Source: a virus. From it: 64,000 nt of DNA. The DNA is taken from positions 1 through 64,000 of the IMG/VR virus record IMGVR_UViG_3300027499_000006, one strand, 5' to 3'. A model generated the notes under the pieces. The model searched no databases. It worked only from the letters and a program-made list of their open reading frames with translations, and had not been told where the DNA came from. Below, piece after piece: positions 1-64,000 of this stretch (position 1 is the stretch's first letter; each line of letters starts with the position of its first letter). Made by a program: the position numbers and the translations under genes.

Positions 1-8
1 GTGGGGGA

Positions 9-28
9 GCCCCCCATTTCTGGGGGGC
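9..28. terminator. GC-rich hairpin, possible terminator of the leftward gene
   Basis: Seven-base-pair stem GCCCCCC/GGGGGGC with a six-base loop, lying 11 bases beyond the stop codon of the leftward small gene. There is no T-tract before the window edge, so intrinsic termination is inferred from position and stem strength only. Confidence 0.4.
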
Positions 29-38
29 CGTGGGGAGC

Positions 39-185
39 CTAGTGGCTCTCCCAATAGCGAGCGGTGTCAGCGTGTTCGCAGACAGTGTCCACGAAGAGCT
101 GGGGGTCCTCGCGCAGACATAGTCTGCAGACGTGACCGTCAAAGATGACCTGGTGGCCGTTGACCAGAGCGAAGCTTCCGTTCAT
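39..185 (-). CDS. 48-residue CxxC/CxxxH small protein, leftward
   Basis: Reading the minus strand from ATG at 185-183 gives a 48-residue protein ending in TAG at 41-39. It begins MNGSFALVNGHQVIFDGH, followed by VCRLCLRED and later VCEHADTARYWESH. Cys-x2-Cys followed by Cys-x-His suggests a zinc knuckle, a layout common in very small actinophage proteins. The start is supported by an AAGGAGGTG ribosome site (about 192-200) ending roughly seven bases upstream, and by a near-consensus promoter further up. It is the only leftward gene seen in the window and diverges from the rest. I do not recognise a specific family. A regulatory or host-takeover role is possible but cannot be read from the sequence. 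Confidence 0.72.
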   Translation of the reverse strand: MNGSFALVNGHQVIFDGHVCRLCLREDPQLFVDTVCEHADTARYWESH

Positions 186-218
186 TTCCTTCACCTCCTT
201 AGCTGAGAGCATACTCTC

Positions 219-247
219 AGTATAGTTGCCACCACTGACAATGTCAA
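219..247 (-). promoter_or_regulatory. Leftward sigma70-type promoter
   Basis: On the minus strand TTGACA (247-242) is followed after exactly 17 bases by TATACT (224-219). That is an almost perfect housekeeping promoter, and it drives the 48-residue leftward gene. The TATACTGAG at the -10 recurs in the rightward promoter before the tail chaperone gene (30460). Confidence 0.75.
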
Positions 248-324
248 ATCGTGTAACAATAATTTTTATGTGTCATACAGATTCTTTACGTTCGCTACGG
301 ATTGCGGGCGCACCTTCTGGTGTG

Positions 325-360
325 TGTCAATTTGACAATATTAGACGTAGCCACTAAGAT
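325..360 (+). promoter_or_regulatory. Rightward promoter with palindromic -35
   Basis: TTGACA (332-337), a 17-base spacer and TAAGAT (355-360). The -35 box is the right half of the palindrome TGTCAA-T-TTGACA (325-337), which could be an operator. A related CTAAGATAT sequence occurs before the gene at 59488. The predicted transcript begins near 367, at the start of a hairpin. Confidence 0.6.
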
Positions 361-367
361 ATAAGTA

Positions 368-386
368 TAAGGACACAAAGTCCTTA
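368..386 (+). promoter_or_regulatory. 5' UTR hairpin before ribosome site
   Basis: TAAGGAC (368-374) pairs with GTCCTTA (380-386) around a five-base loop, immediately followed by the purine-rich ribosome site AGGAAGGGGGG (387-397). It would sit at the extreme 5' end of the transcript from the promoter at 332-360, a position where hairpins often stabilise mRNA or gate translation. Confidence 0.45.
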
Positions 387-404
387 GGAAGGGGGGTGAT
401 GTAA

Positions 405-737
405 ATGACAAAGCCAGGATTCAGAGCACCGTGGACACACGGGGCCTATGCCTATGCTCAAGCGGACACTTTCGCTGACTTCCGTGAAGGGATGAAGCGC
501 AAGCGCAAGGAGCAGTGGGTAAAGATGCCTAACGACGGTGAAGCGGGTGACCGCCCGTGTAGCATCTGCGGTATCGCACTGCGGGAAGCATACGCTTCTA
601 ACCCCGGTGGGCCACTGACCCAAGTGGACGACCAGAGTACGTGGATATATACCCCACGTACCAAGTCTGCCGTGGGCGTGCACTACGGGTGCTCATGGAG
701 CGCGTTGTTTAGCGCTATCGCTCAGATTCGTCTGTAG
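405..737 (+). CDS. Hypothetical protein with CxxC motif (110 aa)
   Basis: A 110-residue soluble protein. The ATG at 405 follows the strong ribosome site AGGAAGGGGGGTGAT. The N-terminal half is basic (KRKRKEQW). The middle holds PCSICGIAL, a Cys-x2-Cys pair, and near the C terminus VHYGCSW supplies another Cys, so a zinc-ribbon or degenerate HNH-like fold is possible. No catalytic His/Asn set can be assigned. It is the first gene of the rightward transcript and is followed directly by a strong TTCG-capped hairpin, so it may be a single-gene transcript. Function unknown. Confidence 0.65.
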   Translation: MTKPGFRAPWTHGAYAYAQADTFADFREGMKRKRKEQWVKMPNDGEAGDRPCSICGIALREAYASNPGGPLTQVDDQSTWIYTPRTKSAVGVHYGCSWSALFSAIAQIRL

Positions 738-742
738 CGCTC

Positions 743-760
743 GGGGGGCTTCGGCCCCCC
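743..760 (+). terminator. TTCG tetraloop GC hairpin
   Basis: GGGGGGC (743-749) and GCCCCCC (754-760) pair around a TTCG tetraloop, four bases after the preceding stop codon. It is followed by ACAAAAAAA rather than T's, so it may act as an mRNA 3'-end stabiliser or a partial terminator. The same 18-base core recurs after the major capsid gene (26202-26219). Confidence 0.55.
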
Positions 761-800
761 ACAAAAAAAGACAATGACCACCAAACCGAAAGGACAAAAA

Positions 801-1145
801 ATGAAACTAGCAGCAACAGTGACCATCGATGGACAAGTCTTATTGCTTGACTTGGACAAAGTGGACAGCGAACTAACAGCACTTCAGAGTGCCGTAGGCG
901 GGTGGATTCAAGCAGTGGACTTGAAAGATGGAATGAGCATGTACCTAAACGAAGAAGGAAAAGTACATGGACTTGACCTAAACCCCGTAGCAACAAAGTA
1001 CTGGGAGGATAGCTACGGTGTCGGTACTGACATCATCGTTGGCGACGTAGTCTTCACTGGACTTCCTGACCGTAACGGAGACACCACCAGTATCACTTCC
1101 ACTCAATTGCAGGACATTATCGACAGAGCGGGTGCCCGCGCATAG
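801..1145 (+). CDS. DUF3846-like protein (114 aa)
   Basis: The most convincing start is ATG 801 behind GAAAGGA (788-793). An in-frame ATG at 774 would add nine residues without a ribosome site. The 114-residue protein has a beta-rich N terminus, then GGWIQAVDL, then MYLNEEGKVHGLDLNPVAT, and finally a region where DIIVGDVVFTG stands out. The pattern of GG-x-I-x-A-V, then an Asn-Glu-Glu-Gly turn, then NxxAT followed by an 'I-x-G-D-V-V-x-x-G' segment matches what I know of the DUF3846 family, small cytoplasmic proteins of unknown function frequent in actinobacteria and their phages. It is closed by a canonical intrinsic terminator and so forms its own short unit ahead of the packaging genes. Confidence 0.65.
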   Translation: MKLAATVTIDGQVLLLDLDKVDSELTALQSAVGGWIQAVDLKDGMSMYLNEEGKVHGLDLNPVATKYWEDSYGVGTDIIVGDVVFTGLPDRNGDTTSITSTQLQDIIDRAGARA

Positions 1146-1164
1146 CCTAGCCCCGCCAGAGAAG

Positions 1165-1191
1165 AACCCCCACACTCCCCCCGTGGGGGTT
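1165..1191 (+). terminator. Intrinsic terminator
   Basis: AACCCCCAC (1165-1173) and GTGGGGGTT (1183-1191) form a nine-base-pair stem with a nine-base loop, running straight into TTTTTCTTT. This is the clearest Rho-independent terminator in the window. It separates the early small genes from the terminase block. Confidence 0.85.
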
Positions 1192-1202
1192 TTTCTTTGT
1201 GA

Positions 1203-1208
1203 TATCCT
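1203..1208 (+). promoter_or_regulatory. -10 box for a leaderless transcript
   Basis: TATCCT ends eight bases before ATG 1216, which places the expected transcription start at about 1215. No ribosome site precedes the ATG. No convincing -35 is present, because the upstream bases belong to the terminator stem. Confidence 0.4.
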
Positions 1209-1215
1209 AGGCGCT

Positions 1216-1779
1216 ATGTACTTACCTAATGATATTCAGAGTGCGCTCAAGACAAGCGCCAGTGACGCCGACACACTTCGGCACTTCGTTCGCGTGCTAC
1301 GTGATAGCGGGTGGACCCTAGGCAGTATCGCTGAACCGCTGGGAGTGTCTCGCGAGTGGGTACGACAAATGGTGAACAGCGTAGATGACCCCGAATATTC
1401 TTTCGCCGTAGCAAATAGCCGTGGATTTTTACCACCACTCCCGCCACAGAAGATGGAGGATGAGGAACGTAAAGAATCTGTACGCGCTGACCCAGACCCA
1501 AATACTTTATCTAGAATGTTGGAATTACAACCAATGGCCAAGCAAGTGCGCTCGAATAGTCCCAAGTACCGCTCTGAAGGGGAGGAGTACACCGCTTTGC
1601 TGGCTCGAGAGCACATGGAACGTGGAGTGCCACTACTTCGTCTGGCCAATGAACTCGGGGTGACACACTCTGCTTTGCGCTTTAGGTTGGTGCGCTATGG
1701 CTACAAGGATGCATCCTCGGGGCACAAGGTGTACAGACCGATTAGTGAGAAGAACCGTGTGTCTGCTGTGGCTATCTGA
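1216..1779 (+). CDS. Double helix-turn-helix protein, candidate small terminase
   Basis: Starting at ATG 1216 gives 187 residues. A longer reading back to 1132 would run through the upstream terminator and is rejected. Two helix-turn-helix segments are visible. One is near residues 30-50 (SGWTLGSIAEPLGVSREWVR). The other is around 145-165 (VPLLRLANELGVTHSALRFR). They are joined by a basic region containing MAKQVRSNSPKYRS. The last codon overlaps the terminase ATG (TGATG), which implies translational coupling. Position and DNA-binding architecture fit a small terminase subunit that recognises the packaging site, but the family is not proven. A paralogue with the same two-HTH plan lies at 3924-4406 on the other side of terL. 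Alternative: a transcription regulator of the late operon. Confidence 0.65.
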   Translation: MYLPNDIQSALKTSASDADTLRHFVRVLRDSGWTLGSIAEPLGVSREWVRQMVNSVDDPEYSFAVANSRGFLPPLPPQKMEDEERKESVRADPDPNTLSRMLELQPMAKQVRSNSPKYRSEGEEYTALLAREHMERGVPLLRLANELGVTHSALRFRLVRYGYKDASSGHKVYRPISEKNRVSAVAI

Positions 1780-3194
1780 TGGGAAAGTCTCTCGCTCAGA
1801 TAGTCGCTGAACTCCCCGAAGATGAGCGACAGAAGATGTTGGAGGGCCTCGACCCCGACACCCTCGTGTGGGACTGGAGTTTCTGGGGCAGGCCAGAACA
1901 GATTCCACCTAATGACACCTCGTGGAACGTTGGGCTGTACCTCGGAGGACGTGGTGCTGGTAAGACTAGGGCAGCGGCTGAGTGGGTAAGAGATAGGGCT
2001 AGAATCTCAGACCAGGGGCACCTAAGATTTCTACTGGTAGCTCGTACTGCAGCTGACGTCCGTGACGTGCTCGTGGAGGGTGACTCTGGAGTACTCAATG
2101 TCAGTCCCCCCTCGGAGCGTCCTTTGTATGAACCCTCGAAGCGTAGGCTGACGTGGCCTAATGGGAACACCGCCGTGCTATCCACCGCCGATGAACCTGA
2201 CTCGCTACGTGGTGTGCAAGCACACTACTCGTGGGCAGATGAGCTGGCAGCGTGGAGACAGACCCCAGATGCGGCAGGCATGACCTCGTGGGACAACCTA
2301 CGTGTTGCCACTCGTCTAGGGCTCAACCCCCAGATATTTGCTACCACAACCCCCAAGCGTGTGTCTGTGCTGTACTCACTACTCGAGGAGGCCAAGGAGG
2401 GCAAGAAGGTTTGGATATCTCGTGGCTCGACAATGGACAACGCAGGTAACCTCTCGGAGGCCTACATTAGTGCCATCACTGGAGTGTACGCAGGAACTCG
2501 ACTGGCAGCGCAAGAGTTGTATGGTGAGATGCTGGACGCTGTAGATGGAGCACTCTGGACAGATGAGCTGATTAGCGCTGGTCGTCAAGGCGTAGTACCA
2601 ATGGGACTTCCCCTACGCTGTATTGGGGTGGACCCCTCGGTAGCGGAGAGCCCTCGTGATGAGTGCGGGATTGTTGTAGTTGCCTCGACCGCCGAACGTG
2701 ATTTGTATAAGCGCCAGTCGTGGGTATTGGAGGATGCCAGTGTCCTAGGCTCGCCGACAGTGTGGGCCCAGAGAGTAGTGGACATGGCTCGCAAGTGGGG
2801 ATGCCCAGTAGTCGCTGAGGTGAATCAAGGTGGGGCGTTGGTGCGCAATGCTATCCACACTATCGACCCCTCCATCACCGTGCTGGAGGTGCATTCCAAG
2901 TATGGCAAGGCCCTAAGGGCTGAGCCTATTACTCTCGCTTATGAGCAGTCTAGGGTGCACCATGTTGGGTACTTCGCGGAGCTCGAGAGCCAGATGACTT
3001 CGTGGGTACCAGGTGAAGGAAAGTCGCCAGACCGCGTTGATGCTTTGGTACACGCCCTAACGGCTTTGCTTATCAAGCCCCCCGCTGGTTTTAGTGGTGG
3101 GAAGATTACGGCTAAGTCTCACTCATCACGCCGACTACCTCTAGGTGGTAGTGGTAGTGGTGGCGGACGGATGGGAAAGTTTCGCGTTAGGTAA
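1779..3194 (+). CDS. terL: Terminase large subunit
   Basis: 471 residues, the normal size for the family. The N-terminal ATPase has a Walker A GGRGAGKT (residues 56-63), a Walker B ending in D154-E155 (YSWADELAAW) and a coupling motif FATTTPKR. The C-terminal RNase H-like nuclease shows GVDPS with D285, a VVAEVNQGG segment with E347 and RVDALVHA with D421, the expected three acidic metal ligands. The protein powers genome packaging into the prohead through the portal and cuts the concatemer. ATG 1779 overlaps the stop of the upstream HTH gene. The C-terminal tail is Gly/Ser-rich and ends in a basic FRVR. Downstream comes a 730-base gene-free stretch, unusual in this compact genome. Confidence 0.95.
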   Translation: MGKSLAQIVAELPEDERQKMLEGLDPDTLVWDWSFWGRPEQIPPNDTSWNVGLYLGGRGAGKTRAAAEWVRDRARISDQGHLRFLLVARTAADVRDVLVEGDSGVLNVSPPSERPLYEPSKRRLTWPNGNTAVLSTADEPDSLRGVQAHYSWADELAAWRQTPDAAGMTSWDNLRVATRLGLNPQIFATTTPKRVSVLYSLLEEAKEGKKVWISRGSTMDNAGNLSEAYISAITGVYAGTRLAAQELYGEMLDAVDGALWTDELISAGRQGVVPMGLPLRCIGVDPSVAESPRDECGIVVVASTAERDLYKRQSWVLEDASVLGSPTVWAQRVVDMARKWGCPVVAEVNQGGALVRNAIHTIDPSITVLEVHSKYGKALRAEPITLAYEQSRVHHVGYFAELESQMTSWVPGEGKSPDRVDALVHALTALLIKPPAGFSGGKITAKSHSSRRLPLGGSGSGGGRMGKFRVR

Positions 3195-3629
3195 TGGTGG
3201 TACTGGTGGTGGCAGTGATGAGAGAGTCGTAAGAGAACTTCGCACATTCCAATATCGAAAGTTGGCGTGCGTCTCCCGCGAAGGTTGGCGGGCCTAACAT
3301 GGCACTCATTGTCAACTAATGTAATATCCAAAGTTGATGCGGTAAGGCTGCTGGACTAACTAGCTTATATGTCTGTCCACATATGGAGTAACCCCCTACC
3401 CCATCTGTCAAGTAGGTAGTTAGTCTGACTTGGTGGGAGCCCTCGGGAAACTTTGGCTACCTATGATAGTTCTGGCCCCGTCTCAGAGTCATACTATTTA
3501 GTGACAGTCACTAGCTGAGCAAGGGATTAAGTTGTCGCCTGTGACGCGCAAGCTTGATATATAACTATTGTTGGAGGGGGCGGGGGCACCCCCCCTATGT
3601 TAGGTGTAGGTATCGCTAGGGGAGGGGGG

Positions 3630-3652
3630 TCTCTCCAGAGAATGTGCACATT
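3630..3652. repeat. Two abutting palindromes
   Basis: TCTCTCCAGAGA (3630-3641) is an inverted repeat with a two-base centre. It shares its last base with AATGTGCACATT (3641-3652), a perfect 12-base palindrome. Such sites commonly bind dimeric proteins, and the two-HTH proteins encoded on either side are candidates. Confidence 0.5.
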
Positions 3653-3911
3653 GATAACACAATGATGTCAGTCAAGTGGGACTCCTAGGCAGGTGGTGGC
3701 ATACCTTTTATTTTTTTGTCGCCCCACAAGATTTCTATTAACTGCGGTTATGCCCAAGGGTGGCAGTATTTAGGAAACAAACCAGCAACACCCCAAAACA
3801 TAGCGGAGCGTACTCACCGACCAAAAGCACTTCAACTAAAGGTACTAAATCCTCTGCTCTGTACATAAACTCTACTGTTCCATTTTCCCCGCTTAAGTAC
3901 TAAAGATGCGC

Positions 3912-3917
3912 TAGACT
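3912..3917 (+). promoter_or_regulatory. -10 box for a leaderless transcript
   Basis: TAGACT with expected transcription start seven bases on, at 3924, which is exactly the G of the GTG start codon. No ribosome site is present. The arrangement parallels that of the paralogous gene at 1216. Confidence 0.4.
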
Positions 3918-3923
3918 GTACAG

Positions 3924-4406
3924 GTGAGACGTTCAGCCAGAAATCAGCCCCTCCCCGATACAGAGGTGACCCATCTTCTGAGTCTTACTGGTACACCCCA
4001 AGCACTCAAGGCTCGTGCCTACTGTCTATACCAAGCAGGGTGGACTCTCTCCGCTATCGGGGACCCCCTAGAAAAAGCACGCTCCACTGTCCGTTCTTGG
4101 GTCCTCTCGGGGCCTTACCCATACCAAGAGGACATTCCATTCCCCGAAAACAAACAGTATGTTAGGAAGCGTCCTGTCTCCCCTGGAATCGACCAAGAGA
4201 CCAGAGAGCATCTACACGCGCTCGCCCCCATTGCACGGAAGTATCGCTCCAAGCTTCCCTATACCCATAGCGCCACTCAAGCCAACCGCGAGCTGACTGA
4301 GCTAGTTCAAGAACTCCACGAAGCTGGAGTTTCCATCCAAGAGTTGGCCGATGCCACAGGTGTCACCTATCGGGCAATGTATAGAAGGGTCAGAAATGTC
4401 CGTTAA
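3924..4406 (+). CDS. Double helix-turn-helix protein, paralogue of 1216-1779
   Basis: 160 residues from GTG 3924, with no ribosome site but a TAGACT hexamer at leaderless spacing. It repeats the plan of the gene before terL: an N-terminal AGWTLSAIGDPLEKARSTVR segment (compare SGWTLGSIAEPLGVSREWVR), a middle LAPIARKYRSKLPY (compare LQPMAKQVRSNSPKY), and a C-terminal VSIQELADATGVTYRAMYRR helix-turn-helix. The two genes therefore arose by duplication and now flank the terminase. It may be a second packaging-site or operator-binding protein. Its 3' end overlaps the next gene by 11 bases. Confidence 0.65.
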   Translation: MRRSARNQPLPDTEVTHLLSLTGTPQALKARAYCLYQAGWTLSAIGDPLEKARSTVRSWVLSGPYPYQEDIPFPENKQYVRKRPVSPGIDQETREHLHALAPIARKYRSKLPYTHSATQANRELTELVQELHEAGVSIQELADATGVTYRAMYRRVRNVR

Positions 4407-4773
4407 GTACGACCTTTTTCCCGCCTACATTACTTTCATCCCAGCAGAAGATGAGACAACTGCTCAAAACATGACGTCTGGTCCCCCCAACCCCAAGGGC
4501 GCACGACATCTAGATAGAGCCAGAGTGATTGTTTACCAGAACAAGGTTCTGGTTGCTATCGACGGCGACCGTGGACCTCAGGTTGTCTTCCGCGATACTT
4601 ATGAGGCCACCGACTTCTTTCGCTCTAAGTCACGCGAAGAAGATTCTTATCTTACGACCACGTCTGGGAAGAAGATTGCTTTCCGTCGAAACGACTCGTG
4701 CGCTTGTGGCTCAAGACTCAGGTCTTGGAATCCCTACAAAATCCTTAACGCAACAGGAGACCCAACAGAATGA
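4396..4773 (+). CDS. Hypothetical protein with C-terminal CxCG motif (125 aa)
   Basis: ATG 4396 is chosen because AGAAGGGT (4383-4390) lies at ideal distance and the start overlaps the previous gene by 11 bases. The 125-residue protein opens MSVKYDLFPAYITFIPAED and has a beta-rich body (RVIVYQNKVLVAIDGDRGP). It ends with NDSCACGSRLRSWNPYKIL, a Cys-x-Cys-Gly element I associate with small conserved actinophage proteins encoded next to DUF1360-like proteins. No enzymatic motif is visible. The stop overlaps the next ATG (ATGA), so it is probably co-translated with the membrane protein that follows. Confidence 0.6.
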   Translation: MSVKYDLFPAYITFIPAEDETTAQNMTSGPPNPKGARHLDRARVIVYQNKVLVAIDGDRGPQVVFRDTYEATDFFRSKSREEDSYLTTTSGKKIAFRRNDSCACGSRLRSWNPYKILNATGDPTE

Positions 4774-5060
4774 CTGCACTAACTCTCGCCACGCTCGCCA
4801 TCCTCGGTGCGAGCACCTATCGAATTTCAAAACTGCTTATCGAAGACGTTATCTTCGATAAAATCCGCGAAAAAATTTTTACAAAATTTCCGCCCGAGAC
4901 CACCAATATCGGGTACTTCTTTACGTGTTACTGGTGTATGAGTATTTGGATTGGAACACTCATCACACTGGGTTATATACTTGGAAGTACTGTTATGATT
5001 TTAGTTTGCCTTCCGTTTGCGCTCTCTGCAATCGCGGGCCTACTGAGTGATGTGAGGTAG
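4770..5060 (+). CDS. DUF1360-like membrane protein (96 aa)
   Basis: 96 residues, starting at ATG 4770 inside the previous stop (ATGA). An N-terminal hydrophobic segment (LTLATLAILGASTYRISKLL) is followed by a charged loop (DKIREKIFTKFPPE), then FFTCYWCMSIWIGTLITLGY with a Cys-x2-Cys at the membrane entry, and a second hydrophobic stretch to the C terminus. The R-x-S-K-L then C-x-W-C layout matches the DUF1360 family known from Bacillus spore proteins and many actinophages. Role unknown. Its place between terminase and portal suggests expression with the structural genes. Confidence 0.7.
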   Translation: MTALTLATLAILGASTYRISKLLIEDVIFDKIREKIFTKFPPETTNIGYFFTCYWCMSIWIGTLITLGYILGSTVMILVCLPFALSAIAGLLSDVR

Positions 5061-5062
5061 AC

Positions 5063-6661
5063 GTGGGAGTTTTTCGTAGGGAGTCGTCGGCCAGCGCGGT
5101 AGCCTACTCCGCGCCCCGCCCGCTGACGGCAGCCGCAGCCCAAATCAAGCTCAATGATAAAGCCGAAGCAGAGCAGTTTAAATCCAGACGTGCTTCTTCT
5201 GTTAGTCAGTGGCAACAGGAAGCCTGGGAATACTACGACGCAATCGGCGAAATTAAGTATGCTTTCGGTCTTGTTAGCTCGGTTATCTCTCGAGTTCGTC
5301 TGTACGCAGCTATCATTGAAGACCCCGCCGCTTCCCCCGTTTCTGTTAAAGATTCCGACAGCCTAGACCAGTCCGTTATTGATGCCAGCCAACGAGCCCT
5401 TGCCCGTCTTGACTCTGCTTATGGCGGGCTTCCTGGTCTTCTCCGTGACGCAGCTCTTAACATCCTTGTTGCAGGAGAGTGCTACCTAGTTCAGACTCCT
5501 GAGCGTATTGGTTCTGGACTTCCTGAGACATGGGATGTTAGGTCCGTCGACGAACTCAAAATTGACGGTCGGGGACAGTACATTATTTCTACTCGCCGAG
5601 ACCTTAATGGAAACTCTGCCGTTTCGGTACCCAAAAACTCTTTCGTTGGGCGTATTTGGCGTGCGCACCCACGCTACTCCGATGAGCCAGATTCTTCTCT
5701 GCGCGGTATTTTGGACCTGTGCTCCGAGCTTCTGCTCCTCAACCGTACCTTTCGCGCTACGGCACGTTCTCGCCTTAACGCAGGTGCGCTCTACCTACCA
5801 GACGGTCTTTCCGTGTCTGCGGGCCCAGAGGAAGACCTTCAGTTCGCTGATGAGATTGACATTACCAACCCCACTCCAGAGGAGGAAGAAGACGAATTTG
5901 AAGAGCAACTGATTGACGCGATGACTGCTCCGATTTCGGACGAGTCTTCCGCTTCGGCAGTTGTTCCTCTTATCATTCGTGGTCCCGCTGAACTTGGTGA
6001 CAAGATTAAGCAGTTTAAGTTTGAGCGTTCTTTTGACCCAGCACTTGCTGAGCGGTCAGACCGTGTGCTTGAGCGAATTCTTCAGGGACTTGATGTTCCT
6101 AAGGATGTTGTTACAGGTCTCGCCAACGTTCGCTACTCCAACGCAATTCAGATTGATGAGAGCCTCTACAAAGCTCACATTGAGCCTCTGCTTTTGTTGC
6201 TCTCTGATGCACTTACAGTTGTCTACTTCCGTCCCTACCTGCGCTCCCTCGATTTCGATGAGGCCGACATTGCACGGTTGGTTGTGTGGTACGACCCGAG
6301 TGCTATCTCTACGCGCAATGACCGCGCTGAAGATGCAGATTCTGGGTTTGACAAGATGGCGGTTAGCTACGCAACGTGGCGACACGCTCACGGATTCTCT
6401 GACTCAGACGCCCCCAGCCCGACAGAACTGGCTATGAGGTTAATGATTCAAAAGGGCATGATTACGCCCGAGCTCACGGAGGCAATGCTTGCCACTTTTG
6501 CACCAGAAGCAATGGAAGCCGTGCGCCAAGGTGCTCAGGCTTCTAGCTCAGCTCCTGTTCCGCCTGAGGTTGAGCAGTTGCTTGAGGGGCAACAGCAGTC
6601 CCCAGAGCCCACGGAAGAAGTTTCCGAAGAACCCCCAATTCCCCTTGCCGAGCCTCAATAA
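5063..6661 (+). CDS. Portal protein
   Basis: 532 residues from GTG 5063, preceded by GAGGTAG. Portal-like features are the early helical region after SQWQQEAWEYYDAIGEIKYAF, the central DLCSELLLLNRTFRATARSRL helix, and RILQGLDVPKDVVTGLANVRYSNAIQIDESLYKAHIEP (shown here only as the landmark, residues about 335-370), the typical stem/clip neighbourhood of phage portals. It ends in an acidic Pro/Glu-rich tail (PPIPLAEPQ). It forms the dodecameric DNA channel at the head vertex. Location between terL and head maturation genes is canonical. No catalytic motif is expected. Confidence 0.88.
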   Translation: MGVFRRESSASAVAYSAPRPLTAAAAQIKLNDKAEAEQFKSRRASSVSQWQQEAWEYYDAIGEIKYAFGLVSSVISRVRLYAAIIEDPAASPVSVKDSDSLDQSVIDASQRALARLDSAYGGLPGLLRDAALNILVAGECYLVQTPERIGSGLPETWDVRSVDELKIDGRGQYIISTRRDLNGNSAVSVPKNSFVGRIWRAHPRYSDEPDSSLRGILDLCSELLLLNRTFRATARSRLNAGALYLPDGLSVSAGPEEDLQFADEIDITNPTPEEEEDEFEEQLIDAMTAPISDESSASAVVPLIIRGPAELGDKIKQFKFERSFDPALAERSDRVLERILQGLDVPKDVVTGLANVRYSNAIQIDESLYKAHIEPLLLLLSDALTVVYFRPYLRSLDFDEADIARLVVWYDPSAISTRNDRAEDADSGFDKMAVSYATWRHAHGFSDSDAPSPTELAMRLMIQKGMITPELTEAMLATFAPEAMEAVRQGAQASSSAPVPPEVEQLLEGQQQSPEPTEEVSEEPPIPLAEPQ

Positions 6662-6672
6662 AGGATGATTTT

Positions 6673-7212
6673 GTGTCTGACCTAAATTTTATTATTGATA
6701 CCCAGTCAAATGAAGATACTCCAGTATCTTTGCGAGCCCTCCCGCACAAGAGTCTTATTGAGACTTTACATAAAGAGGCGGATAAATTTAACGCCAAGCT
6801 TCCTCTGGCAAGGCGTGTTCCTGCCAAGACAGTTGAAGCGATTATCTCCCGAGAAGAGACTCACCCGAATGCAATGAGGGCCTTGGGGCAGTATTTCAAC
6901 ACTATTGAGAATCCACAAACACCAGCGCCAACTACCCACCGAGACCTTCTCCCCAAGAACCACCCTTTGTCCACTAAGTGGGTTTCGCAGTTTTCTGTGC
7001 GGGAGAGCGTTGCCACATACTTTGAGTCTGACACAAGGGTTGAAGACTATGAGACACGCGCCCTCATTGCTTCGGCGCTTTCCTACGAGCCAGACTCTGC
7101 TCAGCGACACTTCTATAACGAAGTTATACTTGCTAAGACTAATAATGTCTCTCTACTTGCCAATCTTGACGAAGCTGATAAGATGATTGAAGAGAGGAAG
7201 GCAAGCAAGTGA
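6673..7212 (+). CDS. Hypothetical head-region protein (179 aa)
   Basis: 179 residues from GTG 6673, with AAAGGA ten bases upstream. Predominantly helical and charged: KSLIETLHKEADKFNAKLP, then a Pro/Thr linker (NPQTPAPTTHRDLLPKNHP), then a second helical part ending KMIEERKASK. No known motif, signal peptide or membrane segment. It follows the portal by 11 bases and overlaps the next gene (GTGA), so it is part of the portal-protease transcript. A scaffold or portal-associated role is conceivable only from position. Confidence 0.6.
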   Translation: MSDLNFIIDTQSNEDTPVSLRALPHKSLIETLHKEADKFNAKLPLARRVPAKTVEAIISREETHPNAMRALGQYFNTIENPQTPAPTTHRDLLPKNHPLSTKWVSQFSVRESVATYFESDTRVEDYETRALIASALSYEPDSAQRHFYNEVILAKTNNVSLLANLDEADKMIEERKASK

Positions 7213-7415
7213 CAAAGTTAACCACAGACATCATAAACGGAGCAATGTACTACATTCTCGTTAAGCAGACAATGGAAGATTACCTGAAGAATAACCCTAT
7301 TGAGGACGAAGAGACTCTTGAGAACTTTAAAGGGTTTTGGGTTGAACTTGAGAAAGAAATGAACGACACGAAACTTCCAAAAGGCCACTCTTGGGACATT
7401 CCCTCGGAGTGGTAA
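7209..7415 (+). CDS. Small hypothetical protein (68 aa)
   Basis: 68 residues from GTG 7209, which overlaps the preceding stop (GTGA). The protein is acidic with a central helix (EDEETLENFKGFWVELEKEM) and a C-terminal PKGHSWDIPSEW. No family recognised. Coupling to the upstream gene and absence of its own promoter suggest co-expression with the head genes. Confidence 0.5.
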   Translation: MTKLTTDIINGAMYYILVKQTMEDYLKNNPIEDEETLENFKGFWVELEKEMNDTKLPKGHSWDIPSEW

Positions 7416-7430
7416 CAAATATTTTCATTT

Positions 7431-7450
7431 GTACTAGAATTGTCTAGTAC
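7431..7450. repeat. Perfect inverted repeat before the giant gene
   Basis: GTACTAGA (7431-7438) and TCTAGTAC (7443-7450) form a perfect eight-base-pair inverted repeat with a four-base centre. It lies between the 68-residue gene and the giant polyprotein. It overlaps a possible TTG start (7440) and ends 12 bases before the ribosome site used by GTG 7479. It could be an operator, or an mRNA hairpin controlling the giant gene. Confidence 0.6.
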
Positions 7451-7478
7451 ACATTTTGACTCAGGAAAGAAGCACGCG

Positions 7479-10400
7479 GTGAGCCTAAGCCACAACCTGT
7501 CGGAACAAGCACTACAGGCTCTCATTGCGGCTATTAATCCTTATGCGGGCGGAAACTCTAGGCTTGCCCGCTCTCTCCGTGCACGTCTCCAGCCCCGAGA
7601 CAGCAAGGGTCGATGGATTCGCACAGGTGTTAACTTTGCCGTAGATTTTAAGGTTAACGGTAAGGTCTATAACGCCAATCCTCGCTCTGTAGGCCCATCT
7701 TCCCGCGAGGGCTTTATTCAGGTTTATGTTCCTAAGGGTGACCCCAATATTCCTGAAGGGTTTTATGAGGTCGAGTCTGGCAAGGGCGAAGTAGTTATAG
7801 CAGTTCTTGATGGTCCATCCGTTGCTTCATCAAAAACTTCTATTACAGACAAAAACGTTATTGACATCAACTCCGTTAATCGTTCCGATGCCCCCGAGGG
7901 TTGGGACTTCAAACCCACCGAAGACGGACAAAACCGTTGGGTTACTCAAGATGGAAAAGTTGAAATTGTTGAGAACGCTGAGACTGGCAAGGTTGACCTT
8001 ATTGAAGACGGGGAGAAGCTTTCCGAGCATGACCAAGTTGCTCTTGCCTTCGCCGAGTCTGACAGACGAGACGTCGAACAATCTGTAGTAGCCAGCTCCA
8101 AAAAAGTTGTTGCCCGTCTCCGCAAAAATATTGAAGACGCTCCACCAGCGGAGAAAGAGGCTGCCAAAGAAATCCTCGACCGAGTTCTCTTTGATGACCC
8201 AGACTACGAAGAAACTCTGCAACTAAACGACTCTAACCCTCCAAACCCAGAGAGTATGGGTGAAGGTGTAGAAATATCAGCTGAAGACCTTAGGCGTATG
8301 CGTCTAAGTCCCATTACTGGTCAGCATTTGGATGAAGACGGTAACTTCACCCCTGAAAGACAAGAACTGCATAACCAGATAATTCTTGAGGCACTAGAGG
8401 GCACAACACCTGTCGAAGAGCCTGTTCAGAATATGAATGGTGGCGGACCTGCATCTGGTAAAGGCACAATGACTAGGGGAGCCAATAAAAGGCTCACTAA
8501 CTACGACGAAAACTCTGTTCTTGTTGACCCAGATGAAGTTAAAAACAAATTTCCCGAGGTCCAAGCGGCTATTGAGCGCATCAGAAATGGTACAGCCACC
8601 GAACAAGATTTTAATTGGGCAGGTCTTAGCCACGAGGAGAGTAGCCATGTGGCCAAGAGAATCCACCTCGCAGGCCTAGAACGTCACCACAACATCATCT
8701 ATGACGGAACTGGTGATGGCGGAGTAAAGAGCGTCCGCGAAAAAGTTAAGCTCGCACGGGATAACGGCTATAAGACAGTAAATGCCAACTACCTCTATCT
8801 AGAGCCCGACGAAGGTATGAGTCGAGCTAAAGAGAGGGAAAAGGAAAACTTCCGCAGGGTACCGGAGACCGTCCTTAAAAACACTTACAACACTATTTCT
8901 ACTATATTCCCAGAACTTCTCAAAGATAATATTTTTGACACTGTTCGTCTTTTCGACAACAACCAAGAACGAGGCGTAGCTGCGAAACTTATTCTGGAGC
9001 AAAAAGACGGCGAAACTGAAGTTATAGACCAAGACTCCTACAATCGTTTCTTACGAGCAAAAGCTTCTGATGACAAGCAACCGCCCGAAAAGCCAGTGGC
9101 AGAACTCCCTGAAGAGGGTGCCCTCCCCGAAGACTTTCGACCCAAAATCAGTGCTGATGAGGTCACCCCTGGAACAGCTGTTATTGATACAGATTTTGAC
9201 GTCCAGAAGATTGGAACGTTCGTTGATGTCAACGACCCTCTAGTTCCTTCTCAACTATTCCACGTCACAACTAATCGCGAAGGTGTTTCTAACTCGCAGA
9301 GACTCCTCACAACTACCACTGATGGTAAAGGTTTTGGCGGAGCAGACCGCAATGTTGTTTCCTTCTCTGGAACTAAAGAACGAGCCCTTCAGATGCACGC
9401 CGACCTTGAGGACTACGTCCGACTGAGGCAAGCACAAAGCAACACCGAAATTTTTGATGCAGTTAACGATTTTTCTGCTAAGTACGACATCCCGAAACAG
9501 CGCAAGGACGCTGTACTTAAGTCTTTGACGCAAGAGAAAGATTTGGCTGACGGACCCACTCGACACAACGCAATGACTCAGCTATTCAACGAGCGCGAGA
9601 CGGCTACAGGTATTCCAAATCCAGTCATTCTTGACAATGACTCTTGGGAGACCATGTCCCCAGACAACATCGCTCTTCTTAGTGTTCCTAAGGACCGCGT
9701 TGAGTCTACTGGTGCGGCTGTCTCTTATATACAAAGTGGAGCATCCCCCGAGGAATTCCGAGTTCACGGAAGTGTCCCCGTTAAAAGCTGTACAAATCCT
9801 TCACCACGTACTTTTGCAGTTGGCGACCCCTCAGACCCCTGCGAAGACGACTTTGAGGACATCGACTCCCTCACCGACCCCGACGAGAATGATGTTACTG
9901 TTGCTCCTCTTGAGAGCCTCACCGAACCTCAACTGAAAACAGAAATGTTCGAGTTGCAGGAAAGAATCCAAGCCCTAGAGTCTCGTGCAGGTGACGAATC
10001 TGTTGACAAAGAGATTCAACGTACCACAGAACGATATGCTGAGCTGGAAACTGAACTTGGCAAACGTCAAAACAACAAACAAGTTGACAATAAGGCTACC
10101 GAAACGGTAGAGTCTGTTACCACAAGAATTAATTCTATTGATGCTCAGATTAGTCGTCGGATGGACCGAGGCCAAGGCTATAAAGACTTGGAAGAGCGCC
10201 AACAAAAACTTATTGCAAAAAGAGAAGCACTCCAGAAAGGGGAGCAAGTAGATGACAGACAAACTGGACAAGGAACTGACGCAGGAGCAGAAGGAACAGT
10301 TCCTCGCGGTGTGGCAGGAGCGCCGTCCCGAAGTGCTCGAGTGGAGCGACGAGGAGATTCTCTACGCGATGTTTCTGGGAATGTAGTTGCCACTAGGATT

Positions 10401-13400
10401 GCCGAGCCCACGAATGCTGAAGCGCTTCGTGAAGAGGGCGTCAGGGTTGTAGAACTATTTGAAGTAGATAAAGACCAAGCTGAGTTTTTTAGGGACTCTT
10501 TCGAGTTGGCAAGAAATTCCAGCACTTATGGGTCATCGGTAACGCTCCACGACTTGGACTACTACCAACAAGACGATGTAAGAATGTTCCTCACCCAAGA
10601 TGGCTTGGGCGGAATTGTTCTTAATGGCGATGAGATTGTTACGGGATTCATGCACCCCGAGGCATCTGACCGTGGACAGGGTGCCATTGTTTCTATGGTT
10701 TCCAACATGGTTGACCTCGGTGGGAGGCGTCTAGATGCTTATGACACAGTTCTCCCTGGTTTCTATGCAGAGGCTGGGTTCCGTCCTGTTGCTCGCCTCC
10801 GTTGGGACGACCAGTTTGCACCCGATGACTGGGATTATGACCTCTATGACAGATGGAACGGCGGACGCCCAGATATCGTCTTTATGACTTTCGACCCAGA
10901 CCGTTTTGGCTCCGAGTATGACCAGTCTGAGGGTCAGTATGTTGATAGCTACGAAACGGGTCCTGTTGCTCAACAGCGTGCTTTAGAGGGGTTCGATGAG
11001 TCCAAGTGGGTTCAAATTCGCGAACAAAGACGTGAGCGTGCTCGAGCTCGACGGATGGAGACTCAGCAACAGAATGACGCCCTCAAGCAAGAGGACGGTC
11101 TACTTGTTGGTGAAGTTCCGAAGAATGACAATGACAAGCCAAAAAATCAGGCTCTCATTCTTTCCCCCATTGGACAGGTTGTTGAGGTTACCAGCTCTAA
11201 TGGACGCAAAATGCGTTTCATTAAAATTGGACGTGACACTTGGAAGCGTGCGGACAAGCCTGACGACCACACACGGTACCGCTCCCATCAGATTCGTCGG
11301 GACAAAATGGAGTACGTCAAGACTACAGAGTCAGATGTCCCGTCCCTTGACTTACCTCCACGCTATTACAACTCTTTCCGTCCTGTTCCGTACTCTATCC
11401 CGAGGGGCTCCTCCGACGAAGAGCTTAAGCGCCTGCGTTCTATGTACGAACGACAAGCAGACACCACAGACAACTCAATTAGTGTCCAACGAGCAGAAGC
11501 CACCGTAAAATTTATCGACCGCCTTAGCGCAAGACGCGAGGGACGTACCGCTACACCACGCCAAAACACCACCGACCGCGCTAATGCGTCTGGTTCTAGG
11601 GGGCGCAGACAGAATGCCCCACTTCTGGAGAATAATGACCCAGAGTCTGGCTCCACAGAAGCACACGTCCCCACCAAGCCTACCCCCGATGAGAATGGTG
11701 TAACCGACAACCCAGAGCTTCTCGCAGATATATATGACCGATACACCCTTACCACTGTGTACCTCCAAGCTCTTACTGCGGGTAGGGACTCTACAATGAT
11801 GACATTTAGGACGGAGGCAGAAAAAGGAGTTCCCTACACTGGAACCCAAGCTAGTGTTCCGATTACTGCCATCCGAGATGCTCTACAGCTTCAAGGTGTT
11901 GACACCAACAGATTAGTTGAAAATGCAAGAATCATTAGAGAAAATCGCGCTTCTGTCCGCGACCGTAATTCCGTCACCCCATCAGATATTCAGGAGTTCA
12001 CTGATAGTCAGAAGCTAATGGAAAACCTGTGGGGCTCATTGAGACAGCTTGAAGAAAACCTTAGGGTGGCCTATATCACTGAGCGGGTTGATTCGCCAAG
12101 AATTACATCTCTCTCGCAGCGTGTAGAAGCACTACGCGCAAGAATTGCTCGCCTTGAGGAGAGGGGGTTCCGCCTAACGGTGCCACCCGAGGCTACATTA
12201 GTGGAGGGGTTTAGCTGGGACGACAACACCGAGCCAGATATCTACCGTCCAGAGCTTATTATGGACGCCCTCAAAGCCCGCTATCCAGATGCAAAACTCA
12301 ACGATGATGGTGAGCTTATTGTTGGGGAGGCTGAGCACACTGTTGGAGGTAATAGATTTAGGTATGAGGCAGTCATTACTCGGACAGATGACGAGATGTT
12401 CTACGTTTATATTCGAGAGACTAACCTATCGGACGAAAACCCAGCAACTAGGTCTCGCTCTTTTAGATTTGATGTAATGCGTCATTCAGCTAGAGCTATC
12501 AACAACCAAGCAGCAAAAGCCCGAGAAAAAATTTTTAACACAGCCTCAGGCTCTAATATTCATTCTTGGTTTAACGACCCTCGGAGGCGCCGCGAAGGAC
12601 GCGAGCCCAAGTTTGATGTCCCAGATGAGCAAGGTATGCCCCACCACGTTCGTGACCAAGTTCTTACCCGAGAAGCTCTTCGGAAGATTGAAGAGGCCAC
12701 GAGTGAAGAGGGCATCACCGAAGAGATGATTGGTGTTCTCTATAACTACATTCGTAGTTTTGGAAACGACACTGGAGTTATGCAGGCCTTGTACTCCACA
12801 TTTAACTTGGATGTGCCCACCCTTAACCGCTTCGTGGACGCAGTCAATCAGCACATTTACGAGCGTGATGGTCTTAACAGCTTCTCCCTTTGGGAATCTG
12901 ACAATGGCACACCTCTTGCAGAGGGTGACCTTGTCACGTACACGGGAAATGAACGGCAACGAGGATACGAAAATCTGAGCGGGAAGCGATTTATAGTCAG
13001 AATTCGCGGACTTGAGCACCGCTCTGATGGGTACTCCTACACAGACTATCTTCAAGTTCAAGCTGTTGATGAGAACAACAATCCTCTGCCGGGTACTGAT
13101 GGTAATTTCCGTTGGGTCTCTTCGCACAACCTCAGGTTGGATAGGACATCAGGGAACACTGATGGCTCAGAACGCACAGGGGTGGGTGCGATATCTATGC
13201 CACTTCCCGTTCTCACTACTCGCGCTGGTAACCGCTATGCTGGGCAGGGGCGTCTCAACGAAGTCGCTCCATATGTTTCAGAGTATGACCGAGACACTCT
13301 AGCTAGCCCCACCGTTGACATTGACGGCATTCAATACCCCGTCCAAGCTTCTCGCCAGAGCTTGCTTGGTCCCGACCTTGCAAATGTCATTGCACGTCCT

Positions 13401-16139
13401 CGCCAAGTACAACAGGGTGACTTCCTCATGCACTTTGACCCCGAGACTGGCTCTCGCCGTCTGGTTGAAGTTGTTAACACTGAAACACTAGAAAACGGAA
13501 ATATTCGTCTTACGACCGTTGAGCCTGTTAACCGCACATCTGCCAAGGTTTCCCAGACAGAGTTTGGTCCAGACGAGTTGTCGCTCGACATCTATCGTTA
13601 CGACCCCAACTTCACTCCTGACGAGGAAACCCTTACCACCGCCCACGTTGGAAGAATCGCTGACGCGGTTCGCGGTGTCAACCTAGATGAGCTCTCTCGC
13701 GAGGCGAGAAGTACCATTGCTCGACTTCTTAGTTATGACCTAGATAGCGAAGACCTCACCATCAACGAGTACCGCGAGGCACTCGCAGAACTTCTCAATA
13801 GCAGGACTGATGAGGGTCTTATAGGTCAAGTATCTGTTGCTGACGCTCGAAGGGCACTAGATGTTGCCATGAACCGAGGACTTCCAACCCAAGACGCCCG
13901 CAATAACATACAAGCTGTCTCGAACGCTGGCACTCAACGTGGGGCACAAATTGGCGCGAACACAGGGCAGACTACCACTCCCACTGGTCCGGTCCCCGTA
14001 TCTAGTGCTAGTAGACCTCGGAATACTGTTGCGGGCTACGAGAACGGCCCCTATGGACCAGAAGACGGAACTCTAGATGGTATGGATAGAGATGCGTTTG
14101 AAGCGCTTTTACGTATGCCCGATGGGGTAGCAAAAACAAAGGCTTTCAATAAACTAGTTAAAACAGTCCTTTTCGCTAAAATCTACGGAACTCAGTTTGC
14201 ACTTGAATTTGTGCCAAGGAGCCAGTGGCGCAATGGCTTGTCTCTAAACAGGGGAGAGCTGGGTTGGCAGGCCAATATAGTAGACCCAGCGACTGGGCAG
14301 AAAGTTGGTTTTGTACATAGAACATACAGATTTGCAGCTAATCCCATAGACCCATCTGGTGACGACGTAATTGATGTCCACCACGACTATGTTTGGTTCA
14401 CTGATAGTTCTGCTACTGGGACTGGGTTTGCCACTGATTTCTACTACGTTTCAGACAACTTCTACGAGTCTACTGGCGTGGATATAAACACCATAGGAAC
14501 TGCCAGAGATGGCTCTTATACTTGGGGACTCGCCAACTTCACTTGGAATTCCACAGTCAATATCCACAACATTATGCGTAAGCTCTACGACAAAGCCGAT
14601 GAATACGAGCCTAGCGACCCAGTCACGGCCACTAAGTTGAGAGACTTGGCCGTCCGTCTCGGTGCCCCTGCGGGAACTGAGAGCCTCACTGGACCAGCTC
14701 GGGGGCGAGCTCTTATCGATGCTCAATACAATCTAGACTTGCGGTACGTTCAGACTTCCCCCGACTACCCAGACCCCGTCGACATTTCAAGTCTTCTAGA
14801 CCCCAATGACGCTCAGAAGAGAGCCGAGCACGAGCGGGCGCAGGCGCTACTACCAGAGGGCCAGAGAACAAGATATAAAACTCTAGGTAGAGAAATTATG
14901 GAGGGGACAGGTTGGTCTGGTATTCGGTACCTTAATCCAGCGCTAGACCCGAGGCCAGACAATAGGAAAAACAAAAAGTCCGCTCAGCAAATCGCGATAG
15001 AAGAGTCTGCTAAGAAGAAAGACGAGGCCGAAAAGACTGTAGCAGTTGAGAAGCTCAAAAAAGAAACTGAAGATGCTGAAGAGGCTCAAAAGAGCAAGTC
15101 TGGTCGGCCTCAAGGGAGGACAATCACCAGTCTTAGCGACGTAACTAACGCCGCACCTGGTGACGTCATTAATGTTACTGAACCGGGATATGAGGCAGTA
15201 TACGTAAGGCAGGAAGATGGCACGTGGGACGCGATTTTCTACGGAAGTGATTCTAACCCCTTTAGAAGTGCCTACGACGATGACGATTTAGACATTGTTG
15301 ACGGGTTCAGTGGTGACATTATGTCAGCACAGATTTTTACTACTCCTGAAGCGCAAGAGTATTTCTCCCAGTATGCGGCGGGAACTCTAAAAGTAGATAA
15401 CCCCACAAGGGAGACTGTAGAGAAAGCTCTAAGAGATGGTGACCTTTTCACGATGGAAGCCATCTACAGAGGAAATTTAACAAACAACGGTAAGTTTGGA
15501 AGAGACAATTTTACTCTTAGAGTAAACTCCTCTCGAATCGAAAGCCAAGGCACAGACGACGACGTTTACGAGGTCGGAGGGGATATCCTCAATGAGAATG
15601 GTCAAAGGATAGGACCTTTTAGGCGAAAAATACGCATGAGGCCTGACGGTAAACTCGAGATATACCACGGCATACTAAAAATTGAGGATGACAGGTACAA
15701 GAGAAGTGGTTTTGGTAAGGACTTTACAAAACAGAGTGAAGCCTTGTATAAGCAAATGGGCGTCGATTTAATTAGATTACACTCAGCGTGGGATGGAAGT
15801 TACTTCTGGGCTATGCAAGACTACGAGTGGGACTTGGAACATGATAATGGTAGCAAATACTCTATTTTGAGTGGGGTCCCTGGTGCGCTCCAAGAAGAAC
15901 TAGACCGTGCAAGAACTAGTGACCCACCGAGACCTAAAGATGTCGCGAAGCTTGAAGCCTTGATAGATAGGATGGCTGGCTTGGATATCGACGACCCTAA
16001 CTTCCCTTCTCCCCGAGAAATTGCTATGCTGAAGAGTCAGGACCCATCTCTCAATGACGACGGAAATGGTGGAGACGGTGCCTGGATGCAAAAAATTCTG
16101 AAGAACACTGGGTGGCATGGAAGAAAAGAGCTTAGCTAA
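7479..16139 (+). CDS. Giant polyvalent head-region protein (about 2,886 aa)
   Basis: GTG 7479 is preferred because AGGAAAGA (7463-7470) precedes it. TTG 7440 would add 13 residues without a ribosome site. An N-terminal QPRDSKGRW motif is followed by several regions: a zeta-toxin-like kinase (about residues 285-500, P-loop NGGGPASGKGT, then VLVDPDEV and IIYDGTGD); an ADP-ribosyltransferase-like region (about 590-765, LFHVTTNREG, NVVSFSG, FRVHGSVPV); a coiled coil (820-920); an acetyltransferase-like region (about 1020-1155, GFYAEAGFRPV); and two related acetyltransferase-like C-terminal copies (about 2227-2372 and 2654-2807, sharing a GxGF, then FYxxxGVD or LYKQMGVD, then DGSYxW pattern). Encoded between portal and prohead protease, where MuF-type packaged effectors lie. 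It is probably carried in the capsid and injected, but delivery is inference. Domain calls are from motifs only. Confidence 0.8.
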   Translation: MSLSHNLSEQALQALIAAINPYAGGNSRLARSLRARLQPRDSKGRWIRTGVNFAVDFKVNGKVYNANPRSVGPSSREGFIQVYVPKGDPNIPEGFYEVESGKGEVVIAVLDGPSVASSKTSITDKNVIDINSVNRSDAPEGWDFKPTEDGQNRWVTQDGKVEIVENAETGKVDLIEDGEKLSEHDQVALAFAESDRRDVEQSVVASSKKVVARLRKNIEDAPPAEKEAAKEILDRVLFDDPDYEETLQLNDSNPPNPESMGEGVEISAEDLRRMRLSPITGQHLDEDGNFTPERQELHNQIILEALEGTTPVEEPVQNMNGGGPASGKGTMTRGANKRLTNYDENSVLVDPDEVKNKFPEVQAAIERIRNGTATEQDFNWAGLSHEESSHVAKRIHLAGLERHHNIIYDGTGDGGVKSVREKVKLARDNGYKTVNANYLYLEPDEGMSRAKEREKENFRRVPETVLKNTYNTISTIFPELLKDNIFDTVRLFDNNQERGVAAKLILEQKDGETEVIDQDSYNRFLRAKASDDKQPPEKPVAELPEEGALPEDFRPKISADEVTPGTAVIDTDFDVQKIGTFVDVNDPLVPSQLFHVTTNREGVSNSQRLLTTTTDGKGFGGADRNVVSFSGTKERALQMHADLEDYVRLRQAQSNTEIFDAVNDFSAKYDIPKQRKDAVLKSLTQEKDLADGPTRHNAMTQLFNERETATGIPNPVILDNDSWETMSPDNIALLSVPKDRVESTGAAVSYIQSGASPEEFRVHGSVPVKSCTNPSPRTFAVGDPSDPCEDDFEDIDSLTDPDENDVTVAPLESLTEPQLKTEMFELQERIQALESRAGDESVDKEIQRTTERYAELETELGKRQNNKQVDNKATETVESVTTRINSIDAQISRRMDRGQGYKDLEERQQKLIAKREALQKGEQVDDRQTGQGTDAGAEGTVPRGVAGAPSRSARVERRGDSLRDVSGNVVATRIAEPTNAEALREEGVRVVELFEVDKDQAEFFRDSFELARNSSTYGSSVTLHDLDYYQQDDVRMFLTQDGLGGIVLNGDEIVTGFMHPEASDRGQGAIVSMVSNMVDLGGRRLDAYDTVLPGFYAEAGFRPVARLRWDDQFAPDDWDYDLYDRWNGGRPDIVFMTFDPDRFGSEYDQSEGQYVDSYETGPVAQQRALEGFDESKWVQIREQRRERARARRMETQQQNDALKQEDGLLVGEVPKNDNDKPKNQALILSPIGQVVEVTSSNGRKMRFIKIGRDTWKRADKPDDHTRYRSHQIRRDKMEYVKTTESDVPSLDLPPRYYNSFRPVPYSIPRGSSDEELKRLRSMYERQADTTDNSISVQRAEATVKFIDRLSARREGRTATPRQNTTDRANASGSRGRRQNAPLLENNDPESGSTEAHVPTKPTPDENGVTDNPELLADIYDRYTLTTVYLQALTAGRDSTMMTFRTEAEKGVPYTGTQASVPITAIRDALQLQGVDTNRLVENARIIRENRASVRDRNSVTPSDIQEFTDSQKLMENLWGSLRQLEENLRVAYITERVDSPRITSLSQRVEALRARIARLEERGFRLTVPPEATLVEGFSWDDNTEPDIYRPELIMDALKARYPDAKLNDDGELIVGEAEHTVGGNRFRYEAVITRTDDEMFYVYIRETNLSDENPATRSRSFRFDVMRHSARAINNQAAKAREKIFNTASGSNIHSWFNDPRRRREGREPKFDVPDEQGMPHHVRDQVLTREALRKIEEATSEEGITEEMIGVLYNYIRSFGNDTGVMQALYSTFNLDVPTLNRFVDAVNQHIYERDGLNSFSLWESDNGTPLAEGDLVTYTGNERQRGYENLSGKRFIVRIRGLEHRSDGYSYTDYLQVQAVDENNNPLPGTDGNFRWVSSHNLRLDRTSGNTDGSERTGVGAISMPLPVLTTRAGNRYAGQGRLNEVAPYVSEYDRDTLASPTVDIDGIQYPVQASRQSLLGPDLANVIARPRQVQQGDFLMHFDPETGSRRLVEVVNTETLENGNIRLTTVEPVNRTSAKVSQTEFGPDELSLDIYRYDPNFTPDEETLTTAHVGRIADAVRGVNLDELSREARSTIARLLSYDLDSEDLTINEYREALAELLNSRTDEGLIGQVSVADARRALDVAMNRGLPTQDARNNIQAVSNAGTQRGAQIGANTGQTTTPTGPVPVSSASRPRNTVAGYENGPYGPEDGTLDGMDRDAFEALLRMPDGVAKTKAFNKLVKTVLFAKIYGTQFALEFVPRSQWRNGLSLNRGELGWQANIVDPATGQKVGFVHRTYRFAANPIDPSGDDVIDVHHDYVWFTDSSATGTGFATDFYYVSDNFYESTGVDINTIGTARDGSYTWGLANFTWNSTVNIHNIMRKLYDKADEYEPSDPVTATKLRDLAVRLGAPAGTESLTGPARGRALIDAQYNLDLRYVQTSPDYPDPVDISSLLDPNDAQKRAEHERAQALLPEGQRTRYKTLGREIMEGTGWSGIRYLNPALDPRPDNRKNKKSAQQIAIEESAKKKDEAEKTVAVEKLKKETEDAEEAQKSKSGRPQGRTITSLSDVTNAAPGDVINVTEPGYEAVYVRQEDGTWDAIFYGSDSNPFRSAYDDDDLDIVDGFSGDIMSAQIFTTPEAQEYFSQYAAGTLKVDNPTRETVEKALRDGDLFTMEAIYRGNLTNNGKFGRDNFTLRVNSSRIESQGTDDDVYEVGGDILNENGQRIGPFRRKIRMRPDGKLEIYHGILKIEDDRYKRSGFGKDFTKQSEALYKQMGVDLIRLHSAWDGSYFWAMQDYEWDLEHDNGSKYSILSGVPGALQEELDRARTSDPPRPKDVAKLEALIDRMAGLDIDDPNFPSPREIAMLKSQDPSLNDDGNGGDGAWMQKILKNTGWHGRKELS

Positions 16140-16700
16140 ATGAAAAAAACAATAATGCAGTCAACGGTTAAGTTTAATGGCATTTACGGGGTTGAAGTCG
16201 GAGACTACGCCATTATTACCGAATACGGCTTTGTGGTTCAAAAACCAATTCCTGAGACATCGTACCTAGAGCTAGACCAGACAGATGGAAAAGTTGAAGT
16301 TAATGAGGAGCTTCTAGCTGAGGCTGACAGAATAAATAATCTGGGGGTTCTTATAGATGCGGGGGGAAACGACGAAGACAGCAACCCAACTTGGCTTCTC
16401 GATGAGTTGGAGGGTCCCGCAGGGGCAGATGTCCCCCCCTCAAATGTTAAAGTTATTAATGCAAATATGAGTTTAGATGGGAAACTCGGATGGGAGTATT
16501 TCCCCGGATACTATCTTCTCGAAGGCGGATTAAGCTACTCCCCGTACTCTAGGCCGCCAATTCAAGAGGATAAAATTGAGCCTGCAGAAGGGGAATTCAC
16601 CGTAGATTATGAGCGCTACGTTGATGCGACCCGTGACGCTGAGAAGCTTGGGTTTATAGCTGAGGCAGAGAGACTTGGGATTGAGGGTTACATTGATTGA
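16140..16700 (+). CDS. Hypothetical protein (186 aa)
   Basis: 186 residues. ATG 16140 abuts the stop of the giant gene, and AGAAAAGAG at its 3' end serves as ribosome site. Beta-rich start (VKFNGIYGVEVGDYAIITEY), an acidic middle, aromatic-rich LGWEYFPGYYLLEGGLSY, and a helical C terminus with many acidic residues (pI clearly low). No family recognised. It overlaps the following gene slightly, and the pair sits between the two giant proteins. A small partner or immunity-like protein for an upstream domain is possible but unsupported. Confidence 0.55.
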   Translation: MKKTIMQSTVKFNGIYGVEVGDYAIITEYGFVVQKPIPETSYLELDQTDGKVEVNEELLAEADRINNLGVLIDAGGNDEDSNPTWLLDELEGPAGADVPPSNVKVINANMSLDGKLGWEYFPGYYLLEGGLSYSPYSRPPIQEDKIEPAEGEFTVDYERYVDATRDAEKLGFIAEAERLGIEGYID

Positions 16701-17304
16701 GGACGCCAAGAAGATACTTTATGCAGGCATAGGAGTTCTTGAAAGAGTAGATGAGCCTACAGAGCCTCTTGCCATTACTTACGCTGTTGAGAAAGAAAAT
16801 GGCGATATTGAAGTTGAATACGTTGATGGTTCTCGGGAGTCATTTACCCCAAAACAAGGTAGTATAGTATCGTATACTTACGGAGTTGTACTTTTCACCG
16901 CAGAAGATGGTGAGGAGTATGTACTTCGACAAGTTTCAGACCTAGACGGTGAGTGGATTTCAGAAATAAAAATTTCACTTCCTGTTATCGCGTTGCAATA
17001 TTTGCTATTAAAACCTGAGGAGACAGTAGAGATGGCGTACCTCGCTGATGAGTTAGAAAAACTTATTGCTCTTAAATCCCCAGACAATGACAGCATTATC
17101 TCAATGATGTACCTCAACAGGTACGGAGCATTTGTTCGAGTCAACGAAAACTGGGTTTCTATTGCTCCCATTGATTCCAGTCTTGATGGGACAGTTCCTT
17201 ACAACGTTAATGCTGACACCGCTCAAGAGTTTGTTGACATGTATGACAATGACAGTGGGCTAAAATACTCACAAGTAAAAGATTATCTCACACCACCTAG
17301 TTAG
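16693..17304 (+). CDS. Hypothetical protein (about 203 aa)
   Basis: TTG 16693 is chosen because GAGGG (16683-16687) sits five bases upstream. TTG 16675 and 16681 are alternatives adding six or four residues. The protein starts MIEDAKKILYAGIGVLERVDEP, has alternating beta strands (YAVEKENGDIEVEYVDGSRE) and a conspicuous acidic content. No Cys/His motif, signal or membrane segment. The short overlap with the upstream gene implies coupling. Both proteins of this pair are acidic and unassigned. Confidence 0.5.
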   Translation: MIEDAKKILYAGIGVLERVDEPTEPLAITYAVEKENGDIEVEYVDGSRESFTPKQGSIVSYTYGVVLFTAEDGEEYVLRQVSDLDGEWISEIKISLPVIALQYLLLKPEETVEMAYLADELEKLIALKSPDNDSIISMMYLNRYGAFVRVNENWVSIAPIDSSLDGTVPYNVNADTAQEFVDMYDNDSGLKYSQVKDYLTPPS

Positions 17305-17314
17305 GTAGTCACCC

Positions 17315-20300
17315 GTGACAGAATTTATCGGCTCTTCTGGGCCACTAATGCTATACACGCAGGGCGCGTGGGGTGTTGTTGTTGACTCAGAAGTTGGTTT
17401 GGTTGTTGCCTCTGGCGCTTCTGGCCTTCTCACGACTTCTCGGAGATGGACAACCCAAGATGTTAAGCCAACTGGGGAAACTGATGAGATTGCCGAGGCT
17501 AGCCTATCTGGGCTTGTTGCCTCTGGTAAAGGCTCGAGTAGTAAGTACACTATCCCCAAGTCAGTACAGGCCGAGGCGAAGAAAGCTCTTGAGTGGCGCA
17601 AGAAGGAGGGTAGGGGAGGAACCGATGTTGGTCTCAATACTGCTCGGACTCTTGCTAAAGGTGGTCAAATTGGAATTGAAAAGATTCGCCACATCGCCAA
17701 GTACTTTCCTCGTCACGAGGTAGATAAAAGAGGTCGTGGTTACCGCCCTGGCGATGATGGGTTCCCTAGTAATGGTCGTATTGCGTGGGCTTTGTGGGGT
17801 GGTGACACTGGCTGGCGTTGGGCTAGGACTATCGTCGAACGCGAAGAGAAGAAGGCTCTAAACGCCTCAGGATACGACCTGAAGAATTTCCCCACCACAG
17901 CTGTCGATGCTGATGAATTCACATACGACGACTCTCCAGACTACATGTCAGAGTTCCTCGCACGGATGCGCCTCGACGGTTCGGGTATGGACCGTCTATA
18001 CCGAGTTGACTCGGAGAACAACTGTTTTGTGTGGGATGACGGCCAATGGGACGACCTCGGTATTTCTGGTGGAAACGTCTGGGACTACGACGAAGAACTC
18101 GACCAAGGCGTCCAAGATTCCGTAGAAAAGACTCACTTTGTCATTGACCCAGAGTCCGCAATTATTGTCGCTGCTCGCCTATATGTGAACCCCAGCACTC
18201 CCGTTACCGTTGAGGACATCGACGAATACGAAGCCAAGCTAGCCGTCGCAGCCATCGAGGACGAAGACTGGGACTTCATTGACCGTACTCTACTTTCCGA
18301 TGGCTCTTTCCAGTCTCAGGAAGAGGAAGACGGAGACTACACCCCCGAAGAGCGTGCAGAAAATGCTTCCAAGCAAGTTCGTAATAAAGAGGGAAAATTT
18401 GCAAAAACGGGTTCTCGGGTTGTGGTGGGTAATGACCCCGCAAGGGGTTCTGGGGTTATCAAAAGAATTGAACCAGAGACTCAGAGTGTTGTTGTTGAGC
18501 TCGATGGTGGTAGAGAGATTACGGTCCCCGCAAAAACAGTGGAAGACGCCAAAAACTACCCTGCTCAGACACAAGAGGTTGCTCCCGCAGAGAAGAAAAC
18601 TGTAGACACTTCTGGAATTCTCGGTGAAAGACGTTCCGCAGTAAAGAAGTCCAAGGCCAAACTATCTAAAGACATCCCTACAATTGAGCCTAAAGAACTC
18701 AGAAACATTATCTCCAACTATCCTGCTTGGGTTAAGGAGCAGAGAGATAACAAGATTGTAGATGAAAAGAGTCCTGCTACTAGGCCTAGCCCCTATGAGC
18801 ACCCCCTTCTTCAGAACTGGCTAAGGAAGAGAAGTGGCTCAGATAAATATCCAATGAGCTCTTGGTCTAATCCAATTACAGCTGCTGCGGACGAGAAGCT
18901 TGTTAGTCCAGACACTAGTGATGTTCAACCTGTTTATATGGCCGTTGTGGATGCAGACGACCCGAGGGCAGTGTTGGATTTGATTAGTCTTGTACCAGCA
19001 AGCACCGTGTCCAATTCTCCGATGGTCTACACCCGTGAGCAGGGTAAGTGGGTTCGTGACCCTAAAACTCTTACTGACCTCAATTCTCCTACTCCTCCCC
19101 CCGTTGTGCCACTTGACTCGGAGGAAACTCTTAATGATGTTCTGAAGCAGGTTGACTTTGCCCAAGGCGTGACAGCCTCTATCGCACTCACTGTTTTGTA
19201 TGGAAACGAGCCGATTGTTTCTTCCATCAAGGAAAACATCTCGAAAGCTCTCCGCAAGTACTGGATTGCTGGTGCTGGGGCCAAGAAGATTCAGTGGGGT
19301 GTTGGTGGCGACTGGTACCGATGTGTCCGTCAGCTTGCCCCTTTCATGGGGGTCAGAGCAAAGAGCTATTGCCAGATGCTCCACAAGACCGCTTTGGGCT
19401 ACTACACCTCGACACATGCTCGCATGGAGAGGGCCAAGCTTGGGCAATTCGAGTTGGAAGAAGAAGAGCTTGCCGTTGAATTTACCGAAGTTACTCAATC
19501 CGACATGCACACCCCCCTCGAAAAGATTCTTTCTCAGAAGGGGGAGGACGAAGACTTTGACATTGATGAGGACATCAAGATTCTTCTGTCCGATGTTGAG
19601 GCTTTAGATTACGAGGATTACGCCCTAATCGCAGCTGGGGGTGCTGACCGCAACCGTGGTGGAGCTGAGAACCTTCGTCGCTACTGGACTATCGGTAAGG
19701 GTGGTCTCAAGATTCGTTGGGGTACACCTGGTGACTGGACTCGATGCGCTCGTCAACTCCGCAAATACATGGGCGCCCGTGCACAGGGCTATTGTGCCCT
19801 CCGTCACAAAGAAATGAACGGGTTCTGGCCTGGGGATAAGAAAAACAGGCGGAAGTTTTCTTTTGATGACACTTATATTCTTAAAGATGAAGAGCAACTA
19901 ATCTCAGACTCTTTCTTCTCTGCACTATCTGACATGAGTCTCGAAGAGATTATTTTGGCTTCTGTTCACCATGAGACTGGAGACTTGGGCTACTCCCCTG
20001 AGGGAGAAGAAGAAGTGTTCATTACCGAGGATGGAGAGACATGTCCTCCATCTACTCAAGATATTCAACTTAATCTCGCCAATCGACAAAATGCAATTGA
20101 CAATGTTGGTTACGGCCCACTAAACCCAGCTCAAGCAAATGACGTCTTCTGGCAAGACAAAGCTGAACGGTGGAACACCACTGTTAGAGAAGCAAAATCA
20201 GCACGGTGTGGGAATTGCGTCTTCTTCATTCGTACCCCAGACATGCTCAACTGCATTGAAAAGGGAATCGGTCTTGACCAAGAGGCAGAAGGCTCCGTAG

Positions 20301-23300
20301 AGGCTGGGGAGCTCGGCTATTGCAACGCTCTTGACTTTAAGTGCGCCTCTGAGCGAACCTGTAACGCTTGGGCATCTGGTGGCCCAGTTACTGCTGGTGG
20401 AGACTACAAAGTTGGAGACGACGTAAACGTTGATGTCGAAGAGTTCTTCGCAAGGCCGATGTACGAACTCCCTGAGGGACTAAAAGAGTATGTCGAAGAG
20501 GTAGAGCAAAGTGACGAGTATGAAATTATGCTTGACGACCTTGTTCCTACTCAACGTACCGTAAACATGGCTCGCGTTAAAGACGCTATGGACTCCGACA
20601 AGCCAATCCAAGTTTGGGTTAATGAAGACGGTGAGCCTGAAATTGTGAATGGCCACCACCGCTCTGTGGCAAAAAGAATGAGTGGCGAAGACACTATTAT
20701 GGCTAAAGTTTACGACTTTAGGGGGTTTGTTGCTACTGCTGGCTCAAAGCCTGCTCCCAAGAAAGAGCGAATTAAGGGCTCAAAGCGAAACAAGTCAGGG
20801 TCTGGAAAAACTGGTGCTGGAGTAACTTTCACTCAGAAGATTGAAGATGCTCTGGCAACCAAAGCTACCAAGCACAATGAAACTGCCAAGCAGGGTAGAA
20901 AAACCAACATCAGAACTTTGAAGGCTGTCTACCGTAGAGGGGCAGGAGCATTTTCAACTTCGCACCGCCCCGACCAGAACCGCAACAGCTGGGCCATGGC
21001 TCGAGTAAACGCATTCTTGCACCTACTTAAGACTGGTACCCCCAAGAACAGTAAGTACATTACTGACAATGACCTTCTTCCCGCTAGCCACCCAAAATCC
21101 ACAAAAAGCGCGTCAAGTGCTTTAGTTTCTGCTGGCTATAGCGGTCAGGATGGGGCATCCTTCAGTATTCCTCTTGTCATTCCTGAAGAAGTCGAGTCTG
21201 GAGATGGCAGAAAGTTTAATAAGGGTGCTATTGAAATAAGGGAGCTTCCACTTCCACTCTTGTGGCAGATTGAAACTGGCAATGGCCACGATGGTTCTGT
21301 TGTTGTTGGTCGGATTGACCGCATGGAACAAACCGAAGAAGGTATTGGAAACGCCTACGGTGTCTTTGATTCTGGGGTGTACGGGAGTGAAGCTGAGCGT
21401 CTAGTTCGCGAGGGCTTCCTCCGTGGTGTTTCTGCTGATATGGACAAGTTTGAAGCAACAGAAGAAGTTGTCACTGAAGCAAGTGACGACGATGATAACA
21501 AGAAAATCAAAAAAGAAAAAATTATTATTAAGTCGGCTCGTGTAATGGCCGTTACAATAGTACCTAAGCCCGCTTTTCAAGAGTGCAAAATTTTCCTTGA
21601 AGAACCCAAGGACCAACCCCAGGAGGATAACATGATTCCCGACGGAATCTATATTGAAGACATTGAGCCCGCTGAGGCAGAGGCAGTTGTTGCTTCTGGC
21701 CTTATTGCTGGGTCCATCCCCGTTGCACCACCCAAGTCGTGGTTTACTAACCCACAGCTTAAGCAACCGACACCCCTTACCGTCACCGACGAGGGCCGTG
21801 TCTATGGACACATTGCAGCGTGGGATGTTGACCACATTGGTATGGTTTCAGGCACTCGCCCCCCACGTAGCCGTAGTAACTATTCCTACTTTCACACAGG
21901 GGTCCTCCGCACTGAAGAGGGTGTTGATGTTCCTGTTGGTCAGATTACTCTTGCTGGTGGACACGCTGACATTCGCGCAAGCGCATCCGAGGCCGTCAAG
22001 CACTACGACGACACCGCAAGCGCAGCAATTGATGTTCACGCTGGTGAGGACGCTTACGGTATTTGGGTAGCTGGTTCGCTCCGCCCAGGTGTCACCCCCG
22101 AGCAGGTTCGTGCCCTCCGCGCATCTGCTCCGTCTGGTGACTGGCGTCCAATTCGTGGCAACCTCGAGCTTGTTGCAGTGTGTCAGGTTAATGTTCCTGG
22201 GTTCCCCATTGCTCGCGCAATGGTTGCCTCTGGACAGGTTACAGCGCTGATTGCGGCTGGTGCCTCGGTTCTGGCTAAGATGCGACACAACCCCATGCAG
22301 GAGCTCAATGAGCGTCTATCTAAGCTCGAGCAGAAGGAGAAGGCTGGCCTTATCGCAGCAGCACAGGAAGCTCGCGCTAAGTTCCAAGCTCTTCGCCCAT
22401 CACAGGAAGAGCCTGTTGTTGCAGATGCCTTCTATCAGGAAGTTCAGCCAAGTCTTGTCCCGATGCTAGAGAAGACTCTGGCTGATGTCGTATCCTTTAC
22501 GTTTATCGCTCAGGGGTACCACTGGAACGTCAAGGGCAAGAACTTCCCTCAGTATCACGAGTTTTTCGGAGAAATTTACGAAGAGGTTCAGGGCTCGATT
22601 GACCCCCTCGCTGAGAACATTCTTAAGCTCGGTTACGACGCTCCCATGGGCATCCTGGCTTACGCCGAGATGAGTGAGCTTTCTGCTTCTGGCACAAAGG
22701 ACTCTTCCTGTGAAGCAATGGCTTATGACCTGTACTTTGCTAACAACAAAGTCTTGGACGACTATAAAGAAGCTTTCGCAACAGCAGATTCCATGAACGA
22801 ACAGGGCGTTGCTGATTTCCTTGCGGGACGCATTGACATGCACCAGAAATGGGCGTGGCAGTTGAAGGCTTCTTCAATGCCCGAGAAGATGCGCAAAGAG
22901 AGCTACGAGGACGCTCTCGAGCCGATGGACATGATGCGTGAATACGTTGATGAGGTCCCCGAGGTTGCCATGATTTCTAGTGGAGCCGAGCACAACTTTG
23001 AAGCTTTTAGCGCCCTTACTGAACTGGCTAAGTTCACTAAGGAGGAGCGCGAAGAGCTTGCCAAAGAGGGCAAGGCTATGCCAGACGGTTCCTACCCCAT
23101 CAGGAATGAAGAAGACCTGAAGAATGCAGTGTCAACTTATGGACTTGGTAAGTCTGCAAAGAAGGACATTAAAGCTCACATTATTAAGCGTGCCAAGGAG
23201 CTCAACAAAGAAGACCTCATCCCTGAGAATTGGATGGGCAAGAAGGACTTCTCCGTTGAGGACATGCGCAACCGTATTGCCGAGCTTAGTGCCAATATGG

Positions 23301-23308
23301 AGAAGTAG
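17315..23308 (+). CDS. Prohead protease fused to ParB-like, Dps-like and accessory domains (1,997 aa)
   Basis: GTG 17315 start. Domains in order: KKALEWRKKEGRGGTDVGL to WALWGGDTGWRWA (83-178), a conserved phage virion module; a QVRNKEGKFAKTG motif with SH3-like strands (355-410); two tandem copies of a module with KIxWGxxGDWxRCxRQL (645-706, 786-842); a Cys-rich patch (962-1022, CGNCVFF, CASERTCNAW); a ParB/sulfiredoxin-like nuclease region with GHHRSVAKR (1072-1138); a TKHNETAK/YRRGAGAFSTSHRP module (1179-1262); the maturation protease (about 1271-1428) with H1325 (GNGHDGS) and S1373 (RGVSAD), spaced as in HK97-type proteases; a post-protease domain (1464-1650); a Dps-like domain (1706-1855); and a DUF6582-like tail (EGKAMPDGSYPI, 1907-1978). 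It matures the capsid. Most domains probably remain inside the head. Confidence 0.85.
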   Translation: MTEFIGSSGPLMLYTQGAWGVVVDSEVGLVVASGASGLLTTSRRWTTQDVKPTGETDEIAEASLSGLVASGKGSSSKYTIPKSVQAEAKKALEWRKKEGRGGTDVGLNTARTLAKGGQIGIEKIRHIAKYFPRHEVDKRGRGYRPGDDGFPSNGRIAWALWGGDTGWRWARTIVEREEKKALNASGYDLKNFPTTAVDADEFTYDDSPDYMSEFLARMRLDGSGMDRLYRVDSENNCFVWDDGQWDDLGISGGNVWDYDEELDQGVQDSVEKTHFVIDPESAIIVAARLYVNPSTPVTVEDIDEYEAKLAVAAIEDEDWDFIDRTLLSDGSFQSQEEEDGDYTPEERAENASKQVRNKEGKFAKTGSRVVVGNDPARGSGVIKRIEPETQSVVVELDGGREITVPAKTVEDAKNYPAQTQEVAPAEKKTVDTSGILGERRSAVKKSKAKLSKDIPTIEPKELRNIISNYPAWVKEQRDNKIVDEKSPATRPSPYEHPLLQNWLRKRSGSDKYPMSSWSNPITAAADEKLVSPDTSDVQPVYMAVVDADDPRAVLDLISLVPASTVSNSPMVYTREQGKWVRDPKTLTDLNSPTPPPVVPLDSEETLNDVLKQVDFAQGVTASIALTVLYGNEPIVSSIKENISKALRKYWIAGAGAKKIQWGVGGDWYRCVRQLAPFMGVRAKSYCQMLHKTALGYYTSTHARMERAKLGQFELEEEELAVEFTEVTQSDMHTPLEKILSQKGEDEDFDIDEDIKILLSDVEALDYEDYALIAAGGADRNRGGAENLRRYWTIGKGGLKIRWGTPGDWTRCARQLRKYMGARAQGYCALRHKEMNGFWPGDKKNRRKFSFDDTYILKDEEQLISDSFFSALSDMSLEEIILASVHHETGDLGYSPEGEEEVFITEDGETCPPSTQDIQLNLANRQNAIDNVGYGPLNPAQANDVFWQDKAERWNTTVREAKSARCGNCVFFIRTPDMLNCIEKGIGLDQEAEGSVEAGELGYCNALDFKCASERTCNAWASGGPVTAGGDYKVGDDVNVDVEEFFARPMYELPEGLKEYVEEVEQSDEYEIMLDDLVPTQRTVNMARVKDAMDSDKPIQVWVNEDGEPEIVNGHHRSVAKRMSGEDTIMAKVYDFRGFVATAGSKPAPKKERIKGSKRNKSGSGKTGAGVTFTQKIEDALATKATKHNETAKQGRKTNIRTLKAVYRRGAGAFSTSHRPDQNRNSWAMARVNAFLHLLKTGTPKNSKYITDNDLLPASHPKSTKSASSALVSAGYSGQDGASFSIPLVIPEEVESGDGRKFNKGAIEIRELPLPLLWQIETGNGHDGSVVVGRIDRMEQTEEGIGNAYGVFDSGVYGSEAERLVREGFLRGVSADMDKFEATEEVVTEASDDDDNKKIKKEKIIIKSARVMAVTIVPKPAFQECKIFLEEPKDQPQEDNMIPDGIYIEDIEPAEAEAVVASGLIAGSIPVAPPKSWFTNPQLKQPTPLTVTDEGRVYGHIAAWDVDHIGMVSGTRPPRSRSNYSYFHTGVLRTEEGVDVPVGQITLAGGHADIRASASEAVKHYDDTASAAIDVHAGEDAYGIWVAGSLRPGVTPEQVRALRASAPSGDWRPIRGNLELVAVCQVNVPGFPIARAMVASGQVTALIAAGASVLAKMRHNPMQELNERLSKLEQKEKAGLIAAAQEARAKFQALRPSQEEPVVADAFYQEVQPSLVPMLEKTLADVVSFTFIAQGYHWNVKGKNFPQYHEFFGEIYEEVQGSIDPLAENILKLGYDAPMGILAYAEMSELSASGTKDSSCEAMAYDLYFANNKVLDDYKEAFATADSMNEQGVADFLAGRIDMHQKWAWQLKASSMPEKMRKESYEDALEPMDMMREYVDEVPEVAMISSGAEHNFEAFSALTELAKFTKEEREELAKEGKAMPDGSYPIRNEEDLKNAVSTYGLGKSAKKDIKAHIIKRAKELNKEDLIPENWMGKKDFSVEDMRNRIAELSANMEK
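22430..22880 (+). other. Dps/ferritin-like domain inside the protease polyprotein
   Basis: Residues about 1706-1855 of the protease fusion. H1736-W-N-V opens the signature. H1748 is 12 residues later, D1763 27 later and E1767 31 later. These spacings equal those of the E. coli Dps ferroxidase ligands H51, H63, D78 and E82. The fifth ligand, D67, falls on G1752 with E1753 beside it. A late helix IDMHQKWAWQLKAS resembles the Dps C-terminal helix. Dps proteins bind DNA and detoxify iron and peroxide, so here it may protect packaged or incoming phage DNA. Confidence 0.85.
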
Positions 23309-24012
23309 TGCCTGATAACCTCAAAGAGTTTATTGCTTCTGAAGACCTGCGCAAGCTGGTCGAAAAAGTCGACCCATCCATCAAAGATGAGGCTGAAAAA
23401 GAGGCAGATAAGCTTGAGAAAGAGGCAGAAGAGCTAGAGAAGATTGATGGTCAAGCTCCCTCAGTTGACACTAAAGAACAAGAATACGACAAAGAAGGTC
23501 GTAGGCGCTACACCGCCAAAACTCAGCCACGTGACGCACAAGGCAAATTTAGATTAGTTCTTGCAAGAATTAAACAGAATCTTGGGACATCTGGAAACCA
23601 AGGTGTTCTAGAAAAAATTGAACAGGCTGAAAATCTTGACAATGCTGGTGACTACGCTGGCGCTGTGGAGGCGTCTTCTGACCTCATTAGCACAGTGGAC
23701 CGCCTCGACTCTGGGGCTCTTAATGCAAAGTCTGTGGAAAATGTTCGACTCGCCACATCAGATTTGGGCAAGGTAATTTCTAACTTACCTCTTCCTTTTG
23801 ATAATCAAGCTCAAAAGGTTCGGTATAGCGATTTACCCGCTGCTCTAAAGACTCTCACCAAGAAATTAATTTCTCGTGTTGAGGAAAAAATCGGAGCGGA
23901 AGACGCCGAGATTGCAACAAAAGAACTACGCGACTTTATGTCAGGAGCTGACTTCTATAGTCAAGCAGAGGTTTCTGCACAATTAAATAGAATGCTCAGA
24001 TTACTAACTTAA
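23308..24012 (+). CDS. Charged helical head protein, candidate scaffold (234 aa)
   Basis: 234 residues from GTG 23308, sharing a base with the protease stop (TAGTG). The N terminus is a highly charged helix (EAEKEADKLEKEAEELEKID), then RYTAKTQPRDAQGKFRLVLA, a version of the QPRDxxGKF motif also found near the N termini of both giant proteins. The rest is helical (VLEKIEQAENLDNAGDYAGA) and ends SAQLNRMLRLLT. Charged helical proteins between protease and major capsid are often scaffolds or internal proteins. Translational coupling to the protease fits this, but the family is not identified. Confidence 0.6.
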   Translation: MPDNLKEFIASEDLRKLVEKVDPSIKDEAEKEADKLEKEAEELEKIDGQAPSVDTKEQEYDKEGRRRYTAKTQPRDAQGKFRLVLARIKQNLGTSGNQGVLEKIEQAENLDNAGDYAGAVEASSDLISTVDRLDSGALNAKSVENVRLATSDLGKVISNLPLPFDNQAQKVRYSDLPAALKTLTKKLISRVEEKIGAEDAEIATKELRDFMSGADFYSQAEVSAQLNRMLRLLT

Positions 24013-24025
24013 ATTTAGTGTAGTA

Positions 24026-24031
24026 TATAAT
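24026..24031 (+). promoter_or_regulatory. -10 box of the capsid promoter
   Basis: A perfect TATAAT in the 138-base gap before the major capsid gene, in an AT-rich context. The best -35 is only TTACTA (24001-24006) at a 19-base spacing. It would give a dedicated transcript for the most abundant virion protein. Confidence 0.5.
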
Positions 24032-24100
24032 CATAAACTAGCGGGTGTAGTGCCTAAACATTTTTGTGTATTAGTCCCTATGCCTCAGACTATTCGAACG

Positions 24101-24124
24101 CATGTGAGTACCATTACTCACATG
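24101..24124. repeat. Perfect 10-bp inverted repeat upstream of the capsid gene
   Basis: CATGTGAGTA (24101-24110) and TACTCACATG (24115-24124) are perfect complements around CCAT. It lies 70 bases downstream of the TATAAT and 27 bases before the GTG start, so it would fold in the 5' UTR of the capsid mRNA. A stabilising hairpin or an operator are both possible. There is no T-tract. Confidence 0.65.
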
Positions 24125-24150
24125 TATAACTGGCCCAAAGGAGAGGTACA

Positions 24151-26187
24151 GTGGACCAAATCAAATCGCAGCTAGACAGGCTTGCAGACCTCGATGACGA
24201 ACTAGTCACCGAGCTCGAGTCAAGTATCGTCACTGAGTTTGAATCGGTCGAAGCAGGTGAAACTACTCCCGAGTCAGTTGATGCCATGACAGCTCTCGCT
24301 GAAATGCTCGAAACCGTTCGTGCGGAAACTCAACGCCGTGTTGCACAAGCTGAAGAGCTTACTGCCCGCGCTGCTGAGGCCGCTGCCCGAGTTAAGGGTG
24401 ACGGAATCGAAGAAGCAGAAGTTGCTCCCATGGAAGAAGAGGAACCTGTCTCTACCGAAGAGGACGAGATGCCAGCTGAGGAGACTCCAGAAGAAATGAT
24501 GGAAGACCCTGAGATGGAAGAGGAAACTCCTACCATGGAGGAAGAAGAGGACGAGGATAAGGATAAGACTATGTCCAAAGCATCAACAGAGTCGGGTAAA
24601 GCTGCAGAATTCACCGCAGAAGCCGATGAGAACGTTGTCGAAGAGGCTGTAGTAGAGGTCGCTGAAACAGAGTCTGAAGCAGGGGTGGCCGAAGAAGCCA
24701 CTTCCGTTGAAGAGTCTGCCGAGGTCTTTGCAACAGAAGAGACAGAACCTGTTACCGAAGTAGAGGAAATCTCCGCTGAGGAAGCAGTAGAAGCACCCGA
24801 GGAAGCAACTGGTGAAGAAGTGTTCTCCACCGAAGAAGTTGTTGCTGAGGAATCCGAAACAGAAACTAGTGAGCCTGAGGCTCAGGAAGAGGCACCCGTG
24901 ACCGCCGCAGTTGATGGAACTATTGATGTTCCTGCTGACCGCCGCCCAGTTGTATCCGTGGCGTCCGCTCCAGTAGCAATTACTGCTGGCGCTGACATCC
25001 CTGGACACTCGGCTGGTAGCACCCTTGCAGATATGCGCGAAGTTGCGGAGGCAATGGAGAAGCGTCTCCACAGCCTTCGTCGCGTAAATGGTGGAGATGG
25101 AGAGCAGCACATTGTTGCATCTATCACCACTGAGTACCCCGAGGAACGTACTCTCGGTACTGACCCCGAAGAGAACCGCGCCAAGATTGAAAGATTAGTA
25201 GGAGCTGAGGCACTTGTTGCTTCGGGTGGTTTCGCCACCCCGCTTGAGGTCCGCTATGACGTTTTCGGTCTCGGTACAGCAGTCCGCCCCGTGCGTGACT
25301 CTCTTCCCCGTTTCCAGGCAGACCGTGGTGGCGTTCGCTACGTGACTCCGCCTGTATTGTCCAGCTATGCAGACGCCGTTGGTGTTTGGACAGCTTCTAA
25401 CGATGCAGCAGAGACACCCGACCCCGCAACCAAGACCAGCCTGACCGTCACAGCTGCTGCTGAGCTGACAGCCGTCACTGACGCTGTTACTCTGCAGATG
25501 CAGTTTGGTAACCTGTTTACTCGCGCATACCCTGAACTGCTTGCTCGCCACAACGAGCTTGGTCTGATTCAGCACGCACGTGAGGCAGAGCAGAACATCC
25601 TATCTCGCATCGGAACTGGTTCAACAGCTGTCACAACCACAAGCCTCATTGGTGTCGGTCGTGACTTCTTGGTCCAGATTAAGCGTGCTGCAGCGGCCTA
25701 CCGTTCGCGTCACCGCATTGACCCTAGCACCCAGCTTCGCGCCATCATCCCTTCGTGGGTGTACGACGCAATGGCTGCGGACCTCGCTCTGGCAATGCCT
25801 GGAGATGGCACCATCTCGGTGAGCAACTCCGAAATCAACGGATACCTAGCGAACTCCAACGTTGCCCTCGTGGCTTCTTTGGACGCAAATGTGTTCGGTT
25901 CTCAGGGTACAGCTGCACTCCTTGAGTTCCCCGACTCATTCACTTGGTACCTGTTCGCTGAGGGAACATTCTTGTTCCTCGACGGTGGAACACTCGACCT
26001 CGGAATTATCCGTGACTCGGGTCTCGTTGGAACCAACGACTACAAGATGTTCGTTGAGACCTTCGAGGGTGTTGCCAAGGTTGGCGTTGAATCGCTTGCC
26101 ATCACCTCGACCATCTCGGTCAACGGTGCAGCAGCTGCCCTCCGCGACACCACTGGTGGCGCAACCGCAGCGGCTATCGAGTACTAA
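24151..26187 (+). CDS. Major capsid protein with acidic N-terminal scaffold-like region
   Basis: 678 residues from GTG 24151, with AAAGGAG just upstream. The first 85 residues form a helical delta-type region. Residues about 85-245 are extremely Glu-rich with little sequence complexity (for example TPTMEEEEDEDKDK). The HK97-fold shell follows: SGGFATPLEVRYDVFGLG, RYVTPPVLSSYADAVGVW, and a C-terminal part with YKMFVETFEGVAKVGVES. Many phages fuse a removable scaffold to the capsid N terminus. The upstream protease would cleave it, probably near VDGTIDVPADRRP or later. The long acidic stretch is unusually large and may act in internal charge balance or be left inside the head. Followed by a strong TTCG hairpin. 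Confidence 0.88.
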   Translation: MDQIKSQLDRLADLDDELVTELESSIVTEFESVEAGETTPESVDAMTALAEMLETVRAETQRRVAQAEELTARAAEAAARVKGDGIEEAEVAPMEEEEPVSTEEDEMPAEETPEEMMEDPEMEEETPTMEEEEDEDKDKTMSKASTESGKAAEFTAEADENVVEEAVVEVAETESEAGVAEEATSVEESAEVFATEETEPVTEVEEISAEEAVEAPEEATGEEVFSTEEVVAEESETETSEPEAQEEAPVTAAVDGTIDVPADRRPVVSVASAPVAITAGADIPGHSAGSTLADMREVAEAMEKRLHSLRRVNGGDGEQHIVASITTEYPEERTLGTDPEENRAKIERLVGAEALVASGGFATPLEVRYDVFGLGTAVRPVRDSLPRFQADRGGVRYVTPPVLSSYADAVGVWTASNDAAETPDPATKTSLTVTAAAELTAVTDAVTLQMQFGNLFTRAYPELLARHNELGLIQHAREAEQNILSRIGTGSTAVTTTSLIGVGRDFLVQIKRAAAAYRSRHRIDPSTQLRAIIPSWVYDAMAADLALAMPGDGTISVSNSEINGYLANSNVALVASLDANVFGSQGTAALLEFPDSFTWYLFAEGTFLFLDGGTLDLGIIRDSGLVGTNDYKMFVETFEGVAKVGVESLAITSTISVNGAAAALRDTTGGATAAAIEY

Positions 26188-26199
26188 AATATGTGGACT

Positions 26200-26223
26200 C
26201 CCGGGGGGCTTCGGCCCCCTGGG
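26200..26223 (+). terminator. TTCG tetraloop hairpin after the capsid gene
   Basis: CCCGGGGGGC pairs with GCCCCCTGGG through ten base pairs (one G-T) around a TTCG loop. No T-tract follows. It shares 18 bases with the hairpin at 743-760, so the two look like copies of one regulatory element. Likely a partial terminator or RNA 3'-end stabiliser for the capsid mRNA. Confidence 0.6.
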
Positions 26224-26264
26224 TACCCCCATCCACACACAAGACTTAGCTAAGGAATAATCAC

Positions 26265-27140
26265 ATGGTCTTTCCAAAGAATGGCGTTGTAACGGCACCC
26301 AAGATTGTGCCTTCCGCATTTGGACTTTTGACTGTTGCCAAGCCCGAGAACTCTGCCGATGAGGACAGATGGATTCGTGGATTTGCCCAAGAGTGGGAGA
26401 CCACAGTCAACTACCTGACCAACTGGGACGACACAGACACAACGTCAGATGCAATTGTCAACAATGCAACAGTTAACTACTACGACGACATCAAGCCTTT
26501 CTTCATTGAAGTTGAAGAAAACATTTCTACTTTAGGTCTAATCGGGCTGGACAGATTCGCCCGTCTTACTCGTCAAATTGAGGGTGTTTCTCAGAAAGCT
26601 ATGGAAACTGAGCTTTGGGATGGGACCATCCGCAAAGGCGAAAGCCACAATAATCTCGCACTTTCTTCTGCGGGAGCAACAGTTCTTAATGGTGGAACAG
26701 CACTTAATGCACGTCGCGCACTTGCCCTTCTTGAGTTTCAGATGGGAACTGTGTCCCACGCGGGGGAGCAGGGAGTAATCCACATGACTCGCGACGTTTT
26801 TGCCCTAATTAGTGCAAATGGTCAAGCTTTCTACCACGAAGAGGGAATGGACCACTTGCAGACTCTTGCGGGAACTCCCGTAATTGTTGGCTCCGGCTAC
26901 ACAGGTGTGGGACCAGATGGCGACGCAAACCTATCTGCCACTGCCACAAACAAATGGATGTATGCCACTGGCACTGTCAAGACTTATCTTGGTGAGGTTG
27001 ATGTGGTAAACGATAACTTGGCACAAGCTTATGATGTGTCGGGAAACCAGAATGACATGAAGCTAAAAGCAATTCGCCCAGCGGCGGTTTACTTTGACCC
27101 TTCGATACACCTCGCAGTACGAGTAGACCTCACGGTTTAA
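26265..27140 (+). CDS. Second capsid-like protein (291 aa)
   Basis: 291 residues from ATG 26265, preceded by AAGGAATAATCAC. It has DRWIRGFAQEWETTVNYLTN, then KPFFIEVEENISTLGLIGLD, METELWDGTIRK, LALLEFQMGTVSHAGEQGVI and a C-terminal KLKAIRPAAVYFDPSIHLAV. The E-loop-like acidic segment, the later 'GxxGVIHMTR' strand and the final beta strands resemble smaller capsid proteins encoded next to the main shell gene in some actinophages, annotated there as capsid pentamer or minor capsid proteins. I infer a vertex or auxiliary shell role. It could alternatively be an encapsulated or decoration protein. No enzymatic motif. Confidence 0.6.
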   Translation: MVFPKNGVVTAPKIVPSAFGLLTVAKPENSADEDRWIRGFAQEWETTVNYLTNWDDTDTTSDAIVNNATVNYYDDIKPFFIEVEENISTLGLIGLDRFARLTRQIEGVSQKAMETELWDGTIRKGESHNNLALSSAGATVLNGGTALNARRALALLEFQMGTVSHAGEQGVIHMTRDVFALISANGQAFYHEEGMDHLQTLAGTPVIVGSGYTGVGPDGDANLSATATNKWMYATGTVKTYLGEVDVVNDNLAQAYDVSGNQNDMKLKAIRPAAVYFDPSIHLAVRVDLTV

Positions 27141-27187
27141 CTGTACAATTGAAATAACCAACAAGCTGAAAAAGGAGAATAGCTAAC

Positions 27188-28243
27188 ATGGCTACTCAAG
27201 ATTATGCCGCAAGCATTCAAGGTGTGTCCATCCGTGTCACGCGCCTGAATGCCGACGGGACACTCGCTAATGGCGCTGGGGATAGCTACACTACCTCGGC
27301 TTTTATGCGCATGTCTTTCACCCCAGAGTACGAAGAAGGCGATGAAATTACAGAGAAGTCGGCCAACGGCTCCATCTGTGTTTCTTACAAAGCCCCTGAC
27401 ACACTCAAGCGCATCACGATGGAACTTGCCATCTGTGAGCCCGACCCCGAGCTGACAAACCTCATTTCTGGTGGTCTCTTGCTTCGCAAGAACCTCGGAA
27501 CTTTTGGTACACCCAACCGCAAGAGCATTGGTTGGTCGTCACCAAACGTTGGAGATGACCCCTCTGGTAACGGTGTTGCCATTGAATGTTGGTCCTTCGC
27601 GGTTAAGGACGGACGTCGTGCTTCGACTCTTCCGTACTTCCACTGGGTCTTCCCCTACGCCAAGCTTCGCCAGAGTGGTGACCGAGTTATCGAAAACGGT
27701 ATGCTCGCAAACACCTTCGAAGGCTATGGATTGGGCAACGTTAGTTTCGGCTCCGGCCTTGACGAGCGCTGGGAGTTCCCAACTGCCACGGAGCGTCCAT
27801 ACTCATACGCTCGCGCTTCCTATGCACCGACTGGACGTAATGGATTCTACACTTGGCATGGTGAACTGGACGCTACCATCACAGACCTAGCTGTCGCATC
27901 TAACGTTGCTACCGTTACCACATCCGCAGCACACACTTTTGCTGTTGGTGACGAGGTCATAATTGATTCTCTTGAGGATTCGGGAAATGTCGTTTACGAT
28001 GGCACCTACACAATCACTGTTGTACCATCAACTACCACCTTCAGGTTCGCGTTTACGGGTGACAACCTAACTGAAGAGGCAGCCACGGGAACAGCTACTG
28101 TTCTCGCCGGTAGTCGTGAGGTGACCACCCTGCCAGACGTCAACACTGAGTCTGACGGAGATAACGTACCTGGTGCTGTTGACTTCAACGCCGACGAGCC
28201 GATTGACTTTGTCTTGAACTCGTCTGAGGACCCCGCGTCCTAA
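27188..28243 (+). CDS. Major tail protein with C-terminal beta-repeat domain
   Basis: 351 residues from ATG 27188, with AAAGGAG upstream. The tube domain shows RMSFTPEYEEGDEITEKSA, CVSYKAPDTLKRITMELAIC and EPDPELTNLISGG, landmarks of siphovirus major tail proteins. From about residue 230 a separate module follows (NVATVTTSAAHTFAVGDEVI then YDGTYTITVVPSTTTFRFAF). This is the same beta-repeat that is multiplied in the tail proteins at 35383, 38209 and 41505. Surface-exposed C-terminal modules on tail tubes often adhere to cells. The gene lies before the head-tail connector genes, not after them as is usual, which leaves some doubt. Confidence 0.72.
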   Translation: MATQDYAASIQGVSIRVTRLNADGTLANGAGDSYTTSAFMRMSFTPEYEEGDEITEKSANGSICVSYKAPDTLKRITMELAICEPDPELTNLISGGLLLRKNLGTFGTPNRKSIGWSSPNVGDDPSGNGVAIECWSFAVKDGRRASTLPYFHWVFPYAKLRQSGDRVIENGMLANTFEGYGLGNVSFGSGLDERWEFPTATERPYSYARASYAPTGRNGFYTWHGELDATITDLAVASNVATVTTSAAHTFAVGDEVIIDSLEDSGNVVYDGTYTITVVPSTTTFRFAFTGDNLTEEAATGTATVLAGSREVTTLPDVNTESDGDNVPGAVDFNADEPIDFVLNSSEDPAS

Positions 28244-28257
28244 CAAGTACCAACGAT

Positions 28258-28294
28258 TAAGCGGGTGGTATGCGTAATGTGTACCACCCGCTTA
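28258..28294 (+). promoter_or_regulatory. Long perfect hairpin before the adaptor gene
   Basis: TAAGCGGGTGGTA (28258-28270) and TACCACCCGCTTA (28282-28294) give 13 perfect base pairs around an 11-base loop. No T-tract follows. The ribosome site AAGGAGGG begins five bases after the stem. It may be a transcription attenuator or an mRNA-processing or stabilising stem separating the abundant tail-tube mRNA from the scarce connector mRNA. Confidence 0.65.
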
Positions 28295-28310
28295 CCGTAA
28301 GGAGGGCAAA

Positions 28311-29369
28311 ATGACTAACTTGTGGCTCACAACCCAGGAGCTCGGCGCAGACTGGGAAGATTCGCCCTACGCAGAAGAGGCAGTTCGTAGTGCCTCATAT
28401 ATTCTGTGGGCTCTTTCTGGTCGCAAATACACAGGGCTCACAACAGTAACTGAGCGGTACGTTCGCTTTGTGCCCCTCATCAATACTCGTATGCTCCAGC
28501 AGGAAGCGATTCTCAACTCTCGCGTAAACCGCGCCCTCCAGCTTGTTGAGCCTTGGGTCTCTCCCGAAACTAGGATTAGACTTCGTGGCCAAGCTGTTCG
28601 AGAGATTAAGACAGTGCGTGCCACTAATGGGGACATAATGTCTCCCGATAAGTATTACCTTGTTGACCACTCAACAATACAGTTTGCCGAGGGCGCTCTG
28701 ATTGTTCCTGCCGACATCGAGATTACTTACACATACGGTTCTGAGCCACCCGTCATGGGTAAAATGGTTGCCAAGAGGCTCGCCACTGAACTTCTAAAGT
28801 CGTGGAACGGACACTCCGACTGCGCTCTCCCCGAGCGTGTGACGTCTATCACTAGGCAGGGAGTCTCCTATACTCTGCTAGATAGCCAAGACTTTCTTGA
28901 GGAAATGCGTCTTGGTATTTATGAAATTGATTTGTTCCTGAAGACAGTTAACCCCAACAAGGCTCAGAAGCGCTCTAAAGTGTTTTCCCCCGACATCTCT
29001 CGTGCTCGCAGATACACACCAAAACCTATTAAGCTTGCAGTAGACGCAGATTTTGACATTTCTGTACCCAAGCTAGGGATTGGAACCAAGAGTTTTACCC
29101 TAGAAGATGTCAACGCAGAGTTTCTCGAGTCTGAGGCTGGTTGGACACTCCAACTAGTTCTCAAGAGTTGGGGCGCTGACAGACAGAAGACTTTAACCGA
29201 TGAAGAGTATATAAGTTTAGAAGACGGAGAAATAACCGTATCTATCTCATATTACGATGCATACTCCGCCATTCAGTACACCGACCCAGGGACTTGGGAC
29301 CTCTACGGTGAGAAAGATGGGGAGCTTACTCCTATTGCATCTGGTAACTTGTCTATAAATCTAAATTAG
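28311..29369 (+). CDS. Head-to-tail adaptor
   Basis: 352 residues, ATG 28311 behind AAGGAGGGCAAA. The N-terminal helical part (WEDSPYAEEAVRSASYILWA, then SGRKYTG) and the middle (IQFAEGALIVPADIEITYTY, MVAKRLATELLKSWNG, ITRQGVSYTLLDSQDFLE) match the adaptor proteins that dock on the portal in siphoviruses. Adaptors are usually shorter, about 120-230 residues. Here about 120 extra C-terminal residues from KPIKLAVDADFDISV form a beta-rich extension with YISLEDGEITVSISYYDAY, perhaps an Ig-like decoration of the neck. The following genes encode other neck proteins. Confidence 0.75.
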   Translation: MTNLWLTTQELGADWEDSPYAEEAVRSASYILWALSGRKYTGLTTVTERYVRFVPLINTRMLQQEAILNSRVNRALQLVEPWVSPETRIRLRGQAVREIKTVRATNGDIMSPDKYYLVDHSTIQFAEGALIVPADIEITYTYGSEPPVMGKMVAKRLATELLKSWNGHSDCALPERVTSITRQGVSYTLLDSQDFLEEMRLGIYEIDLFLKTVNPNKAQKRSKVFSPDISRARRYTPKPIKLAVDADFDISVPKLGIGTKSFTLEDVNAEFLESEAGWTLQLVLKSWGADRQKTLTDEEYISLEDGEITVSISYYDAYSAIQYTDPGTWDLYGEKDGELTPIASGNLSINLN

Positions 29370-29385
29370 ACCGGAGAGACAAACA

Positions 29386-29898
29386 ATGTCAGTTATCAAC
29401 ATTAGCAATCTAGATTTAGACCCAACGGCCTTAAATCTTAGGGACCTGCTCGAGGGAGTTCTGAATAGAGTTGTAAGTATTTACGAGTCATATGGAATGC
29501 CACTTCCTACTAGACGCTACTACACCTTTGGACAGCCTGCCGTCGACTGTGAACAAGTTGTTGTCTCGTTTGCTCAAATGTATTTAGGCCCCCCAGGGGA
29601 TGAAGCATCTCTCCCCCAAAGATGCAACATGCCAAGAACAGTAGTTATGAACATCTTTGTCTCTCGGGCTATCCCTGTAGTGGGCGCTAATGGTAAGGCC
29701 CCAGATGGAGATAAAATTGAAAAGGCAGCTGAAGTATCTGCTGTCGATGCTTGGATTCTTATGAACTCTCTCTATCTACTTGACCAGTGGGAGGAAGACG
29801 GTCCTTTTGGGCTGGGGGTTATTGCAACAGTAGATGTGGATGAGCCCCAAGGCGGGTTCCAAACAGTCAACATGCAAATAACCATGGCGGTCCCCTAA
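29386..29898 (+). CDS. Tail terminator-like protein
   Basis: 170 residues from ATG 29386, with GGAGAGAC upstream. The helix LRDLLEGVLNRVVSIYESYG is followed by QPAVDCEQVVVSFAQMYLGP, MNIFVSRAIPVV and a C-terminal EPQGGFQTVNMQITMAVP. The last element, a beta strand after PQGGF, is typical of tail terminators in mycobacteriophage-like tails, which cap the tube and join it to the neck. The stop overlaps the next ATG (TAATG). Confidence 0.65.
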   Translation: MSVINISNLDLDPTALNLRDLLEGVLNRVVSIYESYGMPLPTRRYYTFGQPAVDCEQVVVSFAQMYLGPPGDEASLPQRCNMPRTVVMNIFVSRAIPVVGANGKAPDGDKIEKAAEVSAVDAWILMNSLYLLDQWEEDGPFGLGVIATVDVDEPQGGFQTVNMQITMAVP

Positions 29899-30443
29899 TG
29901 GTTTATGGAATTAGAGACAGCTGGGTCCTTTGGGGGGCAAGGAGAATTGCTCGTTCATTAGCTAGAGCGGGAACGGTGGCTGCTTCTGGTTTTGGGGGTA
30001 CTGACGGAGTTAGATATACCTGGCGTGTGGGTAATGTAAAAATATATGACGCCAAATTAAAAACTATGTTGAAGGGGCCTAGAGGCGATGTAGCAAGATT
30101 TATGAGGGGTATTGGACAAGAAATTCAAGTTTTAGCTAAGCAACAAGTAAAAATTAGAACCGGAAAGCTGAGAAGCTCCATCAGAGTAACCCAAAGAACG
30201 TGGAGAACTGAGCGAGCAGTGGAAGTTGGTTCTAAGATGAAATATGCATATATGCATCACGAGGGCACTAGACCGCACTTAATTGTTCCCGTTAGAGCCA
30301 CTCATTTAAAGTTCCGCTCAGGTGCCCGAATTGTTTTTGCTAAATCTGTCCTACACCCTGGGACTAGGGCTAACCCATATCTCAGGAGAGCAATGCGCCT
30401 AGTTATGATGTCTTCCACTTACAACGCTCGAATTGGGGCTTAG
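29898..30443 (+). CDS. HK97 gp10-like neck protein
   Basis: 181 residues from ATG 29898, which shares one base with the previous stop. The basic N terminus (RRIARSLARAGTVAASGFG) is followed by the characteristic QQVKIRTGKLRSSIRV and later YMHHEGTRPHLIVPV, then VLHPGTRANPYLRRAM. The 'R-T-G-x-L-R-x-S-I' and 'H-P-G-T-x-x-x-P-Y-L' elements are the signature of the HK97 gp10 family of head-tail connector proteins. It would complete the neck with its two upstream neighbours. The base composition is more A/T-rich than the capsid genes. Confidence 0.72.
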   Translation: MVYGIRDSWVLWGARRIARSLARAGTVAASGFGGTDGVRYTWRVGNVKIYDAKLKTMLKGPRGDVARFMRGIGQEIQVLAKQQVKIRTGKLRSSIRVTQRTWRTERAVEVGSKMKYAYMHHEGTRPHLIVPVRATHLKFRSGARIVFAKSVLHPGTRANPYLRRAMRLVMMSSTYNARIGA

Positions 30444-30459
30444 AGTTTTGTTTCTCAGG

Positions 30460-30465
30460 TATACT
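30460..30465 (+). promoter_or_regulatory. -10 box of the tail promoter, inside a small palindrome
   Basis: TATACT within CTCAG-GTATA-CTGAG (30455-30469). The TATACTGAG string is identical to that of the strong leftward promoter at 219-224. No good -35 is present. It would start a transcript for the chaperone and tape-measure genes. Confidence 0.5.
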
Positions 30466-30523
30466 GAGTATTAGGCTGAATGCCAAAATGACAATTTAAG
30501 TTAACGAAAAAAGGAAAAATATA

Positions 30524-30865
30524 ATGAGTGAAAAAGCTAGGTTCAAAGACTTTGGAGCTGGAGTAGCAAAAGAGGCTAGTCCGCTTTCATTTAAAATTCA
30601 TTCTGAGGAGTTTCATTGTGTTCCCAGAATTCAGGGTCAAGTTCTTCTTGATTTGATTGCCAGCACTGGCGACAATAGTGCTCAAAATTCTGCTGGAGTT
30701 ATGAATATGTTCTTTAAGAATGTTCTTCAGGATGAGAGTTACACACGATTTGACGCTCTCACCCGCGACAAAAACCGCATCGTGGAAGTTGAGACTCTTG
30801 CTGAGATTGTTTCTTGGCTTATGGAAGAGTACTCTGACCGCCCCCCGACGCAGCCAGAGGATTAA
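30524..30865 (+). CDS. Tail assembly chaperone, short form (gpG-like)
   Basis: 113 residues from ATG 30524, with AAAAAAGGAAAAATATA as leader. Features are FKIHSEEFHCVPRIQGQVLL near the N terminus and a helical VETLAEIVSWLMEEYSDRP near the end, as in gpG-type chaperones that coat the tape measure during tail assembly. It terminates shortly after the slippery run CCCCCCG. Most ribosomes make this form. A minority shift frame to make the longer protein (30524-31275). It lies directly before the tape-measure gene, the standard position. Confidence 0.82.
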   Translation: MSEKARFKDFGAGVAKEASPLSFKIHSEEFHCVPRIQGQVLLDLIASTGDNSAQNSAGVMNMFFKNVLQDESYTRFDALTRDKNRIVEVETLAEIVSWLMEEYSDRPPTQPED

Positions 30866-31275
30866 TAGGTTGGGCTATAGCCCTCTGGCCCTACATAAAT
30901 GGAAAAGCCCTAACACAACACCTTAGTTTGAAAGAAATGGAGGCATCAGAGATGCTTGATGTTATTCATTTTTATCTTGAGGATGATTTTGCGGGCAACT
31001 CTCAAGAGTCAATACAAATTAGAAGCATGTCTCGAGAAAACCTATATCAAGAGCTATATGGAGTGACATACCAGTTCCCCGTAAAAAATAGTGAATCCCG
31101 AAAAGGAAAATCCTTTGACGTCGAAATGTTACCGTTCGACAACGAAGATGGACCAGAGGAAGAGATAAAGCCGTTTGACCCCAAACAAAAGGCGAAGCCC
31201 TATGTTGCTCCGACACTTGTTTCCGCTTCTGAGCCACTTCCCTTCGGGAACATACTAGATGCACCACTGAAATAG
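30524..31275 (+). CDS. Tail assembly chaperone, -1 frameshift fusion (gpGT-like)
   Basis: Joined reading: 30524-30847, then -1 to 30847-31275, giving about 250 residues. After the shift the frame is open from 30841 onward with no stop and reads PPDAARGLIGWAIALWPYI, the typical start of the T part, then LKEMEASEMLDVIHFYLEDD and a Pro/Lys-rich C terminus. The in-frame ATG at 30928 is internal and is not taken as a real start. The fusion recruits tail tube subunits to the tape measure. Frame arithmetic, slippery sequence and position all agree. Confidence 0.85.
30841..30847 (+). promoter_or_regulatory. Programmed -1 ribosomal frameshift site (CCCCCCG)
   Basis: In the zero frame the heptamer reads C-CCC-CCG. 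Slipping back one base leaves CCC in the P site and CCC in the A site, a textbook X-XXY-YYZ arrangement. The zero frame stops 18 bases later (TAA 30863-30865), while the -1 frame continues to 31275. Confidence 0.85.
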
Positions 31276-31282
31276 GTAGATA

Positions 31283-34200
31283 ATGGCAGTCGTTGGCGAA
31301 GCCCACATCATTGTTAGAGCTATTACTACTTCCGTTGAGAAGGATATTCGTAAAGGGTTTAGCGGTATATCTGGTGCTGGTGGTGAGGCTGGAGACAATT
31401 TAGGTAAGTCTTTTAGAAAAGCTCTCGATAAGCAGATGAGTGCTAGCGGACCAGGGAAGCTTGCAGACGCACTTAGAGGACTTGTCCCTGAGGCTGAAAG
31501 AGTATATCTACAGTTTAGGCGACTTACTCGTATTGGCTATGCTGCCCAAGCTGGGTTTGGTGCCATTGTCGGTTCAATTGGCTCCATTGTAGGCGGGCTA
31601 GGTGCTTTAATTGGTGTTGCTGGGGCTGCCGCATCCTCGCTTATTGCGGTGGCCAGCGCTGGTGCAAGTATTGGAACAGCATTTGGGGTTGCTAAATTTG
31701 CTTTTGGCGGTATTGGAGAAGCAATGCAAGAAGCCAGGGGTGGTGGTGGTGGAGGTGGACAGGACAACACTGCAGCTATAGAGGCTGCGCAACGTAAGTT
31801 GGCAGAAGTTATTGCAAAAAATAGCGACAAACTAGTTGACGCAAACAACAAGGTGACAGTAGCGCAGGAAAAACTTAATCGAGCTCTAAGGGAGGGTAGG
31901 GAGGAACTTCAGCAAATATCCTTCTCTGCCGAGCAAGCTGCTCTCGATGAGAAAGAGGCAGCTATTGAACTGGAGAAAGCCAGAGAGACACTCCAAGGTG
32001 TGCAAGACCTACCACCAAATTCTAGGGCTCGAAGAGAGGCGCTTCTTGCATATGAGCAAGCCGAACTAAATCTCAGATTGGCTCAAGACGCTGCCTCGGA
32101 CTTGGCTACTGAAGAGCAGAGACTATCTCGATTAGGTGTCGAAGGCACGGAAGATGTTATTGATGCTAGGCGGGAGCTAGCCGAAGCAGAAGAAGACAGA
32201 ATCAGAGTTATCAGAGACAATGCTTTTGACTTAGCAGATGCTGAAGCTGACCTTGAGGAAGCCCTACGAAAAACTTCTGCAGCACTTGGAGCAGCTACCC
32301 GAGCCTATGACAAGTTGACTGCCAGTCAAAAAGTTTTTGTTGGATTCCTGAAACAGATTAAACCCCTCTTTGCTGGGCTACGAGAAGATGTTGCTGGGGG
32401 GTTCCTTCCAGTTCTTCAGACACAGATACAGAGGTTTATTGACGCTGGGCTCGTAGGAGTTCTTAGTGCGGGGTTTACTGAAATTGGTGTTGCCCTTGGC
32501 GAGACTAGTGAGCTATTTACAAGCGCGTTCTTGAATTCTCGGGGGCTAGATAATCTTTCTAGCTTCTTCACTACTACAGCTCGAGTAGTTCCTTCTATGG
32601 GTAGGGCACTAGGTCTTAGTTTTGGGAGCTTCCTAGAAGTACTAAAGGCTGCCGAGCCAATCACTATAAGATTTGTAGAGTTTATTGAGGGCAAGGCAGA
32701 GACTCTCCAAAATTTTCTAAGTGTTAAAGGCGCAAGTGGAGAACTTGAAGCATTCTTTACTAGAGCTGGGGATTTGGGTGCCCGCTTTGGAGACGTATTT
32801 GGGAACATATTTGGGTTCTTAGGCGATATTATTATGGCCAACTTTGGACCTGGTAGTGGCGGAGACATGGTCCTATCGTGGCTTCAAAAAGTCACACAGG
32901 GATTTAATGATATTGACCCAACCTTCTTGGAGAGCTACTTTAAGGGTGCATCAGAAAATGCAATTGCTCTCCTAGACTCATTTGGAATTTTGTTCGAGCT
33001 CCTTATTAGAGCTGGTGATGACCCTGGGGTCAAGGGATTTTATGACAATCTAAACCAAGGTGCTTCAGCACTAGCAATAATTATTAGGGAGTCTGTGGCA
33101 GCTGCTCCATCTTTAGGAAGATTTTTGGCCCTAGCGACCGAAATTATTGCTATATTTGCCGACTCTGGGTCTGTCAAGGCATTTTTTGACACACTAAATA
33201 TAGGTCTTGGGGCACTTCTCAACTTCCTAGAAGCGATAAAACCGGCTATTGACTTTGTTGGACCAATTTTTGCTACCATTACCGCTATAACCTTGATGGG
33301 CTCTCTTCTACTTACAGTAGGTAAAGTCTTTGCTGGATTCGGCATTACTGCGCTTACTAGTCTGGCAAGAATACCCGCAACTGCCACTCTTGGTATTAAC
33401 GGCTTAACAGGTTTATCTGGTGCTTCTACGAGGGCAGCTGCTGCTCTTGCAACTGTTGGCCCCGCTGCCACGGTAACCGCAGCGCAGACGACAGCTGCTG
33501 CCAAACTTACAGCTGCTGGATGGACTGTTGTGCCTCCCGCCATTGCAAAATCAACAGCTGCTCTTGCAACTGTTGGCCCCGCTGCCACGGTAACCGCAGC
33601 GCAGACGACAGCTGCTGCCAAACTTACAGCTGCTGGATGGACTGTTGTGCCTCCCGCCGCGGGGGCAGCAGCTACAGCATCAACAGTTGCTGGAACAGCG
33701 ATAAAGGCCGCTTTTGGTCCGATTGGTATAGCGATTGGATTAGTAACTGCAGCTTTTGCTTTACTTGCGTACCAATCTGGGAAAACTCAGGAGGCAATTG
33801 ATAATGCCTCTGTAGCGACAACAAACGCCATGAAGTCTGGGGCTGACGGAACAGAAATCTTTAATAGCGCTCTCGCAGCCGTTGGGGATACTGCCACTAG
33901 GGATGTTCTTGCTGGGACCAAGAATCTTGCCGGTAGCATAGATGGTCTAATCTCCAGTCAGGAGAACGCTACCACAGTAATGACACGCTATGGTAGGGCT
34001 ACTATAGGCCCGAACAAAATCTCAGAGGGATATAAAAATACCCTAGAAGCTGTCGGAAATTCTTTGGGAAACCTTGCTACAACTAATCTTCCCGAAGCTC
34101 AACGCAGTTTTAGTAGTCTGGTAAAAGCACAGAAAATCTCCAACGACGGTGCTTTGGAAATGCTTGCCACCAATGACGGTATGAGGCAGTCTTTTATTGA

Positions 34201-35386
34201 CCAAGCAAACCAAATGGGAATTAATATTCTTGGCATCAACGGAATGGTTGATGAGCAACTTCTCCTCAATTTTGCTCTAGGTCAGGGAGAAGTTGCTGTT
34301 AGGGCAGCGGCGGATGCGGAGCGCTCAAGGCTGGAGGGCATCCGTAGAGTAAACCAAGGTCTCTCTGAGGCGGCTCAAAGAGCAGTTGGATTTGGTGACG
34401 CCACTTCTATTGCGCTAAAGAACGGCGAAGTAAATTTTGAGCAGACAGTCAAAAATCTTAATGACAAAGCATTTGCATCTACTCAGTTCTTTAATAATCT
34501 ACTTACACTCCAGCAAAAGGGCATAAGCGAATCGGCTATTAATTTCTTGAAAACAGCAGGAGACCAAGGTGTGCTTCTTGCTCAAGATTTGGTGGGTAGG
34601 ACCTCAGCTGAGCTTTTGAAATTTAATGCTCCATTCAAAACATTGGAATTGCAGTCTGGCCCAACTTTTACTCGAATTAGTGACAGCATAACTAAAGCTT
34701 TGAACGGTGGGAAAATTGGTACTGAAACTGCAGCCAGACTGCAGGCTCAACTTTCCAGTGCCACAACCGCAGCAGATATGCAACGAATCGGAGGGCAACT
34801 TGCCCGAGAGATAGAGAAGTCTGTAAGTGCAAAAGACCCTTGGAAGAGAACATCCGCGGCAGTCACTGCGGGCGTCGATGGTGCAGCCACGGGTAAGGGC
34901 ATCGCTGATGCAGTTACGGGAGCACTTGGAAGTGTAAAGACTATGAATGACGCCAAAAATGCTGGAAATGGGATAAGAAATTCACTACAGAGTAGCTTTA
35001 GTACGCCAATTAGTGTGACTATACAGGTTAAAACCAAATACCTAAAGGCTACTGGAGGAATTGTTGAAGCAGCAGTTGGAGGTCTTATTCGAGGCCCTGG
35101 GACTGGGACCAGTGACAGCATTCCAGCAATGCTTTCTGATGGTGAGTACGTCATTAATGCCAAAGCAACTTCTATGTTTAGACCAATCCTTGACGCAATC
35201 AACTATGGAAAGTCAATTCCTGCGTCTCCCCCAACAGGGGCTGTCAATACTAAACAAGGCTCCACTTCTTCCCCTCAAAATATCAACATCACCGTAAACC
35301 CATCCGCTGGTATGAACGAACGAGAGCTCGCTAAACTGGTATCTAGAGAGATTGCATACTCAATGCGTAAGGGGGCCATGTCGTGA
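31283..35386 (+). CDS. Tape measure protein
   Basis: 1,367 residues from ATG 31283, seven bases after the chaperone fusion. Long coiled-coil stretches (for example RRELAEAEEDRIRVIRDNA) alternate with hydrophobic segments: about residues 90-150 (IGSIVGGLGALIGVAGAAAS), about 655-700 (TLMGSLLLTVGKVFAGFGIT) and about 810-830 (GPIGIAIGLVTAAFALLAY). The C terminus has GPGTGTSDSIPAMLSDGEYV, a motif common in phage tape measures. The protein sets tail length and is ejected into the host envelope. By the usual 0.15 nm per residue it predicts a tail of roughly 200 nm. A 117-base tandem duplication lies near residues 720-790. Confidence 0.95.
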   Translation: MAVVGEAHIIVRAITTSVEKDIRKGFSGISGAGGEAGDNLGKSFRKALDKQMSASGPGKLADALRGLVPEAERVYLQFRRLTRIGYAAQAGFGAIVGSIGSIVGGLGALIGVAGAAASSLIAVASAGASIGTAFGVAKFAFGGIGEAMQEARGGGGGGGQDNTAAIEAAQRKLAEVIAKNSDKLVDANNKVTVAQEKLNRALREGREELQQISFSAEQAALDEKEAAIELEKARETLQGVQDLPPNSRARREALLAYEQAELNLRLAQDAASDLATEEQRLSRLGVEGTEDVIDARRELAEAEEDRIRVIRDNAFDLADAEADLEEALRKTSAALGAATRAYDKLTASQKVFVGFLKQIKPLFAGLREDVAGGFLPVLQTQIQRFIDAGLVGVLSAGFTEIGVALGETSELFTSAFLNSRGLDNLSSFFTTTARVVPSMGRALGLSFGSFLEVLKAAEPITIRFVEFIEGKAETLQNFLSVKGASGELEAFFTRAGDLGARFGDVFGNIFGFLGDIIMANFGPGSGGDMVLSWLQKVTQGFNDIDPTFLESYFKGASENAIALLDSFGILFELLIRAGDDPGVKGFYDNLNQGASALAIIIRESVAAAPSLGRFLALATEIIAIFADSGSVKAFFDTLNIGLGALLNFLEAIKPAIDFVGPIFATITAITLMGSLLLTVGKVFAGFGITALTSLARIPATATLGINGLTGLSGASTRAAAALATVGPAATVTAAQTTAAAKLTAAGWTVVPPAIAKSTAALATVGPAATVTAAQTTAAAKLTAAGWTVVPPAAGAAATASTVAGTAIKAAFGPIGIAIGLVTAAFALLAYQSGKTQEAIDNASVATTNAMKSGADGTEIFNSALAAVGDTATRDVLAGTKNLAGSIDGLISSQENATTVMTRYGRATIGPNKISEGYKNTLEAVGNSLGNLATTNLPEAQRSFSSLVKAQKISNDGALEMLATNDGMRQSFIDQANQMGINILGINGMVDEQLLLNFALGQGEVAVRAAADAERSRLEGIRRVNQGLSEAAQRAVGFGDATSIALKNGEVNFEQTVKNLNDKAFASTQFFNNLLTLQQKGISESAINFLKTAGDQGVLLAQDLVGRTSAELLKFNAPFKTLELQSGPTFTRISDSITKALNGGKIGTETAARLQAQLSSATTAADMQRIGGQLAREIEKSVSAKDPWKRTSAAVTAGVDGAATGKGIADAVTGALGSVKTMNDAKNAGNGIRNSLQSSFSTPISVTIQVKTKYLKATGGIVEAAVGGLIRGPGTGTSDSIPAMLSDGEYVINAKATSMFRPILDAINYGKSIPASPPTGAVNTKQGSTSSPQNINITVNPSAGMNERELAKLVSREIAYSMRKGAMS
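33440..33658. repeat. Tandem duplication within the tape-measure gene
   Basis: A 102-base perfect match (33440-33541 and 33557-33658) with a 117-base period encodes two 39-residue units containing TVGPAATVTAAQTTAAAKLT and AAGWTVVPPA. Perfect nucleotide identity suggests a recent event. It preserves the reading frame and lengthens the tape measure by 39 residues. Confidence 0.9.
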
Positions 35387-38205
35387 CTAGAGTAAATTTA
35401 GCTTTCAACCCCTCCTTCCGTCTGGGTACTAGTGGCTGGGAACCTATTGGTGACGCAACAATTGCAGAGTCAACTGCATATGGTTTCTTTGGGACGCGCT
35501 CTCTAGCAGTCACTCGCTCTTCAACTGTTGGTACGGGTGTAAGAAACTCCACTCCTTATCGAGTGCAAGCAGGGTTGCCCTATAGCGCGTCTATCTATGT
35601 CTTTATCCCAGTTATTGTCCCAGCCATTGAGTCTGCTCCTCTCCAGCTCACCATTACATGGCTTGATATAACTGGAACAGAAGTCGGACAAAACTCTTCC
35701 GTAGTTGTGACAAAAACTCCCAGCGCCTCGTGGAGCAGACTGACACTTTCCGTTGCGCAGGCCCCCGTTGGCGCTTATTCTGCCTATGTCTCTCTGGCGC
35801 AGGTTATCTCTGGCTCCTCAGGGAAGCTTTTCTACATAGACGCAGTTTTGTTTGAGCAGTCTGACTTTGTTGGTGAGTATGTTGACAATCTCACTCAAAC
35901 TGAAGAAAACACTTATGTTAATAACTCACTGACTCAAGTTCCAATTCCAAAAATTACTGGTATGGAGCTCAATGGTGACATTAGCTTGGGAAGTCTTATC
36001 CTCAATACTATTGACGAGGACGGTGTTGTGTGGGTCTGCACCAACATCACGGGATGGTGGGAACAGCCAAACGCTGAAATGCCCGATATCACTAGAGGAA
36101 CAGAAGACGGCTCTTATCAAGTAAATGGTCGCTATACGGCAAGATTTATCACTTTAGAAGGAGTGTTCCTCCCCCAAAACAAAACTCAAATTGCTACGGC
36201 ACGTGACAAGCTGACGGCAGCTAGCAATCTTGTCCGTCGCGGGGAGTGGCTACGTGCTAACGAGGGGCCAACTCGGGCAGCCTTTGTTCGTTTGACTGGT
36301 CAGCCCAGAATGGAAACAGTTAATCCTCGTGGGCGCACTGAATTTTCTATAGGTCTTGTTGCTCCAGACCCAATTAAATATCAGTGGAATGATAACGACT
36401 CAGAAAATGGTCTGTTTCAAGCCACGTCGCCCGCTGGGTCTCCCTTGGTAATATACAACAGTGGGACAGCAGAAGTTAAATGCGTTTTGGCAGTACGTGG
36501 GCCTCTTGGGGCCGAATCAACTATTGAGAATGCAAGCAATGGAAACATTTTAACACTCTCTGAGCCTCTACGTGGACGTGGGCCAATAGGAAAAATAACT
36601 CAGATTCAAAGATTTCAGGGTGTTGCCACAGCCACCACAGAAAAAGCTCACAGCCTAGTTGTGGGAGATAAAATTGAGGTCTTCAACGCCCCCACTCAAT
36701 TTAACTCAAGTCAAGGAACACCATTTTTTACTGTTTTGAGTTCTACAACCGAAGAGCCGTATCAATTTAGCTATAGCCTACCTGGAGGAGACATCTCTGA
36801 AGTTAATGTGTCAGGTACAGTAGCTCTGGTAAGCGAAGATGTCATAGAAATAGACACTTATGACCAGTCGGTTAGTTTTAATGACGACACCGTCGGGGAG
36901 AGATTCAGACTATCCCCTTTGGTTGACTGGATTGCTCTCATCCCAGGAAACAACACTCTAGTTGTTACTGAAGACCATGACCCATTTAAGGTTGAATCTA
37001 AGTCTTACGCTCGTAAGGTTCTCGGTGTTGCTAGTGGTGCTAACACTGGTGCTACCGTACCCGTGGACGACGCCACCCTATTTGAAGTTGGTATGGTTGT
37101 TGACACTCAGACTGGCGCTACTGTTGACAACACTGGACTGGTTGTTGCGTCTAGGAGCCTCACTGTTGGTGCCAACACGGTTACCTTTACCACTACCCCA
37201 TCCACACCCACTGCTGATGGTGACACCCTTCTTCATGTTGGTAATGGTGTCGCCACTCTTACTTTGGATAGGGCCCACTTTATTAGGATTGATGGTGAGA
37301 AAACCATCGACGTTTTTCTGCCAGAAACAGCCGAGGTTGTGGCTAAAGAGATTGACGAGGAAGTTGCTACTCTGACGACCACTGCCCCCCACGGGTTTGC
37401 AGTCGGAGATATCATTGATGTCAAGCTGACCGTGTCTGTTGATATTGACACTAAAGAAGTAGATACTAACGTTGCAACACTTATTACCACTGAGAGCCAC
37501 GGCATTGAAGTAGACGAAGAATTTGACGTTGATATGGCGACTGTGGCATCAATAATTACCAAACAGAGTACAGGCAATGTAGTAACCTTGAGAACTTCTG
37601 CTGACCACAGGTTCTCGGATAATGACTCGGTGGAAGTAGATTTACCAACAGAAGCTTCAATCTCCAAAAAACTTCTATTTGCCAATATTGCAACTCTAAC
37701 TACTTCAGCCACGCACAACTTTTCAAACGGAGACACCATTGATGTCAATCTCCCCGAGACTGCCACTATCAACCAAAAAACAATTCTCGGAGATACTGTA
37801 ACTCTGCGGTCAACCTCTGCGCATGGATTCTCTTTGCAGGACAAAGTTACAGTAGACTTTAATGAAACTGCTAATATTACAGATTTTTCTTTTGATGGAA
37901 CTACTTCTTATTCTGTAACACTTACAACAGAAGACCCACATAATTTTTCAGTCGGTGATAGAATAGAAGTTGATATTACTGACGACAATGTAAATGTGCA
38001 ATTCAACGGAACATGGATTGTCAATGCCATTCCTTCCTCTACTCAGATAAAGTACTTGTACTACGAAGACGACACCACCGTGACCTCCTTAGAACTCACT
38101 GGAACTGGAACTGTTACCAACCTCACCAACCAAGAGATAAATGGACTGGTCACAATTACATCTATTCCCAGTAGCACTACGTTCACATACGTTAAGGAGG
38201 TGTAG
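35383..38205 (+). CDS. Distal tail protein (Dit-like) with carbohydrate-binding N terminus and beta repeats
   Basis: 940 residues from GTG 35383 (GTGA overlap with the tape measure). Residues 1-165 look like a carbohydrate-binding jelly roll (NLAFNPSFRLGTSGWEPIGD ... FYIDAVLFEQ). Residues 190-330 carry the distal-tail core (LNGDISLGSLILNTIDEDGV, DGSYQVNGRYTARFITLEGV). From about residue 405 the protein has many short beta repeats of the form VATLTTxxxHxFxxGDxIxV spaced about 28-40 residues, ending with an Ig-like FNGTWIVNAIPSS unit. Dit proteins form the hexameric ring joining tube and baseplate. The added repeats should project outward as host-binding arms. Confidence 0.78.
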   Translation: MTRVNLAFNPSFRLGTSGWEPIGDATIAESTAYGFFGTRSLAVTRSSTVGTGVRNSTPYRVQAGLPYSASIYVFIPVIVPAIESAPLQLTITWLDITGTEVGQNSSVVVTKTPSASWSRLTLSVAQAPVGAYSAYVSLAQVISGSSGKLFYIDAVLFEQSDFVGEYVDNLTQTEENTYVNNSLTQVPIPKITGMELNGDISLGSLILNTIDEDGVVWVCTNITGWWEQPNAEMPDITRGTEDGSYQVNGRYTARFITLEGVFLPQNKTQIATARDKLTAASNLVRRGEWLRANEGPTRAAFVRLTGQPRMETVNPRGRTEFSIGLVAPDPIKYQWNDNDSENGLFQATSPAGSPLVIYNSGTAEVKCVLAVRGPLGAESTIENASNGNILTLSEPLRGRGPIGKITQIQRFQGVATATTEKAHSLVVGDKIEVFNAPTQFNSSQGTPFFTVLSSTTEEPYQFSYSLPGGDISEVNVSGTVALVSEDVIEIDTYDQSVSFNDDTVGERFRLSPLVDWIALIPGNNTLVVTEDHDPFKVESKSYARKVLGVASGANTGATVPVDDATLFEVGMVVDTQTGATVDNTGLVVASRSLTVGANTVTFTTTPSTPTADGDTLLHVGNGVATLTLDRAHFIRIDGEKTIDVFLPETAEVVAKEIDEEVATLTTTAPHGFAVGDIIDVKLTVSVDIDTKEVDTNVATLITTESHGIEVDEEFDVDMATVASIITKQSTGNVVTLRTSADHRFSDNDSVEVDLPTEASISKKLLFANIATLTTSATHNFSNGDTIDVNLPETATINQKTILGDTVTLRSTSAHGFSLQDKVTVDFNETANITDFSFDGTTSYSVTLTTEDPHNFSVGDRIEVDITDDNVNVQFNGTWIVNAIPSSTQIKYLYYEDDTTVTSLELTGTGTVTNLTNQEINGLVTITSIPSSTTFTYVKEV

Positions 38206-38208
38206 CAG

Positions 38209-41200
38209 ATGACTACCCAAGTTGTTAAAAATGCACCAAATAGTCTTGTTCAGTCTGCGAACACTACTGTAACCACAACAGGCATTGTTTTCGCGTCCAC
38301 TACTGCTTCTACTACAGTAGCTGGACGAGTCGCTGCAAATGGCAACTTCCCCATTCTCGTTACCCAAGTTGGAACTTTTGTTTCCGGTAGTGGTGGCACT
38401 AGAAACATAACCCTCACCTTAGGAACTTCCTCGGTAAACTTGCCGTCTGTTGCATCAAACGCGGCCGCCCAAGATACTGGGTTTCAAACACTAACCACAG
38501 CCCTATTAATTCCCGATACTAGAGCCACTACTAATAGGCCAAGTTTCTCTATATCGGTGTCTCCTACGGGCGCTGGGAACGAGTTTTTATTTGGAGCACT
38601 AACAACTGCCACAGCCACAACTAGCGCGGGTTCCCCCGGTACCAGCCCCATCCAAGTTTCTACTGACCCTGTCACGACTATCACGGGTAAACTTCCCATT
38701 AAGTTTGGCTATGTTCAGGCACCAGCACAACCAGTTCTCACACTTACCTCGCCAACTACCTTAGGCTCCACATCGGGGAGAATTACAGCATCGTGGACTG
38801 CCCCCGACAACGGTGGAACAGCCATTACGGGCTATCGTCTTGTGTGGTCTACTAATTCTCTTCTAGGTAGTAATAATAATGAAGTAACTGTTAGTGGGTC
38901 AACGCTCACATACAATGTTGACGGCCTGATTCCTGGCACTAGGTACTACTTCAAAGTTTTTGCAAAGAACGCAGTAACCGATACTGCTGGGACAACTGGT
39001 CCCTACCCAGATGCCCAAATTAAAAATATAGTTGCTGAGGGTACTCCAGTTAATGCCCCCACTCTTACCGCAGCCAACCCCAGTACAACTGTTCTGGGTC
39101 GGGTAGACCTCACTTGGACCGCGGCACCTGCAACTTTAAGTCCCATAACTAGGTATAAAGTCTACGCAGACAACGTTCAAATTGCTGACGTGGCTAGCAC
39201 AGTACTTTCTCATAGTGCTACTGGGTTAAACCAACGTCAAACTTACTCTTTTACGGTAAGAGCCCTAAATGCTTACGCTGTAGCTAACAGCACAACTGGT
39301 CCTAATTCAAATGCTCTGGAGAGACAATCTCCTGGAGTTCCTAGCGCCCCTCGAAATTTAAGTGGGGTTTCAGTGGAAAATTCAGTAGACCTATCTTGGG
39401 ATGTGCCCGAAAATGTCGGAACAACTGGCGGTTCTATCACTCAATACGAGGTTCTCAAGTCCGGTTTTACCCCCATTACAGCCACTGGTGGTACGGTAAC
39501 ACAGGTTACTAGGGATGGCGTTGTGTGGAATGTGCACTCTTTCACTGGCAATGGGAGCTTTGTCGTTTCCAATGCTGGTTCTGACGGGGAAATCAGATAC
39601 TTAACCGTTGGTGGTGGTGGTTCGGGTGGTAAGTCGGCAACCGTTTCTGGTGGTGGTGGTGCGGGTGGATTCGTCTCCAGCAATGCATTCCTAGACGCTA
39701 CAACCTACACGGTCACGGTTGGTGCTGGTGGGGCAGCAAAAACTACAATTGGTGTAGGAAATTCAGGTGGAAATTCCTCTATATCCACTATTGCCGAGTC
39801 TGTCGCCCTAGGTGGAGGTGGTGGTAGTGACGGAGTTTCTGCTGGTGCTGTAGGTGGCTCCGGTGGTGGTGGAGCGCCATCAACAACTGCTGTTCTTGCT
39901 GGCGGGCTTGGTACCGCTGGGCAGGGCAACAACGGTGGCTCTGGGTTCTTCAATGCAACAGTCGCTAACCGCTCTGGAGGTGGTGGTGGTGGTGCTGGGG
40001 CCTCGGGTAGTAACGGTGTATCAGCACAGGGTGGCAATGGAGGAGTAGGTCTTTCCAGCGATATTAGAACTGGGTCCGCAGTATTTTATGCTGGCGGTGG
40101 TGGTGGTGGTAAGGCCACTACCACTGGAGTAAATCCTACGGGAGGAACTGGAGGTGGCGGTGCTGGTGGGGAGACCACAACAGCTGGAACCGCAGGAACA
40201 GCAAACACAGGCGGTGGTGGTGGTGGTTCGGGTACGGGTAACGGTGGAGCAGGTGGCTCGGGTATTGTTGTAATTACCTACCCAACAGCAACTCCTGTAC
40301 TGTCTAGGCAGGCTGGAGCTTTGCCAAGAACTTTTACCCACACTGGCAGAGTGATTGGTAGTACTTATAGCTATGTAGTCCGTGCTCGTAATGCTATTGG
40401 GGACACTAACAACACCACAAGCGCCAATTCAAACATAGTCTCCGTTCTTATCTCAGTTAGTGGACCAGAGAACTTTACTGTGGAGGCTGCAACTGACGCA
40501 GCTGGTCGACTAGTTCTTTCGTGGAGTGAGCCAGCTACATCAACTGGATACAAAATTTTCCAAGTTATTGATGGAAATGATGTTTTGATTCAAGACCTCG
40601 GTCTCGTCACTGTCTTTAAGATTGATGAACTAACTGCTGGAACTACGTACACGTACAAAATTAAGGCAACAAGCATTGCTCAGCCACAGGGGGGGTACTT
40701 CTCTGGTCCAGTAGATGCTTCGCCAAACGCGGGTAGTGTGCAAACAGTTCCAAGTGTTGCGGTGACTAACGACACTAACGAGCGCTTTTCGGGAACTTTT
40801 GCAACTATTAACGTCACCGCAACCACTCTTGAGTACGCTAATGAGAATCCCAGCTACCCAGAAAACACCGTTCCAGCAACATTTGGAACCATCAACAACT
40901 TGACCAACCAAAACCTAGAAGGCACATACACAATTGCTATCCCTACCTCTGACACAATAACCTTTTCCCGAGACGGGTCTGACATCCCTGCCAACACTTC
41001 TGTGGCCCAAGGAACCCTTACTAATGAGACTAATGTGCCTTTAGTAGGAACTAAGACTGCCCTGGCTGGAACAACTGGCTCCTCAATTTTATATTCGGTG
41101 ACTAGCCCAGATGTCACTGCCGAGAGTGCCATAGGAACTGTTACTGGTCTGACCAGTCGTGAATTTAACGAAACTGGGGCTGAAATTACTGCAGTCACAG

Positions 41201-41481
41201 AAACAACTTTTTCTTACGCTCTTGCCGGAGAGGATGACTTGGCCCCCTCAGTTGCTGCGGGAACTGTTAGCAACAAAACTAATGCTGAAATTTTTAATGG
41301 TGAAGACATTGAAGTAGATAATATTGTAGGCTACGACACAGTTTCGTATAATGTAACAGGAGCCAGTGCGCTATTAAATAGTGCCCACTCCTCTACGGTA
41401 GACTATCCTTTAGACGCAGTGGAAAAGGTTGACAGCGAGGCTGAACTTACAGTCAAGTATCGCTCTGGCTGGCTCGCCTAA
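38209..41481 (+). CDS. Fibronectin type III minor tail protein with inserted glycine-rich domain
   Basis: 1,090 residues from ATG 38209, three bases after the Dit stop codon (AAGGAGGTGTAGCAG leader). After a beta-rich N terminus come fibronectin III domains at about 170-275, 284-373 and 375-760, then another to about 850. The third domain is interrupted: strands up to ITQYEVLKSG are followed by a glycine-rich insert (about residues 445-690, RYLTVGGGGSGG to GSGIVVITYP), and the fold resumes with YSYVVRARNAIGD. The C-terminal 230 residues contain the tail beta repeat (LTNQNLEGTYTIAIPTSDTI). Probably an adhesive tail-tip protein. The glycine-rich insert is homologous to the free-standing proteins at 49954 and 50999. 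Confidence 0.75.
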   Translation: MTTQVVKNAPNSLVQSANTTVTTTGIVFASTTASTTVAGRVAANGNFPILVTQVGTFVSGSGGTRNITLTLGTSSVNLPSVASNAAAQDTGFQTLTTALLIPDTRATTNRPSFSISVSPTGAGNEFLFGALTTATATTSAGSPGTSPIQVSTDPVTTITGKLPIKFGYVQAPAQPVLTLTSPTTLGSTSGRITASWTAPDNGGTAITGYRLVWSTNSLLGSNNNEVTVSGSTLTYNVDGLIPGTRYYFKVFAKNAVTDTAGTTGPYPDAQIKNIVAEGTPVNAPTLTAANPSTTVLGRVDLTWTAAPATLSPITRYKVYADNVQIADVASTVLSHSATGLNQRQTYSFTVRALNAYAVANSTTGPNSNALERQSPGVPSAPRNLSGVSVENSVDLSWDVPENVGTTGGSITQYEVLKSGFTPITATGGTVTQVTRDGVVWNVHSFTGNGSFVVSNAGSDGEIRYLTVGGGGSGGKSATVSGGGGAGGFVSSNAFLDATTYTVTVGAGGAAKTTIGVGNSGGNSSISTIAESVALGGGGGSDGVSAGAVGGSGGGGAPSTTAVLAGGLGTAGQGNNGGSGFFNATVANRSGGGGGGAGASGSNGVSAQGGNGGVGLSSDIRTGSAVFYAGGGGGGKATTTGVNPTGGTGGGGAGGETTTAGTAGTANTGGGGGGSGTGNGGAGGSGIVVITYPTATPVLSRQAGALPRTFTHTGRVIGSTYSYVVRARNAIGDTNNTTSANSNIVSVLISVSGPENFTVEAATDAAGRLVLSWSEPATSTGYKIFQVIDGNDVLIQDLGLVTVFKIDELTAGTTYTYKIKATSIAQPQGGYFSGPVDASPNAGSVQTVPSVAVTNDTNERFSGTFATINVTATTLEYANENPSYPENTVPATFGTINNLTNQNLEGTYTIAIPTSDTITFSRDGSDIPANTSVAQGTLTNETNVPLVGTKTALAGTTGSSILYSVTSPDVTAESAIGTVTGLTSREFNETGAEITAVTETTFSYALAGEDDLAPSVAAGTVSNKTNAEIFNGEDIEVDNIVGYDTVSYNVTGASALLNSAHSSTVDYPLDAVEKVDSEAELTVKYRSGWLA

Positions 41482-41504
41482 AGACGTGAAAGATAGAAAG
41501 TGAC

Positions 41505-49348
<7,844 letters not shown>

Positions 49349-49357
49349 TCAATAAAT

Positions 49358-49373
49358 GGTGTATAATTACACC
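49358..49373 (+). promoter_or_regulatory. Palindromic -10 element before small fibre gene
   Basis: GGTGTA-TAAT-TACACC is a perfect palindrome that contains TATAAT (49362-49367). It starts 10 bases after the collagen-fibre stop and 15 bases before the GTG at 49388. A promoter under repressor control, or a hairpin terminator without T-tract, would both fit. Confidence 0.5.
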
Positions 49374-49387
49374 GATTGGAGTTTTAA

Positions 49388-49627
49388 GTGCCACTAGACT
49401 TTCCCGCCAGCCCGTCTGACGGGGACCTATATGAAGACTTTTACTGGAGTGCATCCGCAGGCATCTGGAGAAGGCAGCTCAGTACCGTTGAGAATATTGA
49501 CGACTTAGCTAACGTCGATGCTGTGAACCCAGCTGATGGGGATATACTTGTTTACAGCTCATCTTCAAGTACTTGGGTGGCGCAGGAAGATGCTACAATT
49601 GGTTTAATACTTGCCCTAGGAGGGTAG
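49388..49627 (+). CDS. Small tail-fibre adaptor-type protein (79 aa)
   Basis: 79 residues from GTG 49388, with TTGGAG upstream. Its first half (LDFPASPSDGDLYEDFYWSA then GIWRR) is the adaptor motif that also begins the proteins at 52343, 53379 and 54881. The second half has ANVDAVNPADGDILVYSSSS and a TWVAQ element, a beta module frequent in phage fibres. Being short and without a receptor-binding domain, it may cap or join other fibre subunits. Confidence 0.65.
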   Translation: MPLDFPASPSDGDLYEDFYWSASAGIWRRQLSTVENIDDLANVDAVNPADGDILVYSSSSSTWVAQEDATIGLILALGG

Positions 49628-49630
49628 TCT

Positions 49631-49957
49631 ATGGCGCAAACATTTAAAAACGCAAAAAAGGTTCTAACTGCCTCTTCATCTGCCATTTACACCGTGCCAT
49701 CGGCAACAACAGCAATTATTATTGGGTGTCAGGTCACAAACGTGGGGATTGCCAGTCACGACTTGACTATGTCTTGGACAGATAGCTCAGACGGTGATGC
49801 TGAGATTTATTTAGCTGAAGTAATCCCCATTCCAGACTCGGCTGCTTATGAACCCATTGGCGGGAAGTTAGTTCTTGAGGCTGGAGATGTTTTAAAGGGT
49901 CTTGGTGACACCACGGAAGTTCTAGAAGTGACTGTGAGTATCCTGGAGATATCGTGA
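49631..49957 (+). CDS. Small beta-sandwich tail protein (108 aa)
   Basis: 108 residues from ATG 49631. The sequence is nearly all beta: AKKVLTASSSAIYTVPSATT, AIIIGCQVTNVGIASHDLTM, PIGGKLVLEAGDVLKGLGD, ending LEVTVSILEIS. This resembles small phage tail or baseplate proteins with a single beta sandwich that decorate fibres. Its stop overlaps the next start (GTGA), so it is coupled to the glycine-rich adhesin that follows. No family assigned with certainty. Confidence 0.6.
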   Translation: MAQTFKNAKKVLTASSSAIYTVPSATTAIIIGCQVTNVGIASHDLTMSWTDSSDGDAEIYLAEVIPIPDSAAYEPIGGKLVLEAGDVLKGLGDTTEVLEVTVSILEIS

Positions 49958-51006
49958 CAGGTGGCGGAGGCTATCTAGGCTTCGGCAGGGTCCCAGAGTG
50001 GCTCAATGCAACTACTGGGATTGGTAGGTGGGGTAGTGATGACGTCTACCTTGCCAGACTAGAAAATGAGTGGCCTGGTTATCAGATACCAGTTGAGTAC
50101 GTTGTTGTTGGGGGCGGTGGTGGCACAGGCGGAACTAGAGACGACCTACAACTCTCTGGTGGGGGCGGTGGTGGTGGGTATAGGTGCAGTGTCTTTGGTG
50201 AAAGAAGCGGTGGTGGTACAGCTATACCAGCAGAACCCCCTTTTCTTGCCAGTGTTGGTCAGTCCGCCACAGTAACTGTCGGGGCTGGGGGAGCGTCTGG
50301 TGTGGGGGGCGGTACCCCAACTAACGGGGCAAATGGGGGTAACTCTGTTTTTGGCAGTATCACAGCTTTGGGTGGTGGCTATGGAGCTACTGACACTGGG
50401 ACTGGTCTTGGAGGAGACGGAGGCTCTGGCGGTGGTGGCACTAACAGGAGCAGGAACGGAGGCATAGGGACACCTGGTCAAGGCTTAAACGGTGGTAAAG
50501 GTGGCCCATATGGCGTAAACCCAACGGGGGCTGGTGGTGGTGGTGGGTCTAGAGAGGGTGGTTATGGGGGAGACGTTGTAGAGTTTGATGCTATTGGTGA
50601 CGTAAATGTTGGTGGAGATGGTATTGGGGGGAACGGTGGTAGAGGTCTCTCCAGCTCGATAACTGGCTCCTCCGTGGCTCGTGGTGGTGGTGGTGGTGGT
50701 GGTGCCAGTGGAACAGCTGGGCTTGGCAGGGCTGGCGGTGCCAACGGAGTAACGGGAACTACAGATGGGCTTTCTGGAACAGCAAACAGGGGTGGCGGTG
50801 GTGGTGGTTCTGCATATTTCTCCAAGATAGCGGGTTCTAGTAATGGTGGAGCAGGTGGCTCTGGAATCGTTATACTCCGATACCCAAACATATATGGTAA
50901 TTTGACTGTTGGTGCTGGACTATCATTTACTGGTCCTACAACAGTTGGAGAGTATAAGGTGTACCAATTTACTTCTGGTAGTGGGTCGGTGACTTTTAAT
51001 GCCTAA
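49954..51006 (+). CDS. Glycine-rich tail adhesin (350 aa)
   Basis: 350 residues from GTG 49954. After VPEWLNATTGIGRWGSDDVY comes VEYVVVGGGGGTGG and about 230 residues rich in Gly runs, ending GGAGGSGIVILRYPNIYG and YKVYQFTSGSGSVTF. The 'V-E-Y-x-x-V-x-GGGGG ... GGSGIVI-x-RYP' frame is the glycine-rich family in which polyglycine helices or sheets form receptor-binding tips, comparable to phage S16 gp38-type adhesins. Variable loops between Gly runs would contact the host. It is paralogous to the next gene and to the insert in the protein at 38209. Confidence 0.75.
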   Translation: MTGGGGYLGFGRVPEWLNATTGIGRWGSDDVYLARLENEWPGYQIPVEYVVVGGGGGTGGTRDDLQLSGGGGGGGYRCSVFGERSGGGTAIPAEPPFLASVGQSATVTVGAGGASGVGGGTPTNGANGGNSVFGSITALGGGYGATDTGTGLGGDGGSGGGGTNRSRNGGIGTPGQGLNGGKGGPYGVNPTGAGGGGGSREGGYGGDVVEFDAIGDVNVGGDGIGGNGGRGLSSSITGSSVARGGGGGGGASGTAGLGRAGGANGVTGTTDGLSGTANRGGGGGGSAYFSKIAGSSNGGAGGSGIVILRYPNIYGNLTVGAGLSFTGPTTVGEYKVYQFTSGSGSVTFNA

Positions 51007-51907
51007 AAATGCTGGCTTTAAGGGATTCCAAAACATCCCCACATATTCTTCTGCTCCCGGTATATGGAGTGTTAAACAAGTTTACACCGCTCTTAGTGCT
51101 GGTCCTTGGCCAAATCCTCCTCAGGTTGAGTATTTATCTGTTGCTGGGGGTGGAGGTGGTGGAACTGCTGACAACGAAACCGAGGCTGGTGGAGGTGGTG
51201 GTGCTGGGGGATTTAGAACTGGCACAACAAGGCTAAATATTGGTGCTGGTGTTTTGATTTCTGTTGGTGCTGCTGGTATTGGTACTGGTGGTATCTCCTT
51301 CCTCGCTAATGGTACCCCCGGTGGAATATCTAGGGTAGGGAGTATTATCTCTGCTGGCGGTGGTGGTGGTGGGCAGGCTAGAGGTGGCGACAATGCTGGC
51401 GACGGGGGCTCCGGTGGTGGTGGAGCTTCGAGAAATACTGAGGGTGGACTTGGAAACGTTCCAGAAACAATTCCGGCACAGGGATATGACGGAAGGCTCG
51501 GCTCCGGTAATGACGGTGGTGGTGGTGGTGGTGCCGGAGGCGTTGGTGTTGGTTCTATATACATAGCTGGAGTCGGAGTTTCCTCTTCCATCTCAGGGAG
51601 TCCTGTAACTTATGCTACGGGTGGACAGGGTGGTAGGGGGACAAATAGTTCTGGGTCTGTAGTGGGGACTGCTAATACTGGGCAAGGTGGTGGAGGTGGT
51701 GTTGCCTCTGGAGAGGCAGCTGGTGGGGCCCAACGAATGGGCCCTGGGAAAAATGGTGGTAGTGGGGTAGTTATTATAAAATACCCAGAAGCATACCCAG
51801 TTTTATCATTTGTAAATGCGCCTGGGCTTGTTTCTGATGCACCAACTGTTTCTGGAGGATACAGGGTATATAGGTTTACTTCTGGTTCTGGCACCGTAAG
51901 TTTTTAG
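50999..51907 (+). CDS. Glycine-rich tail adhesin, paralogue (302 aa)
   Basis: 302 residues from ATG 50999, overlapping the previous stop by eight bases. Same plan as its neighbour: IWSVKQVYTALSAG, VEYLSVAGGGGGGT, glycine-rich core with loops such as NVPETIPAQGYDGRLGSGND, closing NGGSGVVIIKYPEAYPVL and YRVYRFTSGSGTVSF. The core loops differ strongly from the upstream copy while the framework is conserved, as expected for two adhesins with different specificity. Tandem duplication is the simplest origin. Confidence 0.75.
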   Translation: MPKNAGFKGFQNIPTYSSAPGIWSVKQVYTALSAGPWPNPPQVEYLSVAGGGGGGTADNETEAGGGGGAGGFRTGTTRLNIGAGVLISVGAAGIGTGGISFLANGTPGGISRVGSIISAGGGGGGQARGGDNAGDGGSGGGGASRNTEGGLGNVPETIPAQGYDGRLGSGNDGGGGGGAGGVGVGSIYIAGVGVSSSISGSPVTYATGGQGGRGTNSSGSVVGTANTGQGGGGGVASGEAAGGAQRMGPGKNGGSGVVIIKYPEAYPVLSFVNAPGLVSDAPTVSGGYRVYRFTSGSGTVSF

Positions 51908-51922
51908 TTTATAGGAGATAAA

Positions 51923-52300
51923 ATGGCGCACTACGCACTGATAAATGAAAACAACGTTGTTTTTAACGTGATAACTGGTCGCGATGAGGATGAAGTTGTC
52001 GGTGGTATCTCCGACTGGGAGCAGTATTATGGTGAGCTTCATAACTGTCTCTGCCTCAGAACTTCTTATAACACTCTAGGGAACACACATCTTTCTGGTG
52101 GCACCCCCTTCCGTGGCAACTATGCTGGAATTGGGTTTATGTATTTGGAAGACTTAGATATTTTTATTCCACCAAAACCATATGAGTCTTGGGTTATCGA
52201 TGAGACCACTGCTCTGTGGGTGCCCCCAGTTGCGTATCCTTCTGACGGAGAACGCTATGTCTGGAATGAAGATAGGATTTCTTGGGATATAGAGAGCTAA
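51923..52300 (+). CDS. Conserved fibre-associated protein with PPKPY motif (125 aa)
   Basis: 125 residues from ATG 51923, with AGGAGATAAA upstream. It begins MAHYALINENNVVFNVITGR and continues CLRTSYNTLGNTHLSGG, FRGNYAGIGFMYLEDLDIFI and PPKPYESWVIDETTALWVPP, ending RYVWNEDRISW. This combination ('MAHxA-x-x-x-E-N-N-V-V', 'R-x-N-Y-A-G-I-G', 'I-P-P-K-P-Y-x-S-W') is widespread in marine myoviruses and other tailed phages beside fibre genes. Its role is unproven, probably a fibre subunit or fibre-assembly factor. Confidence in the family pattern is high, in function low. Confidence 0.75.
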   Translation: MAHYALINENNVVFNVITGRDEDEVVGGISDWEQYYGELHNCLCLRTSYNTLGNTHLSGGTPFRGNYAGIGFMYLEDLDIFIPPKPYESWVIDETTALWVPPVAYPSDGERYVWNEDRISWDIES

Positions 52301-52311
52301 ATAAGACTCTA

Positions 52312-52320
52312 TGCTATACT
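52312..52320 (+). promoter_or_regulatory. Extended -10 promoter before small fibre gene
   Basis: TGC followed by TATACT (52315-52320), an extended -10, 22 bases before the ATG at 52343. No -35 is apparent. TATACTTAG resembles the TATACTGAG of the promoters at 219 and 30460. Confidence 0.45.
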
Positions 52321-52342
52321 TAGTCAAGATTGGAGATACCTT

Positions 52343-52600
52343 ATGTCACTAGACTTTCCTAATGCACCAGATGATGGTGACCAATATGAAGGTTATGTGT
52401 GGAATGACGCTGTCGGTGTTTGGCAGATTGACAATAACTTTAATTACAGCGACCCTATAAGGCTTTTCCAAGCTGACCCAGAGATTGGTGCAGACTTTTC
52501 TGTACCAGAAAATTTTAATTTTATGACTATTGGTCCGCTGTCAGTGGCTTTTGATATGACACTGACAATACCAATTGATTCAATAGTTATTGTTTTTTAA
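52343..52600 (+). CDS. Small tail-fibre adaptor-type protein (85 aa)
   Basis: 85 residues from ATG 52343, with TTGGAGAT upstream. It opens SLDFPNAPDDGDQYEGYVWN and VGVWQIDNN, the shared fibre adaptor motif, then FSVPENFNFMTIGPLSVAF and a hydrophobic beta C terminus (MTLTIPIDSIVIVF). It is similar in design to the 79-residue protein at 49388 but lacks the TWVAQ module. Likely a small fibre component. Confidence 0.6.
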   Translation: MSLDFPNAPDDGDQYEGYVWNDAVGVWQIDNNFNYSDPIRLFQADPEIGADFSVPENFNFMTIGPLSVAFDMTLTIPIDSIVIVF

Positions 52601-52625
52601 GTAAATTTAGCTAACAAGGAGAAAA

Positions 52626-53372
52626 ATGAGTGTCATTAGGGTAAACCAGCTTAAGAATCTGGATGACCAAGAAATCTTTACTACCACTAGTGGAACACTG
52701 GTTTTGCCAGCTGGAAGCACAAGTAGGGCTCCCATGCAGTTCACTGCTGGTCCAGGACTGACTACCCCCGTTGCTGGTAGCCTTGAGTTTAATGGGAACA
52801 CGTTTCTCACAACATCGAACGCAACCTCTGGTCGAGCCTTCAACGACGACAGCCTTTTGTATGGACTAGATGCTGACAGGACTATTGTTGCTACTGTTGT
52901 TGCCGGTACTTTTTACGATATTTTTGGTTTTGGTATTTCTGTACCCGCTGGTGGCTCATACATTTTTGATATTTTTGTGGGTCTTAGGACTGGTGCAACT
53001 TCACACACTGTTTCTTTTGCTTTTGGTGGAACAGCAGTAATCGATAAAACTCAGTTCCGCACAGAGTTTACAAACGCTCTGGTATCGACTGGTGTAGCTG
53101 TCCCAGCTGCCCCCGCATCTTCAGTAGAAGTATTTTTCACGGGAAACCCCAACTCAGCTGCCAACGGTGTGATTTCAGCAGCTTCAACTGGTGTCACTAA
53201 ATTTTTTAGGGTTCACGGCATGGTTGAAATTTTGACTGGTGGGGTGCTTAGACCCCAAATTGCTTTCAGCGCAAACCCCACAGGAACAAATCAAGTTACT
53301 CGCTTGTCTTACGCAAGGTTTAACTCTGTTGGGTCATATTCAGGAAACTTGATAGCAGGGAACTGGTCTTAG
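52626..53372 (+). CDS. Tail fibre protein with jelly-roll-like C terminus (248 aa)
   Basis: 248 residues from ATG 52626, with AAGGAGAAAA upstream. MSVIRVNQLKNLDDQEIFTT is a short fibre-stem segment. LPAGSTSRAPMQFTAGPGLT and GSLEFNGNTFLTTSN follow, as in many fibre proteins that describe 'maximal/minimal' stem turns. From about residue 75 the sequence is beta-rich (IFDIFVGLRTGATSHTVSFA ... GVLRPQIAFSANPTGT ... NLIAGNWS), resembling a trimeric receptor-binding domain. Probably one of the host-recognition fibres. Confidence 0.65.
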   Translation: MSVIRVNQLKNLDDQEIFTTTSGTLVLPAGSTSRAPMQFTAGPGLTTPVAGSLEFNGNTFLTTSNATSGRAFNDDSLLYGLDADRTIVATVVAGTFYDIFGFGISVPAGGSYIFDIFVGLRTGATSHTVSFAFGGTAVIDKTQFRTEFTNALVSTGVAVPAAPASSVEVFFTGNPNSAANGVISAASTGVTKFFRVHGMVEILTGGVLRPQIAFSANPTGTNQVTRLSYARFNSVGSYSGNLIAGNWS

Positions 53373-53378
53373 TGATTA

Positions 53379-54881
53379 ATGACAGCCCTAAACTTTCCGC
53401 TAGCCCCCGATGACGGTGACACATACGAAGACTATTTTTATGACGCCGAATCTAGTGCTTGGCGTCTAAACCCCTCTCCTCTGGTAACGGGTCCAACAGG
53501 TCCTGCTGGGGCTCAAGGAAAATTTACTGTATCTCCAACAGCTCCCATAGGTCCTGTAGAGGGTGACACTTGGTTTTACTCTGAAGACGGTACATCTTTT
53601 ATTTGGTATGAAGATGCTGACGGAGGCCAGTGGGTAGAGTTCGGTAATCTCTCTCAGGGGCCCGCAGGGGAGAACGGGGCCGTGGGCGCTACAGGTCCTA
53701 CTGGTCCTAGGGGACTTAGTGACACTCCCGCTGGTGTCGTGGTACCGTGGCCATCCACCACACCGCCCACCGACTGGTTGTTATGTGATGGGTCTCAGGT
53801 CAATAAAAACACATACCCCAGTCTTTTTGCCGTAATTGGATACACCTATGGGGGGTCGTCGCCCAGCAACCTTTTTAACCTACCCAACCTATCTGGTCGG
53901 GTTGTTGTGGGGCGCAATGCTTCTGATGCAAGTTTTGACGTTTTGGGTGAGACTGGTGGCTCAAAAACGCACACCCTCACAACTTCGGAAATCCCATCTC
54001 ACACTCACGCCGGAGAATCTCATAGCCATGCCACCACTACAACTAGTGAAGCCGGAAGTCACTCCCACACTATAAGTACAAATAGTGCTGGCACGCACGG
54101 CCACAACTCAAGTATCGGAAGCGGTGGCTCACACTCCCACGGCGGTAGTACTACTAATACTGGCTCCCACAGCCACACCCACAGCAGAATTGGAAGTCTT
54201 AACACTGCTAACGTCGCGGCTGGAGCTAACGCACTTAGGGCAACAGGGTTTAACACCATTAACACCGCAACCACTAGCAATACTGGTAGTCACTCGCACA
54301 ACATCACCACAAACACTGATGGGTCACACAACCACAGTATTTCTATAGCTGAAAATGGTAGCCACTCACACAGTGGTAATACGAGTAACACGGGAAGCCA
54401 CACTCACACTGTATCAGTAGATAGCTCAACAGCAACGGTACAAAACACTGGTGGTGGACTAGCACACAATAATCTTCAACCCTACATAACACTTAACTAC
54501 ATTATTAAAGCAACTGCTGCTGAAGTTGCGGGAGAGCCAGAACTTGCCGTTCGGGTTACAGCGTTAGAAAACGCAACCGAAGTAACCACTGTCACAGTAA
54601 ATACAATAGTTTTAGACTTTTCTTCGGGCGACGGGCTCCTATCTAGGACGGTTACAGGAAACATAGATTTTAGTGTTTTTGCTTACGCAACTGGGGCAGA
54701 AAGAACAGTAAGACTAGTTGGAGATGCCTCAACGCGAACTTTAACTTTTCCAGCAGGGTGGGTATTTCTTGGCACCAAACCTACAGAACTGGCTGCGAAC
54801 ACGGTTGGTGTTTTGAATCTAAGATGCTTTGGCTCCAACGAGGCCAACTGCGTTGCTCAGTGGGGGGCTAGTGTTGCATAA
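53379..54881 (+). CDS. Short tail fibre with tail-collar domain and His-x-His repeats
   Basis: 500 residues from ATG 53379. Adaptor motif [20 protein letters not shown], a brief Gly-Pro-Thr piece, then [20 protein letters not shown] (a module shared with the 45209 fibre). Residues about 115-200 form a phage tail-collar domain ([36 protein letters not shown]). Residues about 205-345 carry at least ten His-x-His elements ([32 protein letters not shown]). T4 gp12- and gp37-type fibres use such His pairs to hold iron or zinc along the trimer axis. It ends with [18 protein letters not shown], typical after collar domains, and a beta-rich tip. Confidence 0.85.
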
Positions 54882-57175
54882 TGGCTGAACTAGAATTCCC
54901 CGACGGGCCAGATGATGGGGACATCTACGAGGATTTTGAATACGACGCCACTCTAGGTGTGTGGCGTCTTAAAGTTCTCCCCACACCTACTGGTCCACTT
55001 GGACCAACTGGACCTACCGGACCTACAGGTGCCACTTCAACTGTTACAGGACCAACTGGACCTACTGGCCCTACTGGCCCTACAGGTGCTGTAGGTTCTA
55101 CAGGTGCCACAGGGCCCGAGGTAACAGGTCCAACTGGACCTACTGGCCCCACCGGACCTACAGGTGACACAGGAGTAACTGGACCTACAGGAGCACAGGG
55201 AGAAGCATCAACTGTCACAGGTCCCACTGGACCAACTGGAGCCACAGGGCCCACAGGGGCTAAAGGAGATTCTATAAACTTCAGAGACAGCCTCTCTCTT
55301 ATTAGTGAACTTCCGTCAGGAGGAAACTCTGTTAACGATGCAATATACGTAGAAGAAGATGGTGTTTTGTACGTATGGGACGGAACAATCTGGGTATACG
55401 TAGGTAGAATTGAAGGCCCACAAGGGGAGCAGGCCTATCCAATTAATTTGCTAGGAAGTGTTGCAGCATTCGCCAACCTTCCTACGGGACCTTTTTTTGA
55501 AGACGCCTACGTCACTCTTGATACGGGTGATGTGTATTTCTGGGACGGAACCGAGTGGGATGACCTTGGCCCCATTGTAGGACCGCTGGGGCCTACGGGT
55601 CCTACGGGTCCTGTCGGTGCACCAGCCTATCCAATTAATTTGCTAGGAAGTGTTGCAGCATTCGCCAACCTTCCTACGGGACCAACCTTTGAGGATTCTT
55701 ATTTAACCCTCGACACGGGGGACGTTTACTTCTGGGACGGAACCGAGTGGGACAACATAGGTCCCATTGTTGGCCCTACGGGTGCAGTAGGTGGAACAGG
55801 TCCCACAGGTCCTTCGGGACCAACTGGACCTACAGGTGCCACAGGCCCTGCTGGTTTCATTTTGCTGGGTTCTCTAGCTTTAATTGCTGACTTACCCCCC
55901 AGTGGCAACACAATAGGAGATGCCTACTACGTTGAAGAGGGCACAGATGTTTATATCTGGGATGGCACTGAGTGGGACAACATTGGAAACGCCCTAGGAC
56001 CTACTGGCCCTACTGGCCCTACAGGTTCCGAAACCCTTTCTGGGCTGACAGACACAACTATCACCTCTGTTACTCAGGGGGACCAGCTTGTATACAACGG
56101 CTCTGTCTGGACTAACCAGCCTCGTTTTGGACAGAATTTGCTCTATAACGGTGCGATGCAGGTGCACCAACGGGGAACATCTTCAACTGCGATTACTACT
56201 ACTGGGTACTACACCGCAGATAGGTGGAGCACTGACATTGTTTCGTTAGGGACGTGGACACAAACTGTAGAGAACGACGGCCCAACTGGCTCAGGGTTTA
56301 GGAAATCACTAAAAATGCTGTGTACTACAGCTGACTCAAGCCCCTCAGCATCCGATGAGTTAAGGGTAGTGCAACGCCTAGAAGGACAAGATGTACAGGG
56401 AATAAAAAAGGGAACTTCAGATGCGCAAGCTCTTACTGTTTCTTTCTGGGTAAAATCCAACGTCACTGGCGACTACGTTTTTAATGCTGTTGATTTAGAC
56501 AACACTAGACTTTTTTCTCAGGAATACACTATTTCAGCCTCTGGGGTCTGGGAAAAGAAAACTATTAGTATCCCAGCGGACAGCGTTGGTGTCATAGATA
56601 ATGACAATACCACTGGATTACTTGTTAGTTTTTGGCTGGGGGCTGGCTCCGATAGGACTTCTGGTTCTCTTCAGACGACGTGGGGCGCATCAGTAGACGC
56701 CAACCTTGCGCCAAGTCAGACTAACCTTGCTGCTAGCACCTCTAACTACTGGCAGATTACGGGCGTCCAATTAGAGATTGGGTCCGTTGCTACCCCGTTT
56801 GAGTTTAAACCGTATGGTCAGGAGTTGGCAAAATGTCAACGGTATTATTACAAGACGGTTTTGGGTGCCACTAATAAACGTATTGGAACAGGATATGCAG
56901 CAAGCACAACATTGGCGAGAATTATGACCCCCCTACCTGTAAGTATGAGAACTGCCCCGACTGCACTCGAGCAGAGTGGTACTGCCACCGACTACGGATT
57001 GTTGTACCTAGCAACTGGGGCAACGTGTTCTTTCGTTCCGTTGTTCCTAGACGCAACCACCGAGGCTGCTTTTTCTACGTTTTCTGTTTCATCTGGATTG
57101 ACTGCCGGAAATGGGTTATTTGGTTACTTGGTAACTGGTACAGACAGTTTCTTAGCTTGGAGTGCTGAACTATGA
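54881..57175 (+). CDS. Collagen-like tail fibre with carbohydrate-binding tip (764 aa)
   Basis: 764 residues from ATG 54881 (TAATG overlap). It starts with [20 protein letters not shown], the shared adaptor. Gly-Pro-Thr runs follow (residues about 38-125), then four [15 protein letters not shown]-type modules, two encoded by near-identical DNA. The C-terminal half (from [20 protein letters not shown]) is a beta-sandwich tip: [40 protein letters not shown] and [20 protein letters not shown], the pattern of carbohydrate-binding receptor domains on many phage fibres. A prime candidate for host receptor binding. Confidence 0.8.
55433..55683. repeat. 59-bp perfect direct repeat in fibre gene
   Basis: 55433-55491 and 55625-55683 are identical, 192 bases apart, and encode [20 protein letters not shown] in two consecutive fibre modules. 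This indicates a recent in-frame duplication of a 64-residue unit. Confidence 0.85.
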
Positions 57176-57324
57176 CTTGGGTTATTGTGGCTGAAAATGA
57201 AGACGGCTCAAACCTTTACGGGCGCATTGACGGAGACGGTTTAATGCGGATTACCGCCATTGAGGGATACCCAGAACTTGATGAGTGGCTCGCAGAAGGT
57301 AACATTCCAGAGGAACACTCTTAG
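57172..57324 (+). CDS. Small hypothetical protein (50 aa)
   Basis: ATG 57172 overlaps the stop of the fibre gene (ATGA). Fifty residues read [20 protein letters not shown], then [20 protein letters not shown] and [10 protein letters not shown]. Acidic, mixed alpha/beta, no Cys. Very short proteins coupled to fibre genes in this way are often fibre subunits or chaperones, but nothing in the sequence proves this. Codon use looks like that of the neighbours. Confidence 0.55.
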
Positions 57325-57357
57325 ACCCGCCTGAGAAGGCTATCAACGAGAAAATTT

Positions 57358-57376
57358 CTACATAGTCCTGTAGAGT
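57358..57376 (+). promoter_or_regulatory. Possible promoter/hairpin before glycosyltransferase
   Basis: CTACA-TAGTCC-TGTAG (57358-57373) is an inverted repeat overlapping TAGAGT (57371-57376), a possible -10, in the 87-base gap before ATG 57412. The -35 is not convincing. Confidence 0.3.
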
Positions 57377-57411
57377 ATGGGTGTGTCAATACATCTAACG
57401 GAGTCTACAAA

Positions 57412-58467
57412 ATGAAAATAGCCGTGTACTCAATTGCTCTTAATGAAGAGCAGTTTGTTCAGCCGTGGTTTGATAGCGCACAAGAGGCAGACTACCTTCT
57501 TATTGCAGATACAGGCTCAACGGACAAAACAGTTCAGAAAGCCAAAAAACTTGGTATTAACGTTGTTAATGTAGTTGTAAAACCTTGGCGTTTTGATATT
57601 GCAAGGAATACTGCACTAGCTTCCTTGCCAGCAGATATTGACTATTGCGTTGCTCTCGACATGGACGAAGTTCTTCTTCCTGGTTGGAGGAAAGAGCTTG
57701 AAAACGCTCATAAAGCTGGACTAACTCGTCCACGCTATCAGTACACTTGGTCGTGGGTTGATGAAGAGAAGGGTATTCCTGGTCTTCAGTATGGTGGAGA
57801 CAAAATTCACGCTCGTTTTGGGTATAGGTGGAAGCACCCCGTTCACGAGGTAATTGTCCCAGACCGTATTGAGGAGAAGCAGGGTTGGGTAGGACTGGAG
57901 ATTCACCACCACCCAGACTCTGAAAAGTCTCGCTCTCAATATATGCCTCTTCTTGAGCTTGCTGTTCGGGAAGACCCATCAGACGACAGAAACACTTATT
58001 ACTACGCCAGAGAACTTTTTTTCCACAGAAGGTACAAAGAGGCTAGGCAGGAGTTTCTTCGCCATCTTTCTCTTCCTAGAGCAACGTGGAAGCCCGAGCG
58101 TGCAGCATCAATGAGGTATATTGCCAAGTGCTCAGAGGACGCAGAGAAAGAGCTTTGGTTTAAAAAAGCAATCGAGGAAGCCCCCGACAGGAGAGAAGCT
58201 CGGGTAGACCTTGCCGAATATTACTATCTTAAAAAGATGTGGCAAGAGTGCTACGACTCCTGTAAAGAAATTTTGGAGATTAAAACTAAGCCTCTTGAGT
58301 ATTTAGTTGAGGCTAGGGCTTGGGGATTTCTTCCACATGATTATCTTGCAATTTCTGCCCACTATCTTGGCAAAAAAGAAGAGGCTTTGGAGCATGGAAA
58401 CATTGCTCTGGAACTAAGTCCTGGTGACCCGAGGCTGGAGAAAAATCTAGAGTTCTACAAACAGTGA
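57412..58467 (+). CDS. Family 2 glycosyltransferase with TPR-like C terminus
   Basis: 351 residues, ATG 57412 with AACGGAG upstream. The N-terminal GT-A domain shows IALNEEQFVQPWFDSAQEAD, IADTGSTDKTV (nucleotide-sugar binding), VKPWRFDIARNTALA and the DxD-type CVALDMDEVLL (D83, D85). The C-terminal 150 residues are helical repeats (YYARELFFHRRYKEARQEFL, YYLKKMWQECYDSCKEILE, SAHYLGKKEEALEHGNIAL) of TPR type, as in eukaryotic O-GlcNAc and bacterial adhesin glycosyltransferases. It transfers a sugar from a nucleotide donor. Its location among collagen-like fibre genes suggests that fibre Thr or Ser residues are the acceptors. Host surface modification is the alternative. Confidence 0.85.
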   Translation: MKIAVYSIALNEEQFVQPWFDSAQEADYLLIADTGSTDKTVQKAKKLGINVVNVVVKPWRFDIARNTALASLPADIDYCVALDMDEVLLPGWRKELENAHKAGLTRPRYQYTWSWVDEEKGIPGLQYGGDKIHARFGYRWKHPVHEVIVPDRIEEKQGWVGLEIHHHPDSEKSRSQYMPLLELAVREDPSDDRNTYYYARELFFHRRYKEARQEFLRHLSLPRATWKPERAASMRYIAKCSEDAEKELWFKKAIEEAPDRREARVDLAEYYYLKKMWQECYDSCKEILEIKTKPLEYLVEARAWGFLPHDYLAISAHYLGKKEEALEHGNIALELSPGDPRLEKNLEFYKQ

Positions 58468-58473
58468 TAAAAT
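58465..58473 (+). promoter_or_regulatory. Extended -10 promoter before fibre gene
   Basis: TGA-TAAAAT (hexamer 58468-58473) overlaps the glycosyltransferase stop codon and lies 30 bases before ATG 58503. No -35 is seen. Confidence 0.35.
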
Positions 58474-58502
58474 AGGTGTAATCGTCTTCTTACAGGAGCC
58501 AC

Positions 58503-59429
58503 ATGCCTATCATCAATGTAACAACTCTTCAGGACATCTTGGGTGGAACTGCTTCGACTGACGCAATTTTTACCGCGTACATGATGCGAGCCGACACTCG
58601 AGCAGTCAGAGTGCTAGACGATGAAGTGATATTCCCTGCTCAAATAAATGTAAAGTTTGTAGACGGAGAGCCAGAAGAGCCGATTGAGCTTGAGACTCCG
58701 CCAGCAGATTGCTACTGGAGTATCCGTATCAAGGGACCAGAGCGCGTTCTTCTAAGGACCAACGTAATTCTTCCAGCAGGGGCTGGACCCTTTGACTTTG
58801 ATGAGCTGATTGAAGTTGACCCTACGACGGCACTCCCAGATGCTGGGTCCGCTCTAGCCGATGCTTTTCTAGAGTCAATAGAGACTGCAACGCAGGGAGC
58901 AACAGGACCTACGGGCGCAACGGGGCCAACAGGCCCGACAGGTCCTACTGTAACTGGACCAACTGGACCTACGGGTGCAACAGGACCCACAGGTGCATCC
59001 GTGGGTGCCGAAACAACATATACCGTTCAGGGGGGTACGTCTGGTACTCAGCCGACTTTTAGTGGGGAACCGCTATTCACTGGTAGTTATGTCCTAATAT
59101 CAAGTGAGCTTGTACATTTCCAAATTCAAGTAGACTTTGACAACATCACCAGTTTTGGTACTGGCCAATATTATGTGAGTCTGCCTTTTCCTGCAAAATA
59201 TGGTTATAAATTTAGAGAGGGTTGCCTCCACGACATTTCAACAGGTAAGGACTACGAAATCGGTGGGCACGTCAATGCAGGTTCTTCTACCCTGGAACTC
59301 ACCAGCACGGACACACAGAGCGGGGCGGTCTTTGACATTGACTTTACGGCAACTGCTCCAGTCACACTAACTACCGCTGACAACTTCCACATTGCTGGAA
59401 CGTACATTGCAGATACAGAAGCTCCGTAA
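58503..59429 (+). CDS. Collagen-like fibre or adhesin (308 aa)
   Basis: 308 residues from ATG 58503, with ACAGGAGCCAC upstream. The N-terminal 125 residues are a beta domain ([40 protein letters not shown]) ending in an acidic FDELIEVDP segment. Then come 12 or so Gly-Pro-Thr type triplets ([20 protein letters not shown]) and a C-terminal domain ([55 protein letters not shown]), similar to small trimeric beta tips. The last gene of the fibre block, separated from the replication genes by a promoter. Confidence 0.7.
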
Positions 59430-59443
59430 TACTCTTTTGTAAG

Positions 59444-59452
59444 TGCTAAGAT
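59444..59452 (+). promoter_or_regulatory. Extended -10 promoter for the replication genes
   Basis: TGC-TAAGAT (hexamer 59447-59452), 35 bases before ATG 59488. CTAAGATAT followed by an A/T-rich tract repeats the pattern at 354-363 (14 of 19 identical over the extended region), suggesting two promoters of one class. Confidence 0.45.
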
Positions 59453-59487
59453 ATTAATACGAAGCGACAGTAATAAAGGAGACAGAT

Positions 59488-59958
59488 ATGTACGCTGTGA
59501 AAGACGGAGACAGGACTCTCGAGTTCGATGGCGTTCTATTGGGCTCCTCATCTTCCAAGCGGAGAGACTCCCTTCGCTGGATTGAGTTTAAACTATATAA
59601 AACTGAAAATGGCACGTATATTCTCTCCCGTATTGGGGCTTCAGTTGTTTATCACTCAGGAGCGTGCCATTTAGTAAGTAAGTACAGACTTTCTGAACTA
59701 TCAGTGGGTAAAATATCCTTACAAGCAGAGCCGTGTGAATCCTGTAATCCAACTTTAGAGGCTCCAATTATTTTTCCCGAAGAATACCGCTACTGGGCAC
59801 AAGTCAGTGAAGAGCCTCAGGCCGTGCTGGATGCACTGTACAAATATGATGAGGGAGGTGCACGATACCTCACCGCTGTGGCGAAAAGAGTCCTAAAAGA
59901 GGCTGCCACAAAAGACAAAGACATCGACATGGTTTATAGATTTGAGCGTATTCCATGA
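59488..59958 (+). CDS. Conserved actinophage hypothetical protein (156 aa)
   Basis: 156 residues, ATG 59488 with AAAGGAGACAG upstream. The first half contains RWIEFKLYKTENGTYILSRI and VVYHSGACHLV, then CESCNPTL: C, H and a late C-x2-C could bind zinc. The second half is helical (VLDALYKYDEGGARYLTAVA then RVLKEAATKDKDID). I recognise this arrangement from small proteins encoded near DNA polymerase in actinophages, but no function is known to me. It overlaps the next gene by four bases and begins the replication transcript. Confidence 0.6.
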   Translation: MYAVKDGDRTLEFDGVLLGSSSSKRRDSLRWIEFKLYKTENGTYILSRIGASVVYHSGACHLVSKYRLSELSVGKISLQAEPCESCNPTLEAPIIFPEEYRYWAQVSEEPQAVLDALYKYDEGGARYLTAVAKRVLKEAATKDKDIDMVYRFERIP

Positions 59959-60242
59959 GCGAGGAGGGAAAGGAGTCCTCTGCTGAATCTCCAGTGAGCC
60001 CTACCAGCCCTCTGAAGAATATTCTTATAGAGTTTCACGAGATTTATCAAGAGCTAGAGGGGGTCGGCTTTTCCGAGAGAGTAGCCACTCAAATTCTTTC
60101 TAACATGCTTATTGAAATTATTCTCTACAGAAGTGGTGGCGATAACCCTCAGTTTCAAGTAGAGTTAGAAGAAGAAGACGAAAATGACGAAGGAGATACA
60201 ATTGACGGACCAGAGCCAGACGGAGAGCCAGGGGTTGGGTAG
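59955..60242 (+). CDS. Acidic hypothetical protein (95 aa)
   Basis: 95 residues from ATG 59955, overlapping the previous stop (ATGA). The central amphipathic helix pair (KNILIEFHEIYQELEGVGFS then RVATQILSNMLIEIILY) is followed by an acidic tail (EEDENDEGDTIDGPEPDGEP). No motif. Its 3' end overlaps the annotated start of the polymerase by 59 bases, so it may be a small partner of the polymerase or simply a coupled leader gene. Confidence 0.55.
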   Translation: MSEEGKESSAESPVSPTSPLKNILIEFHEIYQELEGVGFSERVATQILSNMLIEIILYRSGGDNPQFQVELEEEDENDEGDTIDGPEPDGEPGVG

Positions 60243-62043
60243 CGTAAAGCTCCATCTAGTCGATAGCGTAGAAAAAGCCAACGATTTTATATCATGGTTG
60301 GCTCAGAGAAGGCCATACAACGCTGTCGCTGTCGACATCGAAACTGGTGAACTTCCCGGTCGCAACCCTAAAGATGCCTTATCTCCTTGGCATGGCCGTA
60401 TTCGTCTTGCTCAGATTGGTGACGGAGAGCAGGGATGGTCTATTCCTTGGGAGCAGTGGTCTGGCGTCTTCTATCAAGGTATGAATGACTATGACGGCCC
60501 TGTTGTTTTTCACAACATTGCTTTCGAGGCTAGGTGGTTTGCCACTAAGTCAGAGTGGACCATGCCTTGGCATCAAGCTCACGACACCATGATTATGGCT
60601 CAGATTATTGACCCACTGGGTACTGGTGCTCTCAAGCAACTCGCAGCTAGGTATGTAGACCCGCGTTCTGTAGCACTTCAGAACACTTTAGATAAAGAGC
60701 TTTCTGCAAATGGTTGGACTTGGGGGACCGTTCCTGTTAATTTTGAACCCTATTGGGCATATGGAGCTCTCGATACTGTTCTTACTATGAGAGTTTGGGA
60801 GCAGTTCTATGAAAAGTGTGGCCCCGGGAAGGCCTACAGCAGTCCTTATGAGTTGGAGATGGCCACTCGTCGTATAGTCACTCAGATGGAGCTAAACGGT
60901 GCTCGAGTGGACCTAGAGTACTCGCAGAAAAAACTAGACGAGCTAACTGCGTACACAGAGGGTGTAAAGACTTGGGCTAAAGAGGCGTATGGCACCTCGA
61001 TAACTAGCAATGTCCAACTTGTCAAAACCTTCGAGGGCCTTGGTGCAGTTATCACTGAGTTTACGCCCTCTGGACAGAAGTCCATGACAAAAGAGCAGAT
61101 AGAGAAACTTCTTCGTGATGGAAACGACGAAGTTAAGACTCTTGCTGATGCTGTTCTCAAGCAGAGGAAGGCTGACAAACTTGCTAGCTCGTATTTCTCT
61201 AACTTTCTTAAGGACAATATTGACGGAATCGTCCATCCCTCGGTGCGCACCCTCGGAGCACGTACTGGTCGTATGTCTATTACTGACCCAGCTCTGCAGA
61301 CTCTTCCTGCAGGAGACGCCACAGTCCGTCGGGCGTTTATTCCTCGAGAGGAGGGCAATGTCATTATCTCTTCCGACCTTGACCAAGTGGAGTTCCGCTT
61401 AACTGCCTCATTCTCGGGGGACGAGTCTCTTATTAAACTGTTCCACGAGGCAGACGCCACTGGTGGGGACGTGTTTACATCAATTATGCGTCAGGTCTAT
61501 CAAGACGAGACTCTTACGAAGGACGACCCTCGAAGGAAGCTCATCAAGGGAGTGGTCTACGGAAAGTTGTATGGGGCAGGTGTTGAGAAAATGGCACTTA
61601 CTGCAGGAGTACAGACAGACCTTATGAGAAGCGTTGTTGATGGCTTTGATAGGAACTACCCTGGAGTTCGGGAGTTGCAGAAAAACATTGAAGATGCTGG
61701 GACCCAGAGGCTAGAAAATGAGGGCCAAGGATATGTGAGCACCCGTACTGGTCGTCGCCTCCCCTGTGATGATGACCGTGTATATAGCCTTACAAACTAC
61801 CTCATTCAAGCCAGCGCTGCAGAAGTCTTTAAACAGAACCTTGTCAAGCTGGACCAAGCTGACTTAACCGACTATCTTATTGTTCCCGTTCACGACGAAA
61901 TTGTTTTGGAGGCCCCCAGAGGGGAAGCCACGGAAATTATGGAGCTCGTACAAGAGTGTATGACAACTCGAGATGGGTGGGCAGTTCCACTTACGGCTGG
62001 AGTAGATGGCCCATTTGAAAATTGGGGGGAGAAGTACCAGTGA
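60184..62043 (+). CDS. DNA polymerase I (family A)
   Basis: 619 residues from ATG 60184. TTG 60202 behind AAGGAG (60190-60195) is a serious alternative that removes six residues and shortens the overlap. The 3'-5' exonuclease has AVDIETGE (D51, E53), VFHNIAFEARW, DTMIMAQI and YGALDTVL. The polymerase domain has motif A SDLDQVEFR (D398), motif B around R451 and K455 (KGVVYGKLYG) and motif C VPVHDEIVLE (H570, D571, E572). No 5'-3' exonuclease domain is present, as usual for phage polymerases of this size. It replicates the phage genome, and a resolvase and helicase follow in the same operon. Confidence 0.95.
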   Translation: MTKEIQLTDQSQTESQGLGSVKLHLVDSVEKANDFISWLAQRRPYNAVAVDIETGELPGRNPKDALSPWHGRIRLAQIGDGEQGWSIPWEQWSGVFYQGMNDYDGPVVFHNIAFEARWFATKSEWTMPWHQAHDTMIMAQIIDPLGTGALKQLAARYVDPRSVALQNTLDKELSANGWTWGTVPVNFEPYWAYGALDTVLTMRVWEQFYEKCGPGKAYSSPYELEMATRRIVTQMELNGARVDLEYSQKKLDELTAYTEGVKTWAKEAYGTSITSNVQLVKTFEGLGAVITEFTPSGQKSMTKEQIEKLLRDGNDEVKTLADAVLKQRKADKLASSYFSNFLKDNIDGIVHPSVRTLGARTGRMSITDPALQTLPAGDATVRRAFIPREEGNVIISSDLDQVEFRLTASFSGDESLIKLFHEADATGGDVFTSIMRQVYQDETLTKDDPRRKLIKGVVYGKLYGAGVEKMALTAGVQTDLMRSVVDGFDRNYPGVRELQKNIEDAGTQRLENEGQGYVSTRTGRRLPCDDDRVYSLTNYLIQASAAEVFKQNLVKLDQADLTDYLIVPVHDEIVLEAPRGEATEIMELVQECMTTRDGWAVPLTAGVDGPFENWGEKYQ

Positions 62044-62453
62044 AACTGTGTTCAAGTTGCAATATAAGTAAGCCATATAGTGACTTTGAAAGTGATTCTC
62101 GATATAAATCTGGATACAGAAGTCAGTGCACATACTGCAACAGAAAAGGAAAAACCTTATCAAGTCTAGGTAACAACTTAAAAAAGTACGGTATAACTCT
62201 AGAGCAGTATAATTTTCTACTTGACAGTCAAAAGGGAGTCTGTAAAATATGCCAAGAAAAAGAGACTAGAGTTACTAGACCTAAAGCAAAAATATCTATG
62301 GGCTATGAGCCAAGACTTGCTGTAGACCATGACCATAAAAATGGAGAAGTCAGGGGGCTTCTATGTCATAGATGCAATGTGGGGCTAGGAAACTTTCAGG
62401 ATAATCCAGAACTTCTATTAAAAGCTTATAAATATCTTAAGGATTTTAAATAA
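62040..62453 (+). CDS. HNH endonuclease (endonuclease VII-like)
   Basis: 137 residues from GTG 62040 (GTGA overlap with the polymerase stop, GGGGGAG upstream). The N-terminal zinc ribbon KLCSSCNISKPYSDF is followed by QCTYCNRKG. Then comes GVCKICQEKE and the catalytic LAVDHDHKNGEVRGLLCHRC, with NVGLGNFQDNPELLLKAYKY. This is the recombination endonuclease VII type of HNH, seen in phages both as a junction resolvase and as a free-standing homing enzyme. The gene is visibly A/T-richer than its neighbours and uses AGA and ATA codons freely, hinting at recent acquisition. It cuts between the polymerase and RuvC-like genes in the operon. Confidence 0.88.
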   Translation: MKLCSSCNISKPYSDFESDSRYKSGYRSQCTYCNRKGKTLSSLGNNLKKYGITLEQYNFLLDSQKGVCKICQEKETRVTRPKAKISMGYEPRLAVDHDHKNGEVRGLLCHRCNVGLGNFQDNPELLLKAYKYLKDFK

Positions 62454-62914
62454 TGCACATCCTCTCAGTTGACCCTGGGAAAACAACAGGTGTTGCTCTT
62501 TTTTCTTGGGAGCTAGAGGGGGAGCCAAAACTTATTGATTCTAATGAGGTTGACTTCTCTGGGTATGCAAAGTTTTTAAGAGATAAGTTTGATGAGCACT
62601 CTGAGGAACATGAGTTCCATGTGGTTTGCGAACGCTTCACAATTAATGCTCAGACCGTAAGAAACTCTCAAGCTCCTTTCTCTCTAGAGAAAATTGGGGT
62701 TCTCAAGCAGATTCTCCTTGACTACGGGCTAACAATTGACTCCCTCCACATGCAGTCACCAGCAGATGCGAAAGCCATGTTTGACAATGCTAAGTTGAAA
62801 AAACTTGAGTACTGGCACCGAGGAGGTGAGGGACACGCTCTTGATGCTATTAGGCATGGACTGCTCTATATGGTAAGATTGGGCTGGAGTCCACTAGACA
62901 GACTTCGTAGTTAA
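62453..62914 (+). CDS. RuvC-like Holliday junction nuclease
   Basis: 153 residues from ATG 62453 (TAATG overlap). RNase H-like fold with catalytic D7 (LSVDPGKTTGVA), E60 (VVCERF) and the C-terminal HALDAIRHGL carrying D131 with H128 and H135. This is the layout of phage RuvC-type resolvases, which cut four-way DNA junctions in replication intermediates before packaging. It is encoded directly after the HNH gene, so two junction or branch nucleases are adjacent. Length is normal for the family. Confidence 0.85.
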   Translation: MHILSVDPGKTTGVALFSWELEGEPKLIDSNEVDFSGYAKFLRDKFDEHSEEHEFHVVCERFTINAQTVRNSQAPFSLEKIGVLKQILLDYGLTIDSLHMQSPADAKAMFDNAKLKKLEYWHRGGEGHALDAIRHGLLYMVRLGWSPLDRLRS

Positions 62915-62929
62915 CCACAGAAAGACACA

Positions 62930-64000
62930 ATGACTATTTTTGTTGAGCTCGATGCTTCGAGCAGTAAGATTCTTATTAACGCCGAGTGGCGTTACAAAGA
63001 GTTGTGCAAAAGTATTCCTGGGGCTAAGTGGGACCCTAAAGAAAATTACTGGCATTTACCACTCTCATGGTCTGGTTGCCTTGCTTTGCGCTCTACATTC
63101 AAGTCCAACTTGGAAATTGGGCCCAATCTAACTCAGTGGGCGACGAATGAAAAGACTAGTCGAATTGACCCCGCTAACTTCCTCCGCGAAGTTACAGAGC
63201 AGATGGAGGGAGACGAAGACCTTTTTCCTCATCAGCGTGCTGGTGTTAACTTTCTTAGCACAGCACGTCGGGCTTTGCTTGCCGATGAACCGGGGCTAGG
63301 TAAGACTGCTCAAGCTATTCGGGCACTAAAGAAACTTAAAGATGGCGGAGAAGCAGTTTTTCCCGCTCTTATCGTGTGCCCCAACACACTTAAAATGAAC
63401 TGGAAGCGCGAGTTTGCTCTGTGGTGGCCCGAGGTAAAAGTTGAAATTGTGACTGGCACTCCCGCTCAAAAGAGAAAACAGTTTGACTCTTTTGGTAGCT
63501 CTGAAGAGCCAGCAGATGTGTTAGTTATTAACTGGGAGTCTCTCCGTACCCACTCGAGGCTGGCACCTTACGGCTCTGTAGCACTAGCCCGCTGTAATGA
63601 GTGCGGTGGACTTAGTGAAAAGGTTACCCCCGCCCGGTGTGAGGTACACAAGCGTGACCTTAATGAAATTGATTTTAAATCTGTTATTGCTGACGAGGTT
63701 CACCGCTCCAAGGACCCCAAGTCAAAACAGACTAGAGCTCTTTGGTCCGCTACAGGTGACGCAGACATCCGATTTGCTTTGACTGGTACGCCTATTGCAA
63801 ACAACGTCGTGGACCTGTGGACAATTCTTCACTGGCTCTCCCCCGAAGAGTGGCCTAGTAAAACTCGCTGGATTGACCGAATGGTTGATACTATGCTTAA
63901 CGCTTTTGGTGGTCTTATGGTTCTTGGAATCAAGTCCCACATGAAAGAAGAGTTCTACGCAACTCTCAATCCCCGTATGCGAAGGATGCTTAAGACTGTT
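62930..64000 (+). CDS. DExH/SNF2-type helicase, cut by window end
   Basis: ATG 62930, with AGAAAG upstream; 357 codons are present and the gene continues beyond 64000. Short N-terminal substrate-recognition region (KWDPKENYWHLPLSWSG, as in HARP/SMARCAL1-type annealing helicases), then HQRAGVNFL, Walker A DEPGLGKT (K125), motif Ia ALIVCPNTLKMNW, DEVH (D255, E256), motif III LTGTPIANN. A zinc-knuckle insertion C222-x2-C225 ... C237-x2-H240 lies between motifs Ia and II. Probably remodels replication forks or branched DNA with the neighbouring polymerase and nucleases. Confidence 0.88.
   Translation, partial: MTIFVELDASSSKILINAEWRYKELCKSIPGAKWDPKENYWHLPLSWSGCLALRSTFKSNLEIGPNLTQWATNEKTSRIDPANFLREVTEQMEGDEDLFPHQRAGVNFLSTARRALLADEPGLGKTAQAIRALKKLKDGGEAVFPALIVCPNTLKMNWKREFALWWPEVKVEIVTGTPAQKRKQFDSFGSSEEPADVLVINWESLRTHSRLAPYGSVALARCNECGGLSEKVTPARCEVHKRDLNEIDFKSVIADEVHRSKDPKSKQTRALWSATGDADIRFALTGTPIANNVVDLWTILHWLSPEEWPSKTRWIDRMVDTMLNAFGGLMVLGIKSHMKEEFYATLNPRMRRMLKTV

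What the first reader, a model, noticed from the sequence alone, without database searches (positions are those of the whole stretch)
7479..16139. Giant 2,886-residue putative packaged effector with several toxin-like enzyme domains
One chain between portal and protease carries a zeta-kinase-like P-loop region, an ADP-ribosyltransferase-like region, and three acetyltransferase-like regions. This is the position of MuF-like head proteins that enter the cell with DNA. It occupies 8.7 kb of the window. Such a combination may reprogram the host at injection, or act as anti-defence equipment.
Basis: partly seen in the sequence, partly recalled or inferred. Interest (0 to 1): 0.85.

Follow-up and report, generated by a model that had tools for sequence, protein, structure and literature searches.

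The report
Giant phage polyvalent effector protein
This virus of bacteria carries one intact 2,886-residue protein, encoded among its head genes, that strings together a zeta-toxin-like kinase and acetyltransferase-like domains and is most likely packed in the virus particle and injected to reprogram the host; it belongs to a known class ("polyvalent proteins"), but to a lineage with its own unnamed leader domain.

Summary
The ORF is real: GTG 7479 to 16139, 2,886 aa, intact, conserved in relatives and under purifying selection (omega 0.13 over the comparable part). A Zeta_toxin kinase domain is certain (Pfam 1.9e-18). One GNAT acetyltransferase fold is well supported (AlphaFold pLDDT 93-97, canonical GNAT order). 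Two further C-terminal GNAT-like units are moderately supported. The claimed ADP-ribosyltransferase has suitable motifs by eye but no profile or structural support: unproven. However, the 55% relative L004 lacks that block and carries a bona fide ART at its C-terminus. No MuF domain is present, but the zeta, GNAT1 and C-terminal units each occur elsewhere fused to head proteins (MuF, VG15, Phage_min_cap2). Best read as a phage polyvalent protein (Iyer et al. 2017): packaged, then injected with DNA. New here: its N-terminal ~150-aa domain heads otherwise largely unrelated giants (open frame up to ~7,670 codons) in at least 93 viral loci, and includes a QxRDxxGKF/W motif. In the 82.6-kb record that motif occurs in only two other ORFs, the protease fusion and the following 234-aa gene. 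I propose it as a head-packaging tag. Packaging and injection are inferred, not shown.

The parts
7463..7469 (+). Shine-Dalgarno-like AGGAAAG, 9 nt before GTG 7479
   Evidence: sequence
7479..16139 (+). giant polyvalent protein gene, 2,886 aa
   Evidence: ORF; relatives; dN/dS
7479..8003 (+). N-terminal leader domain (aa 1-175), proposed head-packaging module; shared with at least 93 viral loci
7590..7616 (+). QPRDSKGRW motif (aa 38-46), form shared with protease fusion and 234-aa protein
7501..8250 (+). segment exchanged relative to L003: 62-70% DNA identity inside a ~90% identical background
   Evidence: dS 1.2-2.4 here vs about 0.2-0.6 elsewhere
8331..9068 (+). Zeta-toxin-like kinase domain (aa 285-530)
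   Evidence: Pfam PF06414 1.9e-18; alignment with cyanophage PSS2
8439..8468 (+). Walker A GGGPASGKGT (aa 321-330)
9162..9878 (+). ART-like block (aa 562-800), absent from relative L004; motifs LFHVTT (aa 593), VSFS (aa 627), EEFRVHG (aa 758)
   Evidence: sequence by eye; no profile or fold support
9879..10328 (+). coiled-coil linker (aa 801-950), relaxed constraint (omega 0.42)
10332..10904 (+). GNAT1 acetyltransferase-fold domain (aa 952-1142), phrog_2563
   Evidence: AlphaFold pLDDT 93-97; alignment; 382 viral loci; weak GCN5 match
12159..12968 (+). conserved domain of unknown function (aa 1561-1830), weakly shared with Cece/A3Wally giants
14166..14678 (+). C1 GNAT-like unit (aa 2230-2400)
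   Evidence: homologous to C2 (about 25%, BLAST 1e-8 to 1e-9)
15426..16058 (+). C2 GNAT-like unit (aa 2650-2860)
   Evidence: AlphaFold pLDDT 76-86, bbbb-a-b-a-b order; many Foldseek GNAT matches, weak E-values; homologous to Jera gp5 C-terminus
5063..6661 (+). portal protein
   Evidence: phrog_776 8.5e-103
6673..7212 (+). 179-aa protein; in many other family members this sequence is fused to the N-terminus of the giant protein
17315..23308 (+). 1,997-aa head-maturation-protease fusion with C-terminal ferritin/Dps-like domain and a QVRNKEGKF motif (18374-18400)
23308..24012 (+). 234-aa protein before the major capsid gene, with QPRDAQGKF motif (23524-23550); scaffold-like position
24151..26187 (+). 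major capsid protein
   Evidence: phrog_777 2.5e-78

Best explanation
A phage polyvalent protein: a late-expressed giant polypeptide recruited into the prohead through its N-terminal domain, packaged with the genome and released into the host at DNA entry, where its enzyme modules act at once: a zeta-type kinase (probably phosphorylating a nucleotide sugar or another small molecule), one to three GNAT acetyltransferases, and possibly an ADP-ribosyltransferase. The modules form an exchangeable rack. The leader domain, with its QxRDxxGKF/W motif shared with the protease fusion and the 234-aa protein, is proposed as the head-localisation tag, perhaps removed by the prohead protease. Shown: the frame, selection, zeta domain, GNAT1 fold, head-gene context, modular gain and loss, shared motif. 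Inferred: packaging, injection, activities, targets, cleavage.
For: Zeta Pfam 1.9e-18 with intact Walker A. GNAT1 pLDDT 93-97. C2 GNAT order. Best viral fold match is a 'Large polyvalent protein associated domain-containing protein' (7.9e-15). Domains fused to head proteins elsewhere: PSS2 Phage_Mu_F + Zeta; Caron gp4 VG15 + GNAT1; Jera gp5 Phage_min_cap2 + C2-type unit; DC33 has LPD22 + ART-PolyVal in the protein that also carries GNAT1. Leader domain in 93 loci on largely unrelated giants; relatives carry MPTase-PolyVal, ArdC-N, RNase_T, GNATs, ARTs. Same portal-to-protease position in Cece and DSL-LC01, and the same slot in A3Wally and Pumpernickel. Motif in 17 of 469 non-giant ORFs vs 0.2 in shuffles, all 1-5 ORFs downstream. 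Purifying selection in each enzyme-like block, omega 0.06-0.10. A tape measure is separately encoded.
Against: No virion proteomics. The window protein itself has no LPD, MPTase, ART-PolyVal or MuF Pfam match. ART unproven. The leader domain is the part replaced by recombination relative to L003 although portal and 179-aa gene are about 90% identical, which is not what a simple fixed docking interface predicts. The downstream ORF set in the motif test is small.
Confidence: 0.75

Rival explanations
1. It is mainly a structural or core protein of the prohead (scaffold/core or portal plug), and the enzyme-like domains are degenerate folds used as spacers or DNA-binding surfaces.
For: Head-gene position; 179-aa neighbour fused to it in relatives; coiled-coil stretches; C1/C2 and GNAT1 are divergent, with weak PDB matches.
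Against: Zeta Walker A and conserved kinase motifs are intact across cyanophage and window; enzyme blocks are the most constrained; content of the giants varies freely while the leader is kept; L004 has R, STT and ExE motifs of a complete ART.
Confidence: 0.15
2. It is a toxin or host-takeover protein made in the infected cell and acting there late, not delivered by the virion.
For: Zeta domains are classic intracellular toxins (general knowledge); no proteomics exist.
Against: Encoded inside the head cluster at a fixed place in several phages; homologous domains are fused to capsid proteins; leader motif shared with protease fusion and 234-aa protein.
Confidence: 0.08
3. It is a MuF-type capsid protein with an effector tail.
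For: Position after portal; PSS2 homologue has MuF plus zeta.
Against: No Phage_Mu_F, VG15 or Phage_min_cap2 match in the window protein; the N-terminus is a different domain.
Confidence: 0.05

Closest known systems
Polyvalent proteins of phages and conjugative elements (Iyer et al. 2017, PMC5512222)
   Same: Large, several disparate enzyme domains in one chain, encoded by virion genes; zeta, GNAT and ART are all listed domains; closest viral fold match carries a 'large polyvalent protein associated domain' name.
   Different: No LPD, MPTase or ART-PolyVal domain found in this protein; headed by a domain with no Pfam or PHROG match and associated with the QxRDxxGKF motif.
Giant proteins of Microbacterium phages Cece gp68, A3Wally gp85, Pumpernickel gp82 and of Actinomycetia phage DSL-LC01 (annotated hypothetical)
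   Same: Same leader domain and same place after the portal gene.
   Different: The rest of the chain is unrelated except a weak match in the middle.
Cyanophage PSS2 minor head protein
   Same: Zeta domain 37% identical; annotated as a head protein.
   Different: Has a MuF domain instead of the leader.
T4 Alt/IP and SPN3US ejection proteins (PMC7411985)
   Same: Model for head-packaged, injected proteins with N-terminal targeting propeptide (T4 10-20 aa; SPN3US 111-130 aa).
   Different: No sequence similarity shown; cleavage not tested here.

Membership tests
Polyvalent protein (phage type) | two or more domains of disparate activity in one chain | tested here: met
   zeta kinase plus GNAT1
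Polyvalent protein (phage type) | encoded near late virion genes | tested here: met
   portal, protease fusion, MCP around it
Polyvalent protein (phage type) | domains shared with the described polyvalent network | tested here: met
   GNAT1 in DC33 with LPD22 and ART-PolyVal; fold match 7.9e-15. Typical but not required MPTase/LPD domains: none in this protein
Polyvalent protein (phage type) | injected with DNA | not testable with these tools
   needs virion proteomics; only predicted for most of the class
Zeta_toxin (PF06414) | profile match over curated cut-off with Walker A | tested here: met
   67.1 bits vs 22.3; GGGPASGKGT
Zeta_toxin (PF06414) | phosphorylation of UDP-N-acetylglucosamine | not testable with these tools
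   assay needed
Epsilon-zeta toxin-antitoxin | neighbouring epsilon antitoxin | tested here: inconclusive
   the 179-aa neighbour has no Pfam match and is a leader partner in relatives; no search made for an epsilon gene elsewhere
ADP-ribosyltransferase | ART fold with H-[Y/S]-E or R-S-E site | tested here: inconclusive
   motifs by eye; no profile hit; the model is below pLDDT 50 outside a helical insert
GNAT acetyltransferase, GNAT1 | GNAT fold topology | tested here: met
   b1-a1-a2-b2-b3-b4-a3-b5-a4-b6-b7 at pLDDT 93-97; only weak PDB match to GCN5; no Pfam hit; acetyl-CoA loop divergent
GNAT acetyltransferase, C1 and C2 | GNAT fold topology | tested here: inconclusive
   C2 element order and many GNAT Foldseek hits (ICL2 C-domain, HPA2, Naa50, GNA1) at E 0.01-0.3; C1 by homology only
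MuF (Phage_Mu_F) | MuF domain | tested here: not met

The most novel reading that the evidence does not exclude
The leader domain with its QxRDxxGKF/W motif is a dedicated, previously undescribed head-packaging tag (and possible protease substrate) shared by giant effectors, the maturation-protease fusion and a scaffold-like protein in a large group of phages, some of them actinobacterial; it lets these viruses load interchangeable multi-enzyme payloads of about 600 to 7,600 residues.
Probability: 0.4. Interest if true: 0.72.

Novelty: new variant of a known kind. Interest (0 to 1): 0.55.

Why it matters
If true, it gives a sequence tag by which packaged effectors of many uncultured phages can be recognised, a list of their payloads, and cultured phages (Cece, A3Wally, Pumpernickel) in which packaging and injection can be tested directly. 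The presence of an ART-like block here and of a different ART elsewhere in the chain of a close relative suggests that a function, not a sequence, may be kept.

Tried and rejected
Pfam, PHROGs and NCBIfam on the ART block at lax E-values: no ART hit. Its relatives: only the two closest contigs, nothing in plasmids, one chance hit in phages. The leader domain gave no relative among GTDB genomes, so no host or prophage is named. Profile comparison of the C2 alignment against the GNAT1 alignment was not significant. PDB phmmer on the whole chain and on zeta gave only chance-level hits plus 1gvn zeta at E 0.05. Tape-measure identity rejected: separate tape measure gene. I looked for a T4/SPN3US-like xxE cleavage site shared with the MCP; too degenerate to decide. 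Some early scripts and references failed on coordinates or file handling and were corrected.

Full report
Observation. The frame 7440-16139 is open for 2,899 codons. The window is part of an 82,589-base IMG/VR virus record. A 100% identical contig, an 88% identical partial one (L003) and a 55% identical full-length one (L004/L005, 2,852 aa) keep the same gene. Between window and L003 dN/dS is 0.13 overall and 0.06-0.10 in the zeta, ART-like and GNAT1 blocks, against 0.42 in the coiled-coil linker. The protein is real and constrained.

Domains. Numbering is from GTG 7479. (1) aa 1-175: a domain with no Pfam or PHROG match. (2) aa 285-530: Zeta_toxin, 1.9e-18, with the Walker A, D-x-D-E, DGTGD and lid-like R/P positions aligned with cyanophage PSS2. 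LFHVTT, VSFS and EEFRVHG are in the right order for an H-S-E type site, but this is reading by eye; no library, no relative and no confident model supports it. (4) aa 952-1142: predicted at pLDDT 93-97 with the canonical GNAT order; family phrog_2563, relatives in 382 viral loci. (5) aa 2230-2400 and 2650-2860: two units homologous to each other; the second is predicted with the GNAT core order at pLDDT 76-86, and many of its weak Foldseek matches are GNAT enzymes. So zeta is certain, GNAT1 well supported, the other two GNATs moderate, ART open.

Modularity. L004 lacks the ART-like block cleanly and instead has, beyond the point where the window protein ends, a Pfam ADPrib_exo_Tox domain (6.1e-10) with R, STT and ExE motifs in order, matching Alt-like and protease-fused ART families. 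Each other block is found elsewhere on different proteins: zeta with Phage_Mu_F in PSS2, GNAT1 with VG15 in Caron gp4, the C-terminal unit with Phage_min_cap2 in Jera gp5, and GNAT1 in DC33's 3,125-aa protein that carries LPD22 and ART-PolyVal. Three kinds of window domain are thus independently attached to bona fide head proteins in other phages. This is the strongest indirect evidence for virion association.

The leader domain. Its motif-rich start, GGNSRxARxxRARxQxRDRxGRW, is found in at least 93 viral contigs, at the N-terminus or about 175 aa into complete ORFs from about 600 aa to more than 3,678 aa. One record has an open frame of 7,671 codons with three ART matches; its leader ORF start and ART matches lie in the same reading frame by coordinates. 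The rest of these giants falls into clades with little in common. Their Pfam domains include MPTase-PolyVal, ArdC-N, RNase_T, UvrD, NUDIX, GNATs and ARTs; one has six GNAT-like P-loop repeats. In Cece, A3Wally, Pumpernickel and DSL-LC01 the gene sits at the same place after the portal gene. The 179-aa gene upstream of the window protein is homologous to the 175-aa N-terminal extension of many of the others, so the two probably work together.

Shared motif. [QK]xR[DN]x(1,2)G[KRQ][FWY] occurs in 17 of 469 distinct non-giant ORFs around these genes against 0.2 in shuffled sequences. All 17 lie one to five ORFs downstream; none of 377 upstream ORFs has it. By position and sequence they are protease fusions and the small gene before the capsid gene. 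In the whole 82.6-kb record the motif is in three ORFs only: the giant, the protease fusion and the 234-aa gene. The downstream set is small and some of the ORFs are related to each other, so the count is not of independent events. I infer a head-assembly signal, by analogy with the capsid targeting sequences of T4 Alt/IP proteins and the long N-terminal propeptides of SPN3US ejection proteins (PMC7411985). Whether it is a docking site, a cleavage site or something else is unknown.

A complication. Window and L003 are about 90% identical along the DNA, but from about 7500 to 8250, that is the leader and following linker, identity falls to 62-70% with sharp edges, and dS rises to 2.4 and 1.2. 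The leader has been exchanged as a cassette while portal and the 179-aa gene were not. A simple docking partner would be expected to change with it, so the partner may be elsewhere (protease fusion and scaffold-like gene are not covered in L003), or the leader has another role.

Comparison with the known. Iyer et al. (PMC5512222) describe phage polyvalent proteins as large multi-domain proteins of disparate activities encoded by late virion genes and predicted to be injected; ART is their commonest protein-modifying domain, GNATs of one family typically neighbour ARTs in the same chain, and zeta kinases occur fused to MuF. The window protein meets the testable features. It has no MuF, LPD or MPTase domain. 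The best structural match among viral proteins is one named for a large polyvalent protein associated domain. I file it as a new variant of that class; the leader and its motif are what is new.

Noticed in passing
17315-23308, aa 1718-1852: The head-maturation-protease gene product (1,997 aa) ends in a ferritin/Dps-like domain (Pfam 9.8e-16, phrog_3636 7.2e-23), an unexpected DNA-protection-type domain on a head protein.
   Followed up: partly
6673-7212 (aa 92) and 17315-23308 (aa 1254): Motif LLPxxHPxS is shared by the 179-aa protein and the protease fusion, and 137 of 2,421 ORFs in the fetched loci have it (0 in shuffles).
   Followed up: partly
L075 (record G002): Related giant with an open frame of 7,671 codons and three ADPrib_exo_Tox matches.
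   Followed up: partly
L050:1162-10092: Relative with six GNAT-like P-loop repeats in one 2,976-aa chain.
   Followed up: partly
L023, L019, L090, L145, L050: Some genomes carry two neighbouring giants with the same leader domain, suggesting duplicated payload slots.
   Followed up: no
L008 (PQ492659.1): Limnohabitans phage DC33 is filed under Inoviridae although its 39-kb record encodes a 3,125-aa polyvalent protein with LPD22 and ART-PolyVal; the taxonomy line looks wrong.
   Followed up: no
50001-52000: GC skew jumps to 0.325, far above the rest of the window; cause not examined.
   Followed up: no
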